Part shown: piece by piece, positions 1-64,000 of the stretch
Layout: the number at the start of each line of letters is the position of its first letter
How positions within the stretch are numbered: position 1 is the first letter of the stretch
Source of the DNA: Polynucleobacter cosmopolitanus
GTDB taxonomy: Bacteria; Pseudomonadota; Gammaproteobacteria; Burkholderiales; Burkholderiaceae
Direction: 5' to 3'
DNA length: 64,000 bases
Assembly: GCF_002224225.1 (NCBI RefSeq)
Contig: NZ_NJGG01000001.1
Span: forward strand, 711,374 to 775,373
Notes under the pieces: model-generated
Database searches by the model: none
Told to the model about the DNA's origin: nothing
The model's input: the letters and a program-made list of their open reading frames with translations, nothing else
Position numbers and translations under genes: made by a program

Positions 1-540
1 TATGAAGGCGATATTTTGGGTATAGAGGGGTCCAATGGGGTTGGAAAAACTACTTTACTTTCAGCGATTGCAGGTATTCTCCCGATTTCTTCAGGAATCC
101 GTGAGGTACGCGGTAAATGCCTGCCCTTATTGGGTTTAGGGCACGTTTTTCACGGTGATTTAGATATAGAAAAAAATGTGCAGCTCTGGGATACTAGTTT
201 TAATTCTCAATTTGATCTGAGCTCTAAGTTTGTCGAGGATGTAATTGAAAAGGCTGGCTTAAGTATTGGCAAGACCACCTTGCTGCGCGCTTTATCTTCC
301 GGCATGAAGTCACGTCTTGCATTTGAATTGGCAATGAGAGACAAGGCTGATATTTTGTTATTGGATGAGGTATTTTCTGTTGGAGATGCTCAATTTCGCG
401 AGCAATCTACCTCTAAGATCAAGGAAAAACTCAAGACACTAGGATGTGCAGTCATCGTTTCTCATGATCGTAAGGTGTTGGAAGATAACTGCTCGAAAAT
501 TATTCGAATTAAAGATGCGAGGACAATTGAGATATGTTGA
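1..540 (+). CDS. Polysaccharide ABC exporter ATPase (Wzt/KpsT/TagH type), 5'-truncated
   Basis: Frame 1 is open from the first base, so the true start lies upstream of the window and about 180 C-terminal residues are visible. The Walker A motif GSNGVGKT is at nt 28-51, the Walker B LLLDE near 355-370 and the H-loop VSHD at 457-468. The ABC signature is the variant SSGMKSRL, typical of O-antigen and teichoic-acid exporters rather than LSGGQ. The protein ends soon after the H-loop, so it lacks the C-terminal carbohydrate-binding domain of many Wzt proteins and is built more like KpsT or TagH. It should energise export of a lipid-linked glycan through the permease encoded directly downstream. 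Family assignment is firm; the exported polymer is unknown. Confidence 0.88.
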   Translation, partial: YEGDILGIEGSNGVGKTTLLSAIAGILPISSGIREVRGKCLPLLGLGHVFHGDLDIEKNVQLWDTSFNSQFDLSSKFVEDVIEKAGLSIGKTTLLRALSSGMKSRLAFELAMRDKADILLLDEVFSVGDAQFREQSTSKIKEKLKTLGCAVIVSHDRKVLEDNCSKIIRIKDARTIEIC

Positions 541-552
541 TTGATTTCATGA

Positions 553-1323
553 ATGAAAATATATATATATTTTTTAAATATGGCACAAGAATTTAATTCC
601 AAGCAAATTAAGAGTTTTACGCTTTTACTTTTGTCGCTTCAGAAGAAAAACACCATACTCGGTTTTGCAATTAGCTTAGTGCCGATGTTGGTGACAGCTT
701 TTTCAATTGAGCTTTTTATTGGCAAGATTATTGGTGGTGAAGTCCATGCTGATGGCATGAAGGGCATAAATGCGATCTTTTTTATTTTCTTTAGTAATGC
801 TATTTTGCAATCAACCGAAGCCTTAAAAAATTACGGTACGATTATTAAGAGCTCGTATTTACACCCAGCAACGGTAATGATTAGTGAGAGCTTGCTGCAA
901 TACGCATCCTTTATTGTTTCTTTTTTGGTTTTAGCGCTCGCTTTTAATATTTCTTTTGAAAAGAGCGCGCTGCTCATTCTTTTATCCTTATTATTAGCTT
1001 TGTATACCTTAGCTGTAACCAACTGTCTTTTGGTGGTTTCTTCGATCCTAGAAGATTTTGGCCGAATTCTGGGCATCATTTTCCAAATGCTTTTTTGGAT
1101 CTCGCCCATCCTGTATTCGGTCCACATGATCAAGTCAGACCTAGTTTATATCTTTATGGCCAATCCCTTTTATATTTTCTTTGAGCTCATTTCTCTGATT
1201 TTTTCACCCCAATCCTTTGACCACCATCTCTTTTGGTGGGGCTTGGGTTCATCCCTAACTTTTTTGGCTGCACTTTATTTATTATTAATGAATTTGCGAA
1301 AAAAGATTCTGGTTTTTCTGTAG
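553..1323 (+). CDS. ABC-2 type polysaccharide export permease (Wzm-like)
   Basis: This 256-residue, strongly hydrophobic protein has about six predicted membrane segments, beginning near residues 35-60 and ending near 225-250. The late motif FWISPILYSVHMI resembles the FY(L)SPI region of ABC-2 polysaccharide permeases. It starts 13 bases after the ATPase stop and forms the expected ATPase-permease pair for exporting undecaprenyl-linked glycan across the inner membrane. The N-terminus is uncertain: an ATG at 580 would give a product starting MAQEFNSK. A short overlapping reading from ATG 534 closes at about 596 and is probably not used. Length fits the Wzm/TagG family. Confidence 0.85.
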   Translation: MKIYIYFLNMAQEFNSKQIKSFTLLLLSLQKKNTILGFAISLVPMLVTAFSIELFIGKIIGGEVHADGMKGINAIFFIFFSNAILQSTEALKNYGTIIKSSYLHPATVMISESLLQYASFIVSFLVLALAFNISFEKSALLILLSLLLALYTLAVTNCLLVVSSILEDFGRILGIIFQMLFWISPILYSVHMIKSDLVYIFMANPFYIFFELISLIFSPQSFDHHLFWWGLGSSLTFLAALYLLLMNLRKKILVFL

Positions 1324-1347
1324 GCTTTACGAAGTTTAGAATTATTT

Positions 1348-2436
1348 ATGTCTATAAGTCTTTTCCGCCCTTCTGTGCCTCCACTGTCTGCCTATTTGCC
1401 ATATCTGGAGATGGTAGAGTCCAATCAGATGTATTCCAATTTTGGACCCCTCCATGATCTTTTTTCGAAAAGGCTGTCTGACTATTTTCTTCTTCAGCCA
1501 AGTCAAATAGAGTTATTCTCAAATGGCACTATGGCCCTGGTTGCTGCATTGCATAGCTTAAAAATTGCTCAGCGCCCTTATTGTCTTTTACCATCTTGGA
1601 CTTTTTCTGCCTCTGCTCAGGCAGTAGTTGCTGCGGGATTGATACCAATCTTTGTTGATGTTGATGAAACTACAATGCAATTAAACGCAGAAATCTTACA
1701 TTCGGTTTCTGAAGAAATACTTAAAAAAACATCTGTAGTATTAATTGTTTCTCCATTTGGTGCGCCACTCAATTTAAGTGGCTTTAAAGAACTCTCAGAA
1801 CATTTTGGCATGAAGGTTCTTTGTGATTGTGCTGCGGGATTTGATGCGGTTCAGCAGATTCAGTTTCCAACGGTGATATCAATGCATGCAACTAAAAGTT
1901 TTGGCATTGGTGAGGGGGGAGCACTTCTTGGTTTGGATGAAGAGTTAATTGCTAATGCTAGGGCTTATAGTAATTTTGGCTTTATGGGTGGTCGAGAGTC
2001 TAGGACGTTAGGTGTTAATGGGAAATTGTCTGAGTTTCATGCCGCAATAGGACTTGCCGCGCTAGATTTGTGGGCGGAGACTAGAAGCGGATATTTTGTG
2101 CAGGCCACGCAGTACTTAAATAATAAAACAGATAGCGATACCTTCCAATTCCAAAATGGGTGGGGTTCAAATTGGATTTCATCTAGCTGCGTTATTAGAT
2201 TTTCTGATGAAAATTTAAAAAGACATAAGAAGAGTCAACTTTTGACCCAAAATATTTCCACAAGAGATTGGTGGGAGAGTGGCTGTCATTTGCAGCCCGC
2301 TTTTAAGAGTTACAAATCTATGGGCTCTTTAAGCAACACTCTTAAACTTGCTTCGGTAACTTTAGGTATCCCTTTTTATCGGGGTATAGATTTTTGTTCG
2401 GTTGATAAGATTTTTCAAATACTCAATGATGTCTAG
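1348..2436 (+). CDS. DegT/DnrJ/EryC1-family PLP-dependent sugar aminotransferase
   Basis: The protein has 362 residues with the fold-type I features of nucleotide-sugar aminotransferases. These are an N-terminal SNFGP segment, an SNGTMAL phosphate-binding turn near residue 55, and the Schiff-base lysine in HATKSFGIGEGG near residue 183. Enzymes of this family convert a keto sugar nucleotide to an amino sugar using glutamate. Here the plausible substrate is the dTDP-4-keto-6-deoxyglucose made by RmlB (11043), or an isomer of it, giving a VioA- or FdtB-like product; this is inferred from context. The 3' end overlaps the next gene by 11 bases. An amino sugar would supply the acceptor for the acyl cassette downstream. 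Confidence 0.85.
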   Translation: MSISLFRPSVPPLSAYLPYLEMVESNQMYSNFGPLHDLFSKRLSDYFLLQPSQIELFSNGTMALVAALHSLKIAQRPYCLLPSWTFSASAQAVVAAGLIPIFVDVDETTMQLNAEILHSVSEEILKKTSVVLIVSPFGAPLNLSGFKELSEHFGMKVLCDCAAGFDAVQQIQFPTVISMHATKSFGIGEGGALLGLDEELIANARAYSNFGFMGGRESRTLGVNGKLSEFHAAIGLAALDLWAETRSGYFVQATQYLNNKTDSDTFQFQNGWGSNWISSSCVIRFSDENLKRHKKSQLLTQNISTRDWWESGCHLQPAFKSYKSMGSLSNTLKLASVTLGIPFYRGIDFCSVDKIFQILNDV

Positions 2437-3292
2437 CCAATTATTGGTAAGTATCCTTATTCCTACATTTCAGCAGGAAGAATTTATACAGGCATGTGTA
2501 GATAGTGTCTCCAATCAAAAATTTGACTTTGATATCGAAATTTTGGTGGGTGATGATTGTTCAATGGATCGAACTTCTGAAATAGTACAGAAGTTAGCTC
2601 AGATTGATCCTCGTATTCATTTATATAAATGGGCCTCTAATGAGGGCGGGCTTAAAAATATAAATAAATTATTGACTCGCGCATCTGGTAAATATATTGC
2701 CATATTGGAGGGGGATGATTATTGGCTGAATCTGGAGCACTTGGCAAAAAGTGTGCAGTATTTAGAGAGTCATCCTGACTGCATTTTTACGGCAGCAAAT
2801 TATTTACATTTAAGTGAAGCCGGGTTAAATCGTTTGCAAAAATTAAACACAAAGTCTAATAAAGTACTTCGTTACTGGCATTTGGCATTGGGTAACTTTA
2901 TTCAAATGGGAACTATTGTTTATCATCGAATTTACTACCCAAAAATTCCAGAGCCCTATTTTGGACTCTCGCTTGGTGACTACCCACTGATCCTCTCTCT
3001 TTTGTCTAAGGGTGCCGGTGTTTATTTGCCGCATGATGCTATGGCTTATAGAATTCACTCTGCTGGCGTTTGGTCTGGTCAGCCCTCGAAGATTCAGGCG
3101 GAAAAAACAATAGAGGTGCTCTCCCAGCTGATCAAGCAGGAGGTTGATCCTCTAAACAAAGTACTTTTGAGTAGTTATAAGTCCAAACTTGAGTTGCAAA
3201 TTGACTTGCGGATGAATTGGAAAAGACTGTTTGGTCTTGGGATTTATACAGCTTTATTCTGCTGCCGTAAGATTATTATAAGATTTCCATAA
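2426..3292 (+). CDS. Glycosyltransferase family 2
   Basis: This is a GT-A fold transferase of about 288 residues. Its N-terminal SILIPTFQQEEFI, VGDDCSMDRT and EGDDYW motifs are those of GT2 enzymes, with the last serving as the metal and nucleotide-sugar binding DxD region. I chose the tandem ATG at 2426/2429, which overlaps the aminotransferase stop, because the frame extends upstream only to a TTG at 2402 inside that gene. It ends with a hydrophobic, arginine-bracketed tail near residues 270-285 that may touch the membrane. Donor and acceptor sugars cannot be told from the sequence. It probably adds one residue of the surface glycan on the cytoplasmic face. Confidence 0.82.
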   Translation: MMSSQLLVSILIPTFQQEEFIQACVDSVSNQKFDFDIEILVGDDCSMDRTSEIVQKLAQIDPRIHLYKWASNEGGLKNINKLLTRASGKYIAILEGDDYWLNLEHLAKSVQYLESHPDCIFTAANYLHLSEAGLNRLQKLNTKSNKVLRYWHLALGNFIQMGTIVYHRIYYPKIPEPYFGLSLGDYPLILSLLSKGAGVYLPHDAMAYRIHSAGVWSGQPSKIQAEKTIEVLSQLIKQEVDPLNKVLLSSYKSKLELQIDLRMNWKRLFGLGIYTALFCCRKIIIRFP

Positions 3293-3354
3293 GACTTGGG
3301 TGTGAAAATAGGCCCTCACTTATTAGGTCTAGCTAGATTGATCTTACTTGTATC

Positions 3355-3382
3355 TTGTTTGTAAGTTTATAGTTGTTATAAT
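3355..3382 (+). promoter_or_regulatory. Putative promoter for the acyl cassette
   Basis: A perfect TATAAT at 3377-3382 lies 50 bases upstream of the acyl carrier protein start, in the only sizeable gap (3293-3431) between the preceding glycosyltransferase gene and the cassette. A weak -35 candidate, TTGTTT, is at 3355-3360 with a 16-base spacer. It would let the 3432-10041 genes be transcribed as one unit. Confidence 0.4.
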
Positions 3383-3431
3383 CAAAACAGATAAATTTTT
3401 AGGTTTTTTGTATTTTTAGGGAGAAACGGCA

Positions 3432-3659
3432 TTGGATTTCGAAGAATTTAAACAAGAGTTTTTAATAGCATGTGACTTTATTGAAGAGCCTGTTTTGGCC
3501 GAAGATACCGAATTGGATAAAATCCCAGATTTTGATTCACTAGCAATGTTGGGTGTGATTGTTATGCTGGAGACGCAGTTTGGCATTACGGCATCTGGTG
3601 ATGATGTAATGCGTTTGAGCACTATGGGTGGATTGCATAAATTTGCAACCAAGCAATAA
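3432..3659 (+). CDS. Acyl carrier protein
   Basis: The product is an acidic 75-residue protein with the DSL motif (DFDSLAML); Ser36 is the expected phosphopantetheine attachment site. The frame starts with TTG, preceded nine bases upstream by a good Shine-Dalgarno AGGGAG (3417-3422). No ATG is available before the conserved core. It is diverged from the housekeeping AcpP type and sits at the head of the cassette, overlapping the KAS III gene by the TAATG arrangement. It should carry the growing or finished acyl group for the condensing enzyme, reductases and acyltransferase that follow. Family is certain, the acyl cargo is not. Confidence 0.9.
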   Translation: MDFEEFKQEFLIACDFIEEPVLAEDTELDKIPDFDSLAMLGVIVMLETQFGITASGDDVMRLSTMGGLHKFATKQ

Positions 3660-4714
3660 TGACTATATCCATAATCGAAAATGTAGCAGTCAGAGGCATC
3701 GTCACGGTTGTGCCAGAGGCGTATATTGATAATTTAGATGTGCCCGAGGATCAATTAAGACAACGTCAACGTTTAATTAAGCACATTGGAATTCGCTACA
3801 GACATATATGTCGTAATGGAATGATTTTTTCTGATCTAGCTCAAAAAAGTGTTGAGTATTTGTTGGATGGCCTTGGTTGGGAAGGTGACTCGATTGATGC
3901 TTTAATTTTAGTAACCCAGTCGCCAGAGTACACAATACCCGCAACATCCTGTATTTTGCAGGATAGACTTGGATTGCCAACTTCAGTCTCGGCATTTGAT
4001 ATTAACTTAGGTTGCTCTGGGTATACCTATGGGCTCTTTACTTGCGCATCAATGATTGGCAAAAAACGCTTTAAGCGAGTCATTGCCATTATTGGAGATC
4101 AATCCGGCTCTGATGGCTCTGCAGATAATGGTTGGGAAGTTTTGTTTGGCGATTCTTGCTCGGCTACAGCATTAGAGTTTGAAGAAGGTGCCTCAGATAT
4201 GTACTTTGAGGGCAATACTGATGGTTCCGGCTATGACAAGATTATTATTCCCCATGGTGGTCGTCGTCATCCTTTTGGAGCTGACAGCTTACAGCCCATA
4301 ACAGGAGAGGATGGTATTACACGCTCCCCCATGGATGTCAAATTGGACGGCCCAGCCATTATGAACTTTTCTGTTAACAAGGCCCCCGAATCAATCAACC
4401 GCGTACTGGCTTCATTAGGAAAAAATGTGGCAGATATTGATTATTTTGTTATGCATCAAGCAAATAAAATGATCAATGACACTATTAAATTTAAGGTGGG
4501 TGGTGTACCAGAACAATGGCCACTTTCGCTTGAAAATTATGGCAATACTAGCTCCACATCTATCCCCATGACAATCACTGGAAATCTTTCAAAAGAAACC
4601 TCTGAAGGTAAGGTAAAGTGGCTAACATGTGGTTTTGGAATCGGACTCAGTTGGGGAACTCTCTACTTCGAAACTGATAAGATTTTCTGTCCTCCTCCTA
4701 TTGAGATTAAATAA
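3659..4714 (+). CDS. 3-oxoacyl-ACP synthase III (FabH/KAS III family)
   Basis: This is a 351-residue thiolase-fold condensing enzyme. The KAS III triad is visible: Cys119 in NLGCSGYTYG, His266 in VMHQANKM and Asn296 in ENYGNTSS. Such enzymes join an acyl-CoA starter to malonyl-ACP; with acetyl-CoA they yield acetoacetyl-ACP, the precursor of 3-hydroxybutyryl groups found on some O-antigen and flagellin sugars. The start codon overlaps the ACP stop (TAATG), which implies translational coupling. It is longer than E. coli FabH (about 317 residues), with an extended loop around residues 145-230. Starter specificity cannot be predicted. Confidence 0.92.
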   Translation: MTISIIENVAVRGIVTVVPEAYIDNLDVPEDQLRQRQRLIKHIGIRYRHICRNGMIFSDLAQKSVEYLLDGLGWEGDSIDALILVTQSPEYTIPATSCILQDRLGLPTSVSAFDINLGCSGYTYGLFTCASMIGKKRFKRVIAIIGDQSGSDGSADNGWEVLFGDSCSATALEFEEGASDMYFEGNTDGSGYDKIIIPHGGRRHPFGADSLQPITGEDGITRSPMDVKLDGPAIMNFSVNKAPESINRVLASLGKNVADIDYFVMHQANKMINDTIKFKVGGVPEQWPLSLENYGNTSSTSIPMTITGNLSKETSEGKVKWLTCGFGIGLSWGTLYFETDKIFCPPPIEIK

Positions 4715-4717
4715 AAA

Positions 4718-5455
4718 ATGAAAGAGCTGTTTGATTTCAATGCCAAGAAGTATTTGGTAACTGGAAGCTCCCGCGGTATTGGGGAGGCTGTTGTTAAAGC
4801 CTTACTAAGCCATGGTGCTGAAGTTTGGGGTGTTGCTAGGACGAGTTTTGATGAATCCCTTTGCTTGAATGCAAACTTCCATCCAATTATTGCTGACTTA
4901 TCTTCGTCAGAGTCTAGGGGGCTGATCCTAGAAAATTCACCAGATTCTTTTGACGGCATCTTTTTAAATGCGGGAGCATCTGGAAAAATTAAGCCATTTA
5001 ACTTAGTTAACGAAGATGAAATGAAGCAATTATTTGAGCTTAATTTTTTCTCCCCATTTTTTCTTTTCCAAGATCTTTATAAGCAAAGAAAAGTAAAGGC
5101 TGGAGCTTCAGTTGTAGTGAATACCGCCAGTGGTGTATTTTATGACACTGCTGCATCTAGTTCATATTGTGGTTCAAAGGGGGCAATGCAAGCTGCTTTT
5201 AGAAGTGTAGGTGCCGATGTGGCTCGTAGAAATATCCGAGTAAATTTTATAGCCTTTGGGTATGTTGAAACTGAGCTACTAAAAACTAACAACGTGCCCG
5301 ATACCATCAAGGCTCTTGCCCCTCTGGGTGTCCCCTATCCAGAAGATGTTTCTGGGGGTGTCCTTTACTTATTAAGTGCTGCATCTAAGTGGATGTCAGG
5401 AACTACACTGCTTTCTGATTCAGGACTCAATTTAAAGAAGACGGCTTTACTATGA
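4718..5455 (+). CDS. Short-chain dehydrogenase/reductase (FabG-like), first of two
   Basis: A 245-residue Rossmann enzyme of the classical SDR family. The cofactor motif TGSSRGIG is near residue 16, NAGAS near 87, and the catalytic Ser-Tyr-Lys set is in TASGVF and SSYCGSKGA (near 139-157). TGSSRGIG suggests NADPH preference. It begins three bases after the KAS III stop, so it probably reduces the 3-keto group of the ACP-bound product, like FabG. Action on a sugar nucleotide is possible but less likely given its neighbours. It overlaps the next SDR gene by the ATGA arrangement. Confidence 0.88.
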   Translation: MKELFDFNAKKYLVTGSSRGIGEAVVKALLSHGAEVWGVARTSFDESLCLNANFHPIIADLSSSESRGLILENSPDSFDGIFLNAGASGKIKPFNLVNEDEMKQLFELNFFSPFFLFQDLYKQRKVKAGASVVVNTASGVFYDTAASSSYCGSKGAMQAAFRSVGADVARRNIRVNFIAFGYVETELLKTNNVPDTIKALAPLGVPYPEDVSGGVLYLLSAASKWMSGTTLLSDSGLNLKKTALL

Positions 5456-6180
5456 AGAGCTTTATTGATTTGAGCGGCAAATATTTTTTAGTTGTTGGCG
5501 CCTCTTCTGGAATTGGCAAGGGGATTGTGCAGGGTTTGGCTGAGTTGGGTGCAAATGTTCACGCTTTATCGCGAAGGGGTTCTGCTGATGAACTTTCTAA
5601 TCTACCTTCAGTAATGCAGGTGAGCTTGGATGCAACAGACCCCACTGCTATAGGAAATTTTATCAAAGGTGTCGAGATACCCTATTCGGGCTTTATCTAT
5701 TCTGCAGGCATGCGTGGGAAAAGCCCAATCAATACCATAACTAACAAGCAAGTTAATGAAGTCTTTGATACAAATTTAATGGGTTTTTTGAATTTCATTA
5801 AAGAGATGATTAGAAATAAAAAAATCGACACAGGATCTTCAATAGTGGCTATATCCTCGGTTTCGGCGCATATTGGGATCGAGGGGTTGGTCCCGTATTC
5901 AGCCTCCAAAGCAGCAATATCATCAAGCGTCAGGGTTTTAGGAAGAGAACTATCTAAGCGTCAAATTAGGATTAATGCAATTTCTCCTGCGATGGTTAGA
6001 ACACCTATTTTTTTGGATTCCGAACAAGAGTGGCTGAACGAAGTTGAAAAAGGTTATCCACTTGGCTTAGGTGAGGTGGATGATGTGGCGGCAGCCTGCG
6101 CCTTCTTTATGTCGGATCAGTCAAAGTATATTACCGGCACTGATCTTTTAATGACGGGTGGATGCCCCTGGCATAGTTGA
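5452..6180 (+). CDS. Short-chain dehydrogenase/reductase, second of two
   Basis: A 242-residue classical SDR with VGASSGIGKG near residue 15, SAGMRG near 81, SSVSA near 140 and the catalytic VPYSASKAA near 153-161. It starts inside the stop of the previous SDR (ATGA). The two proteins are clearly different in sequence, so this is not a recent duplication. Two reductases beside one KAS suggest either two oxidation-state changes in the acyl group or one reaction on the sugar. The product could be an acyl 3-hydroxyl, or a hydroxyl formed by the Rieske oxygenases and reoxidised to a ketone. Confidence 0.87.
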   Translation: MKSFIDLSGKYFLVVGASSGIGKGIVQGLAELGANVHALSRRGSADELSNLPSVMQVSLDATDPTAIGNFIKGVEIPYSGFIYSAGMRGKSPINTITNKQVNEVFDTNLMGFLNFIKEMIRNKKIDTGSSIVAISSVSAHIGIEGLVPYSASKAAISSSVRVLGRELSKRQIRINAISPAMVRTPIFLDSEQEWLNEVEKGYPLGLGEVDDVAAACAFFMSDQSKYITGTDLLMTGGCPWHS

Positions 6181-6181
6181 C

Positions 6182-6808
6182 ATGGATTACTTATATATTG
6201 TTGGAGCAGGCGGCCTTGGTGTGGAAGTGTTGGATCTCCTAAAAAAAGATTCAGCCTATCAAAAAGAGTGGTCAATTGCTGGTTTTATAGATTCAAGAGT
6301 TGAAAAAAAAGGCATGTTAATTGGGGGGGTCCCAGTAATTGGGGGGGTAGAGGATGCTCCTATCCATGGCAAAGCAATTTATTGTAGTGCTATTGGCGAT
6401 ATGGTTCTTAAGAAGCAGTTGGTTTCTGCTCTTATTGCCAGGGGATGTAGATTTATTCCAATAGTAACTAAATGTAACATTGGTGAAGGGTCTATTTTTG
6501 GGTCGACCGTTATTCAGCTTAACGCATCTATTTCTGCTTTTGTAAAAATTGGTGACCATGTATATCTAGATACAAATTGTGCTATTGGTCACCATGTTAC
6601 AGTAGGTGATTATTCGCACATAGGGCGTGGAGTATTTGTTGGTGGTAGAGCAATTATTGGCTCCGAAGTTATTATTCATGCTGGCGCACTTATAGCTAGC
6701 GATATAAAAATTGGAAATAACGTCACCATAGGGCTTGGCTCTGTGGTTCTTAGAAATGTTCCGGATGGTGCAACAGTTTTAGGAAATCCTGCCCGCATAA
6801 TTAAATGA
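6182..6808 (+). CDS. NeuD/PglD-family sugar O/N-acyltransferase
   Basis: About 208 residues from the ATG at 6182, two bases after the upstream stop; an in-frame GTG at 6158 is less likely. The N-terminal part (VGAGGLGVEVLDLL) is the PglD/NeuD nucleotide-binding subdomain. The C-terminal half is a left-handed beta helix of hexapeptide repeats (IGDHVYLDTNCAIGHHVTVG) ending in the usual NVPDGATVLGNPARII. Family members transfer acetyl or other acyl groups to amino or hydroxyl groups of nucleotide sugars; the His in GHH is the expected base. Here the donor is plausibly the acyl-ACP made by the cassette and the acceptor the DegT product. That pairing is inference. Confidence 0.85.
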   Translation: MDYLYIVGAGGLGVEVLDLLKKDSAYQKEWSIAGFIDSRVEKKGMLIGGVPVIGGVEDAPIHGKAIYCSAIGDMVLKKQLVSALIARGCRFIPIVTKCNIGEGSIFGSTVIQLNASISAFVKIGDHVYLDTNCAIGHHVTVGDYSHIGRGVFVGGRAIIGSEVIIHAGALIASDIKIGNNVTIGLGSVVLRNVPDGATVLGNPARIIK

Positions 6809-6827
6809 TAGCTAATAGGCAACCAAA

Positions 6828-7949
6828 ATGAAGTCAGCAATATTCAGGCCGGAATGGTATACGGAAGCATCATATTTTTATAAGGAAAAAGAAAATCTTT
6901 TTAACAGGGTTTGGAATCTCAGTGGTTTTACTAATTCAGTTAAAAGCCCGGGTGACTTCTTTACTCTACAAATTTTTAATCAGGAAATAGTTGTCCATAA
7001 TATCGCTGGAAAACTAAGGGCTTACTTAAACGTATGTCCTCACCGAGGAGGTCCTCTAGTTGTTGAGAAATTTGGAAATGGTGCGCCTGTATGTAAGTAC
7101 CACGGTTGGTCGTTTCGCGATGGTGGCGATTTAACGGGGGTATCAAATATTGAATGGTTTAATAATGGCGGCGAAAAAGATTCATGTGGAAAATCTTTAA
7201 AGACTTACCCTTTAACAACAATTGGACCATTCATATTTATATTCATTGGTTGCAACCCAATACCTATTGATTTGCAATTTTCTAAGGAGGTTATTGAAAC
7301 TTTAAGTAGTTACGAGGAGTTAAGTGCATCAATAACTTCAGAATTTGAAGCAAATTTCAACTGGAAATTGAATATGGAAAATGTGAAGGATTTTCTTCAC
7401 CCTTACTATGTTCACGAGCAAAGTTTTAAGCCTCTATTGGGTTTTGAGCAGGCGGCAACCATCTTAATGAAGAAGTCCGATAAAGTGCCGGGAGAATTTT
7501 ATAAAAAAACCACTTTGAAAGAGTTGTCATTTATCCAAAGAGGTGAATTCTCAGTATCGGCATCTCAAAGATGGTGGACTAAATTTATAAAAATTACTCA
7601 ACCTGATAACTGTTTCCAAAATATATTTTTATTTCCAAATGTAAATATGTACTCCGTAAGCGGTACTCATTATGTGGTTCAGCAGTATCTACCTATGTCT
7701 CCAAATAAGTTCCTGTATCGACTAAATGTCTCTTTTCCAGAAATCTTGGAAAAATTTGAATCAAAAGATTTGCTTTGTAATCTTTTGGAGATTGAGCGCA
7801 ATGTAATTAGAGAGGATGAGATAGTTCTTGATAGGTTGCAAAAAAGTATGGAGGCGAAAATGTCTGAAGAGCATTTCGCTCACGGCGATTACGAGAATTA
7901 CATCATGGAGCAGCAAATTTATATGCGAGATGAGGTTTATTTTGAATAA
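6828..7949 (+). CDS. Rieske [2Fe-2S] non-haem iron oxygenase, first of two
   Basis: A 373-residue protein with the architecture of ring-hydroxylating oxygenase alpha subunits. The Rieske cluster ligands are Cys70-x-His72 (CPHRGG) and Cys89-x2-His92 (CKYHGW). The mononuclear iron site is ENVKDFLHPYYVH, with Asp188, His191 and His196. Such enzymes use O2 and electrons from a reductase to hydroxylate or desaturate a substrate. No ferredoxin, reductase or beta subunit is encoded nearby. Being in a glycan locus next to ACP and KAS genes, it may hydroxylate the acyl group or the acylated sugar; CMP-Neu5Ac hydroxylase is a known Rieske enzyme that hydroxylates an N-acyl group on a nucleotide sugar. 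Substrate is unknown. Confidence 0.88.
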   Translation: MKSAIFRPEWYTEASYFYKEKENLFNRVWNLSGFTNSVKSPGDFFTLQIFNQEIVVHNIAGKLRAYLNVCPHRGGPLVVEKFGNGAPVCKYHGWSFRDGGDLTGVSNIEWFNNGGEKDSCGKSLKTYPLTTIGPFIFIFIGCNPIPIDLQFSKEVIETLSSYEELSASITSEFEANFNWKLNMENVKDFLHPYYVHEQSFKPLLGFEQAATILMKKSDKVPGEFYKKTTLKELSFIQRGEFSVSASQRWWTKFIKITQPDNCFQNIFLFPNVNMYSVSGTHYVVQQYLPMSPNKFLYRLNVSFPEILEKFESKDLLCNLLEIERNVIREDEIVLDRLQKSMEAKMSEEHFAHGDYENYIMEQQIYMRDEVYFE

Positions 7950-9024
7950 TCAGGTTGGCTATCAAGTAAATCCAAATGACTATTTTGATGAAGATTATTT
8001 TAATGAAGAGCTAAGTAATATTTTAAATAAGTATTGGATTTTTTTGTGCCCTGAGAGCATTTTAAAAAAAGAGAATGATTATTTCGTATTCAAAGGCTTT
8101 GAAAAAGAGATTGTTTTAAAAAGGGTCTCAGATAATCAAATCGTTAGTTTTAATAACGTTTGTATGCATCGTGGGCATAAACTTTTTTTAGATCCAATAG
8201 GTAACTCCGAAACAAGATGTCAATATCATGGATGGCTTTATGGCGGAGATCTTGCCTTAAAAAACATTCCTTGGAATGATAAATGCTATCACCTAAATAA
8301 GGATGAGGTATCTTTAGAAAAATTTTGTGAAATTAGGGTGCAGGATGGATGTGTTTGGGGTTATTTTGGTAAGAACGATTCTCAAAATGCACTTTATCCC
8401 GCCTCTGAGGTTTCTGAGCAATTGAAATTATTCAATCAGTATTCAAGCCCACCCTTCTCATTAACAGTAAATAAAAAAAAATTTAACTGGAAGCTAATTT
8501 TTGAAAATCTTTATGACCGTGTTCATCCAACTTTTTTACATAAAAATTCACTAAACAAAAATTTTGACATTAATTTTAAAGATTACCCTAAAGATTTTTC
8601 TGTGGATGGGGTAGAAGATTTTGTTAAGGCAAACATTGAACAAATAGGTAGTCAAAAAAATCAGGATATGAACAACGCTGAAGGTGGAAATTTTCCTCTG
8701 TCGGGATACGTAAATGGGCATATTTTTCCTTTCCTGCATTTTTTAACTCCGAATAGCGGCAATACCTTTTCGTATGAATCTTATATTCCTGTAAGTAAAA
8801 CTGAAGTAATAATTTATACATTTTGGGTTTCCTCATCTTTACTTCCCGCATCTAACCGAATTAGTTTTTTGACTGAAACGCTTAAGGGGGCGTCAAAGGT
8901 ATTAAATGAAGATTGGGATGCAGTTGAATCAATATCTGAGGTAAAACAAAAGCCAAAAAATTATTATTATGGTGCTCATGAAAAAAGCTTTTACGGCTTA
9001 AAAAAACTTGGTCAAAAAAAATGA
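7930..9024 (+). CDS. Rieske [2Fe-2S] non-haem iron oxygenase, second of two
   Basis: A 364-residue protein with Rieske ligands Cys78-x-His80 (CMHRGH) and Cys97-x2-His100 (CQYHGW). The catalytic iron site is ENLYDRVHPTFLH, with Asp196, His199 and His204. Start choice: ATG 7930 overlaps the previous gene by 20 bases; TTG 7942 has a better-spaced GATGAGG upstream and may be the real start. It is collinear with its neighbour but strongly diverged and very A-rich, so the pair may act as two successive oxygenases or a heteromer. Both have full metal ligand sets, which argues against one being only structural. It overlaps the next gene by ATGA. Confidence 0.86.
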   Translation: MRFILNNQVGYQVNPNDYFDEDYFNEELSNILNKYWIFLCPESILKKENDYFVFKGFEKEIVLKRVSDNQIVSFNNVCMHRGHKLFLDPIGNSETRCQYHGWLYGGDLALKNIPWNDKCYHLNKDEVSLEKFCEIRVQDGCVWGYFGKNDSQNALYPASEVSEQLKLFNQYSSPPFSLTVNKKKFNWKLIFENLYDRVHPTFLHKNSLNKNFDINFKDYPKDFSVDGVEDFVKANIEQIGSQKNQDMNNAEGGNFPLSGYVNGHIFPFLHFLTPNSGNTFSYESYIPVSKTEVIIYTFWVSSSLLPASNRISFLTETLKGASKVLNEDWDAVESISEVKQKPKNYYYGAHEKSFYGLKKLGQKK

Positions 9025-9623
9025 AGAATTATTTAATTTCAAATCCCTATTTATTGCCAGCTTTCCTTGATGACATTGAGCAATCTAATGGAAAAATTAT
9101 TGAGTTAAAGTCTGATGATGGCTTTAATTTTGATTTGTCTCAAATTGCATTTTCAGGGGAGGATGATAATTATTTGATTTCTAATGGAAATTTTAGTAAT
9201 CAAGCTCGATTAACGCTATTCGCCAAACTGATGGAGTGTGGAGTTAGATTGAAACCTTTGATCTGTTCGAAGGCTCTTTGTTCGCCTGGCGTGAAGATTG
9301 GAATGGCCTCAGTTATATATTCAAACGTATTAATTGATAGTAATGTATCGATAGGTTTTAATAGTATTGTTGCTCCTAATGTCATGATTGAACATGAGGT
9401 AAAAATTGGCAATCACTGTTTTATCGGCCCCAATGTAATTTTAGAGCAAGGGGTTGTTATTGGAAACAATGTCTATATTCATGGAAATTGCAGAATTACT
9501 AAAGAGGTAAAAATAGAGCGTGATGTCGTCATTAATGATTCTTACGTCGTGATTAGGGAATTAGTAAAGACTGGAATGATTCTTGATTCAGATATAGGTG
9601 ATTTTGTTAGGATTCTTCGTTAA
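9021..9623 (+). CDS. Left-handed beta-helix acyltransferase (hexapeptide repeats, LpxD/NeuD-like)
   Basis: A 200-residue protein whose residues about 85-185 are hexapeptide repeats (VKIGNHCFIGPNVILEQGVVIG and following turns). The N-terminal 80 residues are not the usual PglD nucleotide-binding domain and end in LMECGVRLKPLICSKAL, like the entry to an acyltransferase helix. A His in IEHEVKIGNH or YIHGN may be the catalytic base. It starts inside the stop of the second Rieske gene. It is a second, different acyltransferase in the same operon, so the cassette either acylates two positions or this protein binds an acylated intermediate. No specific function can be assigned. Confidence 0.75.
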   Translation: MKNYLISNPYLLPAFLDDIEQSNGKIIELKSDDGFNFDLSQIAFSGEDDNYLISNGNFSNQARLTLFAKLMECGVRLKPLICSKALCSPGVKIGMASVIYSNVLIDSNVSIGFNSIVAPNVMIEHEVKIGNHCFIGPNVILEQGVVIGNNVYIHGNCRITKEVKIERDVVINDSYVVIRELVKTGMILDSDIGDFVRILR

Positions 9624-9627
9624 GTAA

Positions 9628-10041
9628 ATGCAATTATTGAAGTTAAATACTTGGCATGAATTCTTGTATACAGTTTCAATGAGGGATACAGATGCAACAG
9701 GTTTAGTTTTTCATCCCAAATATCTTGAAATATTGACTGCGGCACGAGAAGACTTGGCGGAGCGTCTTGGGATGGACCTTCAGAGCTTGAATAATAGATA
9801 TGGAGCCATGCTTGTGGTGCATACTATGGATGTAAATTTTATTGGGCCAGCCCGTTTGCGCTCTGAGTTAATGGTTAAAACTGCAATTCTCAAGATTAAA
9901 AACGCAAAAATTACAATCTCACATGAAGTATTTTCAGTTGGAGACGGTAATAGATTAATTCTTCGTGCCTTAATGACTTATGCGTATGTCGATGCAAATA
10001 CTTTACTTCCAATGTCAATTCCGCTCGAGTTTATATCTTAA
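9628..10041 (+). CDS. Hotdog-fold acyl-CoA/acyl-ACP thioesterase (YbgC/4HBT-like)
   Basis: A 137-residue single-domain hotdog protein. The segment RDTDATGLVFHPKYLEI near residues 19-35 matches the YbgC/4-hydroxybenzoyl-CoA thioesterase signature, in which the first Asp of DTDATG is catalytic. The ending with ALMTYAYVD is typical. It lies four bases after the previous stop and is the last intact gene of the cassette. Likely roles are releasing or editing the acyl group on the ACP or CoA, or clearing mis-primed ACP. The operon ends here: the next kilobase has no intact gene. Confidence 0.8.
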   Translation: MQLLKLNTWHEFLYTVSMRDTDATGLVFHPKYLEILTAAREDLAERLGMDLQSLNNRYGAMLVVHTMDVNFIGPARLRSELMVKTAILKIKNAKITISHEVFSVGDGNRLILRALMTYAYVDANTLLPMSIPLEFIS

Positions 10042-11042
10042 TTTTGTGTCTTGTGAAGATTTTCAATATCCTAATCATTGGGAGATAAAGTTGTCTTTAT
10101 CATCAGATTCAATTTCATGAGTTCCTTCTAAATATTCCATTACAGCGCTTGTTTTAGACTGGGAAGCCCTAATAATAAAAATGATGGGTATCCTAGAGCT
10201 AGAGCTTAGAGAGTCGTTGCCATCGGACTTCTTTTATTTCAAGAGGTTGATTTCTATGTTTCTCAAGAAAACTATCTCAATTGACTTCCTGTCACTTTTA
10301 TAGATATCCCATGGCCAGGCAGTGGAATGCTTTACTTGGCAGACAGCTATTTTCTGGTGGGCGCAAGTGAAGCATTTTTTCAATTGCATCTATATCGCTA
10401 GTGGCCGTCAAACTGCTCCAGACCCGATTCTTTACTATCGACTCATCAAAGCTAAAGTGATCTAAAGTGAGGATTTAGTTGCCATGGATGTGTTACAAAA
10501 AGTCCCAGAGAAATCCGATTAGCTGCAAAATCTTGGGGTCTATGAGCGCCAAAAAATACGGATTAATCAATTTTTAGACAAATATATACATAATTAACTA
10601 TGATGAGTTGCGTCCTCGTATTAGGCTTTGGAAAACAATTCGGTATTTATTTCGATAGCATTAGTAGAAAAGATAACGATTATCAGGATGGCACGGTAAG
10701 CTAAGAGTTGAATAGCTACCGATCTCTCTAAGATGGTTTTATCGAGTTCAGTAAAAATCAGGTACATCAAGTTATGAAGGTAGTTGCGCGCGCCTCAAAA
10801 GAATCCAGGAAATTAGTGAAATGAAATAACTATTTTCTAAATAAGAATCAATGGTTTGGCATGATTTAATTCGGCGACTTATTTGTTAAAAACATGTGTG
10901 TCGTAAACAGAAGAAGCATTTATATATCGCTGAACTAGGTGATTTACTGTTGTCAACGATCTCTTCATTTCAAGCTTTGAAAAATATTCAAATAGTACCT
11001 TCCTGTGAGAAAATCATGATTATTCATTTAAGTAAGTAAATT
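10042..11042. other. 1-kb region without intact genes; decayed coding sequence likely
   Basis: No open frame above about 60 codons exists. On the plus strand several adjoining stretches still look protein-like but are broken by stops and frame changes. Frame 1 is open 10210-10281 and 10285-10398 (including DIPWPGSGMLYLADSYF from 10303), interrupted by stops at 10207, 10282 and 10399. Another frame is open about 10302-10459 (ending APDPILYYRLIKAKVI). A third stretch near 10525-10596 reads LGVYERQKIRINQFLDKY. I do not recognise the ancestral family. The region separates the acyl cassette from rmlBDAC and probably marks a recombination scar. No insertion-sequence ends were seen. Confidence 0.5.
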
Positions 11043-12116
11043 ATGATCCTAGTCACAGGCGGTGCAGGGTTTATCGGCGGCAATTTTGTGTTGGATTGGT
11101 TGGGCAATCCTTCAGCTGAAGGTGTGGTTAATCTTGATAAATTAACCTATGCAGGTAATTTGACCACTCTACAGTCTTTGTCTTCTGATACTCGTCACGT
11201 GTTTGCGCATGGTGATATTAGTAATTACGAGTTAGTTCTGTCTTTACTTAAAAAGCATTCCATTCGCGCAGTTGTGAACTTTGCTGCTGAGTCCCATGTG
11301 GATCGCTCGATTCATGGCCCTGGTGACTTTATTCAGACCAATGTGGTGGGTACATTTAATTTGTTGGAAGCAGTTCGTGCTTATTGGTCAGATTTGCCAG
11401 AATCAGAAAAAAAATCCTTTCGTTTCTTACACGTGTCGACTGATGAAGTTTATGGATCTTTGTCTCCAGCGGACCCTGCTTTCTCAGAAACTAATCCGTA
11501 TGAACCGAACAGTCCATACTCTGCATCTAAGGCAGCATCTGATCATTTGGTGCGTGCTTGGCACCATACCTATGGCTTGCCAGTCTTAACTACCAATTGC
11601 TCTAATAATTACGGCCCTTATCACTTTCCAGAGAAATTGATTCCTCTAGTGATTCTGAATGCCCTCGCTGGTAAACCTTTGCCTATTTATGGCGACGGTC
11701 AGCAAATCCGTGATTGGCTCTATGTGAAGGATCATTGCTCAGCTATTCGTCGTGTATTAGAAGCAGGTAAGTTAGGTGAGACCTATAACGTGGGTAGTTG
11801 GAATGAAAAACCAAACCTAGACGTTGTTCATACAATTTGCTCGATTTTGGATAGCTTACGTCCAAAGGCTGATGGGACTTCTTACGCATCACAAATTACT
11901 TATGTCAAAGATCGCCCGGGCCATGATCGTCGCTATGCGATTGATGCCACTAAACTTGAGCGTGAATTAGGCTGGAAACCCGCTGAAACGTTCGAGACGG
12001 GTATACGTAAAACAGTGCAGTGGTATCTTGATAACCAAGGGTGGACTAATGGAGTTCTCAGTGGCTCTTATCGTGATTGGGTGCAAAAACAATACAGCAA
12101 TCCAACTGATCAATGA
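11043..12116 (+). CDS. rfbB: dTDP-glucose 4,6-dehydratase
   Basis: A 357-residue extended SDR that converts dTDP-glucose to dTDP-4-keto-6-deoxyglucose, the second step to dTDP-L-rhamnose. Visible motifs are [10 protein letters not shown] at residue 6 for NAD binding, [17 protein letters not shown] with the catalytic Thr-Asp-Glu near 135, and [10 protein letters not shown] (Tyr and Lys near 160). The C-terminal [12 protein letters not shown] is characteristic of RmlB. It heads an rmlB-D-A-C group in the same direction. Its product may also feed the sugar aminotransferase at 1348. Confidence 0.96.
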
Positions 12117-12178
12117 TGATTGATTGCTGGTTGTTCATTCTAATGACTAATAATTAATAGCTAATTGCTGACCCTTAT

Positions 12179-13177
12179 ATGTCTTACTCATCCTTTGAAC
12201 TTCTAGATCACAGCCGACCTGTTTTGGTATTTGGACGAAATGGACAGGTAGGTAGAGCTTTGCAAGTTTGTTTAAAAGATCTGAAGGTACCCGCTGTTTT
12301 CTTGGGTCGTGCTGATTGTGATTTAACGAGTGAGTCTTCTATTGTTAAGGTATTAAATCGTTATCAGCCCCAAGTAATCATCAATGCGGCTGCTTATACA
12401 GCTGTTGATAAGGCTGAGAATTTAGGTGAACGAGACCATGCTTTTGCTATCAATGCCAGGGCACCCGCTGTGATGGCTAGTTACATTGCCAATGTAGCTC
12501 ATGGCATTTTGGTTCATTATTCAACCGATTACGTCTTTGCAGATACCAAAAAAGATGCTTACTTTGAAACTGATCCAGTTGGGCCCGTTGAGAATTTAAA
12601 TATCTACGGCCAGAGTAAGTTGGCAGGCGAACGGGCGATTGAAGAGGTATTCAACTTAGCCCATAACTCTGGTCACACAAGTTACGCTGATAAGTTTGCA
12701 AGATATTTCATTTTGAGAACATCGTGGGTGTATGGCGATGGTGGTAACTTTATTCGCACGATATTGCGTTTGGCTGCTGAGCGAGATCAATTGAAAGTGG
12801 TGGCTGATCAAGTAGGTGCTCCGACATCAGCCCAATGGTTGGCCGAGATAGGTGTTCAAATGGCTGGGTCTCGAGTTGAATCAGGAATCTATCATGCAGT
12901 ACCTGATGGTGAAGCTTCATGGCACGGTCTAGCTGTATTTGCGATAGAAACTGCAGCCAGTTGTGGTGAAGGCATTGAAGTGAGGTCTGAGAATATCTTG
13001 CCAATACCCGCGAGTGATTATCCTGTGCCTGCAAAAAGACCTTATAACTCCCGATTAAGTAGTGCTAAGTTAAAGAAGGCTCTCTCTGAGATGGCTTTTA
13101 CTGGTCAATATCCACATTGGCAAAAACAAGTAGAAGCATATGTTAAAGAATATGTGTCAAACTCTTTAAAAAGCTAG
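12179..13177 (+). CDS. rfbD: dTDP-4-dehydrorhamnose reductase
   Basis: A 332-residue RmlD. GRNGQVGRAL near residue 20 is the NADPH-binding turn, AAAYTAVDKAE near 72 and STDYVFAD near 118 are family-typical, and YGQSKLAGE near 142 holds the catalytic Tyr and Lys. It reduces dTDP-4-keto-L-rhamnose to dTDP-L-rhamnose. It is somewhat longer than E. coli RmlD (299 residues), with an insertion of about 15 residues around 158-172. It lies 62 bases after rfbB. Confidence 0.95.
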   Translation: MSYSSFELLDHSRPVLVFGRNGQVGRALQVCLKDLKVPAVFLGRADCDLTSESSIVKVLNRYQPQVIINAAAYTAVDKAENLGERDHAFAINARAPAVMASYIANVAHGILVHYSTDYVFADTKKDAYFETDPVGPVENLNIYGQSKLAGERAIEEVFNLAHNSGHTSYADKFARYFILRTSWVYGDGGNFIRTILRLAAERDQLKVVADQVGAPTSAQWLAEIGVQMAGSRVESGIYHAVPDGEASWHGLAVFAIETAASCGEGIEVRSENILPIPASDYPVPAKRPYNSRLSSAKLKKALSEMAFTGQYPHWQKQVEAYVKEYVSNSLKS

Positions 13178-13225
13178 TTCACTATTAATATAAGAAAATA
13201 TAAAAAATATTGAGAAAGTACAACA

Positions 13226-14125
13226 ATGAGCAAACATTCATTGAATAATCGTAAAGGCATCATCCTTGCTGGTGGCTCTGGTACACGTTTGTATCCAGTG
13301 ACTCAAGCCGTTTCTAAGCAGTTGATGCCGGTGTATGACAAGCCGATGGTGTATTACCCACTTACAACATTGATGTTGGCTGGTATCAAAGATATTTTAT
13401 TAATTTCAACACCGCAAGATACGCCTCGTTTTACTGAGTTATTGGGTGACGGTTCTCAATGGGGTTTGAATATTCGGTACGCTGTACAGCCTTCTCCTGA
13501 TGGTTTGGCGCAAGCATTCATCATCGGTAAAGAATTTGTGGGTAATAACCCTTCAGCTTTAGTGTTGGGTGACAACATTTTTTATGGCCATGAATTAGTC
13601 AATCAATTACATTCTGCCAATCAACGAACTTCAGGTGCCACAGTATTTGCCTATCACGTGAACGATCCTGAGCGTTATGGGGTTGTTGAATTTGATGATT
13701 CTTTTAAGGCTTTATCGATTGAAGAAAAGCCTGTGAAGCCAAAGAGTAACTATGCTGTCACTGGTTTGTATTTCTATGATCAGCAAGTGTGCGACATTGC
13801 TAAATCTATCAAGCCAAGTGCTCGTGGTGAATTAGAAATCACAGCTGTGAATGAGGCATACTTAAAAATGAATCAACTTCAAGTTGAGATCATGGGTCGT
13901 GGTTTTGCCTGGTTGGACACGGGCACACATGATTCTTTATTAGATGCAGCAGGCTTTATTGCAACACTTCAGAAGCGTCAAGGTTTGATGGTGGCTTGCC
14001 CAGAAGAGATTGCATATCGCCAAGGCTGGATCAGCGCTGAGCATGTGCTTAAATTGGCTGCGCCACTGAAGAAAAATGCTTATGGTCAGTATTTAGAGAA
14101 AATGTTGACTGAGCGATTGTCTTAA
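13226..14125 (+). CDS. rfbA: Glucose-1-phosphate thymidylyltransferase
   Basis: A 299-residue nucleotidyltransferase making dTDP-glucose from dTTP and glucose 1-phosphate, the first step of dTDP-rhamnose synthesis. The N-terminal [13 protein letters not shown] is the nucleotide-binding signature. [20 protein letters not shown] and [13 protein letters not shown] are diagnostic for RmlA. Length equals the usual family length. It is normally feedback-inhibited by dTDP-rhamnose. Confidence 0.96.
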
Positions 14126-14212
14126 CTTTTTGTATTCAAGCTTGTGTTTAGAATAGCCAAGAGTTTCATCCATTCAGTAAAAATTAAAGTAAATTAAAGT
14201 GAAGAACAACTA

Positions 14213-14764
14213 ATGCCTATAACTGCGACCCCTACTTCAATACCTGATGTTTTAGTGATTGAGCCAACAGTTTTTGGCGATGATCGCGGTTGGTTTTTTG
14301 AATCATTTAACGAAAAAGACTTTTCTGCTGCAGTAGGTAAATCAGTTAGTTTTGTTCAAGATAATCATTCATCCTCTAAAAAGGGTGTGTTGCGTGGTCT
14401 TCATTACCAAATGGAACAAACGCAGGGTAAGTTAGTTCGGGTATGTCATGGTGCTGTGTTCGATATAGCTGTTGATCTTAGAAGGTCATCTCTAACGTTT
14501 GGTAAATGGATGGGTGTCGAGCTATCAGCAGAGAACAAAAAACAATTATGGGTGCCTCCGGGGTTTGCTCATGGATTTTTGGTGCTGTCTGAGACCGCTG
14601 AGTTTTTGTACAAAACAACTGATTACTGGCATGCAGGGAGCGAAAAGTGTATTGTTTGGAATGATGAAACTTTGAATATCCAATGGCCTAATCTTGGAAT
14701 GCGGCCAGTACTTAATCCAAAGGATGCGGCTGGTTTAACCTGGAATGATGCGCCAAAGTTTTAA
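14213..14764 (+). CDS. rfbC: dTDP-4-dehydrorhamnose 3,5-epimerase
   Basis: A 183-residue cupin epimerase that acts between RmlB and RmlD. The catalytic region QDNHSSSKKGVLRGLHYQ near residues 50-67 holds the conserved His and Arg, and PPGFAHGFLVLSE near 115 is the second family motif. Full length for the family. It completes the rmlBDAC set, so the cell can make dTDP-L-rhamnose for the rhamnosyltransferase-like enzymes downstream. Confidence 0.96.
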   Translation: MPITATPTSIPDVLVIEPTVFGDDRGWFFESFNEKDFSAAVGKSVSFVQDNHSSSKKGVLRGLHYQMEQTQGKLVRVCHGAVFDIAVDLRRSSLTFGKWMGVELSAENKKQLWVPPGFAHGFLVLSETAEFLYKTTDYWHAGSEKCIVWNDETLNIQWPNLGMRPVLNPKDAAGLTWNDAPKF

Positions 14765-14859
14765 TTCCTTTCAACGTGTGACGATTAAACCATATAGCAA
14801 ATATTCAATATCCTATTAATTTTTTAGAAAGAATTACTATAAATTTGCTTGGAGACGTT

Positions 14860-16107
14860 ATGAGTAAAAGGTACGTTAATCTGAGTAATTTATCGGGTGC
14901 ATTTTTTTTGCAGGCGGGCAACTTCTTGGTCCCCATTGCTCTGCTACCAATACTTATTAGTTCGCTTGGCATTTCTGGATATGGAACTTTTTCCTTTATC
15001 TATGCAGTAATTCAGTATTTTATTCTTTTGACTGATTGGGGGTTTATTCTCTATGCCACCAGACAAGTGTCTTTGCATCGCCATGATCGCGAGATTGTTT
15101 CGCAAGTATTTTGGACAACAATTTTTACCCGGTCGTTTTTATGTGGAATTTCTTACATCATTTTAGAGTTGGGATGTTTGCTTTTTGATATATCGCCAAA
15201 TGTATATCGATGGGCATTTTTAGCAGTTTGCGCATCAGCAATTTCCCCGATATTTTTTTTCCAAGGTCAGGAGCAATTAGGCAGGGTTGCCTTAATAAAT
15301 ACACTTATTAAGTTTTTGACAGTTCCTGTAGTGTGGCTAACTGTAAATGACCCTGATCATTTAACTCTAGCCATATCAATTTATGGAATATTTAATTTTT
15401 TAGCTTCACTATCTATTTTTGTTTATCTTTTAAGGCTGAATCGAATAGATTTTCCAGTTCTTGAAAAAATTAATATTTTTTATACATTAAAAGATAGCTG
15501 GCCTTTATTTATTTCAACGGCCTCAGTTAGTCTTTATACAAATAGTAATATTGTAATTCTTGGGCTTATGGTGAATCCAACGACTGTTGGGATATTTTCT
15601 AGCGCAATGTTGATCATCAGGGCCTTGCAGGGAATTTATCAACCGGTTTCACAAGTCTTTTTCCCAAAGATAAGTCATGCATTTAGTAAAGATTTGGATG
15701 ATGGAATTGCCATATTTCGATTTCTACTACTCTGGCAGGGATCATTAACATTAGTTGCTTCCGTTAGCTTATTTATTTTTGGCCCTCAAATTATGCTGTT
15801 GCTAATTGGTGAAGATTCAGAAACTGCTACTTCAGTTATTCTTTGGCTGTCCCCTTTAATTTTTTTAACCGGGCTATCTAATATTTTTGGAATTCAGGGA
15901 ATGGTGTCTCTTGGGTACAATCAAGCATTCAAGAAAATTCTACTGATTTCGGGGGTGTTGAATATAGGGCTGGCTATACCGATGTCGTTTTTAATGGGTG
16001 CACAAGGTACTGCCATCAGTGTTTTGTTGACAGAATTAGTGATTACAGTTGCAATGTGTTGGTTTTTGTATCTTCGTCAACCACTCTTTTTTAAGAATAT
16101 TTTTTAA
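14860..16107 (+). CDS. wzx: O-antigen/oligosaccharide flippase (Wzx-like)
   Basis: About 415 residues with some 12 hydrophobic segments across the whole length, as in MOP-superfamily flippases. The start at ATG 14860 (MSKRYVNLSNL) has GGAG at 14851-14854; a TTG five codons earlier is unlikely. Such proteins move undecaprenyl-diphosphate-linked repeat units to the periplasmic face. It is more AT-rich than the rml genes before it. Its presence means this locus has a flippase route as well as the ABC exporter at 1-1323. Named by family; direct substrate unknown. Confidence 0.86.
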   Translation: MSKRYVNLSNLSGAFFLQAGNFLVPIALLPILISSLGISGYGTFSFIYAVIQYFILLTDWGFILYATRQVSLHRHDREIVSQVFWTTIFTRSFLCGISYIILELGCLLFDISPNVYRWAFLAVCASAISPIFFFQGQEQLGRVALINTLIKFLTVPVVWLTVNDPDHLTLAISIYGIFNFLASLSIFVYLLRLNRIDFPVLEKINIFYTLKDSWPLFISTASVSLYTNSNIVILGLMVNPTTVGIFSSAMLIIRALQGIYQPVSQVFFPKISHAFSKDLDDGIAIFRFLLLWQGSLTLVASVSLFIFGPQIMLLLIGEDSETATSVILWLSPLIFLTGLSNIFGIQGMVSLGYNQAFKKILLISGVLNIGLAIPMSFLMGAQGTAISVLLTELVITVAMCWFLYLRQPLFFKNIF

Positions 16108-16173
16108 TTTAGGGCAGTTTAATGGTACTTCCTTTCAATGCCCTTGATGTAAGCAAGCCAAATAGGAATATCC

Positions 16174-17046
16174 ATGAATAAAGTAGCTGCAGTTGTTGTG
16201 ACATTCAATCGTCCCAAAGAGTTAAAGTTGGTTGTTCAGGCCTTGTTAGATCAAACAGTGAAGCCCAACACGATCATAGTGATTGATAATGCTGGTCCCT
16301 TACCGGCTATAGATGTGCTAGCCCCTCATCCAAATCTAAAAATTATTCGTTTAAGTGAAAACACTGGGGGGGCAGGTGGGTTTTCACAAGGTATCTATGA
16401 GGCATTAAAACTCGATACCGATTGGATATGGCTGATGGATGATGATGCCATTCCAAGAGTTGATGCTTTAGAAAAATTAATTGATGCTACAAAAACTTCA
16501 GAAGAAAATATTGGAGCATTATGTGGCTGCGTTTATGAATATGATGCAATTGCAACAGCTCATCGTAGAAATATAAATTTTCTTTTTGGATTTGAGTCGA
16601 GTTTGCCAGTATCCGCATATAAGGCTGATGTTGAGATTCAAACAGGTTCGTTTGTGGGATTTTTCGTGAGGTCTATTGTTCCTAAAACAATTGGCTTGCC
16701 AAATACAGATTATTTCTTGGCGTATGACGATACCGAATATTCACTCCGTATCCAAAGAAATGGTTGGCGTTTAAAGCTGGTTCCAGGTAGTAAGATTGAT
16801 CATTTGCGACCTCAGGGTTCAAGATTGCGACACGGAGAGTTTTCTCAAAAGCATTTTTATAATGTAAGAAATCGTCTCATCACAATGCGAAACTATTGCT
16901 CATGGCCATTATTGGCATTGATATGGGCAAGCTGTGTTGGAGTTGCTATATGGTTAAGAACAGATAAGCGTTTTAGTGAAAAAAATAGAAATCTATTCGT
17001 TATGGCTATCTTGGATGGCTGGGCTGGAAAATTGGGTAAGCTTTAA
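16174..17046 (+). CDS. Glycosyltransferase family 2, galactofuranosyl/rhamnosyl-transferase-like
   Basis: A 290-residue GT-A enzyme: VVVTFNRPKELK at the N-terminus, IDNAG near 40, NTGGAGGFSQG near 67 and the metal-binding LMDDDA near 90. The GGAGG turn together with WLMDDD resembles GlfT1-type galactofuranosyltransferases, and a UDP-galactopyranose mutase gene lies at 22799, so a Galf transfer is plausible. A C-terminal hydrophobic segment near 245-265 may anchor it. Its stop overlaps the next start (TAATG). Confidence 0.8.
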   Translation: MNKVAAVVVTFNRPKELKLVVQALLDQTVKPNTIIVIDNAGPLPAIDVLAPHPNLKIIRLSENTGGAGGFSQGIYEALKLDTDWIWLMDDDAIPRVDALEKLIDATKTSEENIGALCGCVYEYDAIATAHRRNINFLFGFESSLPVSAYKADVEIQTGSFVGFFVRSIVPKTIGLPNTDYFLAYDDTEYSLRIQRNGWRLKLVPGSKIDHLRPQGSRLRHGEFSQKHFYNVRNRLITMRNYCSWPLLALIWASCVGVAIWLRTDKRFSEKNRNLFVMAILDGWAGKLGKL

Positions 17047-17771
17047 TGTTAGTTGTATCAATTGTCAGTCACGGTCATGGCGACATGGTTATAGGCTTGA
17101 TTAGGCAAATTCTGACTTTTCCTGAGGTTGATAGGCTTATATTAACCCTGAATATTCCAGAAAGTACTCCAAAATTTGCAGATTCACGTGTTGTATTGAT
17201 TAAAAATGACAGGCCTATGGGGTTTGGAGCTAATCATAATCAAGCATTTAATAAACTTAAATCTACTAAATTTTGCGTTTTAAACCCAGATATTACGTTT
17301 CATAATAATCCTTTCCCTGACTTACTTAAAGTACTCGAGGATAAAGATATTGGGCTTGTTGCTCCGCTGGTGGTGCAACCAAATTCTTCCCCTGAAGATA
17401 GTATGCGTTTTTTCTTAACTCCATTAGGATTGATCAAAAGAGTGATTGGATTAAACCGTGCTACATATTCAATTTCTCATCAAGACTCTGATATAAAACC
17501 TGACTGGGTTGCGGGAATGTTCATGTTATTTAATTCTGAGACTTATGACTTGGTGAAGGGGTTTGATGAGCGATATTTTATGTACTGTGAAGATGCAGAT
17601 ATTTGTACAAGAATATGGAAAATTGGTTCTAAAGTAATTGGAAAACCATCGGCTTACGTGGTCCATGAAGCGCAAAGAGCTAGTCGATATAAGCCCAATC
17701 ATTTATATTGGCATCTCTTTAGTCTTTTTCGTTATTTTTATAAACACTCATTTTCATTGCCCAAGAAGTGA
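17046..17771 (+). CDS. Glycosyltransferase family 2, rhamnosyltransferase-like (WbbL type)
   Basis: A 241-residue GT2 protein beginning VSIVSHGHGD, with RPMGFGANHNQAF near 58, VLNPDI near 80 as the DxD region, and a C-terminal FDERYFMYCEDADICTRIW that is characteristic of WbbL-type rhamnosyltransferases. With rmlBDAC upstream, dTDP-rhamnose is the likely donor, but this is inferred. It overlaps the previous gene by one base pair set (TAATG) and should be translated with it. Confidence 0.82.
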   Translation: MLVVSIVSHGHGDMVIGLIRQILTFPEVDRLILTLNIPESTPKFADSRVVLIKNDRPMGFGANHNQAFNKLKSTKFCVLNPDITFHNNPFPDLLKVLEDKDIGLVAPLVVQPNSSPEDSMRFFLTPLGLIKRVIGLNRATYSISHQDSDIKPDWVAGMFMLFNSETYDLVKGFDERYFMYCEDADICTRIWKIGSKVIGKPSAYVVHEAQRASRYKPNHLYWHLFSLFRYFYKHSFSLPKK

Positions 17772-17850
17772 ATTTCATGATTAATTATTCATTATGTCAG
17801 ACAGTGTTTACGTTCACGTTCTTGTTTAAGCAATCTGAGATAATCAAAGA

Positions 17851-18951
17851 ATGTCAGCGCTAGCGTTCGCCTTCCTTTTAAGCCTTCTATTTACTCTCTT
17901 TCTGGTGAGATATAGCTTTTTGCATAATTCATTCAGTGCAGATTATGACTTGAATGGAGTGCAAAAATTTCATGCTAATCCAGTGCCCCGTATAGGAGGC
18001 GTTGCATTAGTTTTTGGCCTTACTGGGGCCTTTTTTGTGCGTTATTTAAAAGATCCGGATGTTGCAAACTTCTGCTTTTTATTGCTGATGTCTGCAATGC
18101 CAGCATTTTTATTTGGATTGCTTGAGGATTTGACTAAACGTATTGGTATAAAAATTAGATTGTTAGCAGTTATTTTTTCAGCCTTGATGGCTGGATATTT
18201 TTTGGAATCTTGGTTATTAAGCTTACAAATTTTTGGAATTGATAACCTAATTCTCGCGTACCCAATGGTTTCAATTTTAATTACGTGCTTTGCAGTGGCA
18301 GGTGTTTCAAATGCTTTTAACATCATAGATGGTTATAACGGTCTATCCAGTATGGTTGGATTTATTATTCTTGGTGGAATTTTTTATGTTGCATTTCAGC
18401 TGGGTGATTTTTCAATAATGATCGCAGCCCTTGCGTTGATGGGTGCAATTCTTGGTTTTTTGATTTTCAACTATCCCAGAGGGTTGATTTTTCTGGGAGA
18501 TGGTGGTGCTTACTTAATTGGATTTTGGATTGCAGAGCTGTCAATTTTATTAACTGCTCGTCATTCCGAAGTTTCTAAATGGTTTCCATTGTTGTTGTGC
18601 GCATATCCAATTGTTGAAACTTTATTTACAATTTATCGCAGAATTATCATTCAACGAACCCATCCAGGAATGCCAGATGCTGCTCATTTACATCAGATGA
18701 TTTATAAACGGATTGTGAGATGGGAGGTTTCATCAAATGATTCCAGAGATATTGTTATTAGGAATTCTTTGACTGCGCCATATCTCTGGGTTTTAACTTC
18801 CTTAGCGGTAATTCCAGCAGTTTTATTTTGGGATAATGTTTGGGCTTTACGTGCTTTTACGCTATTATTTTTAGTCTCATACATATTGCTTTATAGACGT
18901 TTAGTTCTGTTTAAGGTTCCGGCCTGGCTAATTATCAATCAACGTCGTTAG
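17851..18951 (+). CDS. Undecaprenyl-phosphate sugar-1-phosphate transferase (WecA/WbpL family)
   Basis: A 366-residue polytopic membrane protein of the MraY/WecA superfamily (GT4-type phosphotransferase). Motifs in order: FHANPVPRIGG near residue 40, LLEDLTKR near 90, FNIIDGYNGLS near 155 with the catalytic Asp, FLGDGGAYLIGF near 215, and HLHQMIYKR near 280. It starts repeat-unit synthesis by placing a HexNAc-1-phosphate (GlcNAc, or QuiNAc/FucNAc in WbpL) on undecaprenyl phosphate. It is the initiating enzyme of this locus; the sugar is not certain. Confidence 0.9.
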   Translation: MSALAFAFLLSLLFTLFLVRYSFLHNSFSADYDLNGVQKFHANPVPRIGGVALVFGLTGAFFVRYLKDPDVANFCFLLLMSAMPAFLFGLLEDLTKRIGIKIRLLAVIFSALMAGYFLESWLLSLQIFGIDNLILAYPMVSILITCFAVAGVSNAFNIIDGYNGLSSMVGFIILGGIFYVAFQLGDFSIMIAALALMGAILGFLIFNYPRGLIFLGDGGAYLIGFWIAELSILLTARHSEVSKWFPLLLCAYPIVETLFTIYRRIIIQRTHPGMPDAAHLHQMIYKRIVRWEVSSNDSRDIVIRNSLTAPYLWVLTSLAVIPAVLFWDNVWALRAFTLLFLVSYILLYRRLVLFKVPAWLIINQRR

Positions 18952-18975
18952 GATATCTAGTGGCGCTTTGATAAT

Positions 18976-18995
18976 GCAGATGGTTAAACATCTGC
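18976..18995. terminator. Hairpin between convergent genes
   Basis: A perfect 7-base stem, GCAGATG (18976-18982) and CATCTGC (18989-18995), has a 6-base loop and lies between convergent stops at 18951 and 19002. Flanking TGGC/GCCA extend it imperfectly. T tracts are short, so termination efficiency is uncertain. Confidence 0.4.
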
Positions 18996-19001
18996 TAATC
19001 T

Positions 19002-19826
19002 TTACAGCCACCTAAAGTTGGTATTTTCTCGAATGCCATGCATCGAAATGCCGTACTTGGCGACCTCTTCATCGCGCCAAGTTCTTTCTTGACGTTTTCG
19101 TCTGATTTTTGTCATCTTGCGCTCTAACCAAGATTGGTTGAGAAGACGGTAGTTATATCTGTAAGGCAGGTTCTGATTTTCTTTTAAACCACGCTCTAGT
19201 TTCATAGCGGTTTGAGTGATTGAGCCATAGTGGTGTAACCATGAGGCTCCTGTCATCGCCATTTTTAGGTTAGCCTTCTTGGCTTCATGGAAGAACATGG
19301 TATCTTCATAACCCAGTAGCTTCGGCACAGGTTGAAAGTATCCAATATCCATCCAGACTGATTCATGAATGGCCAAACATACAGCATGACGAGCACCGAT
19401 GCGGTGCTCGTTTTTCATTTTGGCTTGAGCTTCTTTTTCGAAAGAAGTAAAGTCATAATCCAGCTTACCTTCGATAAGTGCTGGAGAGACAATTTTTAGG
19501 TTTTGACTTTCTGCAGCGCCGATGAGGTTTTCAATCCAGTTGGGTGAGACCAATACATCGTTGTTCATCACAATGGTCCACTCGGACTGTAAATGCAAGG
19601 CGCCTTGGTTCCAGGCTACGCCACATCCTAAATTTTGGTTATTGAATATTCTTCCGCCCAAGGGGAGGGTGCTGAGGTAGTCACGGGTTTCATCTTTAGA
19701 GCCGTTGTCAACAACGACCAAGCGATCCAAAGGGGTGCCATGAGCAATCATGCTATCAACACATAGCTTGGTGTATTCAACCGAGTTGTAGCAAGCAAAG
19801 GTCAGAGAGTATTTATTTTTATTCAT
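19002..19826 (-). CDS. Glycosyltransferase family 2
   Basis: A 274-residue GT-A protein on the minus strand. YSLTFACYNSVEYT at the start, VVVDNGSKDET near 35, NQNLGCGVAWNQG near 63 and VMNNDVLV near 86 (DxD-like) place it in GT2. A basic C-terminal tail (MTKIRRKRQERTWRDEE) may contact the membrane surface. Its start overlaps the stop of the upstream O-antigen ligase-like gene by ATGA. The donor sugar is not predictable. Confidence 0.8.
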   Translation of the reverse strand: MNKNKYSLTFACYNSVEYTKLCVDSMIAHGTPLDRLVVVDNGSKDETRDYLSTLPLGGRIFNNQNLGCGVAWNQGALHLQSEWTIVMNNDVLVSPNWIENLIGAAESQNLKIVSPALIEGKLDYDFTSFEKEAQAKMKNEHRIGARHAVCLAIHESVWMDIGYFQPVPKLLGYEDTMFFHEAKKANLKMAMTGASWLHHYGSITQTAMKLERGLKENQNLPYRYNYRLLNQSWLERKMTKIRRKRQERTWRDEEVAKYGISMHGIRENTNFRWL

Positions 19827-21118
19827 GAATTAGAAGACTTCTCCGCAATAGTTTGTGAGTAAATCATAGCGATGAGTAAACCATAAAAACTACTTGTGTA
19901 CTTCAAATTGAAAATTTCAACACTCATAGATGAAATTGTTAAGCATACAAATAGTGCTAGACCAAGGTGATTGCTATTAAAGGTTTTAATACTAGTTCCT
20001 GGTGATCGAGAGAGGGATTTTAAGTAAACATAAAAAGGAACAAAAAGAGTGACAACAATTGCTAAGCCACCAAAGACGCCAGATCTGAGTGCATTGGCAA
20101 TATACTCGTTATGTGGACCTGCTTTTGCAATTGTTTCAAGAACAATCGGACTGTAGTTTCCAGTGAGATTTTGATCATTTAACAAATGTTGATAACCTGA
20201 ATCTCCGTAACCTAGAAAGGGGTTTTTTTGGAGAAGCTCCCAAGTGACTTGCCACATGCTAAGTCTAATGCCTGCGCTGGTATCTTTAGCTGTTGTGAAA
20301 AGCCAAGAATGAATTTCATGAAATCCTGAGTCAATTCGTGCCTGAAAGTTGGTGAAAGCTGAGTAACCAATCCAGGTAGTTACCAACAATAATCCGCTTA
20401 GTAAGAGAGTTAACTTCAGATTATTTTTAACATTTATTGCTCCCCAGGCTATTAACAAAAAAGGTATGGCAAGCCAAGCCCCTCTAGTTCCAGAGCCAAT
20501 AACTAGGTATGTTCCAAGCGCTAATCCAAGAGTGGCAATACATAATCTTAATTTTTGATTCAGAGGATTATTCAAGCTTATAGAGAAGAGCAGTAAGGAT
20601 AATGTTAGTGTGGAGTAGACACCAAAAGCATTTGGGTCAACAGGCTTGGTAGCAAATCGGCCGCCCCAAAAAGCTGGAACTTCAGGGTGTTGGAGTAAAT
20701 AAATAAAAGTTGCTAAGAATGATAATGACAATACATATGGTGAAGCTTTTACTAAATTGAGTGGTTTATGGCACAAATAAAGAAAGATGGGAATGCAAAG
20801 AAGCATTCTCAGGGGCGCATCAAATGCTTTCAGGAGGAGTTCGCCACGCAATCCTTGAGTGATAAGAATTGCTAAAAAACCAGCAGCTAAAGATGCAATG
20901 ATTAATTTGACAGATTTTTTTTGGCTTTGATCAAAGACTTTTGGAATTAGAGATTTGGACCTTATTAAGCCAATCGATGTAAGAGTGAACAGCAAAAACA
21001 ACAAGCCATTAGTCCACCCCTTGGTCGTCATTAAAAATACAGGGGATGCAAGCAGTATTGCTTTTATAAGAAGGTCAAAAATCTCCAGAGACGAGAATTG
21101 GGTAATATTCTTAATCAT
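19823..21118 (-). CDS. O-antigen ligase/polymerase family membrane protein (WaaL/Wzy-like)
   Basis: A 431-residue protein with about ten or more membrane helices and the Wzy_C-type periplasmic region: GSGTRGAWLAIP near 205, NPFLGYGDSGYQHLL near 305, and AGPHNEYIANALRSG near 338. The Arg and His there correspond to residues needed in WaaL ligases. Either it ligates polymer onto lipid A-core or polymerises repeat units; only one such gene is present in the window. The HNEY motif leans to ligase. It is divergent from the GT17 gene at 21139. Confidence 0.82.
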   Translation of the reverse strand: MIKNITQFSSLEIFDLLIKAILLASPVFLMTTKGWTNGLLFLLFTLTSIGLIRSKSLIPKVFDQSQKKSVKLIIASLAAGFLAILITQGLRGELLLKAFDAPLRMLLCIPIFLYLCHKPLNLVKASPYVLSLSFLATFIYLLQHPEVPAFWGGRFATKPVDPNAFGVYSTLTLSLLLFSISLNNPLNQKLRLCIATLGLALGTYLVIGSGTRGAWLAIPFLLIAWGAINVKNNLKLTLLLSGLLLVTTWIGYSAFTNFQARIDSGFHEIHSWLFTTAKDTSAGIRLSMWQVTWELLQKNPFLGYGDSGYQHLLNDQNLTGNYSPIVLETIAKAGPHNEYIANALRSGVFGGLAIVVTLFVPFYVYLKSLSRSPGTSIKTFNSNHLGLALFVCLTISSMSVEIFNLKYTSSFYGLLIAMIYSQTIAEKSSNS

Positions 21119-21138
21119 TTGAAGATTATAATTTATAT

Positions 21139-22008
21139 ATGAATAATCAAGTAATTACACTGCCCCCCAAAGTCTACGATTGCTTTTGTTACTTTAATGA
21201 AGATCTTTTGTTAGAACTTCGTTTAGAGACCTTGTGGGATAAGGTTGATTATTTTGTTGTTTGCGAATCAGTTTTAACTATTTCAGGCTTACCGAAGCCT
21301 CTTTATTTTGACCTGGAAAAGTTTCAAAAATACAAAAGTAAAATCCGACACTTGGTTGTTAGAGACTATCCATTTGATACCTGTGATGCATGGCGCAATG
21401 AGCGATGGCAGCGAGATTACTTAATTAACGGCCTTTTTGATGCAAATCCAGATGATTGGATTCTTTTGTCTGATGTCGATGAGATTCCACGGCCAGAAAC
21501 AATTAAAAATTACAACCCTGCTATTGGTCGCCGCGGTGATTTTCAACAATACATGTATGCCTACTATTTAAATAACCGATGGGAGACTGCTGGTGAGCCT
21601 GTCATTTGGGTAGGTTCCAAGATCACAACTTATAAAAATCTATTAGGATTTTTTAACGGAAGCATGGAGTATTTGAGGGGTTATAAGATTCCTGGTGTCC
21701 TCAGAGGTATCCGCAGAGCCTTTTTCAAGAAATTTCTCATACAGAAAATAAACAATGGTGGTTGGCACTTTACATGGATGGCTGGTGTAGAAAAGATTAT
21801 TCAGAAGCTTGAGAGCTTTGCTCACCAAGAATTTAATAGGCCTGAATTTAAGAAACCAGAAAAAATTAAAGAACTCATTCATTCAGGAAGAGATGTCCTG
21901 TTTCCTGATAGAGCCTATAAAGTTCAATGTTTAGATCAGCAATTTCCTGAATACTTAGTTAAAAATCAGGAAAAATTTGAGAGTTATTTACTTAGGAAAG
22001 TTGGATAG
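21139..22008 (+). CDS. Glycosyltransferase family 17 (beta-1,4-N-acetylglucosaminyltransferase-like)
   Basis: A 289-residue protein with the GT17 pattern first known from eukaryotic MGAT3: YDCFCYFNEDLLLELRLETL near residue 13, VVCESVLTISG near 48, AWRNERWQRDYL near 90, and LLSDVDEIPRP near 112 as the DVDE metal and donor site. NNGGWHFTWM near 208 is also typical. In bacteria it occurs in some glycan loci. It probably adds a sugar branch, perhaps GlcNAc. It begins 20 bases from the divergent ligase gene, and its last 25 bases overlap the convergent gene ending at 21984. Confidence 0.8.
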   Translation: MNNQVITLPPKVYDCFCYFNEDLLLELRLETLWDKVDYFVVCESVLTISGLPKPLYFDLEKFQKYKSKIRHLVVRDYPFDTCDAWRNERWQRDYLINGLFDANPDDWILLSDVDEIPRPETIKNYNPAIGRRGDFQQYMYAYYLNNRWETAGEPVIWVGSKITTYKNLLGFFNGSMEYLRGYKIPGVLRGIRRAFFKKFLIQKINNGGWHFTWMAGVEKIIQKLESFAHQEFNRPEFKKPEKIKELIHSGRDVLFPDRAYKVQCLDQQFPEYLVKNQEKFESYLLRKVG

Positions 22009-22751
22009 TTAATAGCTATTGCAATTCTCTTTGCTAGCGGATTTTTAGTGAAATTTTGATGAAGATAGCTGCCATGTTTATAGGTAGCCCTAAGGAATTG
22101 ATGATTACGCATCCACGAATCAACTCTTTTTTCAAACAACTCCCCGCCATAAGAAGGATATCTTTCTGATGCAGCATTGATTTCTTCATATATGGCTCCT
22201 CTAAAGTCTGATGTTCGAACCAGGTACATTTGATCCGAAAATCCATAACCTAGGTAAGAATTGGGATTTTGATCAAAGGATTCTGACTGGGCCTCTTTAT
22301 ACTTTTTATCCCATGTGAGATTGAAAACTTTCACTTGAGTGTTTTCTTCAAGAACCTGAATGCCTTGATCTAGCCAATTAGATGAGATGTTCTTTTCGGG
22401 TATGGTGTCACTTGAGAAGTGAAGTAGATATGTTGTCTCAGTTAGGTATATAGATACTAGTTCAGCAATTGAGTAGTAATAACCTTTACCGAGTTTTTCT
22501 TTGCTCAAGTTAAAAAAGGCTAAAGCTGCATCTGCATATTCGTGAACATGCACAAATTGATCAATAACACCTTTGTCAATCAATCGCTGGGCATAACCTT
22601 CGACTTCCAAAGGATTTTTTACATTATTAATATATAAAATACGGTTGTTAAATTGATGATTGCAACGCCTCACCAAATCCTCTAATCGTGATGTTTTTAG
22701 GACAAGTTCCCAGTCGTTTTCCCAGACTTTTGTTTCAAATGTAATGGTCAT
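21984..22751 (-). CDS. Hypothetical protein, possible GT-A glycosyltransferase
   Basis: A 255-residue protein that I cannot assign firmly. It has no signal peptide or membrane segment. A central YLLHFSSDTIPE could act as an acidic donor site, and YGGELFEKRVDSWMRNH near residues 217-235 resembles the acceptor-side region of small glycan-locus transferases. Its location between a GT17 gene and glf supports a glycan role. The 3' end overlaps the convergent GT17 gene by 25 bases, and its start is about 50 bases from the divergent glf start. Confidence 0.6.
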   Translation of the reverse strand: MTITFETKVWENDWELVLKTSRLEDLVRRCNHQFNNRILYINNVKNPLEVEGYAQRLIDKGVIDQFVHVHEYADAALAFFNLSKEKLGKGYYYSIAELVSIYLTETTYLLHFSSDTIPEKNISSNWLDQGIQVLEENTQVKVFNLTWDKKYKEAQSESFDQNPNSYLGYGFSDQMYLVRTSDFRGAIYEEINAASERYPSYGGELFEKRVDSWMRNHQFLRATYKHGSYLHQNFTKNPLAKRIAIAINYPTFLSK

Positions 22752-22798
22752 AATAGAGGCCTAACGTGAGAGAATTATGTAATTCTAAGGGAAATAAT

Positions 22799-23890
22799 AT
22801 GAAATACGATTTTTTGATTGTTGGAGCTGGTTATGCTGGTGCTGTAGCCGCACGTGAGCTAGCAGATGCTGGCCATAAGGTCTTGGTAGTTGATAAAAGA
22901 AATCATATTGGAGGTAATGCCTTTGATACCTTAGACGAAAACGGGGTTTTGATACATCCTTATGGACCTCATATCTTTCACACCAACTCTAGAAAAATAT
23001 TTGAGTACCTTTCGCGCTTTACGGAATGGAGATTTTATGAGCATAGAGTGCTTGCTAAAGAAAAAGATGCTTACTATCCAATCCCCATTAATCGTATAAC
23101 AATAAACAAGGTTTTTAATTTAAATTTATCTGAAGAAGAGGTCGAAGGTTTTCTCGATACCAAGAGAGTCAAAAAAACTGAAATCAAGACCAGTGAAGAT
23201 GTTGTTTTAAATAGCGTTGGTCATGAGTTATGCGAAATGTTTTTTAGGGGATATACAAGAAAACAGTGGGATTTAGATTTATCAGAGCTGGCTGCTGGTG
23301 TCGCTGCAAGAATTCCAACAAGAACAAATGATGATGATCGATATTTTTCGGATACATTCCAAATGATGCCCTCTCATGGGTATACAGCGATGTTTGAAAG
23401 AATCCTTGATTCTAAAAATATCGAAGTGAGACTGAGTTTTGATTATCTTTTAAATAGAAAAGAGATTAATTTTGATAAATTAATCTTTACTGGACCTATT
23501 GACGCATATTATGAAAATTGTTTTGGAAAACTTCCTTATAGAAGTCTGAGATTTGAGCATGAGCATTTTGCTGTTGATCAATTCCAGTCTGTTGGTACAG
23601 TGAATTATCCTAATGAGCAAGACTTCACTAGGATCACCGAGTTTAAACACATTACGGGTCAAGTAGTTTCTGGGACATCAATAGTAAAAGAATATTCTCA
23701 AAGTTCTGGCGATCCATACTATCCTGTGCCCAACCCCATTAATGAAAGTCTTTATCAGAAATATTTAGCCAAGGCTGAGCTTGAAAAGAATGTTTACTTT
23801 GTTGGTAGACTGGCTCAGTATCGTTATTACAATATGGATCAAGTGGTGGGTTCTTCTCTAGCTTTAGTTAATAAAATTTTAGATAAGTAA
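22799..23890 (+). CDS. glf: UDP-galactopyranose mutase
   Basis: About 363 residues from ATG 22799, which has AAGGGAA at 22787-22793; an upstream in-frame start at 22766 is less likely. The FAD-binding IVGAGYAGAVAARELADAG at the N-terminus, HIGGNAFD, PYGPHIFHTNS near 67 and GYTRKQWD near 152 are diagnostic for Glf. It interconverts UDP-galactopyranose and UDP-galactofuranose using reduced flavin. Together with galE (24880) it supplies UDP-Galf, so the surface glycan very likely contains galactofuranose. Confidence 0.96.
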   Translation: MKYDFLIVGAGYAGAVAARELADAGHKVLVVDKRNHIGGNAFDTLDENGVLIHPYGPHIFHTNSRKIFEYLSRFTEWRFYEHRVLAKEKDAYYPIPINRITINKVFNLNLSEEEVEGFLDTKRVKKTEIKTSEDVVLNSVGHELCEMFFRGYTRKQWDLDLSELAAGVAARIPTRTNDDDRYFSDTFQMMPSHGYTAMFERILDSKNIEVRLSFDYLLNRKEINFDKLIFTGPIDAYYENCFGKLPYRSLRFEHEHFAVDQFQSVGTVNYPNEQDFTRITEFKHITGQVVSGTSIVKEYSQSSGDPYYPVPNPINESLYQKYLAKAELEKNVYFVGRLAQYRYYNMDQVVGSSLALVNKILDK

Positions 23891-23902
23891 TTAGGGGTTG
23901 GA

Positions 23903-24883
23903 TTGTTTAAAAAAATATTAGTGGTAAGTCCTTCAAATTTAATTACGGGAGGCCCTGAAGCTCTCCATCACCTCGTGCATGAGATGAGAATTCTTGGCTT
24001 ACCTGCTTACATATGCTATTACCCTTTTAACGAGCGCCATGAAATTCCTGAGCCTTATAAAGGCTATCAAGTTGATCAAACTCAATATATTGATGATTCG
24101 GATAACTTAATTATTTTTCCTGAAACTTATACTGAGCAATTAAGCAGGGTAAGGTTTTCAAAAGTAGCAATATGGTGGCTATCGTTAGATAATTTTTTGG
24201 TAAAAAATCAGCGTAAGAATGATAATTTCTTTCGGGAAAAATTAAGGTATCTAAGGCTGTCATTCAAAGGGTCAAGGCCTTTCTTGGGGGTCCGCGGTCT
24301 TAAAAAAGCTATTCATTTTTCTCAAAGTCAGTACGTAGCCTCATACCTTTCAAAAAGAGGTATCAAATCAAATTTACTATTTGAGCCCATTAATTCAAAG
24401 TTCTTAACTCCTCCTGATGAGAGTATTGATTCGCCTAGGGAAAATATCATTCTTTATAACCCAGCCAAAGGCTTAAAAATCACAAATAAGCTAATAGCTT
24501 CATTTCCAAACTTTAAGTTTTTACCTTTGAAAGGTTTTACAAGAGAGCAATTGGTTGAAAAAATGAAGTCAGCCAAGATTTATATAGATTTTGGTAATCA
24601 CCCCGGGAGAGATAGGATGCCGAGAGAGGCTGCTATGCTTGGTGCATGCGTTATAGTTAGTAGAAAGGGTTCTGCAGCTTACTCAACCGATGTACCTCTG
24701 CCAGAGAAGTTTAAGTTGGATACACTATCGGATAGTTTTCATCGGGTTTTTGAAGCACTCGTTATTGAAATTTTTAATTCATTTGATCAAATTAATGACG
24801 AATTATCTGGTTATAGAAAACACTTAATTTCAGAGCCAGAAATATTTGTTAATCATATTAAGCACTCTTTTTTAAATAAATGA
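23903..24883 (+). CDS. Putative GT-B glycosyltransferase
   Basis: A 326-residue protein starting at TTG 23903 (MFKKILVVSPSNL), with AGGGG at 23893-23897 as ribosome-binding site. The N-terminal VSPSNLITGGPEALHHLVHEM resembles GT4 donors' glycine-rich loop. The C-terminal region IYIDFGNHPGRDRMPREAAMLGACVI near 225-250 corresponds to the nucleotide-sugar binding segment with its E(x7)E-like end. The middle is diverged. It lies between glf and galE and overlaps galE by ATGA, so a galactose or Galf donor is possible. Family call is moderate. Confidence 0.68.
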   Translation: MFKKILVVSPSNLITGGPEALHHLVHEMRILGLPAYICYYPFNERHEIPEPYKGYQVDQTQYIDDSDNLIIFPETYTEQLSRVRFSKVAIWWLSLDNFLVKNQRKNDNFFREKLRYLRLSFKGSRPFLGVRGLKKAIHFSQSQYVASYLSKRGIKSNLLFEPINSKFLTPPDESIDSPRENIILYNPAKGLKITNKLIASFPNFKFLPLKGFTREQLVEKMKSAKIYIDFGNHPGRDRMPREAAMLGACVIVSRKGSAAYSTDVPLPEKFKLDTLSDSFHRVFEALVIEIFNSFDQINDELSGYRKHLISEPEIFVNHIKHSFLNK

Positions 24884-25887
24884 TTCTCTTAACTGGCGCA
24901 ACCGGGTACATAGGCTCCCATACCTGGGTAGAGTTACTTTTAGCTGGTCATCAAGTGGTAGGAATTGACAATTTCTCGAATTCAAATCCCAAAGTATTGA
25001 ATCGAATTAAGCAAATTAGTGGTCAAGAGCCAGTTTTTTACTCTGGTGATGTCAGAGATCGTGCGCCGCTAAACAAAATATTTCAGACTCACAATGTTAA
25101 GGCGGTTATTCATTTTGCTGCATTAAAAGCAGTGGGAGAGTCTGTACAAAAACCTCTTCAGTATTATCAAAATAACTTATCTGGCTTGCTGATGTTGGCT
25201 GAAGTGATGCAAGAGCACAAATGTACTCATTTTGTCTTTAGTTCTTCTGCAACTGTTTATCACCCTAATAATCCAATACCATATCAAGAAAATATGCCTT
25301 TGGGGTCGACCAGCCCTTATGGATGGAGTAAGTATATGAGTGAACAAATATTGCGTGATATTGAAATTGCTAATCATGATTTTTCAGTCGCTTATTTAAG
25401 GTATTTCAATCCAGTGGGCGCTCATGCCAGTGGATTAATTGGTGAAGATCCCCGTGGCGTACCTAATAATTTGATGCCTTACGTCACCCAGGTCGCAGTT
25501 GGTCAACGTGACCATTTATCAGTTTACGGTGGAGACTGGCCGACTGCAGATGGCACTGGGGTTCGTGACTATATTCACGTGGTAGATTTGGCGCGAGGAC
25601 ATGTTAAGGCCCTAAACTATTTGCTATCGGGTAAAGGTTCAATAACCGCTAATCTAGGTGCTGGTAAGGGGTACAGTGTGCTTGATCTTGTGAAGGCTTT
25701 TGAGAAAGCTTCAAATAAGAAGATACCTTATAAGATTGTTGATCGTCGAGCTGGAGACATCGCTGCTTTTTATGCTGACCCCACTTTGGCAAAAGACAAG
25801 CTTGATTGGAGCGTTGAGTACGATCTAAATCGAATGTGCGAGGACAGCTGGCGCTGGCAATCTCAAAATCCAAATGGGTTTGAGTAA
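24880..25887 (+). CDS. galE: UDP-glucose 4-epimerase
   Basis: A 335-residue extended SDR: TGATGYIGSHTWVELL at residue 6 binds NAD, HFAALKAVGESVQKP near 80 and SSSATVYHP near 122 are GalE motifs, and YGWSKYMSE near 147 has the catalytic Tyr and Lys. YLRYFNPVGAH is diagnostic. It interconverts UDP-glucose and UDP-galactose and feeds UDP-galactopyranose mutase. It ends the plus-strand run of the glycan locus; galE and glf are separated only by the GT-B gene and coupled by overlaps. Confidence 0.95.
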   Translation: MILLTGATGYIGSHTWVELLLAGHQVVGIDNFSNSNPKVLNRIKQISGQEPVFYSGDVRDRAPLNKIFQTHNVKAVIHFAALKAVGESVQKPLQYYQNNLSGLLMLAEVMQEHKCTHFVFSSSATVYHPNNPIPYQENMPLGSTSPYGWSKYMSEQILRDIEIANHDFSVAYLRYFNPVGAHASGLIGEDPRGVPNNLMPYVTQVAVGQRDHLSVYGGDWPTADGTGVRDYIHVVDLARGHVKALNYLLSGKGSITANLGAGKGYSVLDLVKAFEKASNKKIPYKIVDRRAGDIAAFYADPTLAKDKLDWSVEYDLNRMCEDSWRWQSQNPNGFE

Positions 25888-26042
25888 AAGATTAAATTCC
25901 CTTATTGAGCTTAAAAATGAGCAAAGCTCTCTACTCTTTCTCATAAGGTAAGCTTCATTACACTCATAAGCCGACATGGATCTTTTAAAGTCTCCGCACT
26001 GAAAAACCTAAGTCCTTTGGTATTTAAGCGAAAATAGAGCCC

Positions 26043-27158
26043 ATGAAGATTTTGATTGTTAAATTGTCCTCTTTGGGTGATGTTTTGCACAATTTGCCCA
26101 TCGTTTGGGATCTGCGTGCCAAGTATCCAGAGGCCCAAATTGATTGGGTCGTTGAAGAGGGCTATGTGGGGCTTTTGGAGCCTCTGAAGAGTCTGACTTC
26201 ACCAGCGGGTGATTCTATTGCTGGTATCAACAACATCATTCCTTTAGCGTTTCGTCGTTGGAAAAAGGCATTGAAGCGCGGTGAGTTCATCCGCAGCATT
26301 CAGGAATACATTGTCTTTAAAGAGCAATTTAAGTCTGGGGTATTTGCTGACTATGATCTGATCATTGAAACCCAAGGTTTGCTCAAGTCTGCTTGGGTGA
26401 CGCACTTGGTCAATCCCAATAAGACTGCTTCAGTCTTTGGTTTGGCCAATCAGACCGAGTTTTCTGGTTACGAGCCTTGGGCTCGTCGTTTTTATACTGA
26501 CGCGGTACAAGTGCCGTTTCATTGTCATGCAGTTGATCGCTCGCGTTGGGTGACTGCCTCAGCACTTGATGTATCTGTGCCTGATCGTGTGGCGTCACCT
26601 CCACAGTTTTATCCTCAAGCTTATGTTCAGTCTTTGGTCGATGCTGCTAAGTTGGGTTTTGCATCCACCCGAGTCGATTTAGGTTTTGATGTTTCTAAAC
26701 CCTATGTGATGTGTTTTCATGCGACGGCTGGTAAATCTAAGCGTTGGTCAGACGATGCCTGGGTGGCCGTTGGTAAAGAGCTGATCGGGCGCGGTATACA
26801 AGTGGTTTTGCCGTGGGGCAATGACAAAGAAAAAGAAGTCAGTCAGCAATTGGCGAAGAAAATGGCGGGTCAGTACACATTGTCTGGTTTGGTGGGTTCT
26901 AAAGCAATTGTGCCAAATGCGTTTTCAATTGCTGATGCCTTTGGCTTAGTGGCAGGTGCCAAGATGACCATTGGTGTTGATACAGGCTTGACCCATTTAT
27001 CTGCCATTTTAGGTATGCCAACAATTGAGTTGTATTGTGATTCTCCTCGCTGGAAGACTGAAGGCTATTGGTCTTCAAATATTCATAACTTGGGTGATAA
27101 GGGTGAGCCACCGACTACCCAAGAAGTGATCAATATCATTCAGTCGCACTTCTCTTAA
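26043..27158 (+). CDS. waaC: Lipopolysaccharide heptosyltransferase I
   Basis: A 371-residue GT9 enzyme: [24 protein letters not shown] at the N-terminus is the classic WaaC/RfaC start. [10 protein letters not shown] near 226 and [13 protein letters not shown] near 315 form the ADP-heptose site. It adds the first heptose to Kdo2-lipid A on the cytoplasmic side. It is somewhat longer than E. coli WaaC (about 319 residues), with an insertion near 60-100. A 155-base gap separates it from galE; it links the surface-polysaccharide locus to core LPS assembly. Confidence 0.93.
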
Positions 27159-27196
27159 ATCATCTTTTAATTAATCCCAATCATTTGAGTAAGCCC

Positions 27197-29671
27197 ATGG
27201 ATTTAAATTTGCCTTCGGCAGAGCAGATTGCTTTGCGCATTAATAACCAAATCGCCACAGAAATGAAAGTGCGGCCTCAGCAAATTGGGGTGGCTGTTGG
27301 TTTGATGGATGAGGGGTCCACAGTTCCCTTCATTGCGCGTTATCGCAAAGAAGTCACGGGTGGCTTGGATGACACACAGCTGCGCAATATAGAAGAACGC
27401 TTGCTGTATTTGCGTGAGCTTGAAGAGCGTCGCGTGGCGATTCTGAAATCAATTCATGAGCAAGGCAAGTTGACTGATGCTTTGATGGCATCTATTGGGG
27501 CTGCCGATACCAAGCAGGCTTTGGAAGATCTTTATTTGCCTTATAAGCCTCGTCGCCGTACCAAAGCTATGATCGCTCGTGAAGCAGGATTAGAGCCTTT
27601 GGCTCGAGCCTTGATGGCTGACCCTACTCTCGACCCTCAAGTTGAAGCTGTTAAATATATCAATATTGATCCAGCTGCCTATGTAGCTCTCAGTGCTGAA
27701 GATATTAAGAAGTCTCAAGCTGGTGATGAAAGTGTGAATGGCGGTGTGCCATTGGTGCCTGATGTTAAAACAGCTTTGGATGGTGCCAGGGATATCTTGG
27801 CTGAAGAGTTTTCTGAGATGGCGCCTTTGCTAGCCAAGCTTCGTGACTTCTTGTGGTCACAAGGTTTAATGACATCCAAAGTTGCTGATGGCAAAGAGAT
27901 GGCAGAAGAGGAAAAATTCCGTGATTACTATGCTTACTCTGAACCGGTTCGTTTGGTACCTTCACACCGTGCCTTGGCTCTTTTTAGAGGACGTCAGTTA
28001 GGGGTATTGCAGTTGAAGTTGAGTTTGGAAGAATCTCAAGAAGCTTTGGTGCCTCACCCTTGCGAAGTAATGATCGCCAAGCATGTAGGCATTGAGTCAT
28101 TGGGCCGTTCAGCAGATAAGTGGTTAGCAGAGGTGTGCCGTTGGACATGGCGTGTAAAAACGTCTTTGTCGCTAGAAATGGCATTGTTCACACAATTGCG
28201 CGAAGCTGCTGAGACAGAGGCGATCAAAGTTTTTGCACGCAACCTCCACGAACTTTTATTAGCCGCTCCCGCTGGTCCGAAAGTGGTGATGGGGGTTGAC
28301 CCAGGAATTAGAACGGGTTGTAAAGTCGCGGTCGTTGATGCCACAGGTAAGTTACTAGAAACTTCCACGATTTATCCACATGAGCCACGCAAAGACTGGG
28401 ATGGTTCTTTGGCAGTCTTAGGAGCTTTGTGTGTGAAACACCAGGTGTCTTTGGTAGCCATTGGTAATGGCACTGCCAGTCGTGAGACTGATCGCTTGGT
28501 GAAAGACTTGATGAAACTTTTATCGGCAAAGAAAAGTGATCAAAATACTTTACAGAAGATTGTGGTGTCTGAGGCTGGCGCCTCGGTTTATTCAGCTTCT
28601 GAATTAGCCGCTCTGGAGTTTCCGGAACTAGATGTATCACTTCGTGGTGCTGTATCGATTGCACGTCGTTTGCAAGATCCATTGGCGGAATTGGTGAAGA
28701 TTGAGCCCAAGGCCATTGGTGTGGGTCAGTATCAGCATGATGTGAATCAATTCCAGCTTTCTAGAACTTTGGATGCTGTTGTAGAGGATTGCGTGAATGC
28801 CGTGGGTGTTGATCTGAATACAGCATCAGTGCCATTGCTATCCAAAGTATCTGGTCTAAATGCTGGCTTAGCCAGAAACATTGTTGCTTTTAGGGATAGC
28901 AAGGGACGCTTCAATAATCGTGAGGCTTTGAAGGAAGTGCCGCGTTTAGGTGATAAAGCCTTTGAGCAAGCCGCAGGATTTTTGCGCATCAGCGGTGGTG
29001 ATAATCCACTGGATCAATCTTCTGTTCATCCCGAGTCTTATCCGCTGGTTGAGAAGATGTTGAAACAATTGGGTCAACCAGTGACTGAAGTGATTGGTAA
29101 TAAAGAATTACTCAAAAAGGTTGCCGCCAATGATGTGATTCAAAAACTGGTGGATGACAAATTTGGTGTTGTCACCATCAAAGATATTTTGATTGAATTA
29201 GAAAAGCCTGGTCGTGATCCACGACCAGAATTTAAAACAGCGACCTTCGAAGATGGCGTTGAAGATATCAATCAATTGATTCCGGGCATGATTTTGGAAG
29301 GTGTTGTGACCAACGTGGCAGCCTTTGGTGCTTTCATAGACATTGGTGTTCATCAAGATGGTTTGGTGCACGTCTCTGCGTTGGCAGATAAGTTTGTTAA
29401 AGATCCTCATGAGGTGGTTAAAGCTGGTCAAGTGGTCAAAGTAAAGGTGCTTGAAGTGGATGTGAAGCGTCGACGCATTGGCTTAACGATGAAGTTGAAT
29501 GATTCTGCGCCGTCGAATACTGCGGTTCGTTCACAAGCTGGCGAAAGAGTCAATAACAATGGAGCGAAGACTTCCTTAAAACCCTCGAGTCAAAGACAGC
29601 AGACTTCGTCTGCACCAGTAGGGAATACTGCTTTTGCTGAGGCGTTTGCTAAGTTGAAGGCAAAAAACTAA
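27197..29671 (+). CDS. tex: Tex family transcription accessory/RNA-binding protein
   Basis: About 824 residues. Domains in order: N-terminal Tex helical domain ([21 protein letters not shown] near 40-60), a YqgF/RNase H-like domain ([16 protein letters not shown] near 370), helix-hairpin-helix repeats ([23 protein letters not shown] near 575), and a C-terminal S1 RNA-binding domain ([21 protein letters not shown] near 700). The last 60 residues are a low-complexity Ser/Gln/Asn tail. I used ATG 27197; a TTG at 27185 is also in frame but lacks a clear ribosome-binding site. It follows waaC by 38 bases. Confidence 0.95.
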
Positions 29672-29740
29672 TACTAGTTTTTATAAGAAGGTTATTGAGT
29701 GTTGTAAGATTTGCACTCAATAACTTCTCATCATTTTTCC

Positions 29741-29926
29741 ATGACAGTAGCTGCAATAGATTCTTTTGAGCATTTAGCTACAAAAGCAGATTTACATCTT
29801 TTTGAGATAAGGGTTCTGCAATCTCAAGATGAAATGAAAAATGATTTGATCAAGTGGATGGCGGGCTTGTTGTTTATTCAAGTCGGTCTTTGTTTGAGTG
29901 TGGTTCTATTCTTCCACGGTAATTGA
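29741..29926 (+). CDS. Small coiled-coil membrane protein
   Basis: About 61 residues from ATG 29741 (MTVAAIDSFEHLATKADLHLFE); a TTG at 29711 is possible. The LATKADL heptad-like segment followed by a charged helix and a single C-terminal hydrophobic segment (MAGLLFIQVGLCLSVVLFF) recalls the small DUF1640/CCDC90-like proteins common in Burkholderiales. Function unknown. It lies just before the remnants of toxin-antitoxin genes. No strong Shine-Dalgarno is visible. Confidence 0.5.
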   Translation: MTVAAIDSFEHLATKADLHLFEIRVLQSQDEMKNDLIKWMAGLLFIQVGLCLSVVLFFHGN

Positions 29927-29948
29927 AGTGAGTGAAATAGAGTTTGTG

Positions 29949-30104
29949 ATGGCATCGATATTGAATAAGTTAAAGACTTACCTATTGTTATCAAAGGCAC
30001 TGATAGTTAAATTGAAACAAAAAGTAAGCGCTAGACGTTTAGTGGCTTTAGGTGGTTCTGAGCCTCAGCTAAAAAGCATTCCAAGAAGAAGGCCTTATGA
30101 CTGA
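29949..30104 (+). pseudogene. VapB-type antitoxin C-terminal remnant (51 residues)
   Basis: From ATG 29949 the frame reads 51 residues and ends RRLVALGGSEPQLKSIPRRR plus three residues. This matches the conserved C-terminus of VapB/DUF2191 antitoxins (ARRLAALGG...IPRRR), the part that wraps the VapC toxin. The N-terminal ribbon-helix-helix (normally TTVTIDDEL) is missing and replaced by a basic, unrelated stretch. No VapC PIN-domain gene follows. It is best seen as the tail of a broken vapBC antitoxin, although translation as a small protein cannot be excluded. Confidence 0.5.
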
Positions 30105-30144
30105 TTCTAAATATTATTACTTTTCGGTAACAATATTTAGAATC
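30103..30144. repeat. 18-bp inverted repeat upstream of hipBA
   Basis: Left arm 30103-30120 and right arm 30127-30144 match at 17 of 18 positions with a 6-base TTTTCG loop. It begins at the stop codon of the antitoxin remnant. No T tract follows, so a simple terminator is doubtful. Its centre contains the first of three TTAC-N6-GTAA sites, which suggests a regulatory role for HipB. Confidence 0.7.
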
Positions 30145-30228
30145 AAGGTATATAATAATATTTAATTACCTTTAAGTAACTAAATATTAGATTATGCGAA
30201 AATATCATAAAAAATTACCGTTAAGTAA
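30117..30228. promoter_or_regulatory. Three TTAC-N6-GTAA operator-like sites at the hipBA promoter
   Basis: Sites TTAC-N6-GTAA occur at 30117-30130, 30166-30179 and 30215-30228. Their starts are exactly 49 bases apart both times. A TATAAT at 30151-30156 lies between sites 1 and 2; site 3 is inside the hipB coding start (ATG 30194). HipB in E. coli binds several short palindromes with a fixed half-site at its own promoter, so autorepression by HipB or HipAB is the natural reading. The half-sites here differ from the E. coli TATCC/GGATA. Confidence 0.65.
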
Positions 30229-30463
30229 TATAGTTAGCCTTAAGATCACTGATACCAAAACCTTGGGTGAATTGCTGCGTGCCCAAAGAAAGGCTTTGGG
30301 CCTGACTCAATTAGACATGGCTGGCGTTGGGAATAGTGGTAACCGATTCATTGTTGAATTGGAGGCTGGTAAACCAACGGTTCAGTTCCAAAAAACTTTG
30401 GACACACTCAACCTTTTGGGTTTGGAAATGGTGATCAGAGAAAAAACATCGGGTGATCTTTGA
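30194..30463 (+). CDS. hipB: HipB-type antitoxin, XRE family DNA-binding protein
   Basis: An 89-residue protein with a helix-turn-helix of the Cro/XRE type: LGELLRAQRKALGLTQLDMAGVGN near 25-48, then a segment RFIVELEAGKPTVQFQKTLDTLNLLGLEM typical of HipB. It should dimerise, bind HipA and repress the hipBA operon. The unusual start region (KKLPLSNIVSLKITD) precedes the domain; one operator-like site falls within it. The stop overlaps the hipA start as TGATG. Confidence 0.9.
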   Translation: MRKYHKKLPLSNIVSLKITDTKTLGELLRAQRKALGLTQLDMAGVGNSGNRFIVELEAGKPTVQFQKTLDTLNLLGLEMVIREKTSGDL

Positions 30464-31713
30464 TGCCTCAGGATTCCTTAGATATTTACTGGGAGGGTGA
30501 TTTGATTGGCCATATAGTCGATGGATCGCCGCTGTCTTTTGAGTATGACTCAGAGTGGTTATCAAAGAAAGATCACTTTGCTCTATTGGGTATTCCCAAA
30601 ATGGTTGGAGTACAAAGTGGTCCAATGATCACTTCATTTTTTGAAAACTTATTACCTGAGGCAGAGTTAAGAGAGTATTTAACTTCACAGCACAAGGTGG
30701 GAAGTTTGTTTGGTTTGCTGTGGAAATTTGCTGGTGACACAGTGGGTGGTTTCGTTATGACTCCGTCCGGAACTGTTGTTGAACCACTGGCTTACGAGAA
30801 AACCACTTGGGAAAAGCTAGCTAAAAAAATTCAAAAAGACGGCATTCATAATGCCGGTGGATTGCTTGAAGCAAGTCGCATCTCAATTGCAGGAGCTCAG
30901 CGCAAATTTTCAATTGCAATATTCAATGACAATCAAGTGATGCTTCCATTGGGAGTGTCACCATCAACACATATTGTTAAACCAGAAATCATTAAGTTTG
31001 AAAATATTTGGCGTTCAGCTTTGAATGAAGCCATCATCATGAAGACTGCATCTTTGTGTGGCTTAATAGTTGCAGAGACGTTTTATGAGCCATTCACTGA
31101 ATCATGTGTTGTTAAAAGATTTGATAGATTTTTTGATGGTGAAGTGAAAAAAGAAAATCTTAAAAGAGTGGTTCAGTACGATTTTTGTCAATTATTTGGC
31201 AAGACATCTGATAGAAAGTATCAGCAAGATGGGGGCCCCGGTCTTGTGGATTGTGCAAGCCTAATTAAGAAACATAGCTTTGATGCTGCTAATGACATGA
31301 AGTCATTGGTGCAGTGGTTGTTTTTTAATTTGATGGTGGGCAATCATGATGGTCACGCCAAGAACCTATCCATTAATAAGATTGATGGTAAGTTTTATTT
31401 GTCACCCTTCTATGACTTAATGTCAACTCAGGTCTACAAAGGAATTTCTTCAAATTTGGCCATGTCAGTTAATGGTCAATATGAAGCTGGTCAGATTGGC
31501 GCTAAAGAGATCTCGGGTTTTTGTGAAGATCTGAATCTTCAGCGAGGTTATGTGATCAAGATTGCTGAGGATTTATTTGAAAAATTGCCAGATTCATTAG
31601 AAAAGGCCATTTTAAGTTGCAATGCCAAGGACCCTAAGAGCCAAAGTTTTATAGATAAGCTACAGATTTACGTTATGAGTAACAGCCGTAAATTAATGAA
31701 AAGAATAGCTTGA
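30463..31713 (+). CDS. hipA: HipA-family serine/threonine kinase toxin
   Basis: A 416-residue HipA. N-terminal Couple_hipA region (YWEGDLIGHIVDG, then FFENLLPE near 66), SIAGAQRKFSIAIF near 140 (the activation/ATP loop containing the usual phosphorylated Ser), VKRFDRFF near 218, the catalytic loop NHDGHAKNLSI near 298 and the metal-binding YDLMST near 320. All kinase residues look intact. In E. coli HipA phosphorylates glutamyl-tRNA synthetase; targets vary in other families. Start ATG 30463 overlaps the hipB stop, giving coupled translation. It ends 105 bases before the convergent tolC-like gene. Confidence 0.92.
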   Translation: MPQDSLDIYWEGDLIGHIVDGSPLSFEYDSEWLSKKDHFALLGIPKMVGVQSGPMITSFFENLLPEAELREYLTSQHKVGSLFGLLWKFAGDTVGGFVMTPSGTVVEPLAYEKTTWEKLAKKIQKDGIHNAGGLLEASRISIAGAQRKFSIAIFNDNQVMLPLGVSPSTHIVKPEIIKFENIWRSALNEAIIMKTASLCGLIVAETFYEPFTESCVVKRFDRFFDGEVKKENLKRVVQYDFCQLFGKTSDRKYQQDGGPGLVDCASLIKKHSFDAANDMKSLVQWLFFNLMVGNHDGHAKNLSINKIDGKFYLSPFYDLMSTQVYKGISSNLAMSVNGQYEAGQIGAKEISGFCEDLNLQRGYVIKIAEDLFEKLPDSLEKAILSCNAKDPKSQSFIDKLQIYVMSNSRKLMKRIA

Positions 31714-31769
31714 ATATTTTCTAGTAGAACTCGCAGGGATTATTCAGATTTAGATAGGTGATTTTGTAC

Positions 31770-31805
31770 TATGGTGCAATTTCAGAATGAAAAAATTGCA
31801 CCATA
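31770..31805. terminator. Perfect 13-bp hairpin between convergent hipA and tolC-like genes
   Basis: TATGGTGCAATTT (31770-31782) and its exact complement (31793-31805) flank a 10-base loop. It lies between convergent stops at 31713 and 31818. No U-rich tail follows on either strand, so it may be a processing or barrier element rather than a classical intrinsic terminator. Confidence 0.5.
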
Positions 31806-31817
31806 ATGCAAGATAAC

Positions 31818-33353
31818 TTATTTCAACAAAGCATTCACTGCTTGTAGGTCCTCATCGCTGAGTACTGCTGCTTGAGCTTTGAGCTTGAGACCATTCAAGA
31901 TGGTGTCATAACGGGCCTTAGCCAGATCTCTGCGAGTCGTGAACAAGGTATCTTGGGCATTTAGTACGTCGATGTTGATGCGCACACCCACTTCGTAACC
32001 AAGCTTATTGGATTCCAAAGCGCTCAATGCTGAAATCTCAGCGGCCTCGTAAGCTTTTACTTGAGCCAAACCATTGTTAAATCCTAAGTAGGCTTGACGT
32101 GTGGTTTGAGCCACAGAGCGGCGGGTGTTTTCTAAGTCAGCCAATGCTTTATTGGCTAATGCTGATTTTTCTCGCACCACTGATTGGTTGTATCCACCTG
32201 AGAAAATTGGGACCGTCAATTGAATGATGGCTTGGTTCGAATAGCTTTTAGATGAGAACGCAGTTCCATCCTGTGGAAGAGTACTTTCACTATCAGCGTA
32301 ACCTCGTTGCACCACTAAGTCGACCGATGGCGCATGGCCAGCGTACGCTCGCTTGGTATCTTTGGTTGCGACATCATAAGAAAGTTTGCTTGCGATGATG
32401 TTGTAGCTCACGTCGCTGGCCTGGTTGACCCAGTCTTGCATTGTTTGGCCAGGAGTTACAGTTAGGGCGCTTTCAACATTGACCTTGCTTGGTTTTTCAC
32501 CTTTTTTAAGTTTGACTTTTCTATCTTTAGCCACCACATCAATTTTGGCAGTATTACTCAATGATTTGACTTGGGTGATTTGTTTGCCAGTGATTTGTTC
32601 TAGTGCGCCACGTTTGATTGTTAAATCAGCTTCTGCAGCCAATTCTTGGGCTACCACTAAGTCATAACGAGATTGTGCTTCATGGGTATCAGTAATGGTC
32701 GATGTACCTACTTCAAAATTACGCTTAGCCTGTTCTAATTGTTCAGCAATCAATGCTTTTTTATTTCTGAACAGATTTAAAGAATCTTCAGCATTTAACA
32801 CATTGAAATAAGCTTCGGTGACGCGTATCACCAAATCTTGTTCAGCAGCAGCGTATTGGGCTTCTGCAATGGTTGCATTGAGATCACCTTGACGAGCTTG
32901 CTCAAACTTGTCCCAATTAAATAGAGGTTGAGTGAGCTTGACGTTCCAACCTCGAGACATCAAGTCATTGCGACGATTGCCAGTTCGTTGGTTGTAAATA
33001 TCATTTTTAGTTTCATTACCAGTTCCAACAACTTGCGGCAATAGCACTGATAGACCTTGCCAACGTTTTTCTTTACCAGCTATAAAGCCATATTTAGCGG
33101 CATTGAACGTAGGATCATTGAAAGCAGCTTCACGATACAAGCTGAGCAAATCCAACACTTCAGTGTTGGGGTTATTTTGTTTGACTTGGGTGGCTGGATT
33201 GCTTGTGGTTACCGTGCTTGGTGGCACAGTAGAAACTGAGCCTTGAGCCAAGACTGAAAGACTGGCCACTGATCCTGCGAAAGCTAATGCAAGCATCATT
33301 GCCAACTTTTTCTGTGCAAAGTGCTGAGGAAGGCAAAGAGTATTTGATTTCAT
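31818..33353 (-). CDS. tolC: TolC family outer-membrane efflux channel
   Basis: About 511 residues from the ATG whose first base is 33353; upstream in-frame starts at 33368 and 33413 exist. A signal peptide is visible (KKLAMMLALAFAGSVASLSVLAQ). The mature part has two OEP repeats with the heptad-rich helices of TolC (EQLEQAKRNFEVGTSTITDTHEAQSRYD near 215 and KLGYEVGVRINIDVLNAQDTLFTTRRDLAKARYD near 455). It forms the outer-membrane duct of tripartite exporters. It is divergent from the MacA-like operon 110 bases away, which supports a joint TolC-MacA-MacB machine. Confidence 0.92.
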   Translation of the reverse strand: MKSNTLCLPQHFAQKKLAMMLALAFAGSVASLSVLAQGSVSTVPPSTVTTSNPATQVKQNNPNTEVLDLLSLYREAAFNDPTFNAAKYGFIAGKEKRWQGLSVLLPQVVGTGNETKNDIYNQRTGNRRNDLMSRGWNVKLTQPLFNWDKFEQARQGDLNATIAEAQYAAAEQDLVIRVTEAYFNVLNAEDSLNLFRNKKALIAEQLEQAKRNFEVGTSTITDTHEAQSRYDLVVAQELAAEADLTIKRGALEQITGKQITQVKSLSNTAKIDVVAKDRKVKLKKGEKPSKVNVESALTVTPGQTMQDWVNQASDVSYNIIASKLSYDVATKDTKRAYAGHAPSVDLVVQRGYADSESTLPQDGTAFSSKSYSNQAIIQLTVPIFSGGYNQSVVREKSALANKALADLENTRRSVAQTTRQAYLGFNNGLAQVKAYEAAEISALSALESNKLGYEVGVRINIDVLNAQDTLFTTRRDLAKARYDTILNGLKLKAQAAVLSDEDLQAVNALLK

Positions 33354-33463
33354 CCTATCATTTTGCATCAAAAATGAGCTATTTGCAGTTGAAAAACCCC
33401 ATCCTTGTGCCAAATTTGACCTTTGTCACATGGATTTTCTTATAAAACCCTATACTTGCTAAT

Positions 33464-34753
33464 ATGAAGATTCTACTGAGTCGCCTTGGCAGTCAATTGA
33501 AAGCAAGGCTAGAACAATTCAAAGCCTTTTTGCAAACCCATGCATGGTTTCGCCGAGGGGTTTATTTCACTCTAGTCGTTTTGGTATTTTGGGTACTTTG
33601 GAAGATATTGAGTTCAGTCTTTGGTTGGAGTGATCCAGAATACAAAACTGCTCGCATTGAAGAGGGTCCTTTGGCTGTAACGATCAGTGCCAGTGGCACA
33701 TTGAATCCTGTGAAATCAGTGCAAGTGGGTACGCAAGTATCTGGCATGGTTCAAGAGATTTATGTCGACTTCAATGATGTGGTGAAAAAAGACCAAGTCA
33801 TTGCGCGGATTGACCCACGTGAGTGGCAAGCTCGATTTGAGCAAGCTGAAGCCAATTACATTTTGGCTAAACGCAATCACGATAATAATATCAAGCTGAT
33901 TGAGAAAAAATTCATTTCTCCGTCAGCTTTTGATCAAACCCTCAGTGCTTATAAAAGTGCCAAAGCATCTTTGACCATGGCCAAGAAAGCGTTGGATGAC
34001 ACAGTGATTCGTTCGCCAGTGGATGGTGTGGTTGTTAAGCGCAGTGTCGAGCGAGGTCAAACAGTAGCGGCCAGTTTGCAGGCGCCAGAGTTGTTCATCA
34101 TTGCTCAAAACTTGGCGGATATGCAAGTTGAAACCGCCATTGATGAATCAGATGTGGGTCGCATTGTGGAAGGTATGGCCGCCACATTCACAGTCGATGC
34201 ATTTCCTAGCAAGGTGTTTCAAAGTCAGGTCAAGCAAGTGCGTAAGGCACCCATCAATGTGCAAAACGTGATTACTTATACCGTTTTACTCAGTGCTCAA
34301 AATACTGATCTGAAATTGTTGCCAGGAATGACCGCCAATACTTCGATCATCACAGAGCAAAAAGAAAAAGTTCTACGTATCTCGAATGCTGCTTTGCGAT
34401 TCAAGATGCCCAATACCAGTGGCGTGGCAAAGAATGAATCAGCCAATCCATCTAGAGGTTCAGGTGCGACAGGATCTTCACCAGCATCTGCGCCAATGAT
34501 GGGTAAGCCTTCGGCCATCAGAGATGTCAAAGTGACCACGCGTAAAGTTTGGGTGTTAGAAAAATCAGGCTTAAAAGACAAGCCTGTTCAAAAAACCATT
34601 CGTGTGGGTTTGAGTGATGGTAATGCCAGCGAGGTATTGCCAGGCGAAGATGCAGCAGCAACCCTGCAGATTGGTGATTTGGTCATCATCGGCGTTTCTG
34701 GTGGTGCAGGCAAAGCAGGTGCAAGTCGCCCATCGGGTCCGCGACTTTTCTAA
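33464..34753 (+). CDS. macA: MacA-like periplasmic adaptor (HlyD/RND-type)
   Basis: A 429-residue membrane fusion protein. One N-terminal membrane segment (GVYFTLVVLVFWVLW near 32-47), a barrel-lipoyl-hairpin arrangement (ISASGTLNPVKSVQVGTQVSG near 75; DVVKKDQVIARIDPREWQARFEQAEANY), and the second lipoyl half (IRSPVDGVVVKRSVERGQTV near 185). A Ser/Gly/Pro-rich insertion near 325-350 lies within the membrane-proximal domain. It should link the MacB-like transporter with TolC. Followed by the ATPase gene after 21 bases. Confidence 0.9.
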   Translation: MKILLSRLGSQLKARLEQFKAFLQTHAWFRRGVYFTLVVLVFWVLWKILSSVFGWSDPEYKTARIEEGPLAVTISASGTLNPVKSVQVGTQVSGMVQEIYVDFNDVVKKDQVIARIDPREWQARFEQAEANYILAKRNHDNNIKLIEKKFISPSAFDQTLSAYKSAKASLTMAKKALDDTVIRSPVDGVVVKRSVERGQTVAASLQAPELFIIAQNLADMQVETAIDESDVGRIVEGMAATFTVDAFPSKVFQSQVKQVRKAPINVQNVITYTVLLSAQNTDLKLLPGMTANTSIITEQKEKVLRISNAALRFKMPNTSGVAKNESANPSRGSGATGSSPASAPMMGKPSAIRDVKVTTRKVWVLEKSGLKDKPVQKTIRVGLSDGNASEVLPGEDAAATLQIGDLVIIGVSGGAGKAGASRPSGPRLF

Positions 34754-34774
34754 AGACTGACAAAGACCAAGAGC

Positions 34775-35503
34775 ATGACATTGATCAAAACCCATCATTT
34801 GGTGAAAACCTATGGCGTGGGTGAGCAAATAGTTCACGCTTTGGATGATGTGTCGCTCACCATTGAGCAAGGCGAATTTGTTGCAATTGTTGGTGCATCT
34901 GGATCGGGTAAATCAACTTTTATGAACATGATTGGGTGTTTGGATCAGCCAAGCAGTGGTTCTTATGATTTGGGCGGTGAAGATGTCGCTAATATGTCCA
35001 GCGATGAGTTGGCAGATTTACGCAATCGGCGCATTGGTTTTATTTTTCAGCAATTCAACCTCTTGGCCAGAACTTCAGCCATTGAAAACGTTGCCTTGCC
35101 TTTGTTGTATGCCAGAGTCGGTCCTCTTGCAGAATTGAGTAAAGAGCAACGTTACGAACATGCCAAGCAACGCTTAGAGCAGGTGGGTTTGGGTGAACGT
35201 TTACTCAATACACCTGCACAACTTTCTGGTGGTCAACAGCAGCGTGTGGCCATTGCCAGAGCTTTGGTCAATGATCCTGATTTAATTTTGGCGGACGAGC
35301 CTACCGGGGCATTGGATTCTAAAACCAGTGCTGAGGTGATGGCGCTCTTGACGCAACTCAATCAACAAGGAATGACCGTTGTGGTGGTCACTCATGAGTC
35401 TGATGTGGCCGCTTATGCATCGCGCACGATTACATTCAAGGATGGCAAGGTCATTGATGACAGTCCTAACAAAAAAGTTAGTTCTCTTGGAGGACTCTCT
35501 TGA
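34775..35503 (+). CDS. MacB-like ABC transporter ATPase subunit
   Basis: A 242-residue nucleotide-binding protein of the MacB/LolD family: Walker A GASGSGKST near 39, Q-loop FIFQQFNLLARTSAIENV near 90, signature LSGGQQQRVAIARAL near 150 and Walker B LILADEPTGALDSK near 172, H-loop THES near 205. In E. coli MacB the ATPase and permease are fused; here they are separate, with the permease gene overlapping the last four bases (TTGA). It powers export of peptides, glycolipids or macrolides. Confidence 0.92.
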   Translation: MTLIKTHHLVKTYGVGEQIVHALDDVSLTIEQGEFVAIVGASGSGKSTFMNMIGCLDQPSSGSYDLGGEDVANMSSDELADLRNRRIGFIFQQFNLLARTSAIENVALPLLYARVGPLAELSKEQRYEHAKQRLEQVGLGERLLNTPAQLSGGQQQRVAIARALVNDPDLILADEPTGALDSKTSAEVMALLTQLNQQGMTVVVVTHESDVAAYASRTITFKDGKVIDDSPNKKVSSLGGLS

Positions 35504-36720
35504 ATTTATCCATCGCTCTTCAAGCCCTCAAGGTCAATAAGCTACGCTCGGGTCTCACGATGCTGGGCATCATCATCGGTGTGGCTGCAGTGATTGTGAT
35601 GATTGCAGTAGGAAGTGGTGCGCAAGCACGAGTGAAAGAACAAATTGCAGGTTTGGGTTCTAACTTGATGATTCTTTGGGCAGGCTCAGTGACAACTGCC
35701 GGGGTGCGTGGTGGCACGGGTACAGCACAAACTTTGGTTGAAGAAGATGCTTGGGCTGTCATGCGAGAAATATCAGAAATACAAGTGGCAGCGCCTACGC
35801 AACGTGGCAGTGGACAAATTGTGTGGGGCAACTCCAACTGGTTGGCTGCCATTGTTGGAGCCACGCCAGAGTATTTTGAGGCGCGTGATTGGGCGCTTAT
35901 CAGCGGTCGTTTATTTGAAGCTGGTGAAATGTCTGGTGCAGGTAAGGTGGCCATCATTGGCCAAACAGTGGCCAGAGAATTATTTGGTGACAGTGACCCA
36001 GTGGATCAAATCATCCGCGTGCGCGGTGTGCCTTTCACGGTGATTGGTTTACTGGAGCGCAAAGGTCAAAGCATGATGGGGCAGGATCAAGATGACATCG
36101 TCATCATTCCTTTAACAACCGCACGCAATAAAATTTTTGGCGCTTTACAGGGCCGCATTGGACGAGTCAGTTCTATTTTTATCAAATCCAAAGATGGTGC
36201 TGATATGAAAGAGGCTGAAGAGAAAGTCAGAGAACTTTTGCGCCAACGCCATCGATTAACCGGTAATACACCCGACGATTTTTCTTTGCGTAATTTGACA
36301 GAAATACTTCAAGCTCAAGAAGCTGCTAGTAAAGTCATGGCCATCCTATTGGCAGCGGTTGCATCTGTTAGTTTGCTGGTGGGTGGTATTGGCATCATGA
36401 ACATCATGCTGGTTTCGGTCACAGAAAGAACTCGAGAAATCGGTTTGCGTTTAGCTGTTGGTGCCAGAGGCAAAGATATTTTGTCGCAATTCTTGGTGGA
36501 GGCCATCACACTGTCAACCATTGGTGGTGTGCTTGGGATCCTATTAGGAGGTCTGGGAACTTGGCTCGTTGCTGAGTTGGCTGAATGGCCAGTGCAACTT
36601 TCTGTTTTGTCGATTGTTTTGGCAGTGGGCTTTTCTGCGGTGATTGGTATTTTCTTTGGCTACTACCCGGCTCGTAAAGCTTCATCGATGCAGCCAATAC
36701 AAGCCTTGAGGTATGAGTAA
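35500..36720 (+). CDS. MacB-like ABC transporter permease subunit
   Basis: A 406-residue protein of the FtsX/MacB_PCD type. One N-terminal helix (LTMLGIIIGVAAVIVMIAVGSGAQ near 19-42), a large periplasmic domain (residues about 45-275), then three helices ending with the FtsX-like region (GGIGIMNIMLVSVTERTREIGLRLAVGA near 290). The start is TTG 35500 (TTGAATTTATCC) with GGAGGA just upstream, overlapping the ATPase stop. It forms the mechanotransmission half of the split MacB transporter with the ATPase upstream. Confidence 0.92.
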   Translation: MNLSIALQALKVNKLRSGLTMLGIIIGVAAVIVMIAVGSGAQARVKEQIAGLGSNLMILWAGSVTTAGVRGGTGTAQTLVEEDAWAVMREISEIQVAAPTQRGSGQIVWGNSNWLAAIVGATPEYFEARDWALISGRLFEAGEMSGAGKVAIIGQTVARELFGDSDPVDQIIRVRGVPFTVIGLLERKGQSMMGQDQDDIVIIPLTTARNKIFGALQGRIGRVSSIFIKSKDGADMKEAEEKVRELLRQRHRLTGNTPDDFSLRNLTEILQAQEAASKVMAILLAAVASVSLLVGGIGIMNIMLVSVTERTREIGLRLAVGARGKDILSQFLVEAITLSTIGGVLGILLGGLGTWLVAELAEWPVQLSVLSIVLAVGFSAVIGIFFGYYPARKASSMQPIQALRYE

Positions 36721-36756
36721 GTCTTTGAAATATCATCGATCGTGATGGGCGGCGAT

Positions 36757-36822
36757 CCGACTAAAGTAAAGCACTTTTTAAAATAGTCGCGACTATTTTA
36801 AAAAGTGCTTTAAAAAAGTCGG
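36757..36822. repeat. 46-bp perfect palindrome with outer arms (cruciform/terminator)
   Basis: Bases 36767-36789 are exactly mirrored by 36790-36812, giving a 23-bp arm with no loop and GTCGCGAC at the centre. Outer arms CCGACT (36757-36762) and AGTCGG (36817-36822) pair after a 4-base mismatch. It lies between the transporter permease stop (36720) and uppP (36868). It could act as a terminator for the mac operon, but no loop bases means that RNA folding would open the centre. Confidence 0.85.
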
Positions 36823-36867
36823 CTAATCAAAGATCTTTGTGACAAATTAATTGTTTATTATCACGCC

Positions 36868-37737
36868 ATGGATATCTATTTAATTCTTAAAGCAGTCATC
36901 TTGGGCTTGGTAGAGGGTTTTACTGAGTTTTTGCCGATTTCATCAACGGGTCATTTGATTTTGGTGGGTGACCTATTGGATTTCAATGACGACAAAGGCA
37001 AAGCTTTTGAGGTCATCATTCAGTTTGGTGCGATCTTGGCAGTTTGTTGGGAGTACCGACAAAAACTCATCAGCGTGGTCACTGGGATTGCTTCAAGAAG
37101 AGCATCACAACGTTTTGCCGTGAATGTCATCATCGCCACGATTCCAGCGATTGTCTTGGCCTTGTTATTTGGCAAATACATTAAAAGTGCTTTGTTTTCT
37201 CCGATTCCTGTGGCCACAGCATTCATTGTGGGCGGCTTCATTATTTTTTGGGCGGAGGCTCGTCAAAAGAAGTTAGAGTCTGATGCGGGTGATGGTGTGT
37301 TGATTTCTCGAGACATTAACGGTGTGGATGATCTCAATTGGCGTGATGCATTGAAGATTGGTTTAGCGCAATGCGCTGCTTTGATTCCTGGAACTTCTCG
37401 TTCTGGTGCAACCATCATTGGTGGCATGTTGTTTGGTTTGCCAAGAAAAGTTGCCACAGAGTTTTCTTTCTTCTTGGCCATCCCAGTCATTGCAGGCGCA
37501 ACACTCTATGAATTAATCAAGCTGCGTCATGTTTTAGGCGATGCTTCATGGAGTACTTTTGGTCCAACCTTGGGCATTGGCTTCGCAGTCTCTTTCGTGT
37601 CTGCCTTTGTGTGTATCCGTTGGTTGATCCGTTATGTGGCCACCCATGACTTCAGGATCTTTGCTTGGTACCGAATTATTTTTGGAGTTTTAGTTTTGTT
37701 AACTGCTTGGACGGGCGTCGTCCAGTGGTCACATTAG
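36868..37737 (+). CDS. uppP: Undecaprenyl-diphosphatase
   Basis: A 289-residue polytopic membrane enzyme (BacA family). [15 protein letters not shown] near residue 16 and [10 protein letters not shown] near 174 are the two conserved motifs that form the active site. It recycles undecaprenyl diphosphate to the monophosphate used for peptidoglycan and for the O-antigen made by the locus upstream. Length is slightly above the E. coli protein (273). It converges with the bactofilin gene, their stops two bases apart. Confidence 0.96.
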
Positions 37738-37739
37738 TT

Positions 37740-38174
37740 TTAAACCGAGGTCATGCTGCTTGCGCTAGTACTAGAGCGAAGCTGATTTGATTGTGGGTTT
37801 CTAACTTTACGATTGGCTTGAAGCATCGTGCCTTCAATCACTGCACCAGTGGCGATGGTGAATGCTTCAGCGCTGATATCTCCGTGAACCACGGCACAAT
37901 CAGATAAGAAGATTAATTCTTTGGCAAAAATATTACCAATCACTTTGCCAGCGATATAAGCTTTGTTGCAGTGAATGTTGCCAGTGACAACTCCGCTTGG
38001 ACCAACAGCAATGGAGCAAGGGTATTTGTCTGCTGGCTCTAGGTTGCCGAATACTTTGCCGTCGATGCGCAGGCTGTCGTGCACAGTCATACGACCATGG
38101 ATCACTGAGCTTTTACCCACCAAGGTATCAAAGCTCTCCATTCCTTCAGCGCGCGGTTTTTTCTTTTTAAACAA
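37740..38174 (-). CDS. Bactofilin (polymer-forming cytoskeletal protein)
   Basis: A 144-residue protein with the beta-helix bactofilin core (LVGKSSVIHGRMTVHDSLRIDGKVFGNL near 17-45, VVTGNIHCNKAYIAGKVIGNI near 62-82) between short disordered ends. The N-terminal MFKKKKPRAEG and the Ser/Thr-rich tail are typical. Bactofilins self-assemble without nucleotide and scaffold cell-envelope enzymes or appendages. It is divergent from trmB. Confidence 0.88.
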   Translation of the reverse strand: MFKKKKPRAEGMESFDTLVGKSSVIHGRMTVHDSLRIDGKVFGNLEPADKYPCSIAVGPSGVVTGNIHCNKAYIAGKVIGNIFAKELIFLSDCAVVHGDISAEAFTIATGAVIEGTMLQANRKVRNPQSNQLRSSTSASSMTSV

Positions 38175-38290
38175 AATATGACAAATCTCTAATAATTGTC
38201 ATAAGTATAAATCATTAGCTCTATGGGGAATGAGATCGGTCTTAGAGTGAGGATGAAAGGCGATGTGGCTCAGGAGATTAAAATAAGCGC

Positions 38291-39082
38291 ATGTCAGAAA
38301 AGAATTCAGAATCTCCGCGTTTACATCAATCTTTTGATCAAGCCAAAGAAGCTTTTGCTAAAGAGTCTAAGGACTCTGAGCATTACTTGCATCGCATCAA
38401 GTCTTTTGTTTTGCGCACAGGACGTTTGACCCCTGGCCAAGCTCGTGCCATTGAAATCCTGGGCCCTGAATTTTTACTACCCTTCACAGCTCAAGCAATT
38501 GATTGGGGTAAAAGTTTTAAATCTAATCCTGCTGATTCAAATGAGACGCCAAGACCAAAAATTCTTGAAATAGGTTTTGGCATGGGGGAGACCACCGCCA
38601 AGATTGCTGCAGCCAGGCCAGCCGATGATTTTTTAGCCATTGAGGTTCATGAGCCAGGAGTGGGGGCATTACTTAAGTTAATAGGTGAGCAAGGGCTAAC
38701 TAATTTAAGGTTGATGCGCCATGATGCCGTAGAGGTTGTTGAAAATATGATCCCAGCATCTTTTTTAGATGGTGTTCATGTTTACTTTCCGGACCCGTGG
38801 CATAAAAAACGCCACAACAAGCGCCGTTTGATCCAAGCAGAATTTGTATCACTATTAAGTAGTCGAATTAAACCAGGTGGCTATTGGCACTTGGCCACCG
38901 ATTGGCAAGAATATGCTGAGCAGATGATGGAAGTGTTATCTGCAGAGCCTACTTTGGTAAATACGGGTGTCTTAGCAGGTGGGTATGCGGAACGTCCGAC
39001 TTACCGCCCAGTGACCAAGTTTGAGAATCGAGGGATTCGTCTTGGGCACGGGGTTTGGGATTTGGTGTTCAAGAGAGTATAA
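38291..39082 (+). CDS. trmB: tRNA (guanine-N7-)-methyltransferase
   Basis: A 263-residue SAM-dependent methyltransferase making m7G46 in t[14 protein letters not shown] near 95 is the SAM-binding loop, [11 protein letters not shown] near 120, and [15 protein letters not shown] near 162 is the diagnostic TrmB motif with the catalytic Asp. A 30-residue N-terminal extension before [16 protein letters not shown] is common in Burkholderiales. It starts from ATG 38291 in the divergent gap with bactofilin. Confidence 0.95.
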
Positions 39083-39121
39083 AAATATTCTTTCTAATTG
39101 TTTGCTGAGCTTGCGCTTGAT

Positions 39122-40513
39122 CTAGAGCCCCAAGCAAACGTATTTCATTTCTAAGTACTCATCCATTCCCCAGACACTGCCTTCTCTGCCAAGGCCTGAT
39201 TGTTTGACACCTCCAAAAGGCCCCACTTCACTTGAGATTGTGCCGGTGTTCACGCCGACCATGCCAAATTCTAAAGCTTCAGCAACTCTCCAAATGCGAC
39301 TGATGTCTTTGCTATAGAAATAAGAGGCCAAGCCGAATTCGCTGTCATTGGCCATTTGAATCACTTCAGACTCTAAAGTGAAGGGAATCACTGCGGCCAC
39401 TGGGCCAAAGGTTTCCTCTTCTGTGATCAACATGCCTTTTTTAACACCCGCTAAAACAGTCGGTTCATAAAAAGTGCTACCCAAAGCATGGCGCTTGCCA
39501 CCAGTCATCAGTCGGGCGCCTTTGGCAACCGCATCTTGAACGTGTTGTTCAACTTTATCAATGGCTTGCTGATCAATCAAAGGCCCTAATTGAACGCCTT
39601 TATCTAATCCTGGGCCAATGACCAAGCCCTTGCTGGCTTGAGTGAGTTTTTCGACGAATGCATCATGCAAGCTTTCGTGAACGTAAAAACGGTTGGTGCA
39701 AACGCAGGTTTGGCCGGCATTGCGGTATTTGGACTGCATAGCGCCACTGACGGCTGCATCTAAGTCAGCGTCTTCAAACACAATGAAGGGGGCATGGCCA
39801 CCCAGTTCAAGCGCCACCTTTTTAATGGTTGGGGCGCATTGCTCCATCAGAATTCTGCCCACCGGGGTTGAGCCGGTGAAAGAAAGGTGGCGAACCAATG
39901 GAGAGTCGCAAAGTGCTTTACCAATCTCGATGGAGTTCTTCCCATCGGCTGTTACGAGATTGATCACGCCATCCGGGATGCCGGCTTCTTTAGCTAGTTC
40001 TACCAGTGCCAGAGCTGACAGGGGTGTTTGTTCAGCAGGTTTGATCACGATCGTACAACCAGCAGCAATGGCTGGAGCAACTTTGCGGGTGATCATGGCC
40101 AAAGGGAAGTTCCATGGGGTGATAGAGACACACACCCCAATTGCTTGCTTGAGGACCATCATGCGTTTATCCGACCAAGGGCTGGCAGGAATGGCGCCCA
40201 TCACGCGCTTGGCTTCCTCGGCAAACCACTCAATGAAAGAGGCTGCGTAGTTGACCTCACCTTTGGCTTCCATCAATGCTTTGCCTTGTTCTTCAGTCAT
40301 TAAGCGGGCCAGGCGATCAGCATCGCGGTTCATGAGGTCAAACCAGCGTCTTAATAGCTGTGCTCTGTCTTTACCAGTTCTTGCTTTCCAGGCGGGCAGT
40401 GCTGCGTGCGCCTGATCAACTGCACGCAAAGCATCTGCTGCGGTCATATTAGGGACTTGAGCAATGATTTGTTGATTGGCTGGATTGTTTACATCGAAGA
40501 ATTGTTTTGTCAT
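39122..40513 (-). CDS. gabD: NAD(P)-dependent succinate-semialdehyde dehydrogenase
   Basis: A 463-residue aldehyde dehydrogenase. ITPWNFPLAMITRKVAPA near 135, the general base Glu in LELGGHAPFIVFEDAD near 235 and the catalytic Cys in YRNAGQTCVCTNRFYV near 268 are present. VGVNTGTISSEVGPFGGVKQSGLGREG near 420 matches GabD. It oxidises succinate semialdehyde to succinate; related substrates such as glutarate semialdehyde are possible. No gabT or other GABA gene is adjacent. Downstream of its start lies a 460-base gap. Confidence 0.88.
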   Translation of the reverse strand: MTKQFFDVNNPANQQIIAQVPNMTAADALRAVDQAHAALPAWKARTGKDRAQLLRRWFDLMNRDADRLARLMTEEQGKALMEAKGEVNYAASFIEWFAEEAKRVMGAIPASPWSDKRMMVLKQAIGVCVSITPWNFPLAMITRKVAPAIAAGCTIVIKPAEQTPLSALALVELAKEAGIPDGVINLVTADGKNSIEIGKALCDSPLVRHLSFTGSTPVGRILMEQCAPTIKKVALELGGHAPFIVFEDADLDAAVSGAMQSKYRNAGQTCVCTNRFYVHESLHDAFVEKLTQASKGLVIGPGLDKGVQLGPLIDQQAIDKVEQHVQDAVAKGARLMTGGKRHALGSTFYEPTVLAGVKKGMLITEEETFGPVAAVIPFTLESEVIQMANDSEFGLASYFYSKDISRIWRVAEALEFGMVGVNTGTISSEVGPFGGVKQSGLGREGSVWGMDEYLEMKYVCLGL

Positions 40514-40972
40514 AGGGTTTGATTTTGCCCTAATTTATCAAGTGCCTCCTTATTTGCTTAATCTTTGTTTGATTCTGAAGCTTTGATTCGGCAATGAGTT
40601 TTCTTGTTGACTGCCGTTGGAGAGGATAAGTTAAAACCCTAATATTTGCAGAATGCTGAATCAATCTATGGTTTTTAATCAAAAAAAATCACTAAATATA
40701 GTTTTTTCAGAATATAAAATTAGTGGTCACTAACATAAAATTTACCCTTATACGTCAATGAGTCACCCACCTTATCCACAGGGGGTATGATTCTTTATAC
40801 AGTCTTTTAATAACTAAAAATAGTGTAAATAATTTTCTATATGCTTGACAGTGTATATAACCTTTCCTAATATGCATCAACTCAAAGAGATGTTGCAGTG
40901 CACAAATTTCAATGCTTCAGTTGGATGCTTTACTTTGAATCAGTGAACGAAACACTTTTTAAGAAGGTAGAA
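40514..40972. other. Intergenic region upstream of lytic transglycosylase
   Basis: A 459-base gap between divergent gabD and the transglycosylase gene. It is AT-rich, especially 40670-40745. It contains a single consensus DnaA box TTATCCACA at 40772-40780 and a strong sigma-70 promoter at 40845-40873. No small gene or structured RNA was recognised. In-frame GTG at 40898 would extend the downstream gene, but the promoter position leaves only a very short leader for it. Confidence 0.6.
40845..40873 (+). promoter_or_regulatory. Sigma-70 promoter for the lytic transglycosylase
   Basis: TTGACA at 40845-40850 and TAATAT at 40868-40873 have an ideal 17-base spacer. Transcription would start near 40880, about 90 bases before the preferred ATG at 40973. 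Confidence 0.75.
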
Positions 40973-41770
40973 ATGAATACAAACACTTTGAAGATGGTTA
41001 TCACAGGCATACAGGACAGAGCTAGCTCTGCGCCCGTTGACTTGCTTTCTATTGCCAAAGCAAAGTTCAAGGGCGTGATGAGCTCCCTGGGCGTTCTAGC
41101 TTCGTTCATGGTGCTGGCCATGTGGATGAACCAGCCTTTGCGCGTTGAATTAGCCTCTTGGCTGATTCCAACTGGGGCATACCAAATATTCCAGAACGGT
41201 TTTGAGACTGTTCCTTCTGTGGCTCCTCAGGCTGCCAAGATTCCAACCAGCTTGGTAGACACAAATGCAGTAGATCCTAAAATTCTTAAGTCTGGAGCAG
41301 AGCGTCAAGCGGTTGCTTCATACATATCCAGTAAATACAAGATTGCTCACTCAGCCAGCCTAGACTTTGTTGATAAAGCCATGACAGTGAGTCGAGAGGT
41401 GGGTCTGGACCCAACCTTGATTTTGGCTGTTACCGCTGTTGAGTCAAGTTTTAACCCTTTGGCTGAGAGCAAAAAGGGTGCGCAGGGTCTGATGCAGGTC
41501 ATGACTCGGGTTCACGTCGAAAAATTCCAGCTATTTGGCGGACATGAAGCAGCCTTAGATCCAGATGCCAATATGCGTGTGGGTTCTTTGATTCTTCGTG
41601 AATACATCGCCAAAGGTGGTTCTTTGAACGCAGGATTGCGTTTGTATGTTGGTGCCTCATCCATCTTCATCAGTGATGGTGGTTACGGCGAAAAGGTTTT
41701 GGCTGAAAGAGATCGTTTAAGACAGGCTGCTGCTTTGAGAGTAGCTAGTTTGGGCCAGAGTCTTTATTAA
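40973..41770 (+). CDS. Lytic transglycosylase (SLT domain)
   Basis: About 265 residues from ATG 40973, preceded by GAAGG. An N-terminal hydrophobic segment (LGVLASFMVLAMWM near 38-52) acts as an anchor or signal. The C-terminal half is an SLT/goose-lysozyme-like domain: ILAVTAVESSFNPLAESKKGAQGLMQVM near 150, where the Glu of AVESSF is catalytic. VGSLILREY and ASSIFISDGGYGEKVL follow. It cleaves peptidoglycan strands to 1,6-anhydro products in the periplasm. An upstream in-frame GTG (40898) is less likely. Confidence 0.88.
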   Translation: MNTNTLKMVITGIQDRASSAPVDLLSIAKAKFKGVMSSLGVLASFMVLAMWMNQPLRVELASWLIPTGAYQIFQNGFETVPSVAPQAAKIPTSLVDTNAVDPKILKSGAERQAVASYISSKYKIAHSASLDFVDKAMTVSREVGLDPTLILAVTAVESSFNPLAESKKGAQGLMQVMTRVHVEKFQLFGGHEAALDPDANMRVGSLILREYIAKGGSLNAGLRLYVGASSIFISDGGYGEKVLAERDRLRQAAALRVASLGQSLY

Positions 41771-41805
41771 TTTACAACAATTGAAGTTCAGTTCAGAGCT
41801 GTAGC

Positions 41806-42300
41806 TCAGCGCGGCATCTCATGTGGTCTAAGTTGTTGGGCCAACTTATCCAGAACACCATTCACATACTTGTGGCCATCCGTGCCACCAAATACCTTAG
41901 CAAGTTCCACAGCCTCATTAATGGCCACCTTGAACGGTACGCTGATATCTTGAGCTAATTCAAATGCAGCAATGAGTAAGGCACCATATTCAACGGGTGA
42001 CAACTCTTCCATTGGGCGATCGATGTGCTGCTTGATGTGGTTTTCAAGGGTGTCATAGTGGTTCACCACCCCAGAAAATAAATGATCAAATAATTCTTTT
42101 TGAGCTTTTTTAAAACCAGGGTCTTCACCGAGTTGCTTGGCAATCGTGGCGTAGTCTGAAAAACCACCAGCTGCTTTGATCACCAACCATTGATAGACAC
42201 CTTGCAATGCGTATTCGCGTGCGCGACGACGTGGCGTCAAAGACCGTTTCACCGTGACAGATGAAATCGGTTTATTGAGTTGTTGGGGATCAAAGTTCAT
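41806..42300 (-). CDS. nusB: Transcription antitermination factor NusB
   Basis: A 164-residue all-helical protein. RRRAREYALQGVYQWL near 24-39 is the ArgR-rich RNA-binding start of NusB, and VAINEAVELAKVFGGTDGHKYVNGVLDKLA near 128 is the conserved C-terminus. With NusE it binds boxA in rRNA leaders. It is the last gene of the minus-strand ribE-ribBA-ribH-nusB run, a common arrangement in proteobacteria. Confidence 0.95.
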   Translation of the reverse strand: MNFDPQQLNKPISSVTVKRSLTPRRRAREYALQGVYQWLVIKAAGGFSDYATIAKQLGEDPGFKKAQKELFDHLFSGVVNHYDTLENHIKQHIDRPMEELSPVEYGALLIAAFELAQDISVPFKVAINEAVELAKVFGGTDGHKYVNGVLDKLAQQLRPHEMPR

Positions 42301-42332
42301 AAGCTGCTAAATATTTTTTTATTGAGTATTGA

Positions 42333-42824
42333 CTAGTCTTCTTCAACTTCATCATCAGGTGTTAAGCCAATGGATAGGTTGGCCATTTCAACAGCAGTGC
42401 GAGCACAATCACGACCTTTTTCAAGAACACGTGCTTGAGCTTGTTCATCTGTTTCACAAGTAAGAACACCGTTAGCAATCGGAATACCGTAATCAAGACC
42501 AACGCGTGAGATGCCAGCACCTGATTCATTTGAAACAAGTTCAAAGTGATAAGTTTCACCACGAATCACGGCACCCAAAGCAATCAGCGCATCAAACTCG
42601 CCACTCTCAGTGAGTTTTTGAAGTGCTAGAGGAATTTCTAAAGCGCCTGGAACAGTTGTGATCACAATATCAGGCTCAGCAACACCAAGAGCCAATAATT
42701 CTTTCACGCAAGCCTCTGTTAAAGCCTCACAGATAGGGGCATTAAAACGCGCTTGGACAATACCGATGCAAAGGTCTTGACCGTTTAAGTCTGCTTCAAT
42801 TCGATCAATGTTAGTTAGTGGCAT
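42333..42824 (-). CDS. ribH: 6,7-dimethyl-8-ribityllumazine synthase
   Basis: A 163-residue protein; [23 protein letters not shown] near 21, [14 protein letters not shown] near 58, [18 protein letters not shown] near 83 with the catalytic His, and [18 protein letters not shown] near 113. It condenses 5-amino-6-ribitylaminouracil with dihydroxybutanone phosphate, the penultimate riboflavin step. It ends with an acidic tail (DDEVEED). Between ribBA and nusB. Confidence 0.96.
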
Positions 42825-42873
42825 GTGAACCTTTGTGTGTGGCGGTGATAAAACTAAAAATCGCTAAAACTAA

Positions 42874-44007
42874 TTATGTTGCTTGATATGGCAAATGTCC
42901 GGTGACCTCTAAGTCGTAGCCGGCCATCGTTGGTAACTTACCTGGCTTGGCCAATAACTTCATTTTACGGATGCCCAAATCCTTCAAAATTTGCGCTCCG
43001 ATACCGTAGGTGCGGAAATCAGTTTTTCTTTGAGGGTTCATTGGGGCAATGCCATCCAATTTACCCAATTGGTTGAACCAAGCATCTGTGTTCACGGCAG
43101 CTGTGCCAGCGCAATTCAATAAGACGATCGCACCAGTTTCACTTTCAGCAATGGTTTTAATCGCTTGAGTCACAGGCCATGAATGACTGGCAGATTCTGT
43201 TTCAAGTAAATCAAGAATGGTGGCGGGTTCATGTACACGCACCAAGGTTTCTTGGTTTGGATTTGGTTGACCTTTGATCAAGGCCAAGTGCGCACAACCC
43301 GTTGGACTGTCTTTATAAGCAATGCCTTGTAAAGGTCCCCATGGGGTATTGAATACGCGAGTGCCTTGACGGCTGATGATGCTTTCATTGCGACTGCGGT
43401 AATGAATCAAATCAACGATGGTGCCAATTTTTAATTGATGCGCTTTGGCAAATTCAACCAAGTCAGGCAAGCGAGCCATCTCGCCATCGTCTTTCATGAT
43501 TTCACAAATCACAGCGGCTGGACTGCACCCTGCAAGCTCAGCTAAGTCACAACCTGCTTCAGTGTGACCAGAGCGAACCAAAACGCCACCCGCTTGCGCC
43601 ATGAGTGGAAAAATATGACCAGGCATCACGATGTCGCGGGGTTTGGCTGTTGGAGCAACCGCCACTTTGACTGTGTGGGAGCGATCAGCAGCAGAAATAC
43701 CGGTGGTAACACCTTCAGCTGCTTCAATCGATACCGTGAAATTAGTGCCAAGAGCTGCGGTGTTATCACGCACCATCAAAGGCAAATTCAGTTGCTCGCA
43801 CCGTTCGCGAGTCAGGGTCAAGCAAATCAAGCCTCGACCATGCTTGGCCATGAAGTTAATCGCTTCAGGCGTGACATGATCAGCAGCCAGCACCAAGTCA
43901 CCTTCGTTTTCACGATCTTCTTCATCGACTAAAACGACCATCTTGCCGGCACGCATGTCAGCGATGATTTCTTCAGTGGAGGCTAGGGAATAGGTTGTGC
44001 TTGGCAT
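42874..44007 (-). CDS. ribB: 3,4-dihydroxy-2-butanone 4-phosphate synthase with degenerate GTP cyclohydrolase II domain
   Basis: A 377-residue RibBA-type protein. Residues about 1-205 are the DHBP synthase: DEEDRENEGDLVLAADHVTPEAINFM near 29 and RSGHTEAGCDLAELAG near 145. Residues about 210-370 align with GTP cyclohydrolase II (VFNTPWGPLQGIAYKD, HLALIKGQP). The zinc-binding motif with three Cys (normally GDVFGSLRCDCG) is absent; the segment reads LVRVHEPATILDLLET instead. The second domain is therefore probably not an active cyclohydrolase, and a separate RibA would be needed. Confidence 0.92.
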   Translation of the reverse strand: MPSTTYSLASTEEIIADMRAGKMVVLVDEEDRENEGDLVLAADHVTPEAINFMAKHGRGLICLTLTRERCEQLNLPLMVRDNTAALGTNFTVSIEAAEGVTTGISAADRSHTVKVAVAPTAKPRDIVMPGHIFPLMAQAGGVLVRSGHTEAGCDLAELAGCSPAAVICEIMKDDGEMARLPDLVEFAKAHQLKIGTIVDLIHYRSRNESIISRQGTRVFNTPWGPLQGIAYKDSPTGCAHLALIKGQPNPNQETLVRVHEPATILDLLETESASHSWPVTQAIKTIAESETGAIVLLNCAGTAAVNTDAWFNQLGKLDGIAPMNPQRKTDFRTYGIGAQILKDLGIRKMKLLAKPGKLPTMAGYDLEVTGHLPYQAT

Positions 44008-44145
44008 AGACCCGTGATTTTAAAGCTTTTTTGAGCTAAGGCCGAGTTTTTACGGATGTATCAGCCTTTTCGCACCCTAAAGTTCCTTACATCCTTGAGG
44101 AAAGGGCCAGCAAAAGGGCCCATCAAGATGTCAATTGGACGTTAA
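44008..44145 (-). promoter_or_regulatory. Structured leader between ribE and ribBA (no FMN riboswitch seen)
   Basis: On the minus strand this 138-base gap holds a GGGCC/GGCCC hairpin (44117-44134) and a GGATGTA/TACATCC stem (44046-44096 region) before the ribBA start. The conserved FMN-riboswitch blocks (such as GGNGAAAUUCC and CCGACGGT) are not found. It may be an intergenic processing or attenuation element; function is not shown. Confidence 0.3.
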
Positions 44146-44778
44146 TTAATTGGGCGCCAACATGCGCTCGACATAGCGCGCAATCAAATCAACCTCTAGA
44201 TTCACCAAAGAACCAGCCTTGAGGTACTGAAGGGTGGTATTTTGAAGTGTGTGAGGGATGAGGTTGATGTGCATCAGGCAGCCATCTTTCAGGTCCTCAA
44301 CTTTGTTGACGGTCAATGATGTGCCATTAACAACGATTGAACCTTTGTAGGCCAAATACTTGGCTAAAGACAGAGGCGCTTTGATGACCAAATGCCATGA
44401 ACCTTCATTGTTTTGAGATTCATTCGTTTTAATTTGTTCGACTTGTTCAAAAAGTGTCACCGTGCCCATGCCATCGACGTGTCCGCTGACCAAGTGACCG
44501 CCCAAGCGATCATTGAAGCGCAATGCTTTTTCAAGATTGATGTGACCAGGTTTATCCAAGCCCGTGGTTTTATCCAAAGACTCTGCTGAGATATCAATCG
44601 CAAAATGTGAGTCAGTCATCGAGACCACAGTCATGCATGCACCTTGAAGCGCAATGCTGTCGCCCAATTGAACATCACCCATGTCTAATTTTCCGGCGTT
44701 GATGTGTAAACGAAAGCCATCACCGAGTTTTTCAACGGTGTCGATGTGTCCGATTGCTTGAATGATTCCAGTGAACAT
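44146..44778 (-). CDS. ribE: Riboflavin synthase alpha chain
   Basis: A 210-residue protein of two similar lumazine-binding barrels. It begins MFTGIIQAIGHI, the universal start, with GDSIALQGACMTVV near 43 and the second repeat SIVVNGTSLTVNKV near 146; GGHLVSGHVDG near 92 links them. It dismutates two lumazines to riboflavin. It follows ribD by 16 bases on the same strand. Confidence 0.96.
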   Translation of the reverse strand: MFTGIIQAIGHIDTVEKLGDGFRLHINAGKLDMGDVQLGDSIALQGACMTVVSMTDSHFAIDISAESLDKTTGLDKPGHINLEKALRFNDRLGGHLVSGHVDGMGTVTLFEQVEQIKTNESQNNEGSWHLVIKAPLSLAKYLAYKGSIVVNGTSLTVNKVEDLKDGCLMHINLIPHTLQNTTLQYLKAGSLVNLEVDLIARYVERMLAPN

Positions 44779-44794
44779 AGGTTTTCTTTATAAG

Positions 44795-45931
44795 TTACTT
44801 TTTTATGAGACGCAAGCGCAAATCATGGCCAATGGTTTGATGATCGATCATATCCCAAGCATCAACGCCATCAAGGCTTGTGAGGGCAGGTAGATTGGCC
44901 ATGCCTTGAGCATCGCCTAAAAGTTTTGGTGCCATGTAGATCAATAGCTCATCGACACAATTTTCGCGAAGCAGTGAGCCGTTGAGTTTGAAGCCTGCTT
45001 CAACGTGTACTTCATTGACGTGACACTTTTCTGCCAAGTAAGTGAATAAAGCAGATAAATCAACTTTGCCTTTTGAATTGGATGTGTCAGCCATTTTTAT
45101 CAAAGTGACATTCTTGGCTTTTAAAGCAGTTTCCATTTTGCTAAAGTGAGCGTCATCCACTTGTCCGCAAACAACCATCGTGTGACCGCCGATGGTCTCA
45201 TCCAAAATTTTTGCATTGAGCGGAACTTCCAAAAATGAATCAATCAAGATTCGCATTGGTTGTCTTACGGAAATATCTTTTGGATGAACGTCTCTGACAT
45301 TCAATTGAGGGTCATCTTCTTTGACGGTGCCGATGCCTGTGAGAATGCAGCAAGCTCTGGCACGCCACAAATGACCATCATGTCTGGCCTCTGCACTGGT
45401 GATCCATTGGCTCACGCCATTGTGAAGAGCGGTTTTACCATCGAGACTCGCAGCAATTTTCATGCGCACCCAGGGCTTCTTTCGCGTCATGCGTTTGATA
45501 AAGCCGAGATTAAGTTCCATGGCTTCTTTTTCAAGAAGACCGTAACGCACTTCAATGCCTGAGGCTCTGAGTGTTTCTAATCCTTGTCCTGCTACCAAAG
45601 GATTGGGATCTGTCATGGCGGCAATCACAGTCGACACTTTGGCAGCGATCAAGCTATCAGTGCAAGGAGGTGTGCGCCCATGATGACAGCAAGGCTCTAA
45701 GGTGACGTACACCGTTGCACCTGTGACATCTTTACCTTTGGCTTTGGCATCTTTGAGCGCATTGATTTCTGCATGGTCTGAGCCAACCACTTGTGTATGA
45801 CCTACTCCCAGTATTTCGTTATTTTTAACAATGACACACCCAACCCGAGGATTTGGGTTACTCACGAACATGGATTTCTTGGCCTCTGCCAAGGCCATGG
45901 TCATGAAGTCATGATCACTGGGGGTGTACAT
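44795..45931 (-). CDS. ribD: Bifunctional riboflavin deaminase/reductase
   Basis: A 378-residue protein. The N-terminal deaminase has the zinc ligands in HAEINAL near 53 and PCCHHGRTPPC near 79. The C-terminal reductase begins near 155 (WVRMKIAASLDGKTAL) and contains VHVEAGFKLNGSLL near 305. It performs the second and third riboflavin steps. It is the first gene of the ribD-ribE-ribBA-ribH-nusB run. Confidence 0.96.
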   Translation of the reverse strand: MYTPSDHDFMTMALAEAKKSMFVSNPNPRVGCVIVKNNEILGVGHTQVVGSDHAEINALKDAKAKGKDVTGATVYVTLEPCCHHGRTPPCTDSLIAAKVSTVIAAMTDPNPLVAGQGLETLRASGIEVRYGLLEKEAMELNLGFIKRMTRKKPWVRMKIAASLDGKTALHNGVSQWITSAEARHDGHLWRARACCILTGIGTVKEDDPQLNVRDVHPKDISVRQPMRILIDSFLEVPLNAKILDETIGGHTMVVCGQVDDAHFSKMETALKAKNVTLIKMADTSNSKGKVDLSALFTYLAEKCHVNEVHVEAGFKLNGSLLRENCVDELLIYMAPKLLGDAQGMANLPALTSLDGVDAWDMIDHQTIGHDLRLRLIKK

Positions 45932-45988
45932 AAATAATTTTCATTGAAAGCTTATGGGATGCTTTATTTTAGAGGTGATTCAAATACT

Positions 45989-46609
45989 TTACAGACATTT
46001 TTGATTATCCCTATTGGGATTGCAGCTTCGCCAACGTCCACCAGGACCCAAGATGACATGCATTTGTAGATGGGGATACTGTCGGTGCTGCCAAATGATG
46101 CGGTTGGCCACAAAACCGCCATTACGAAGCAGTGCTACATTTCCTGATTGAAAGCTGATGTGCCGAGCTTTATGCGGTGCGCTCATGTCGGTGAATTGCT
46201 GACTGTCTTTCAATGAATTTTGAGCCACCTGAATCCGACCTTTTAAATGGCCACCATGCAAAGAATATTGCTTGAGAGTTTTAAATGCTTCTTCTGAAGA
46301 AAATACATCTTGGGTGATTTCCCAACCATAGGACCAGTCTCTGAATTCAGCATTACCCAGTGGTTTGAGTGTCACAGTTTGATTAGTTTGTCTTGATAGT
46401 TGCCTGGCTAATTGCGCATCTTGCATGAATGCATAACTGACTTCGTCCAGTTGTAAGAGCGCAATTTGTTCGCTGAATAAATGTGCAGCAATCGCTGACA
46501 TGGCTGCCATCATTCCTAGACAGATCAATACCTCGATCAATGTAAAGCCTTTAGTTGAAAGATTCGCGAATCGAGTAAAAACAGCTAAGGCAGTCAAGGC
46601 TTTTTCCAT
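45989..46609 (-). CDS. Type IV minor pilin, FimT/GspH-like
   Basis: A 206-residue prepilin: a leader ending STKG, then FTLIEVLICLGMMAAMSAIAAHLF as the N-methylated hydrophobic helix (Gly-Phe cleavage, Glu5 present). The C-terminal part has two Cys near the end (SCNPNRDNQKCL) that could form a disulphide loop. GspH/FimT-family minor pilins prime pilus assembly or bind DNA in uptake systems. It overlaps the upstream pilX-like gene by 16 bases. Confidence 0.8.
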   Translation of the reverse strand: MEKALTALAVFTRFANLSTKGFTLIEVLICLGMMAAMSAIAAHLFSEQIALLQLDEVSYAFMQDAQLARQLSRQTNQTVTLKPLGNAEFRDWSYGWEITQDVFSSEEAFKTLKQYSLHGGHLKGRIQVAQNSLKDSQQFTDMSAPHKARHISFQSGNVALLRNGGFVANRIIWQHRQYPHLQMHVILGPGGRWRSCNPNRDNQKCL

Positions 46610-47097
46610 TCAAGGCGTTGCACAGTTCTCTCATTTTTTCTGGGTGTTGCAGATGCTTTCTTGGAACTTGAAGAAGTTTCTTTTGGAACATCCACTCTGA
46701 TGATGCTTTGGATTGTTGTTTTACTATCAGTCCGACTGTGCTGATCTTGGGTGGTGGCTGTTAATTTGAAATGTTGACTATTGATCCCAGCTTTGCTTCT
46801 GAAGTTCTTTGGTCGGAAGGTCTCTGTTTCAACCAGGTGATTGACATCCAGCCCTTGAGCCATCAATTTTTCGGCACTGATTAACTTTTGCTCCGTTAGT
46901 CTGAAATTTGCTAAATATGATTTTTCACTACCCAGTATTCTGATCTGAGTGACAGTCATATTGAGGATGGCTGCTATGGATAGGGTGGTCAGCAGAACAA
47001 AGCTCAGCACGCTGATCAATATGAAGCCGCTAGAGTTATCGATGTACTTATGGATTGGTGGATGGGTGACGCAAGGCGTAGATCTTTTCAAGTTCAA
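46594..47097 (-). CDS. PilX-like minor pilin protein
   Basis: A 167-residue protein with NSSGFILISVLSFVLLTTLSIAAILN near 21-47, matching the PilX N-terminal helix with G-F before the cut and a hydrophobic stretch, though Ile-Ser replaces the usual Leu-Glu5 pair. The start is TTG 47097, preceded by AAAGGA ten bases upstream; it overlaps the pilW-like gene by 50 bases. The C-terminal half is polar and Ser/Lys-rich, without recognised domain. Position between pilW- and fimT-like genes supports the call. Confidence 0.68.
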   Translation of the reverse strand: MNLKRSTPCVTHPPIHKYIDNSSGFILISVLSFVLLTTLSIAAILNMTVTQIRILGSEKSYLANFRLTEQKLISAEKLMAQGLDVNHLVETETFRPKNFRSKAGINSQHFKLTATTQDQHSRTDSKTTIQSIIRVDVPKETSSSSKKASATPRKNERTVQRLEWKKP

Positions 47098-47701
47098 GTG
47101 AGTGACGTCCTTTCTGAAGTTTTAAATGAATTTTTATTGCTTTGACTGCTTTCCAGTGAGGATTGTTTTTGCTTGCGCGCTCGCTGATTTGATAGGGCTC
47201 GTACCACTGAATCGAACCATTCTGTTTGAAGCCTGCTTGTATTTGCATTGATTGAACATGACCAATCAGGGCATCGTTCTGTAGTTGAGATTTTTTATTT
47301 TTGGTTTGTAAATACAGCACGCCATCGCGTTGCTGATGGTGCCCTTGCATTTGCACAAAAAAAGCTCTGTAGTTCATCTCTTCTTCTTTGTTGGTGGTGA
47401 AGAACGCATCAGAGCTGTCCATGCTGGCTGAGCCTTTCCTGATCTGAAATTGACCTGCTTGAGCATTGCTCATCGAGGCACTGTCTTTGATCATCAATCT
47501 TGGGATCTTCGATCCTTTCGGAGTGCTGGCCATCTGAATGGCTTCCCCCATCATTTGTAGGGCTTGCAGAGCTTCACTTTGAAGTGTTACTTTAGCTGCT
47601 TGCTGATCCAGTGATGCATAGATTTGATGTCCTGATTGAGTCAAGTTCATCAGGATCAAGCTGCCCGCGAGGCTGCTGATCAATATCTCTAGGAGATTCA
47701 T
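47048..47701 (-). CDS. PilW-like minor pilin protein
   Basis: A 217-residue protein beginning MNLLEILISSLAGSLILMNLTQSGHQIY, the PilW prepilin helix with Leu-Glu at the mature start but almost no leader. The remainder (residues 60-210) contains the mixed beta region of PilW, with GHVQSMQIQAGFKQNGSIQWYEP near 143. It overlaps the pilV-like gene as ATGA. Very short leader: the Gly before the cut site is not visible, so processing by PilD is uncertain. Confidence 0.68.
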   Translation of the reverse strand: MNLLEILISSLAGSLILMNLTQSGHQIYASLDQQAAKVTLQSEALQALQMMGEAIQMASTPKGSKIPRLMIKDSASMSNAQAGQFQIRKGSASMDSSDAFFTTNKEEEMNYRAFFVQMQGHHQQRDGVLYLQTKNKKSQLQNDALIGHVQSMQIQAGFKQNGSIQWYEPYQISERASKNNPHWKAVKAIKIHLKLQKGRHSLELEKIYALRHPSTNP

Positions 47702-47916
47702 TGATGGTCCTCATCCATCAGAGCGATTTCTAATTCGTGATCATCACTCGCTCGCAGAATTTCTAGAAATTGGGTCTCCAATTTAAGAGAGTGACTGGCA
47801 AGAAATTGTTGTGTGGAAAAAATGACAAAGTAAGAGCCACTCAATAGGCTGAGCGCAATCAAAATTTCAATAAAGGTGAATCCGAGTGGATTGAAAGATG
47901 TGGTGGATGACATCAA
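47698..47916 (-). CDS. PilV-like minor pilin protein (short)
   Basis: A 72-residue protein with a standard prepilin start: NPLGFTFIEILIALSLLSGSYFVIFSTQQFLASH (Gly-Phe cleavage, Glu5). It ends soon after the helix with an acidic tail, much shorter than usual PilV (about 130-200 residues). It is first in the minus-strand pilV-W-X-fimT order seen in pilus loci. It may be a reduced form; no frameshift is obvious. Confidence 0.65.
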   Translation of the reverse strand: MMSSTTSFNPLGFTFIEILIALSLLSGSYFVIFSTQQFLASHSLKLETQFLEILRASDDHELEIALMDEDHQ

Positions 47917-48021
47917 TCAATGATGCCAAGGCAGAATCTTCTTGAAAATCAGCTACGGATGATTGGCTTGTAAGAAATTTCTGAAAATATTTTTTGTGTC
48001 GCCACATGTTTTTTTCTTGTA

Positions 48022-48052
48022 TATAATTAAAAAATAACTACAATATAGTTAT
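48022..48052 (+). promoter_or_regulatory. brnTA promoter -10 and operator-like palindrome
   Basis: TATAAT at 48022-48027 is followed by the inverted repeat ATAACTA (48034-48040) and TAGTTAT (48046-48052) with a 5-base spacer. The right arm overlaps the brnT ATG at 48051, so the transcript would have a leader of under 20 bases. BrnA, the CopG-type antitoxin, is the expected repressor. Confidence 0.55.
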
Positions 48053-48332
48053 GAAAAACATAACCTTTGAGTGGGATGAGAAGAAAGCTTTGTTGAATCT
48101 TAAAAAACATAAGGTTTCGTTTGAAGAGGCTAAGTCTGCTTTTTATGATGACTGGGCCAGGCTGATGAGTGATCCTGATCACTCTGAACGAGAGCGAAGA
48201 TATATTTTGTTGGGATTGAGCAAAATTGCCAGATTAATTATCGTGTGCCACTGCTATAGATCGTACGATAGTGTGATTAGGATCATTTCCGCTAGAAAGG
48301 CAACAACTTCGGAAGCAAACTTTTATCCATAA
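48051..48332 (+). CDS. brnT: BrnT-family toxin (DUF497)
   Basis: A 93-residue protein with FEWDEKKALLNLKKHKVSFEEAKSAF at the N-terminus, the defining BrnT start, and RYILLGLSKIARLIIVCHCYR then IRIISARKATTSEANFY. These match the RelE-like ribonuclease fold of BrnT. Toxin first, antitoxin second is the standard brnTA order. Eleven bases separate it from brnA. Confidence 0.9.
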   Translation: MKNITFEWDEKKALLNLKKHKVSFEEAKSAFYDDWARLMSDPDHSERERRYILLGLSKIARLIIVCHCYRSYDSVIRIISARKATTSEANFYP

Positions 48333-48342
48333 AGGTGAATAT

Positions 48343-48552
48343 ATGCGTAAGAACTACGACTTCTCTGGGGCTAAGAAAAATAGTTATGCAGCTGCGCTTA
48401 AAAAACAAATAACTATTCGACTTGATGAGGACTCAATTTCATACTTCAAGGGAATCTCTGAAGAAGTTGGAATACCTTATCAGAGCTTGATTAATTTGTA
48501 CCTCAGAGATTGTGCTACGTCTAATCGAAAATTAAATCTTAAGTGGGCTTAA
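48343..48552 (+). CDS. brnA: BrnA-family antitoxin
   Basis: A 69-residue CopG/ribbon-helix-helix protein: ALKKQITIRLDEDSISYFKGISEEVGIPYQSLINLYLRD is the DNA-binding region near 17-57, with the N-terminal KNYDFSGAKKN segment that contacts BrnT. It should neutralise BrnT and repress the promoter at 48022-48052. Its stop abuts the convergent nrdR stop at 48553. Confidence 0.88.
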   Translation: MRKNYDFSGAKKNSYAAALKKQITIRLDEDSISYFKGISEEVGIPYQSLINLYLRDCATSNRKLNLKWA

Positions 48553-48999
48553 TTATTTAAGCTCTTTGAGCGCGCTTTCAAAAGATTCGATGTCTGCAAA
48601 GCTCTTGTAGACAGAGGCAAAGCGGATGTAGGCGACTTTATCAAGGCGCTTGAGTTCGCGCATCACCAGTTCACCAACTCGATCGCTGGCAATTTCTTTT
48701 TCGCCGGTAGCTAGTAAGCGCTCTTCGATATTTCTGATCGCTTCTTCAACGGCTTCTGCGGAAACAGGGCGCTTACGCAGTGCAATGCCCATCGAGTCAA
48801 CAATCTTGCTGCGATTGTATTCAACGCGACTGGCATTCTTTTTAACAATGGCTGGGAGTGCCAATTCAGGACGCTCATACGTTGTAAAACGTTTATCGCA
48901 CTTTTCGCAACGACGACGTCGTTTAATGACGTCGCCTTCCTCTGATACGCGAGTGTCTAGAACTTGTGTATCTGAGTGTTTGCAAAAAGGACAATGCAT
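48553..48999 (-). CDS. nrdR: Transcriptional repressor NrdR
   Basis: A 148-residue regulator of ribonucleotide reductase genes: zinc ribbon with CPFC near 3-6 and CEKC near 31-34, then the ATP-cone domain ([20 protein letters not shown] near 52). Full family length and near-consensus sequence. It lies 21 bases after glyA in the same direction, a conserved pairing in betaproteobacteria. Confidence 0.97.
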
Positions 49000-49020
49000 G
49001 AGCTTCTTTTATTCCCTGGA

Positions 49021-50268
49021 TCAGTTGCTGTAAACAGGGAAGCGTTTGGTGAGAGCTGATACCTGCTCACGAACTTTGGCAATGTTGGCAGCGTCGTTAG
49101 GATTATCTAGAACATCGGCAATCCAGTTCGCCACTTGCATCGCTTCAGCTTCTTTGAAGCCACGGGTTGTCATTGCTGGTGAGCCCAAACGAATACCGCT
49201 TGTCACAAATGGTTTTTCAGGATCGTTAGGGATCGCATTTTTGTTACATGTGATGTGCGCTTCGCCTAAAACACGTTCAGCTTCTTTGCCAGTGATTTTC
49301 TTAGCACGAAGATCCACCAACATCACGTGTGATTGTGTTCCTGAAGAAACGATGCGCAAGCCGCGCTTGATCAATGTTTGTGCCATTGCATTGGCGTTCA
49401 CTAATACTTGCTTTTGGTACTCTTTAAAGCTTGGCTCTAAAGCTTCTTTGAAAGCGACTGCTTTAGCAGCAATCACGTGCATCAATGGACCACCTTGTAA
49501 GCCAGGGAAGATGGCTGAGTTAATGGCTTTCTCGTGCTCGGCTTTCATCAAAATGATGCCGCCACGAGGACCGCGCAAACTCTTGTGCGTTGTAGATGTC
49601 ACGATGTCTGCGTGAGGCACTGGGTTTGGATAAACGCCCGCAGCAATCAATCCAGAGTAGTGCGCCATATCCACCAAGAAAATCGCGCCCACTTCTTTAG
49701 CAACTTTGGCAAAACGCTCAAAGTCGATATGCAGTGAGTAGGCAGATGCACCAGCAATGATTAATTTTGGTTTGTGCTCACGCGCCAAACGCTCCATTGC
49801 GTCGTAGTCGATTTCTTCACGGGCATTCAAGCCATAAGAAATGGCATTGAACCACTTGCCACTCATATTAAGAGCCATGCCGTGAGTTAAGTGACCACCT
49901 TCGGCCAAGCTCATACCTAGAATCGTGTCACCAGGCTTCAAAAATGCCAAAAACACCGCTTCGTTGGCAGATGCGCCACAGTGAGGTTGAACGTTGGCTG
50001 CTTCAGCGCCATAAATCTGTTTCAAACGATCAATCGCCAATTGTTCGGCAACGTCTACATACTCGCAGCCACCGTAATAACGCTTGCCAGGGTAGCCTTC
50101 AGCATACTTATTGGTTAATTGAGAGCCTTGAGCCTCTAAAACCGCTGGAGAGGTGTAATTTTCTGAGGCAATCAGTTCGATATGGTCTTCTTGACGCTTG
50201 TTTTCCGCTTGGATGGCATCCCACAATGCGGGATCAGTTTTGGCCAATGTTTGACTGCGTTGGAACAT
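49021..50268 (-). CDS. glyA: Serine hydroxymethyltransferase
   Basis: A 415-residue PLP enzyme. [39 protein letters not shown] near 31-68 and [14 protein letters not shown] near 225-238 (Schiff-base Lys) are unmistakable. It interconverts serine and glycine with tetrahydrofolate. Length equals E. coli GlyA (417). Divergent from the YdfG-like gene. Confidence 0.97.
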
Positions 50269-50365
50269 GATGAGGGCTTTCTATGAGGATCAAGTAATTT
50301 GTAGCTAGCATACGCTAAACTCTGCAGACCTAAATGATACAAAAAAACCAGTAAGGAGACCAAAA

Positions 50366-51133
50366 ATGACTAAGTTGACAGTATTAGTGACAGGTGCCAC
50401 CGCAGGCTTTGGCCAAGCGATCGCCAAGCGTTATTTGGCTGAAGGCCATAAAGTAGTGGCGGCAGGGCGTCGCGCAGACCGCCTAGAAGCCTTAAAAAAA
50501 TCTTTGCCAGCCGATCAGCAAGCCCGTTTACACACTGAAATTTTGGATGTGACCAATAAAGACATGGTTTTTGCATTGCCCGCAAAACTACCAAAAGACT
50601 TTGCAGGGGTGAATGTTTTGGTGAATAACGCTGGTTTAGCTCTTGGTTTAGAGCCGGCTCAACGAGTTGATTTAGATGACTGGGAGCAGATGGTTGATAC
50701 CAATATCAAAGGTTTGATGTACATGACACGCGCATTTTTGCCAGGCATGGTCGAGCGTGGTGCTGGCCATGTGTTCAATTTGGGCTCGATTGCTGGTCGT
50801 TACCCTTATCCAGGTGGCAACGTTTACGGTGGCACAAAAGCATTTGTGCGCCAATTTAGCTTGAATCTCAAGTCTGATTTATTGGGTACACCTGTGCGCG
50901 TGACGGATGTATCACCAGGATTATGTTCCGGCACAGAGTTTTCAAACGTGCGTTTCAAAGGCGATGATGAAAAAGCATCAAAAGTCTATGACGGCGTCCA
51001 AGCTTTGACCGCGACTGATATCGCTGAATCAGTTTATTGGGCATCAACATTGCCAGCGCATGTGAACATCAACGTCATTGAAATGATGCCAGCGTGTCAA
51101 GCCTCTGGTCCTTTGGCTGTTCATCGCAAGTAA
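50366..51133 (+). CDS. NADP-dependent 3-hydroxy acid dehydrogenase (YdfG-like SDR)
   Basis: A 255-residue classical SDR: VTGATAGFGQAIAKRYLAEGHKV near 7-29, NNAGLALG near 88, NLGSIAGRYPYPGG near 138 and the catalytic YGGTKAFV near 154. Agreement with YdfG-type serine/3-hydroxy acid dehydrogenases includes ITDVSPGL-like DVSPGLC and the end (NVIEMMPACQASG). It oxidises L-allo-threonine or 3-hydroxypropionate-type substrates. It lies divergent from glyA, upstream of tolQ by 55 bases. Confidence 0.85.
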   Translation: MTKLTVLVTGATAGFGQAIAKRYLAEGHKVVAAGRRADRLEALKKSLPADQQARLHTEILDVTNKDMVFALPAKLPKDFAGVNVLVNNAGLALGLEPAQRVDLDDWEQMVDTNIKGLMYMTRAFLPGMVERGAGHVFNLGSIAGRYPYPGGNVYGGTKAFVRQFSLNLKSDLLGTPVRVTDVSPGLCSGTEFSNVRFKGDDEKASKVYDGVQALTATDIAESVYWASTLPAHVNINVIEMMPACQASGPLAVHRK

Positions 51134-51187
51134 TTAAACGGATCACTACATTTAACCCTAAGCTCAACCCTACGGAAATTAACGCTC

Positions 51188-51844
51188 ATGCAAGCCACTC
51201 AAGATTTATCAATTCTGTCCTTGATTCTGAACGCCAGTATTTTGGTGCAATTGGTCATGTTGTTATTGGTCGGTCTGTCAGTGGCCTCATGGACAATTAT
51301 TTTTAGAAAAGGTATGGCTCTTAAAGCGGTTCGTCAAGAAACGGAACGTTTCGAAAGAGACTTTTGGTCGGGTGGTGATTTGAATACTTTGCTTCAAGGT
51401 GCTATGCGCAATAAAGACCAATCAGCCAGTCTTGAGCGCATCTTTGAAAGCGGTATGCAAGAGTTTTTAAAGTGTAAAGAGATTGATGGAGCGCGACGCG
51501 CCATGAAAGCTGCTTACCAGCGTGAGATGGATACCTTGGAGGCTAACTTGCCTTTCTTAGCCTCGGTTGGTTCTGTATCACCCTACATTGGTTTGTTCGG
51601 AACTGTGTGGGGCATCATGAACTCATTCCGGGGTTTGGCCAATGTGCAACAAGCCACTTTGGCCAGCGTTGCTCCTGGTATTGCTGAAGCACTGGTTGCC
51701 ACTGCAATTGGTTTATTTGCGGCGATTCCTGCGGTGGTCGCCTACAACCGCAACGCTGCTGATATTGATCGCTTATCGATTCGTTTTGAAACTTTCATTG
51801 AAGAGTTTTCAAATATTTTGCAGCGTCAACAGCAAGTTCGTTAA
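51188..51844 (+). CDS. tolQ: Tol-Pal system proton channel subunit TolQ
   Basis: A 218-residue inner-membrane protein with three membrane segments: near 15-38, then SVGSVSPYIGLFGTVWGIMNSF near 120-141, and the helix ending AIPAVVAYNRNA near 180. It forms the ion channel with TolR that drives outer-membrane constriction during division. First of the tolQRAB set. Confidence 0.96.
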   Translation: MQATQDLSILSLILNASILVQLVMLLLVGLSVASWTIIFRKGMALKAVRQETERFERDFWSGGDLNTLLQGAMRNKDQSASLERIFESGMQEFLKCKEIDGARRAMKAAYQREMDTLEANLPFLASVGSVSPYIGLFGTVWGIMNSFRGLANVQQATLASVAPGIAEALVATAIGLFAAIPAVVAYNRNAADIDRLSIRFETFIEEFSNILQRQQQVR

Positions 51845-51861
51845 ACGGAGATTGCTCATTC

Positions 51862-52284
51862 ATGGCTAGTATCTCTAGAAATTCTGGTAGACGTCGGCGC
51901 GCAATGGCTGACATCAACGTGGTGCCATACATTGATGTGATGTTGGTGTTATTGGTGATCTTCATGGTCACAACTCCAATGGTCAATCCAGGCATTGTCA
52001 GTTTGCCAACAGTGGGTGGTGCACAAGTGCAACCAATGCCACCGGTCTTGATCAATATTTCTGCTGAAGAAGTTATTTTGATCAAGAGTGAAGGCAAGAC
52101 AGATAAAACCGTCACAAGAGCTGAGCTTGGTGCGTTTGCTCGTGAGCGCGCTGAATTAACACCTGATCAACCAATGGTGATTGCTGCCGATAAATCCATT
52201 AAATATGAGATTGTGATGGACGTGATGGCGCGCTTAAAAGAGAACGGTATCAAGCGCGTAGGGTTGGCAGTTAAGAGCAACTGA
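51862..52284 (+). CDS. tolR: Tol-Pal system protein TolR
   Basis: A 140-residue ExbD/TolR family protein: ADINVVPYIDVMLVLLVIFMVTTPM near 16-40 carries the conserved membrane Asp. The periplasmic domain ends with RLKENGIKRVGLAVKS. It lies 17 bases after tolQ and is distinct from the second TolR/ExbD-like protein at 59671. Confidence 0.96.
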   Translation: MASISRNSGRRRRAMADINVVPYIDVMLVLLVIFMVTTPMVNPGIVSLPTVGGAQVQPMPPVLINISAEEVILIKSEGKTDKTVTRAELGAFARERAELTPDQPMVIAADKSIKYEIVMDVMARLKENGIKRVGLAVKSN

Positions 52285-52303
52285 GACATCACTGAGAGAT
52301 GAA

Positions 52304-53125
52304 TTGAGCGCAGCAGCATTTCCAATGAATCAATTTAGAAACCGAATTCAGGCAGAACCTGGAACCGGCAAAGCTTTTGTCTGGGCTTTGGGGATGCATC
52401 TTTTATTGTTTGGATTTTTAACCTTTGGTTTGAGTTGGAAAAGTCAAACGCCGGCTGGTCTTGAGGCAGAGATTTGGGACAATGTTCCAGTCATCAAAAG
52501 TGCTCCAGCAAATATTGATCCAAAGATCGATGCTGATGAAAAAGCCGACATTGCTTTAAAAAAGAAAAAAGAAGCAGTGAGAAAGCCTGAGCCTAAAGAA
52601 GAGGTCAAGGCGGCTAAAAAAGTTGATCCAAAAGAGCTACAAAAACAAAAAGCTGAACAAGAAAAATTAGCCAAACAAAAACAAGAGCAAGCCAAAGCAA
52701 AGGCCAAAGCTGATGCTGAGCGCAAAGAGGCTTTGGCACAAGAAAAAGCGCGCTCTGATCAATTGGCTCGCTTGAGATCTGCTGCTGGCAAAGAAGGCGC
52801 TGCGGGTGGTCGAGGCGGTGTGGTTGGTGATGGTGTGGGTGGTGGCGGTAATGCCAAGCCTGGCTATGCAGATAAAGTACGTAAAAAGATCTTGCCTTTG
52901 ATTGTGTTCAATCCATCTTTGGTGGCGGGCAATCCAGCGGTAGAGGTTGGCGTAGAGTTGGCGCCTGATGGCACAATCATGAATAGAAAAGTTTTAAAAA
53001 GCAGCGGTGATGCTGCTTGGGATCGCGCTGTTTTAAGAGCTGTTGATGATGCTCAAACCTTGCCTAAAGATGATGATGGCAAAGTGCCTAAACAAATACG
53101 ATTGACCTTTAAACCTAAAGATTAA
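52304..53125 (+). CDS. tolA: Cell envelope integrity protein TolA
   Basis: A 273-residue protein: one N-terminal membrane helix (FVWALGMHLLLFGFLTFGLSW near 25-45), a long Lys/Ala/Glu-rich helix (near 70-150), a Gly-rich hinge (GGRGGVVGDGVGGGG) and a C-terminal TonB-like domain ending QIRLTFKPKD. Start is TTG 52304 with GAGAG upstream; ATG 52325 is the alternative. It bridges TolQR to Pal and TolB. Confidence 0.93.
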   Translation: MSAAAFPMNQFRNRIQAEPGTGKAFVWALGMHLLLFGFLTFGLSWKSQTPAGLEAEIWDNVPVIKSAPANIDPKIDADEKADIALKKKKEAVRKPEPKEEVKAAKKVDPKELQKQKAEQEKLAKQKQEQAKAKAKADAERKEALAQEKARSDQLARLRSAAGKEGAAGGRGGVVGDGVGGGGNAKPGYADKVRKKILPLIVFNPSLVAGNPAVEVGVELAPDGTIMNRKVLKSSGDAAWDRAVLRAVDDAQTLPKDDDGKVPKQIRLTFKPKD

Positions 53126-53150
53126 ATAGATTGATGAGATTGGTGAAGCA

Positions 53151-54440
53151 ATGATGAAGACAACTCTGACCAAGAACTTTTTGATGATATTTGCTTTGAT
53201 GGCATTTTCAGTTGGTGTCAAAGCGCAAATGAATATTGAAATCACGGGTGTGGGTCAGTCACTATTTCCAGTTGCTGTGATGCGCTTTGTTGGTGAAAAT
53301 CAATTGCCAGTCAAAGTAACAGATGTGGTTCGTTCTAATTTGACTCGCAGTGGAGCGATTCGAAATGTCGAGAGTGGTTCTGCTGAGTTGGGTTGGGACA
53401 TCAACCCTGACTATAAATCATGGTCTGCGCGTGGTGCTGATGCCTTAGCGGTTGGTAATGTCACAAAGTTATCAGATGGTCGATTTGAGATTCGTTACCG
53501 TTTATTTGATATTCGCAAAGGCGAAAGCTTGGGTGGTCTGGTTGTCACAGTGGGCGTTGAAGATTTGCGTTTGGCAGGTCACAAGATTGCGGATGACATC
53601 ATTCAGAAGATTTTGGGTGAGCGCGGTATTTTTTCAACACGCTTATCGTATGTGATTCGCTCTGGTAAGAGTCATCGCCTGGTGATCTCTGACTCTGATG
53701 GTGAAAACGCCAAGCCGGCATTAGCAAGTAATGAGCCCATCATTTCGCCTAACTGGTCACCCGATGGCAAAAAAGTGGCCTACGTTTCTTTTGAAGCGCG
53801 CAAGCCAGTGATTTACGTGCATGAGTTAGCAACCGGGCGCCGTACGATTCTTTCTAATCAGAAGGGCAATAACAGTGCGCCTTCTTGGTCAGTGGATGGC
53901 AGTCAATTAGCGATGGCCCTATCAAAAGATGGCAATACCCAGGTTTATAAAATCAATGCCAATGGCACTGGCTTGCAACGTTTGACCAGAGGTTCATCCA
54001 TTGACACCGAGCCACAGTGGTCACCAGATGGTAAGTCTATTTATTTCACGAGTGATCGTGGTGGTAGCCCTCAGATTTATAGAATGTCGACTGCTGGCGA
54101 ATCATCTGGCACTGCGCAAAGAGTGACTTTTAAACATTCTTTTGTGACAAGCCCGCGTTTATCGCCAGATGGTAAATATTTAGCTTATGTCGCTCGTGTG
54201 TCTGGTGCTTATCGGTTGCATCTTCAAGATTTGGCTACTGGAGAGGTCACACCTTTGAGTGATGGCACCAGAGATGAAACTCCCACATTTGCTGCCAATG
54301 GACGTTACATTCTGTTTGCCACTCGCGCAGCAGGTAAGCCAGTGTTGATGGCCGTATCTATTGACGGTAAAAACAAGCAAACCTTGAGTTTGCCGGGCGC
54401 TGATATTCGAGAGCCTGCTTGGGGCCCATTCATGGATTAA
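53151..54440 (+). CDS. tolB: Tol-Pal system beta-propeller protein TolB
   Basis: A 429-residue periplasmic protein with a signal peptide (NFLMIFALMAFSVGVKAQ near 8-25), the N-terminal TolB domain, and a six-bladed propeller with repeats such as PNWSPDGKKVAYVSFE, PSWSVDGSQLAMALS, PQWSPDGKSIYFTSDRGG and PRLSPDGKYLAYVAR. It binds Pal and TolA. Followed by an intrinsic terminator. Confidence 0.96.
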   Translation: MMKTTLTKNFLMIFALMAFSVGVKAQMNIEITGVGQSLFPVAVMRFVGENQLPVKVTDVVRSNLTRSGAIRNVESGSAELGWDINPDYKSWSARGADALAVGNVTKLSDGRFEIRYRLFDIRKGESLGGLVVTVGVEDLRLAGHKIADDIIQKILGERGIFSTRLSYVIRSGKSHRLVISDSDGENAKPALASNEPIISPNWSPDGKKVAYVSFEARKPVIYVHELATGRRTILSNQKGNNSAPSWSVDGSQLAMALSKDGNTQVYKINANGTGLQRLTRGSSIDTEPQWSPDGKSIYFTSDRGGSPQIYRMSTAGESSGTAQRVTFKHSFVTSPRLSPDGKYLAYVARVSGAYRLHLQDLATGEVTPLSDGTRDETPTFAANGRYILFATRAAGKPVLMAVSIDGKNKQTLSLPGADIREPAWGPFMD

Positions 54441-54484
54441 TGCTCCAAAAAGCACTGAATTCATCTTAATTTGGTACGATAGGA

Positions 54485-54512
54485 GCTTAATTCATTGAAT
54501 TAAGCCTTTTTT
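54485..54512 (+). terminator. Intrinsic terminator between tolB and pal
   Basis: A perfect 9-base stem (GCTTAATTC 54485-54493, GAATTAAGC 54497-54505) with a 3-base loop is followed by C and six T's (54507-54512). It lies 45 bases after the tolB stop and 81 before the pal start, so pal is likely transcribed from its own promoter or by read-through. Confidence 0.8.
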
Positions 54513-54592
54513 GATGAAAATGAATAAACAAAATTTAAATACATAAAACAAAAAGACACACAGATTAATCAACATTTATTTTGGAGAAAATC

Positions 54593-55069
54593 ATGAAACA
54601 ATTTTCAATGGCTCGTCGTGCAACATTGTTGTTGTCAGTAGCTTTGTTAACAGCTTGCGCATCTGGCGTGAAGTTAGATGACGTTGATGGTAAGGGCGGC
54701 ACAGATTACAGCTCACAACCATGGAACGATCCTAAGAGCCCATTATTCAAGCGCAGCGTTTATTTTGACTTTGATAGCTACGCTGTTAAAGCTGAATATC
54801 AAGCAACCTTGCAAGCGCACGCTAATTATTTGAAAGCCAACAAAGATCGCAAGATCAAAATTGAAGGTAATACTGATGAGCGCGGTACAACTGAGTACAA
54901 CTTGGCTTTGGGTCAACGTCGTTCAGAGGCTGTGCGTAAATCATTGTCATTGCTAGGTGTGCCTGATTCACAGATGGAAGCGGTGAGCTTTGGTAAAGAA
55001 AAGCCAAAGGCACAGGGTAGCAATGAGGCAGCTTGGCAAGAAAATCGCCGTGCTGACATCGCTTATTAA
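54593..55069 (+). CDS. pal: Peptidoglycan-associated lipoprotein Pal
   Basis: A 158-residue lipoprotein from ATG 54593, with GGAG nine bases upstream; the TTG at 54581 is not needed. The signal sequence ends in the lipobox LLTACAS, with Cys as the lipidated residue. The OmpA-like domain has YFDFDSYAVKAEYQATL near 60 and IEGNTDERGTTEYNLALGQRRSEAV near 93, the peptidoglycan-binding loop. It anchors the outer membrane to peptidoglycan and binds TolB. Confidence 0.96.
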   Translation: MKQFSMARRATLLLSVALLTACASGVKLDDVDGKGGTDYSSQPWNDPKSPLFKRSVYFDFDSYAVKAEYQATLQAHANYLKANKDRKIKIEGNTDERGTTEYNLALGQRRSEAVRKSLSLLGVPDSQMEAVSFGKEKPKAQGSNEAAWQENRRADIAY

Positions 55070-55101
55070 TCGATTTAAATTGATTTAAGAAAAGAATACT
55101 C

Positions 55102-55845
55102 ATGCAGCAATCAAAGTGCTTTAGTTTTCTGCACAATTCAACAGCGGCTTTGGCCGCTGTTGTTTTTGTTAGCTTATCTTTTGTTTCTCCATCTAGCTTT
55201 GCTTTCTTAGAGGATGGTGAAGCGAGACGAGCAATTTTAGATTTAAGAACACAACTTTCGGCCAGTCAGAAAGCCCAGGTGGAGCTTCAGGGTCTTCTTG
55301 ATGAGCTGAATCAAGAGACTGCTAAGTTACGTGGTCGTTCAGAGGTCTTGGAAAAGCAAGTTGAAGAGTTAACTGCGCAACAAAAAACTTTTTATCAAGA
55401 TCTGAATGAGCGGATGCGAAAATTTGAGCCTCAAGAGATCGAGATTGAGGGTGTTCAGGGCAAAGTTCAGCCTGGTGAAAAAGAAGCCTATGACGCCGCT
55501 TTGAAGGCTTTTCAGGATGGTAATTTGAAGAAAGCTGATACAGGTTTTCAGGCTTTTGTTAAAAAATACCCAAACAGCCCCTATTGGCCATTGGCTCAAT
55601 TCTGGTTGGGTAATTCTGAGTACGCACAAAAAGACTATAAGTCAGCGATTGCAACGCTCCAATCAATGGTGAAGCGCTATCCTTTGCATGGACGTGTGCC
55701 TGATGCATTGTTAACTTTGGCCAATAGTCAGATTGAGGCTGGTCAGAAACCTGCCGGCAAAAAGACCTTAGAAAACTTAATTGCCAAGCATCCAGATGCT
55801 GAGGCTGCTGATTTGGCGAAGCAGGCACTCAAGCGCTTGAAGTAA
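55102..55845 (+). CDS. cpoB: Cell division coordinator CpoB (YbgF)
   Basis: A 247-residue periplasmic protein: signal peptide ([20 protein letters not shown]), a coiled coil (near 45-95), then TPR-like repeats ([29 protein letters not shown] and later [23 protein letters not shown]). It regulates PBP1B and Tol energy during division. It follows pal by 32 bases, the conserved Tol-Pal order. Confidence 0.94.
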
Positions 55846-55856
55846 TCGAAGATCGT

Positions 55857-56585
55857 ATGCCCGTTAATTTTGAGATGATGCATGCCAGGAAGCCGAATGC
55901 TCCCGCCGTTGTTTTGTTATCAGGTGGATTGGATTCGGCAACGGTTTTAGCGATTGCAAAAAAACTTGGTTACGCTGTTCACGCCCTGTCATTTCGTTAC
56001 GGTCAGAGACATTCTTCTGAGTTGGATGCTGCGACAAGAGTGGCAAAGTCTTTGGGCGCAGTTGAGCATCAAATCATCGATTTAGATCTGCGCCGCTTTG
56101 TGGGTGGTTCTGCTTTGACAGATGATGCCTACGATGTTCCAACCAGTCCGGGAGCCAACAATGAAATACCTATCACCTATGTTCCTGCGCGCAACACCAT
56201 CATGCTCTCAGTGGCCTTGGGTTGGGCTGAAGCTTTGGGTGGTTTAGATATTTTCTTTGGCGCTAATGCGGTTGATTACTCTGGCTACCCAGATTGTCGC
56301 CCTGATTACGTGAAGTCTTTTGAAGCAACGGCCAATTTGGCCACCAAGGTGGGTGTTGAGTCTCATCAAGAGTCCACGCGCTTCAGAGTTCACGCCCCCA
56401 TCATTCAGATGAGCAAGGCGCAAATCATTCAAGCGGGCATGTCATTGGGTGTGGATTTTTCGCAAACGGTGTCTTGTTATCAGGCGAATGCTGAGGGCTT
56501 GGCTTGCGGTCAATGTGAATCATGTCGCCTTCGCAAAGAAGGTTTTCAATCGGCGGGCATTCCGGACCCTACTCACTACTTGTGA
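55857..56585 (+). CDS. queC: 7-cyano-7-deazaguanine synthase
   Basis: A 242-residue PP-loop ATPase: [17 protein letters not shown] near 18 binds [19 protein letters not shown] near 44, and the zinc site [24 protein letters not shown] near 205-228. It converts 7-carboxy-7-deazaguanine to preQ0 for queuosine tRNA modification. Its location after cpoB is common in betaproteobacteria. No other queuosine gene is in the window. Confidence 0.96.
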
Positions 56586-56641
56586 AGATTGGGACAGTAG
56601 AGCGAAATATAGAAATAAAACAGAATGTAAAAAGTAAAAAG

Positions 56642-56678
56642 AAAAAGCCGGTCAAGCTAATGCTTCACCGGCTTTTTT
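56642..56678. terminator. Bidirectional terminator between queC and adk
   Basis: AAAAAGCCGGT (56642-56652) pairs with ACCGGCTTTTT (56667-56677), and an inner AAGC/GCTT adds to the stem. A-rich and T-rich flanks serve both convergent genes, queC and adk. Confidence 0.88.
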
Positions 56679-56694
56679 ATTAAGGCTTTTTAAT

Positions 56695-57384
<690 letters not shown>

Positions 57385-57503
57385 TCAGGTAATGCAAAAT
57401 TTAAAAAAGTATAAGAGTAGGCTGATTGTTTGACAGCTTGCTGACTCTTTCTAATATCTGGGAGATTTTCCCATTATTTGCCTTTGATGGCTAATTTTTA
57501 AGC

Positions 57504-58265
57504 CTAGGATTTACCCAGGGCATTAAAAACTTGGCGAACCCGCTCTAAATCCTCAGTTGTATCAACGCCGGGGGGCGGAGCCTCATCAGTTAGTAAAACT
57601 TGTATAGCGTGACCATGCCAGAGGGCTCTGAGCTGTTCTAAAGCTTCAGCTTCCTCAATGGGGGCTGGAGGAAGCTGAGAGAATTTCTTTAAAAAGCTGG
57701 CTCGATAAGCGTACATCCCAATATGCCGATAGCACTGCGCTTGGTGTTGCTCAGGATTGCGACTAAATGGAATGGCGGAGCGGGAAAAATAAAGTGCCTG
57801 ATGAGACTGGTTCATGACCACTTTCACCACATTAGGATTGTTCACTTCGGCAAGATCATGAATCGCTAAGGCTGTGGTCGCAATCGATGCTTGAGGATGT
57901 TGCGAGAGTGTTTGTGCAACATCAGTGATCAAGTCAGGGGGTATTAATGGTTCATCACCTTGCACGTTGACAATGATTTCATCATCTTGCAAATTGAGTT
58001 TGCTGACCACTTCGCTCAAGCGATCAGTGCCTGTTGGATGATCTTTGCTGGTGAGCATCACATCCAAGCCATGTGCTTTACAGGCATCAAAAATACTTTG
58101 ATCGTCCACCGCAATCACCACGCGTGAGGCCCCAGACATCAGTGCGCGCTCTGCTACTCTGACCACCATGGGCTTGCCAGCAATGTCAGCCAATGGTTTG
58201 TTGGGTAAGCGAGTCGAGGCTAAACGCGCCGGAATCACAACCAAGAATGGGGTGTTGGGCTTCAT
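57504..58265 (-). CDS. kdsB: 3-deoxy-manno-octulosonate cytidylyltransferase (CMP-Kdo synthetase)
   Basis: A 253-residue enzyme: VVIPARLASTRLPNKPLADIAGKPMVVRV near 8-36 is the nucleotide-binding start, VNVQGDEPLIPP near 99 and RHIGMYAYRASFL near 180 are diagnostic. It activates Kdo for lipid A-core synthesis. It begins 21 bases after the Trm112-like gene and shares the lpxK-trm112-kdsB order seen in related species. Confidence 0.96.
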   Translation of the reverse strand: MKPNTPFLVVIPARLASTRLPNKPLADIAGKPMVVRVAERALMSGASRVVIAVDDQSIFDACKAHGLDVMLTSKDHPTGTDRLSEVVSKLNLQDDEIIVNVQGDEPLIPPDLITDVAQTLSQHPQASIATTALAIHDLAEVNNPNVVKVVMNQSHQALYFSRSAIPFSRNPEQHQAQCYRHIGMYAYRASFLKKFSQLPPAPIEEAEALEQLRALWHGHAIQVLLTDEAPPPGVDTTEDLERVRQVFNALGKS

Positions 58266-58286
58266 TGAGTTTTTGCTTATTTGGTT

Positions 58287-58460
58287 TTATTTAGAAGCAT
58301 TCAGTTCGCGCGCTTCATTCACCAGCATGACCGGGATGTCGTCGCGAATTGGGAAGGCCAGTTGATCTGCTTTGCAAATCAATTCATTGGTCTGGCCATC
58401 GTGATGTAAAGGAGATTTGCAAATTGGGCAGACCAAAATATCAAGTAAACGTTTATCCAT
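58287..58460 (-). CDS. Trm112/YcaR-family protein (57 residues)
   Basis: A 57-residue protein from the ATG with first base 58460. It starts [18 protein letters not shown], with the CPxC pair, and continues to [20 protein letters not shown], typical of the Trm112/UPF0434 (YcaR) family. The family is a small zinc-ribbon-like fold, although only three Cys are present here. In proteobacteria it is regularly found between lpxK and kdsB, exactly as here. Role in bacteria is not settled. Confidence 0.9.
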
Positions 58461-58532
58461 GATGTGTCAGCTAAAGAGTTACTGGATCAGCTTAGTAAGC
58501 GGTGAATGAATCTAATGCTTTAAGTGTTTGTG

Positions 58533-59660
58533 TCAAGGTTGAGGTCTTTTTAATATCTCAACCATTTGTGAAACAAAGTCTTTTGGCAAATCCACCGTGA
58601 TAGGCAAAACCCAGATACGCTCATCATCCTTATAGTCGTTGAATTGTTTGCATTTTACGGCATCCTTCTCGGTGATGAGTATCACTTTTGCAGTATTTTC
58701 TTTGAATGGATTGGTGGCAAAGTCAAAATGATCTGGAAGCGCCATTTCTTGAAACTTCAAACCGGTTGATCTTAATAAATCAAAGAATTTCTTGGGATTG
58801 CCCAAGCCTGCAGCAGCCAATAATTGTTTCTCAGAATCTTCGTTTGGATCGAGCAGTTGAGTGATTGCATTCAGGGCCATCCGACGACTGGGTGTTGCGA
58901 GTTGATACAGATGATCAATCTTAACGGGCAGTGAAAAATTAGGCGCATCCTGAAAGTAGGGTGGCAAAGCTTTGATTGTTGTGGCTTCAGTACCAACAAT
59001 ATTCAAAGTGAAGTCACGCGCACGATCAGGTTTTTCTCGAAGTGGTCCGGCAGGCATTAACCATTGGTTACCTTCTTCTCTGGCATCACGAACGACCAGT
59101 TCAATGTCTCTGCCACCTTCTCGAGCAGGCCAACGTTTGAGTGTGTAATGCTGAAGGCCGTCATCGCTGATGATCACATTCACATCGGGATGTTTGATCA
59201 TCAATGCTTTCGCAGCTGTCACGCGATGGCTGTGAACCATCACTGGAGTTTTTTGATCGGCTAATTCTTGGGCCATATAGCAAGGCTCATCACCGTGTTC
59301 GATTGGTGAAGATTCTGGAGTGACTTCTTGTGGGTCTGACTGAGCATTTGATGAATTGCTTTGATAGCCACGAGAAATGATGCCTGGCTTAAAACCATGC
59401 AGATGCAAAGCTTTGGCAATGGCTAAAACGGTCGGTGTTTTTCCAGTACCGCCAACGCGAATGTTTCCAACGATCACCAGGGGCACAGAGATTGACTCGC
59501 TTCTTAGTATGCCCATGGCATACAGAGCTTTTCTGAGACCTGTGAGCCAAGAAAAAATAAGAGAAGCAGGCCACAGTAAAAGCGCTTTTAAGCCTCTTTT
59601 TTCCCAAAAGGCTGGTGCTTGTAGATGCTGTGTGTTTTGAGTAATTTTTTGTTGGCTCAT
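58533..59660 (-). CDS. lpxK: Tetraacyldisaccharide 4'-kinase
   Basis: About 375 residues from the ATG with first base 59660 (MSQQKITQNTQ); an upstream frame start at 59720 would overlap exbD. An N-terminal membrane helix (LKALLLWPASLIFSWLTGLRKALY) precedes the P-loop VGNIRVGGTGKTPTVLAIAKAL near 62-83, and ISDDGLQHYTLKR near 150 is the Walker B/DGLQ motif. It phosphorylates the lipid A precursor at the 4' position on the inner membrane. Confidence 0.95.
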   Translation of the reverse strand: MSQQKITQNTQHLQAPAFWEKRGLKALLLWPASLIFSWLTGLRKALYAMGILRSESISVPLVIVGNIRVGGTGKTPTVLAIAKALHLHGFKPGIISRGYQSNSSNAQSDPQEVTPESSPIEHGDEPCYMAQELADQKTPVMVHSHRVTAAKALMIKHPDVNVIISDDGLQHYTLKRWPAREGGRDIELVVRDAREEGNQWLMPAGPLREKPDRARDFTLNIVGTEATTIKALPPYFQDAPNFSLPVKIDHLYQLATPSRRMALNAITQLLDPNEDSEKQLLAAAGLGNPKKFFDLLRSTGLKFQEMALPDHFDFATNPFKENTAKVILITEKDAVKCKQFNDYKDDERIWVLPITVDLPKDFVSQMVEILKRPQP

Positions 59661-59670
59661 GTTGCCAATG

Positions 59671-60132
59671 CTACTTTGACTTTGATTGAGTGGCAAAGAC
59701 GATGTTCGGTAAATTGGCATTGCGTGCAGCTTCCATCACTTGCATCACGGCTTGATGAGGTGCCTTGCCATCGGCGGCAATGATCACCACTGGGCCATTG
59801 TCGCCACCAGTGTTTTTTGCTGATTGACTCAAGCTTTGTGTCAGTTGTTCAATTGCTACGCGTTTACCGTCAACGGCCACTCGACCATCTGAAGAAATTG
59901 CGACAGAGATATCTTTTGGTTTACTTTTTGATGCTGCACCTTCAGCAGCTGGCAAGGTGATGGACAGTTCTTGATAGCGTGTGAAGGTTGTGGAAATCAT
60001 CAAGAAAATCAAAATCACCAACAGAACATCGATGAAGGCAATTAAGTTAATTTCTGGAGCTTGCTGCTGACTGCTGGAGGCGCTTGATTTCTCTGAGGAG
60101 AAAAAGCTGCGATTATTTTGGCGAAAAAGCAT
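59671..60132 (-). CDS. exbD: ExbD/TolR-family biopolymer transporter
   Basis: A 153-residue protein: INLIAFIDVLLVILIFLMISTTFTRYQEL near 28-56, one membrane helix with the conserved Asp, then the periplasmic ExbD domain. It lies ten bases after exbB and before lpxK. No tonB gene is adjacent; in related genomes this exbBD pair next to lpxK is conserved. It presumably uses the proton-motive force for an outer-membrane function. Confidence 0.92.
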   Translation of the reverse strand: MLFRQNNRSFFSSEKSSASSSQQQAPEINLIAFIDVLLVILIFLMISTTFTRYQELSITLPAAEGAASKSKPKDISVAISSDGRVAVDGKRVAIEQLTQSLSQSAKNTGGDNGPVVIIAADGKAPHQAVMQVMEAARNANLPNIVFATQSKSK

Positions 60133-60142
60133 GGCGGCTCAA

Positions 60143-60763
60143 TTAATTGCTGTTCAAGTGAGCGAGTAATTTTTTTGCTGCCACATCACACTCACGCTGG
60201 CGCTTTTCAGCCATTGCTTTGAGACCTCTCCAACCTGCATACGCAGGAATGGCAATTAACAAGCCAAAGGCGGTGTTATACAAAGCAATTGAAATACCGT
60301 TAGCCAATTGTTGAGGATTGGCACCAACACCTTGTTGGCTGCCAAAAATTTCAATCATGCCAACAACTGTTCCAAATAAACCTAAAAGAGGCGCAATGGT
60401 TGCAATCGTTGCCAAGGCACCTAGATAGCGTTCCAACAAAACAGTGATTGACTCGGCGGCATCTTGCATTGCTGCAATGATTTTTTCTTCTGAACCACCG
60501 TTTGCTTTTTCTACCAAGGCTGCTGCCAAAATCTGCCCAAGGGGAGCGGCATCTGCCAATGCTTTTGTTGCATCCTGACCGGTTTTAGGCTGTTTTAGAG
60601 CTCCAGAACTGGCTAATTGGATGGCACCTTCCAATAACTGGGGTGGTGTGATCCGCTTGGCCTGTAAAAACCAGATTCTTTCTAAAAGAATCGCCAAGGC
60701 GAGGATGGATGTGATTAATAAGGGCCAAACTGGCCAGCCGGCGGCAATAAGAATTGTGTACAT
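60143..60763 (-). CDS. exbB: MotA/TolQ/ExbB-family proton channel protein
   Basis: A 206-residue inner-membrane protein with helices near 8-25, IATIAPLLGLFGTVVGMIEIF near 117-137 and ALYNTAFGLLIAIPAYAGW near 160-178. LLGLFGTVVGM is the family hallmark. It pairs with exbD downstream. A 295-base gap separates it from divergent xseA. Confidence 0.93.
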   Translation of the reverse strand: MYTILIAAGWPVWPLLITSILALAILLERIWFLQAKRITPPQLLEGAIQLASSGALKQPKTGQDATKALADAAPLGQILAAALVEKANGGSEEKIIAAMQDAAESITVLLERYLGALATIATIAPLLGLFGTVVGMIEIFGSQQGVGANPQQLANGISIALYNTAFGLLIAIPAYAGWRGLKAMAEKRQRECDVAAKKLLAHLNSN

Positions 60764-60806
60764 ACCCTATACTTTAAACGATGGAGTTGTGTGTGGCTCA
60801 AAGGTC

Positions 60807-61014
60807 TGTGGGAAAAAGCATCAAGCTTGTGGATAACTATGTGAAAAACTTTCTTTAAGATGCGTGCTAAGCCCTTGATTCTTGGTTGTAAGCTCAAATT
60901 TTCAAAAATTATAAATTGAATATTTATATTAAAATCAATAACTTGCATGATGGTGATTGATTCTGATCGGAGTTTAAGCAAAACACCCCAGTTTTTAATT
61001 GGCCCTGTGGATAG
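60807..61014. repeat. DnaA-box-like sites flanking an AT-rich stretch
   Basis: In the 295-base gap between exbB and xseA there is a consensus box on the minus strand (TGTGGATAA 60828-60836), three near-matches at 60807-60815, 60840-60848 and 61006-61014, and a nearly GC-free stretch about 60895-60945. The layout resembles a DnaA-binding region, but oriC is normally next to dnaA, which is not in this window. Confidence 0.35.
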
Positions 61015-61058
61015 TTATTAACCGCGAAGCCATGTAGTTACTTATTTGACTTGGACAA

Positions 61059-62291
61059 ATGACGGAAATATCAAAAGAAATTATCGGTGTTGGAGATCTA
61101 AACCGCGCTATTGCCAGTGTTTTGGAAGAGGGCATTGGTAACGTCTGGGTTCGAGGGGAGGTTTCTAACTTCAAGGCTTATGACAGCGGGCATTGGTATT
61201 TCTCATTGAAGGATGCCGAGGGTCAAATTCGCTGCGTGATGTTCCGCGGTAGGAATAGCCAAGTAGGCTTTTTGCCAAAAGAGGGCGATTTGGTTGAAGT
61301 GGCCGCTAACATTTCTATGTATGTTCCACGCGGGGACATTCAGTTAAACGTTGGCATGATGCGCAGGGCCGGTCAGGGCGGTTTGTATGAGGCTTTCTTG
61401 AAGCTCAAAGAGAAGTTGAGTAAAGAGGGTCTGTTTGATGAGGATGCCAAGCGTTCACTGCCCAAGCACCCTAGACGCATTGCAGTGATCACATCACCGC
61501 AAGCAGCCGCCTTGAAAGATGTTCTCAGTACCTTGGCCAGGAGAGCCCCTCATATACCCGTCACAATCTTTCCAAGTTTGGTCCAAGGGGTTGATGCACC
61601 CCCAGCCCTGATCAAAGCCTTGGAGGCTGCTTATGCGGTCGCTAAAGCGGATGAAATTGATGTCATTCTTTTGGTCAGAGGTGGTGGCAGTATTGAAGAT
61701 TTATGGGCCTTCAATGATGAGGGCTTGGCCCGAGTGATTGCCCAATCGCCTGTTCCTTTGGTTTCTGGGGTCGGGCATGAGACAGATTTCACCATCGCAG
61801 ATTTTGTGGCTGATTTACGTGCCCCGACACCAACTGGTGCGGCAGAGTTAGTCACCCCTGATCGACAAGCATTGTTGCAAGACTTGAGTTCGCTTGGTCA
61901 AAAAATGTCGACGCGGGTCAGTCAAAGAATTGAAAAGGAAGCACAACGTTTAGATCAACTGTCATTGAGACTTTCTCATGCCTTGCCCAATGCTGATCGC
62001 ATGAAAGAAAAGATTGAGCAATTAACGATGCGCTTGGATCAATCCTGGCAGGTGAGGATCAATGCTTATTCAGAAAAACACCGCAGTTGGGCTAGTCATC
62101 TTGAGCTTTTGAGCCCTCAAAGAACCTTGGACAGAGGGTATGCCGTTCTTTTGAATCAGAAGGGCCAAGCTTTGCGGGATCCAAACAGCATTAATCAAGG
62201 TGATCAAGTGGACGTTCATTTGGCCTTGGGCAGTGCTCAGATTGAAATATCAAAAGTGAGCCTTTCGGCAAAGATAATTTCAAAAGAATAG
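61059..62291 (+). CDS. xseA: Exodeoxyribonuclease VII large subunit
   Basis: A 410-residue protein: N-terminal OB fold (GNVWVRGEVSNFKAYDSGHWYFSLKD near 27-52), central catalytic domain (RIAVITSPQAAALKDVL near 141, VRGGGSIEDLWAFNDEGLAR near 206, SGVGHETDFTIADFVADLRAPTP near 238) and a C-terminal coiled coil. It degrades single-stranded DNA with XseB. Typical length is 400-460. Gene xseB is not adjacent. Confidence 0.96.
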   Translation: MTEISKEIIGVGDLNRAIASVLEEGIGNVWVRGEVSNFKAYDSGHWYFSLKDAEGQIRCVMFRGRNSQVGFLPKEGDLVEVAANISMYVPRGDIQLNVGMMRRAGQGGLYEAFLKLKEKLSKEGLFDEDAKRSLPKHPRRIAVITSPQAAALKDVLSTLARRAPHIPVTIFPSLVQGVDAPPALIKALEAAYAVAKADEIDVILLVRGGGSIEDLWAFNDEGLARVIAQSPVPLVSGVGHETDFTIADFVADLRAPTPTGAAELVTPDRQALLQDLSSLGQKMSTRVSQRIEKEAQRLDQLSLRLSHALPNADRMKEKIEQLTMRLDQSWQVRINAYSEKHRSWASHLELLSPQRTLDRGYAVLLNQKGQALRDPNSINQGDQVDVHLALGSAQIEISKVSLSAKIISKE

Positions 62292-62340
62292 AATAGCGTT
62301 TTAGTTCAGTCACACCACTCAAGAATCAATAGGAGATTTT

Positions 62341-62919
62341 ATGGAACACACATTGCCGCAGTTACCTTATGCACTAGATGCATTGGCACCACACATTTCT
62401 AAAGAAACTTTGGAATTCCATTACGGTAAGCATCATCAAACCTATGCTACCAACTTGAATAACTTGATCAAGGGCACAGAATTTGAATCAATGAGCTTAG
62501 AAGATATCGTGAAAAAATCTTCAGGTGGCGTGTTCAATAATTCTGCTCAGGTTTGGAACCACACTTTTTACTGGATGGGTTTGAAGCCAAACGGTGGCGG
62601 TGCACCAACAGGTGCATTGGCTGATGCCATCAATGCAAAGTTTGGTTCTTTTGACAAATTCAAAGAAGAGTTCACAAAGTGTGCTGTTGGTACATTTGGT
62701 TCAGGTTGGGCTTGGTTGGTGAAGAAGTCAGACGGTACTCTTGATTTGGTTTCAACCAGCAACGCTGCAACACCTTTGACAACAGATGCCAAGCCTTTGT
62801 TGACATGTGATGTTTGGGAGCACGCTTACTACGTTGACTACCGCAATGCCCGTCCAAAATACGTTGAGGCATTCTGGAACTTGGTTAACTGGGACTTCGT
62901 AGCAAAGAACTTTGCTTAA
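62341..62919 (+). CDS. sodB: Superoxide dismutase [Fe]
   Basis: A 192-residue dismutase. The iron ligands are His in [12 protein letters not shown] near 27, His in [11 protein letters not shown] near 74, and Asp and His in [13 protein letters not shown] near 157. The sequence agrees with FeSOD from related bacteria. The ribosome-binding site AGGAGA precedes ATG 62341. Ends before a strong bidirectional terminator. Confidence 0.96.
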
Positions 62920-62966
62920 GGTTTAAGTCTTTAGTTCCGAACTCTTAATTCGAGTTAGCTTCAAAC

Positions 62967-63004
62967 AAAAAACCTCTTGGTTGAATAGACCAAGAGGTTT
63001 TTTT
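62967..63004. terminator. Bidirectional terminator between sodB and yajQ
   Basis: AACCTCTTGG (62971-62980) pairs with CCAAGAGGTT (62990-62999) across a 9-base loop. Left A run and right T run (to 63004) suit both convergent genes. Confidence 0.9.
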
Positions 63005-63024
63005 ATTTCTGATTTTTTTCTAAA

Positions 63025-63510
63025 TTAGTCTCTGAAGTTGTTAAAGTTCAGCGGAGCTTCCTCTACATCCTTGCGAAGCATCGCCATGGTTGTTTGAAGA
63101 TCATCTCTCTTAGCGCCTGTGACGCGCACAGCATCACCTTGAATGCTTGCTTGCACTTTGATCTTGCTGTCTTTGATGATGCGAACAATCTTCTTAGCAA
63201 GTTCAGTGCTGATGCCTTTTTGGATTTCAACAATTTGTTTGAGCTTATCGCCTGAAATCTTTTCAAGCTTGCCGTCTTTTAGAAAGCGCACATCCACATT
63301 GCGCTTGGCTAATTTGGCCAACAGTACATCACGCACTTGTCGTAACTTAAAGTCATCATCACCAAATAGAGTGAGTTCTTCACCTTTGTGCTCAATTCTG
63401 GCATCAGAGCCTTTGAAGTCAAAACGCGTAGAAATTTCTTTATTGGCTTGTTCCAGAGCATTTTTTACTTCAATCATGTCTGGTTCACATACAACGTCAA
63501 ATGAGGGCAT
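63025..63510 (-). CDS. yajQ: YajQ-family cyclic-di-GMP-binding/nucleotide-binding protein
   Basis: A 161-residue protein with [34 protein letters not shown] at the start and [19 protein letters not shown] near 128, the conserved YajQ ends. Two ferredoxin-like halves. Homologues bind nucleotides or cyclic di-GMP (shown in Xanthomonas). It is divergent from murB by about 50 bases. Confidence 0.95.
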
Positions 63511-63559
63511 GGGTCACCTAAAAATCAATTGAAAAGTTAATCACAGTTAAGATTGTGGC

Positions 63560-64000
63560 ATGAAGATTGAATTAAATGCCACATTACGCGAACACAACAC
63601 CTTTGGTTTTGATGTGTCTGCCCAATATTTGGTTCATTTGACCGAAGTTGTGGATGTGCCTGAATTGATTCAAAAAGCCCAAAAAGACAATGTCCCTTGG
63701 CAAATCTTTGGGGGCGGCAGTAATTTGGTGCTCGCCAAAGACTTGGCTGGCTATACCGGTTTGATGGAAATCAAAGGGCGCCAACTGTTAAAAGAATCTG
63801 CCACGCATTTTTATATTGAAGCGATGGCTGGTGAATCGTGGCATGAGCTGGTGCGTTGGTCTTTGGAAAATAACTACGACGGGCTTGAGAATTTAGCCCT
63901 GATTCCAGGGACGGTGGGCGCAGCACCTATTCAAAATATTGGCGCTTATGGTTTGGAGTTGGCTCAAGTGTTTGACAGTCTTTGCGCTTTTGATACTTTG
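63560..64000 (+). CDS. murB: UDP-N-acetylenolpyruvoylglucosamine reductase, 3'-truncated
   Basis: ATG 63560 opens a frame that runs off the window after 147 codons. It reads LREHNTFGFDVSAQYLV near residues 9-25, FGGGSNLVLAKD near 51 as the FAD pyrophosphate-binding loop, and GLENLALIPGTVGAAPIQNIGAYG near 110. These are diagnostic of type I MurB, the FAD enzyme completing UDP-MurNAc synthesis. The remaining part lies outside the window. Confidence 0.95.
   Translation, partial: MKIELNATLREHNTFGFDVSAQYLVHLTEVVDVPELIQKAQKDNVPWQIFGGGSNLVLAKDLAGYTGLMEIKGRQLLKESATHFYIEAMAGESWHELVRWSLENNYDGLENLALIPGTVGAAPIQNIGAYGLELAQVFDSLCAFDTL

Follow-up and report, generated by a model that had tools for sequence, protein, structure and literature searches.

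The cassette at positions 3432 to 10041 of the window (the whole 64,000-nt stretch of DNA that was analyzed) belongs, as judged from sequence, to a recurring glycan cassette with the order ACP, KAS III, one or two SDRs, NeuD acyltransferase, and Rieske oxygenase, which occurs in many bacteria and often beside flagellum genes. Within this family, the Rieske oxygenase and the beta-helix protein encoded after it are a co-inherited pair, which is new here. We favor, at a probability of roughly 0.55, a reading in which the cassette builds a 3-hydroxyacyl group by FAS-II-like synthesis, oxidizes it with the Rieske enzymes, and attaches it to the amino group of a DegT-made amino sugar in a polysaccharide exported by an ABC transporter.

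The cassette consists of nine intact plus-strand ORFs, each of which matched its named family above the Pfam gathering score (Table 1), and the original prediction of nine packed genes of these families is thus borne out. Margins were narrow in two cases, 23.4 versus 20.8 bits for the ACP and 26.3 versus 24.9 bits for the Rieske 2 catalytic domain; the Rieske domain of the latter protein scored 49.9 bits against a gathering score of 20.3. Consecutive genes are separated by -1, 3, -4, 1, 19, -20, -4, and 4 bases, lengths that depend on the start codons that we infer. The NeuD gene more likely starts at 6182 (ATG) than at 6158 and the Rieske 2 gene more likely at 7930 (ATG) than at 7828, and the ACP gene probably starts with the TTG at 3432, which is preceded by gggagaaa. 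A family 2 glycosyltransferase (GT2) gene and a DegT gene lie directly upstream, with the ABC transporter before both, and a gap of about 1 kb separates the cassette from four downstream ORFs that, by sequence likeness, we take to be rmlB, rmlD, rmlA, and rmlC.

Table 1. Genes of the cassette and its flanks (positions in the window)
Feature	Positions	Strand	Basis
ABC transporter ATPase (Wzt/KpsT-like)	1..540	+	PF00005; gene start upstream of window; full 228-aa ORF at L007:15228-15914
ABC-2 type permease, presumed ATPase partner	553..1323	+	PF01061 weak, 23.3 bits, below cut-off of 26.9; adjoins ATPase gene
DegT/DnrJ/EryC1 sugar aminotransferase, presumed amino-sugar source	1348..2436	+	PF01041, 165 bits; nearest solved chain 3ju7
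Family 2 glycosyltransferase	2402..3292	+	PF00535
Dedicated ACP, Ser36 in DSL	3432..3659	+	PF00550
KAS III, Cys119-His266-Asn296	3659..4714	+	PF08541/PF08545
SDR 1, FabG-like reductase	4718..5455	+	PF13561; best L114 match SDRa, 39%
SDR 2, FabG-like reductase	5452..6180	+	PF13561; best L114 match SDRb, 38.5%
NeuD/PglD/VioB-type sugar N-acyltransferase, His in IGHHVTVG	6182..6808	+	PF17836, PF00132; TIGR03570, 154 bits, under cut-off of 160.8
Rieske oxygenase 1, alpha-only type	6828..7949	+	PF00355+PF00848; model pLDDT 90.3, nearest CntA; tree sister to Bordetella copies
Rieske oxygenase 2, divergent	7930..9024	+	PF00355+PF00848; best L114 match RieX, 29% over 360 aa
AT2, post-Rieske left-handed beta-helix (LbH) protein, His125 present	9021..9623	+	PF00132; model pLDDT 92.5
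Hotdog (4HBT) thioesterase	9628..10041	+	PF13279/PF03061
rmlB, rmlD, rmlA, rmlC (presumed): dTDP-4-keto-6-deoxyglucose and dTDP-rhamnose supply	11043..14764	+	ORFs; names by sequence likeness

The phosphopantetheine serine of the ACP and the intact KAS III triad were found exactly where the original prediction had put them, and its two different SDRs are indeed distinct, each having a separate best match in a related locus, L114. These proteins make up a core of the viosamine-island type: the ACP serine, the KAS III Cys-His-Asn, FabG-like reduction (here two SDRs), a NeuD/VioB-type acyltransferase with its histidine column kept in the alignment, and a linked DegT gene with a dTDP-sugar supply, the latter from the presumed rml genes. 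We take the conserved acyltransferase histidine to be catalytic, in agreement with mutants of PerB at H141. In Pseudomonas syringae, the viosamine island (vioA, acp, vioS, vioR, and vioB) has been shown with mutants to provide N-3-hydroxybutyryl viosamine, and the flagellin of vioA, vioB, and vioR mutants is without modified viosamine (PMC3927599). The island shares with the cassette DegT, ACP, KAS III, a FabG-like reductase, and a NeuD/VioB-type acyltransferase; however, its printed gene list has no Rieske oxygenase, second SDR, post-Rieske LbH protein, or thioesterase, and its target is flagellin rather than a polysaccharide (PMC3927599). A second comparison is wfpC to wfpG of Flavobacterium psychrophilum, the predicted source of a 3,5-dihydroxyhexanoyl group seen by NMR. 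Here too, an ACP, KAS, and ketoreductase are combined with a PglD-type acyltransferase to build an N-acyl group of the O-polysaccharide, but there are two KAS genes, and no Rieske oxygenase is named in the passages that describe them (PMC6519341). The extra hydroxyl in that organism would come from a second round of elongation.

To place the cassette, we used the 80 best-scoring KAS III loci, a nonrandom set with many Xanthomonas members. At least one Rieske oxygenase was present in 57 of the 80, at least two in 16, and none in 23; in these counts, two motif-bearing ORFs that lie outside the cassette (L065 10175 and L100 9481) were dropped and 75 of 77 were kept. ACPs 32 to 51% identical to that of the window were found by tblastn in 68 of the 80 loci. 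DegT accompanied 53 of the 57 Rieske-bearing loci and flagellar genes 27 of them (phmmer, E. coli proteins as queries, E threshold 1e-6, fliA and fliI omitted, and L035 counted by fliC alone). One or the other was present in 55 of the 57, the exceptions, L024 and L031, being short and at contig ends. This recurrence rules out a unique cassette, and the combination with two oxygenases, which the original prediction did not recognize, has company in the 16 loci above. Nor is the cassette undescribed, as had been proposed: XCV2013 to XCV2007 of Xanthomonas, listed within a flagellar cluster, encode an aminotransferase, ACP, 3-oxoacyl-ACP synthase, two SDRs, an acetyltransferase, and a Rieske protein (PMC3826837, Table 5). 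The window follows the same order, DegT, ACP, KAS III, SDR, SDR, acyltransferase, and Rieske, with a GT2 gene added after DegT. The Xanthomonas list has a single Rieske and neither an ABC transporter nor a thioesterase (PMC3826837), and its flagellar location is absent here, where the ABC transporter and rml genes flank the cassette. It is probably the same island as gigX1-10, named as the flagellin glycosylation island of X. oryzae (PMC8657755). In the literature searched, this gene table was the only reference found to a Rieske protein in flagellin glycosylation or O-antigen synthesis (PMC3826837), and no product or chemistry was reported for a Rieske-bearing cassette. Wide conservation away from glycan genes had been named as evidence that would count against the prediction; the cassette proved to be widespread, but with glycan genes, the exception being L114, whose contig shows no DegT.

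In a FastTree phylogeny of KAS III, built without bootstrap, the nearest relatives of the window were Bordetella loci (support 0.98), and its branch is common to B. hinzii, B. pseudohinzii, B. trematum, and Bordetella genomosp. 12 (L023 to L025 and L027), whose KAS III proteins are 57 to 60% identical to that of the window. As in the window, an ABC transporter ATPase gene adjoins the cassette in these loci. The run in L027 reads ABC-2 permease, ATPase, ACP, KAS III, SDR, SDR, NeuD, Rieske, LbH, sugar-1-phosphate transferase, and DegT, and so differs from the window in having DegT and the sugar-1-phosphate transferase downstream of the cassette. B. hinzii and B. pseudohinzii have two tandem Rieske genes followed by one LbH gene; both copies fall in the Rieske 1 branch, and neither is orthologous to Rieske 2 of the window. 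A literature search on the O-chains of B. hinzii and B. trematum turned up no structure. A further related locus, L114 (genome G1126), comes from another family. It is colinear through ACP, KAS III, SDR1, SDR2, NeuD, a Rieske 2-type gene, LbH, a Rieske 1-type gene, and LbH, and its proteins are one-to-one best matches of those in the window, orthologues of both Rieske oxygenases included. However, the Rieske order is reversed, an LbH gene follows each Rieske gene, there is no thioesterase match, and no DegT was found on its 28-kb contig. The Bordetella cassettes also differ from the window in having no thioesterase. Indeed, phmmer found no counterpart of this protein in 7627 ORFs from 85 related loci, a search in which a spiked copy was detected, nor in any of the 80 best-scoring KAS III loci; within these sets it is known only from the window, and it may be an editing enzyme.

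Both Rieske proteins are complete, as predicted, with a CxH-x16-CxxH cluster motif and, in the alignment, the Asp/His/His/Asp residues of the mononuclear iron site. They share 30% identity across an alignment of 198 residues. Rieske 2 is not a simple tandem copy of the Bordetella kind, since it forms its own long branch in the Rieske tree (FastTree, no bootstrap) and has a separate L114 orthologue. No beta subunit family was found among the nine cassette proteins, in keeping with the alpha-only type. The carnitine and glycine betaine Rieske monooxygenases CntA and GbcA are the nearest characterized proteins: CntA has the closest fold to the Rieske 1 model and GbcA provides the best NCBIfam model, far under its cut-off, and their identity to the cassette Rieske is only about 20%. 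A precedent for such chemistry exists in NamH, a Rieske-domain enzyme that acts as a hydroxylase on a sugar N-acyl group (PMC10050696). We rejected kinship with CMAH and NamH, given Rieske and Ring_hydroxyl_A domains here versus the UlaG and Rieske domains described there (PMC10050696). Using three of the genome's four PF00970 proteins as tblastn queries (the fourth, L106, was left out), no reductase gene was found in the window or in any of the 80 KAS III loci. Candidate reductases are encoded elsewhere in the genome, in trans.

We also examined the gene that follows each Rieske gene. An LbH gene came directly after 56 of the 71 Rieske ORFs that could be judged among the 77 motif-bearing ORFs; gene labels were mechanical and noisy, with NeuD and AT2 confused in places and some ORFs merged, and they were applied to adjacency only. 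In L035, the adjacent protein is of the NeuD type, leaving 55 pairs for a Mantel test, in which Rieske and LbH distances were correlated at r = 0.911; none of 1000 permutations exceeded 0.297. Within-locus pairing tests favored the matched Rieske and LbH in 18 of 18 cases. Methylovorus sp. MM2 (L071) is one methylotroph with two such pairs in its cassette. In 29 single-pair loci, r was 0.941 for Rieske and LbH and, for the controls, 0.443 with KAS III and 0.745 for Rieske and NeuD, itself fairly high, and co-inheritance of this kind is by itself no proof of contact or joint chemistry between the two proteins.

The AT2 model has the fold of PglB-AcT, PerB, PglD, and VioB, and the protein of the window has both features of PglD/NeuD enzymes, the LbH fold and the histidine, here His125. 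Across the family, the acyltransferase histidine is kept in only 6 of 56 Rieske partners versus 53 of 64 other LbH proteins (8 of 58 partners before two NeuD-type proteins, L021 and L035, were moved out of the partner set; the sets include L012, L020, and L021, which are outside the 80 loci). When a similar turn anywhere in the protein is counted, 34 of the 58 have a histidine. A clade of 54 partners excludes those of the window and of Bordetella. Because most partners lack the histidine in its usual column, it is doubtful that the partner family as a whole acylates in the usual way. We tentatively suggest, as a possibility held with little confidence, that each Rieske oxygenase is a two-part enzyme with a cognate LbH partner that evolved from sugar acyltransferases, in most cases no longer has the catalytic histidine, and now holds or presents the acyl substrate bound to the nucleotide sugar, the two proteins docking as three-fold symmetric trimers. 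If this is true, the LbH protein would represent a kind of oxygenase partner that is new, and the glycan pathway would be one that sets the hydroxylation patterns of N-acyl groups.

In our preferred reading, KAS III would condense an acyl-CoA with malonyl on the cassette ACP, and an SDR would reduce the ketone to give a 3-hydroxyacyl-ACP. The NeuD/VioB-type enzyme would move the acyl group onto the amine that DegT had installed on a nucleotide sugar, for which a dTDP-6-deoxy sugar made by RmlA and RmlB is the likeliest candidate. Both alpha-only Rieske enzymes would then hydroxylate the acyl part or, less probably, the sugar, drawing electrons from a reductase whose gene lies outside the locus, and the second SDR may adjust the oxidation level. 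The LbH partner in this locus could acylate the new hydroxyl or present the substrate, and the finished sugar would enter a polysaccharide exported via the neighboring ABC transporter. Gene content and order, intact motifs, relatives, the Rieske and LbH pairing, and the transporter linkage of the nearest relatives are observed, whereas the chemistry throughout and the glycan destination are predicted. The original prediction of an acyl group that is made, oxidized, and put on an amino sugar stands as the best account of the viosamine-island core and of the linkage to DegT or flagellar genes; that the Rieske enzymes act on the acyl group rather than the sugar is, within it, likewise inferred.

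The Rieske oxygenases might instead oxidize the sugar, at a ring carbon or the 6-deoxy methyl, with the LbH partner acylating the new hydroxyl and the KAS III and ACP set supplying the N-acyl group only. The Rieske and LbH genes do behave as a separable module, which the printed P. syringae core lacks and which other loci carry once or twice; in addition, the LbH protein folds like a sugar acyltransferase, and the AT2 of the window retains its histidine. However, the scarcity of that histidine among partners speaks against acylation of the usual kind, and the 23 KAS III loci with no Rieske do not tell acyl from sugar directly; we regard oxidation of the sugar as unlikely, though the likeliest of the alternatives. 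A flagellin target, as is thought for the Xanthomonas relatives, with the polysaccharide location incidental, would agree with the frequency of flagellar genes among Rieske-bearing loci and with L020, a locus of the same genus that has a one-Rieske cassette within flagellar genes. This genome also encodes a flagellin and a flagellar cluster, and export by the ABC transporter is therefore not proven. But about 670 kb separates the cassette from the flagellar genes that were located on its contig, tblastn of the 40 kb around those genes (L115 and L116) found no cassette gene, inspection by eye recognized no large TPR-type glycosyltransferase beside the cassette, unlike in L020, and the closest relatives adjoin an ABC transporter and showed no flagellar genes over the stretches compared. 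We regard decoration of flagellin by this cassette as improbable.

Least probable of all, and very unlikely, is that the cassette serves a small pathway to a secondary metabolite or lipid, with the surface-sugar genes as mere neighbors. A set of Rieske, ACP, KAS III, SDR, and thioesterase would fit such a pathway, and the thioesterase could free an acid, but the same run holds two LbH proteins of the sugar-acyltransferase type, a DegT, and a glycosyltransferase, and nearly all Rieske-bearing relatives have DegT or flagellar genes.

Taken together, these results turn an odd locus into a traceable family, with oxygenases in most of the related loci and apparent roles in acyl pathways of flagellin or surface polysaccharides, and the acyl groups are likely to be surface epitopes. 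The members with no, one, or two Rieske oxygenases provide a ready-made set in which gene content can be compared with glycan mass, and the Rieske and LbH pairing is a concrete, testable prediction of a new oxygenase partner. A plasmid search with Rieske 1 returned only four Azospirillum records, at 27%, and one of these carries a Rieske and a KAS III gene beside pseudaminic acid genes.

All nine ORFs that the original prediction placed in the cassette are present, each matched the family named for it, and the motif residues were as stated: Ser36 of the acyl carrier protein (ACP), C119, H266, and N296 of KAS III, and the cluster motif in both Rieske proteins. The gene positions held as well, except that the NeuD gene likely starts at 6182 and the second Rieske gene at 7930, slightly off the predicted positions. 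Mononuclear iron residues are present in Rieske 1 and Rieske 2, and the junctions between the nine genes range from -20 to 19 bases. The cassette is real and intact. Its G+C content is 0.379 versus 0.447 in the final 38 kb of the window, which would fit the acquisition of a surface-glycan locus, although G+C is low over all of the first 26 kb. At 1.78 Mb, the genome is small. The stretch between the thioesterase gene and rmlB has the appearance of a degraded gene or an insertion. Coordinates and neighboring genes are collected in the table.

Features of the window and of related loci, with coordinates in the sequence named
Feature	Sequence	Coordinates	Direction	Remarks
Cassette: ACP, KAS III, SDR1, SDR2, NeuD, Rieske 1, Rieske 2, AT2, thioesterase	Window	3432-10041	+	
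ABC transporter ATPase	Window		As cassette	Upstream of cassette
ABC-2 type permease	Window		As cassette	Upstream of cassette; Pfam score below cut-off
DegT aminotransferase	Window		As cassette	Upstream of cassette
Family 2 glycosyltransferase	Window		As cassette	Upstream of cassette
Thioesterase-rmlB interval	Window	10042-11042		About 1 kb; no start-codon ORF of at least 60 aa, short broken frames only
ORFs taken to be rmlB, rmlD, rmlA, rmlC	Window			Downstream of cassette, after the gene-free gap
Flippase-type protein, family 2 and family 4 glycosyltransferases	Window			Downstream of rml genes
O-antigen ligase-type protein	Window		Opposite to cassette	Beyond rml genes
ORF resembling a HipA-type kinase toxin	Window	30460-31713		Judged by eye
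FkbM-type methyltransferase (PF05050), about 400 aa	L028	13330-14550		Adjoins Rieske genes
FkbM-type methyltransferase (PF05050), about 400 aa	L042	16878-18053		Adjoins Rieske genes
FkbM-type methyltransferase (PF05050), about 400 aa	L054	14957-16171		Adjoins Rieske genes
KAS III, SDR, Rieske, SDR, GNAT	L015 (Azospirillum brasilense p3)	9970-15300		Between pseG and pseI
Probable glycosyltransferase and GHMP-type sugar kinase	L114 (another family)	7599-9947		Beside cassette; sequence impression
Two related cassettes in tandem	L024 (Bordetella hinzii)	1340-13965		Around a single ABC transporter ATPase gene; first with one Rieske, second with two

Among close relatives the cassette is patchy. With the cassette's own genome counted each time, 2 of 151 genus genomes and 3 of 369 genomes of a class sample gave KAS III hits at E 1e-60, and 4 of 299 genomes of the family gave Rieske 1 hits at E 1e-30. 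The second genus member, G705 (locus L020), has ACP, KAS III, SDR, NeuD, and Rieske genes in a region that includes fliE and fliF, together with DegT and a large glycosyltransferase-like protein that by eye is of the TPR type. A KAS III alignment scan of GTDB genome contigs confirmed at least 524 relatives, of which the best 80 were taken as loci. At least one Rieske oxygenase occurs in 57 of these 80, and two or more in 16; the combination of two oxygenases, which the original prediction did not recognize, thus recurs. Flagellar genes (fliA and fliI not counted) lie in 27 of the 57 Rieske loci, in 25 of the 44 among these whose sequence is 20 kb or longer, and in 4 of the 23 loci of the best 80 without a Rieske gene. 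Of the 57, 53 include DegT, and 55 include DegT, flagellar genes, or both.

Systems of this kind are already known from published gene sets. Xanthomonas Xcv 85-10 XCV2013-XCV2007, located within the flagellar cluster, is annotated as encoding an aminotransferase, ACP, 3-oxoacyl-ACP synthase, two SDRs, an acetyltransferase, and a Rieske protein (PMC3826837), and a review lists gigX1-10 of X. oryzae as flagellin-glycosylation genes under RpoN2/FleQ (PMC8657755). N-(3-Hydroxy-1-oxobutyl)-viosamine on P. syringae flagellin requires vioA, vioB, vioR, and others, and the island includes vioS (KAS III) and acp (PMC3927599). In F. psychrophilum, the 3,5-dihydroxyhexanoyl group of the O-polysaccharide is predicted to be made by one ACP, two KAS enzymes, a ketoreductase, and a homologue of PglD (PMC6519341). 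The cassette had been called undescribed-looking; with the same gene order annotated in the Xanthomonas flagellar cluster, that description is not supported (PMC3826837). No account of what the Rieske protein does in such cassettes was found in the literature searched.

The most interesting result is that most Rieske proteins of this cassette family have a dedicated left-handed beta-helix (LbH) partner. An LbH gene directly follows 56 of the 71 judged Rieske genes in the 80 loci (that of one locus, L035, is NeuD type). The 15 unpaired genes comprise two Bordetella Rieske-Rieske-LbH cases, ten of a separate Rieske branch, a second Rieske gene in L090, and two ORFs outside the cassette (L065 and L100); six of the ten branch members are in loci with flagellar genes. 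Over 55 pairs the Rieske and LbH trees agree (Mantel r of 0.911; maximum of 1000 permutations, 0.297), and in the nine two-pair loci each LbH protein tracks its own Rieske (18 of 18 tests). Because linked genes travel together, we used other linked genes as controls. In 29 single-pair loci the correlation was 0.941 for Rieske-LbH, 0.745 for Rieske-NeuD, and 0.443 for Rieske-KAS III; over 47 pairs the values were 0.886, 0.497, and 0.285, respectively. A 54-member LbH clade (FastTree support of 0.90) holds 52 partners, and the two others in it are likewise from loci with a Rieske gene; the partners of the window and of Bordetella lie outside it.

The NeuD histidine column holds His in 6 of 56 partners versus 53 of 64 other LbH proteins, which are mostly NeuD type. 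A regular expression allowing His anywhere in a similar turn matched 34 of 58 partners, compared with 53 of 64 other LbH proteins, and therefore the His may be displaced in some partners. AT2, the LbH protein following the Rieske proteins of the window, retains the His in the NeuD column and, judging from this residue, may function as an acyltransferase. The AT2 model (mean pLDDT of 92.5) has the fold of the PglB acetyltransferase domain, PerB, PglD, and VioB.

By homology with tested systems, ACP, KAS III, SDR, NeuD, and DegT would yield an N-3-hydroxyacyl amino sugar. Beyond what this homology covers, we infer that the Rieske proteins hydroxylate the acyl chain and that SDR2 and AT2 also have roles; the thioesterase may serve as an editing enzyme, and the product would be exported. 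The nearest folds to the Rieske 1 model (mean pLDDT of 90.3) are carnitine monooxygenase CntA and stachydrine demethylase, which we take to be oxygenases of the alpha-only type, and no beta-subunit family is represented among the nine cassette proteins. Neither the 80 loci nor the window contains a reductase related to three of the genome's own candidates; the genome encodes four PF00970 proteins, and electrons are likely supplied to the Rieske proteins in trans.

Several loci vary the gene content. Eight, mostly from Bacteroidota (L070, L083, L085, L087, L088, L091, L092, and L101), carry two KAS III genes and an SDR without a Rieske gene, resembling the F. psychrophilum dihydroxyhexanoyl genes; by analogy, extra hydroxyls would perhaps arise there by elongation instead of oxidation. 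Where three loci have the FkbM-type gene, others have ORFs of similar size. In A. brasilense, the cassette idea is joined to pseudaminic acid genes, and a second ACP/ligase/SDR/KAS III set lies nearby. Three Burkholderia-type loci (L012, L013, and L014) have a second, divergent KAS III gene beside DegT on the opposite strand.

Even at E 10, a search of 7627 ORFs from 85 related loci, which did recover a spiked copy, gave nothing that matched the thioesterase, and of 300 genomes of the order only its own gave a hit at E 1e-20. Therefore, the thioesterase looks to be the one part peculiar to the window locus.

In the KAS III tree, the window groups with Bordetella (support of 0.98) and next with a Pseudogulbenkiania MAG (1.0). 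Bordetella genomosp. 12 (L027) has the order ABC-2 permease, ABC ATPase, ACP, KAS III, SDR, SDR, NeuD, Rieske, LbH, bacterial sugar transferase (PF02397), DegT, and among the best 80 loci homologues of the window's ABC ATPase occur only in the B. hinzii group (L023, L024, L025, and L027). As in the window, two tandem Rieske genes precede a single LbH gene in B. hinzii and B. pseudohinzii; however, both copies there are of the Rieske 1 branch, whereas the window pairs Rieske 1 with Rieske 2, which forms a separate lineage with a long branch. At E 1e-25, a sample of 398 genomes of the phylum held one relative of Rieske 2 outside its own genome, at L114, a 28-kb contig from another family. The cassette there is colinear throughout, and best matches are one-to-one for ACP, KAS III (50%), SDR1, SDR2, NeuD, Rieske 2, and Rieske 1; the combination of both Rieske types is therefore probably older than the window's genome. 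Unlike in the window, an LbH gene follows each Rieske gene in L114, and the contig has no DegT gene. Two MAG contigs titled Bordetella parapertussis (L030 and L039) also carry the cassette, with KAS III identities of 47 to 49%; the tree places them apart from the B. hinzii group, and their titles are probably wrong.
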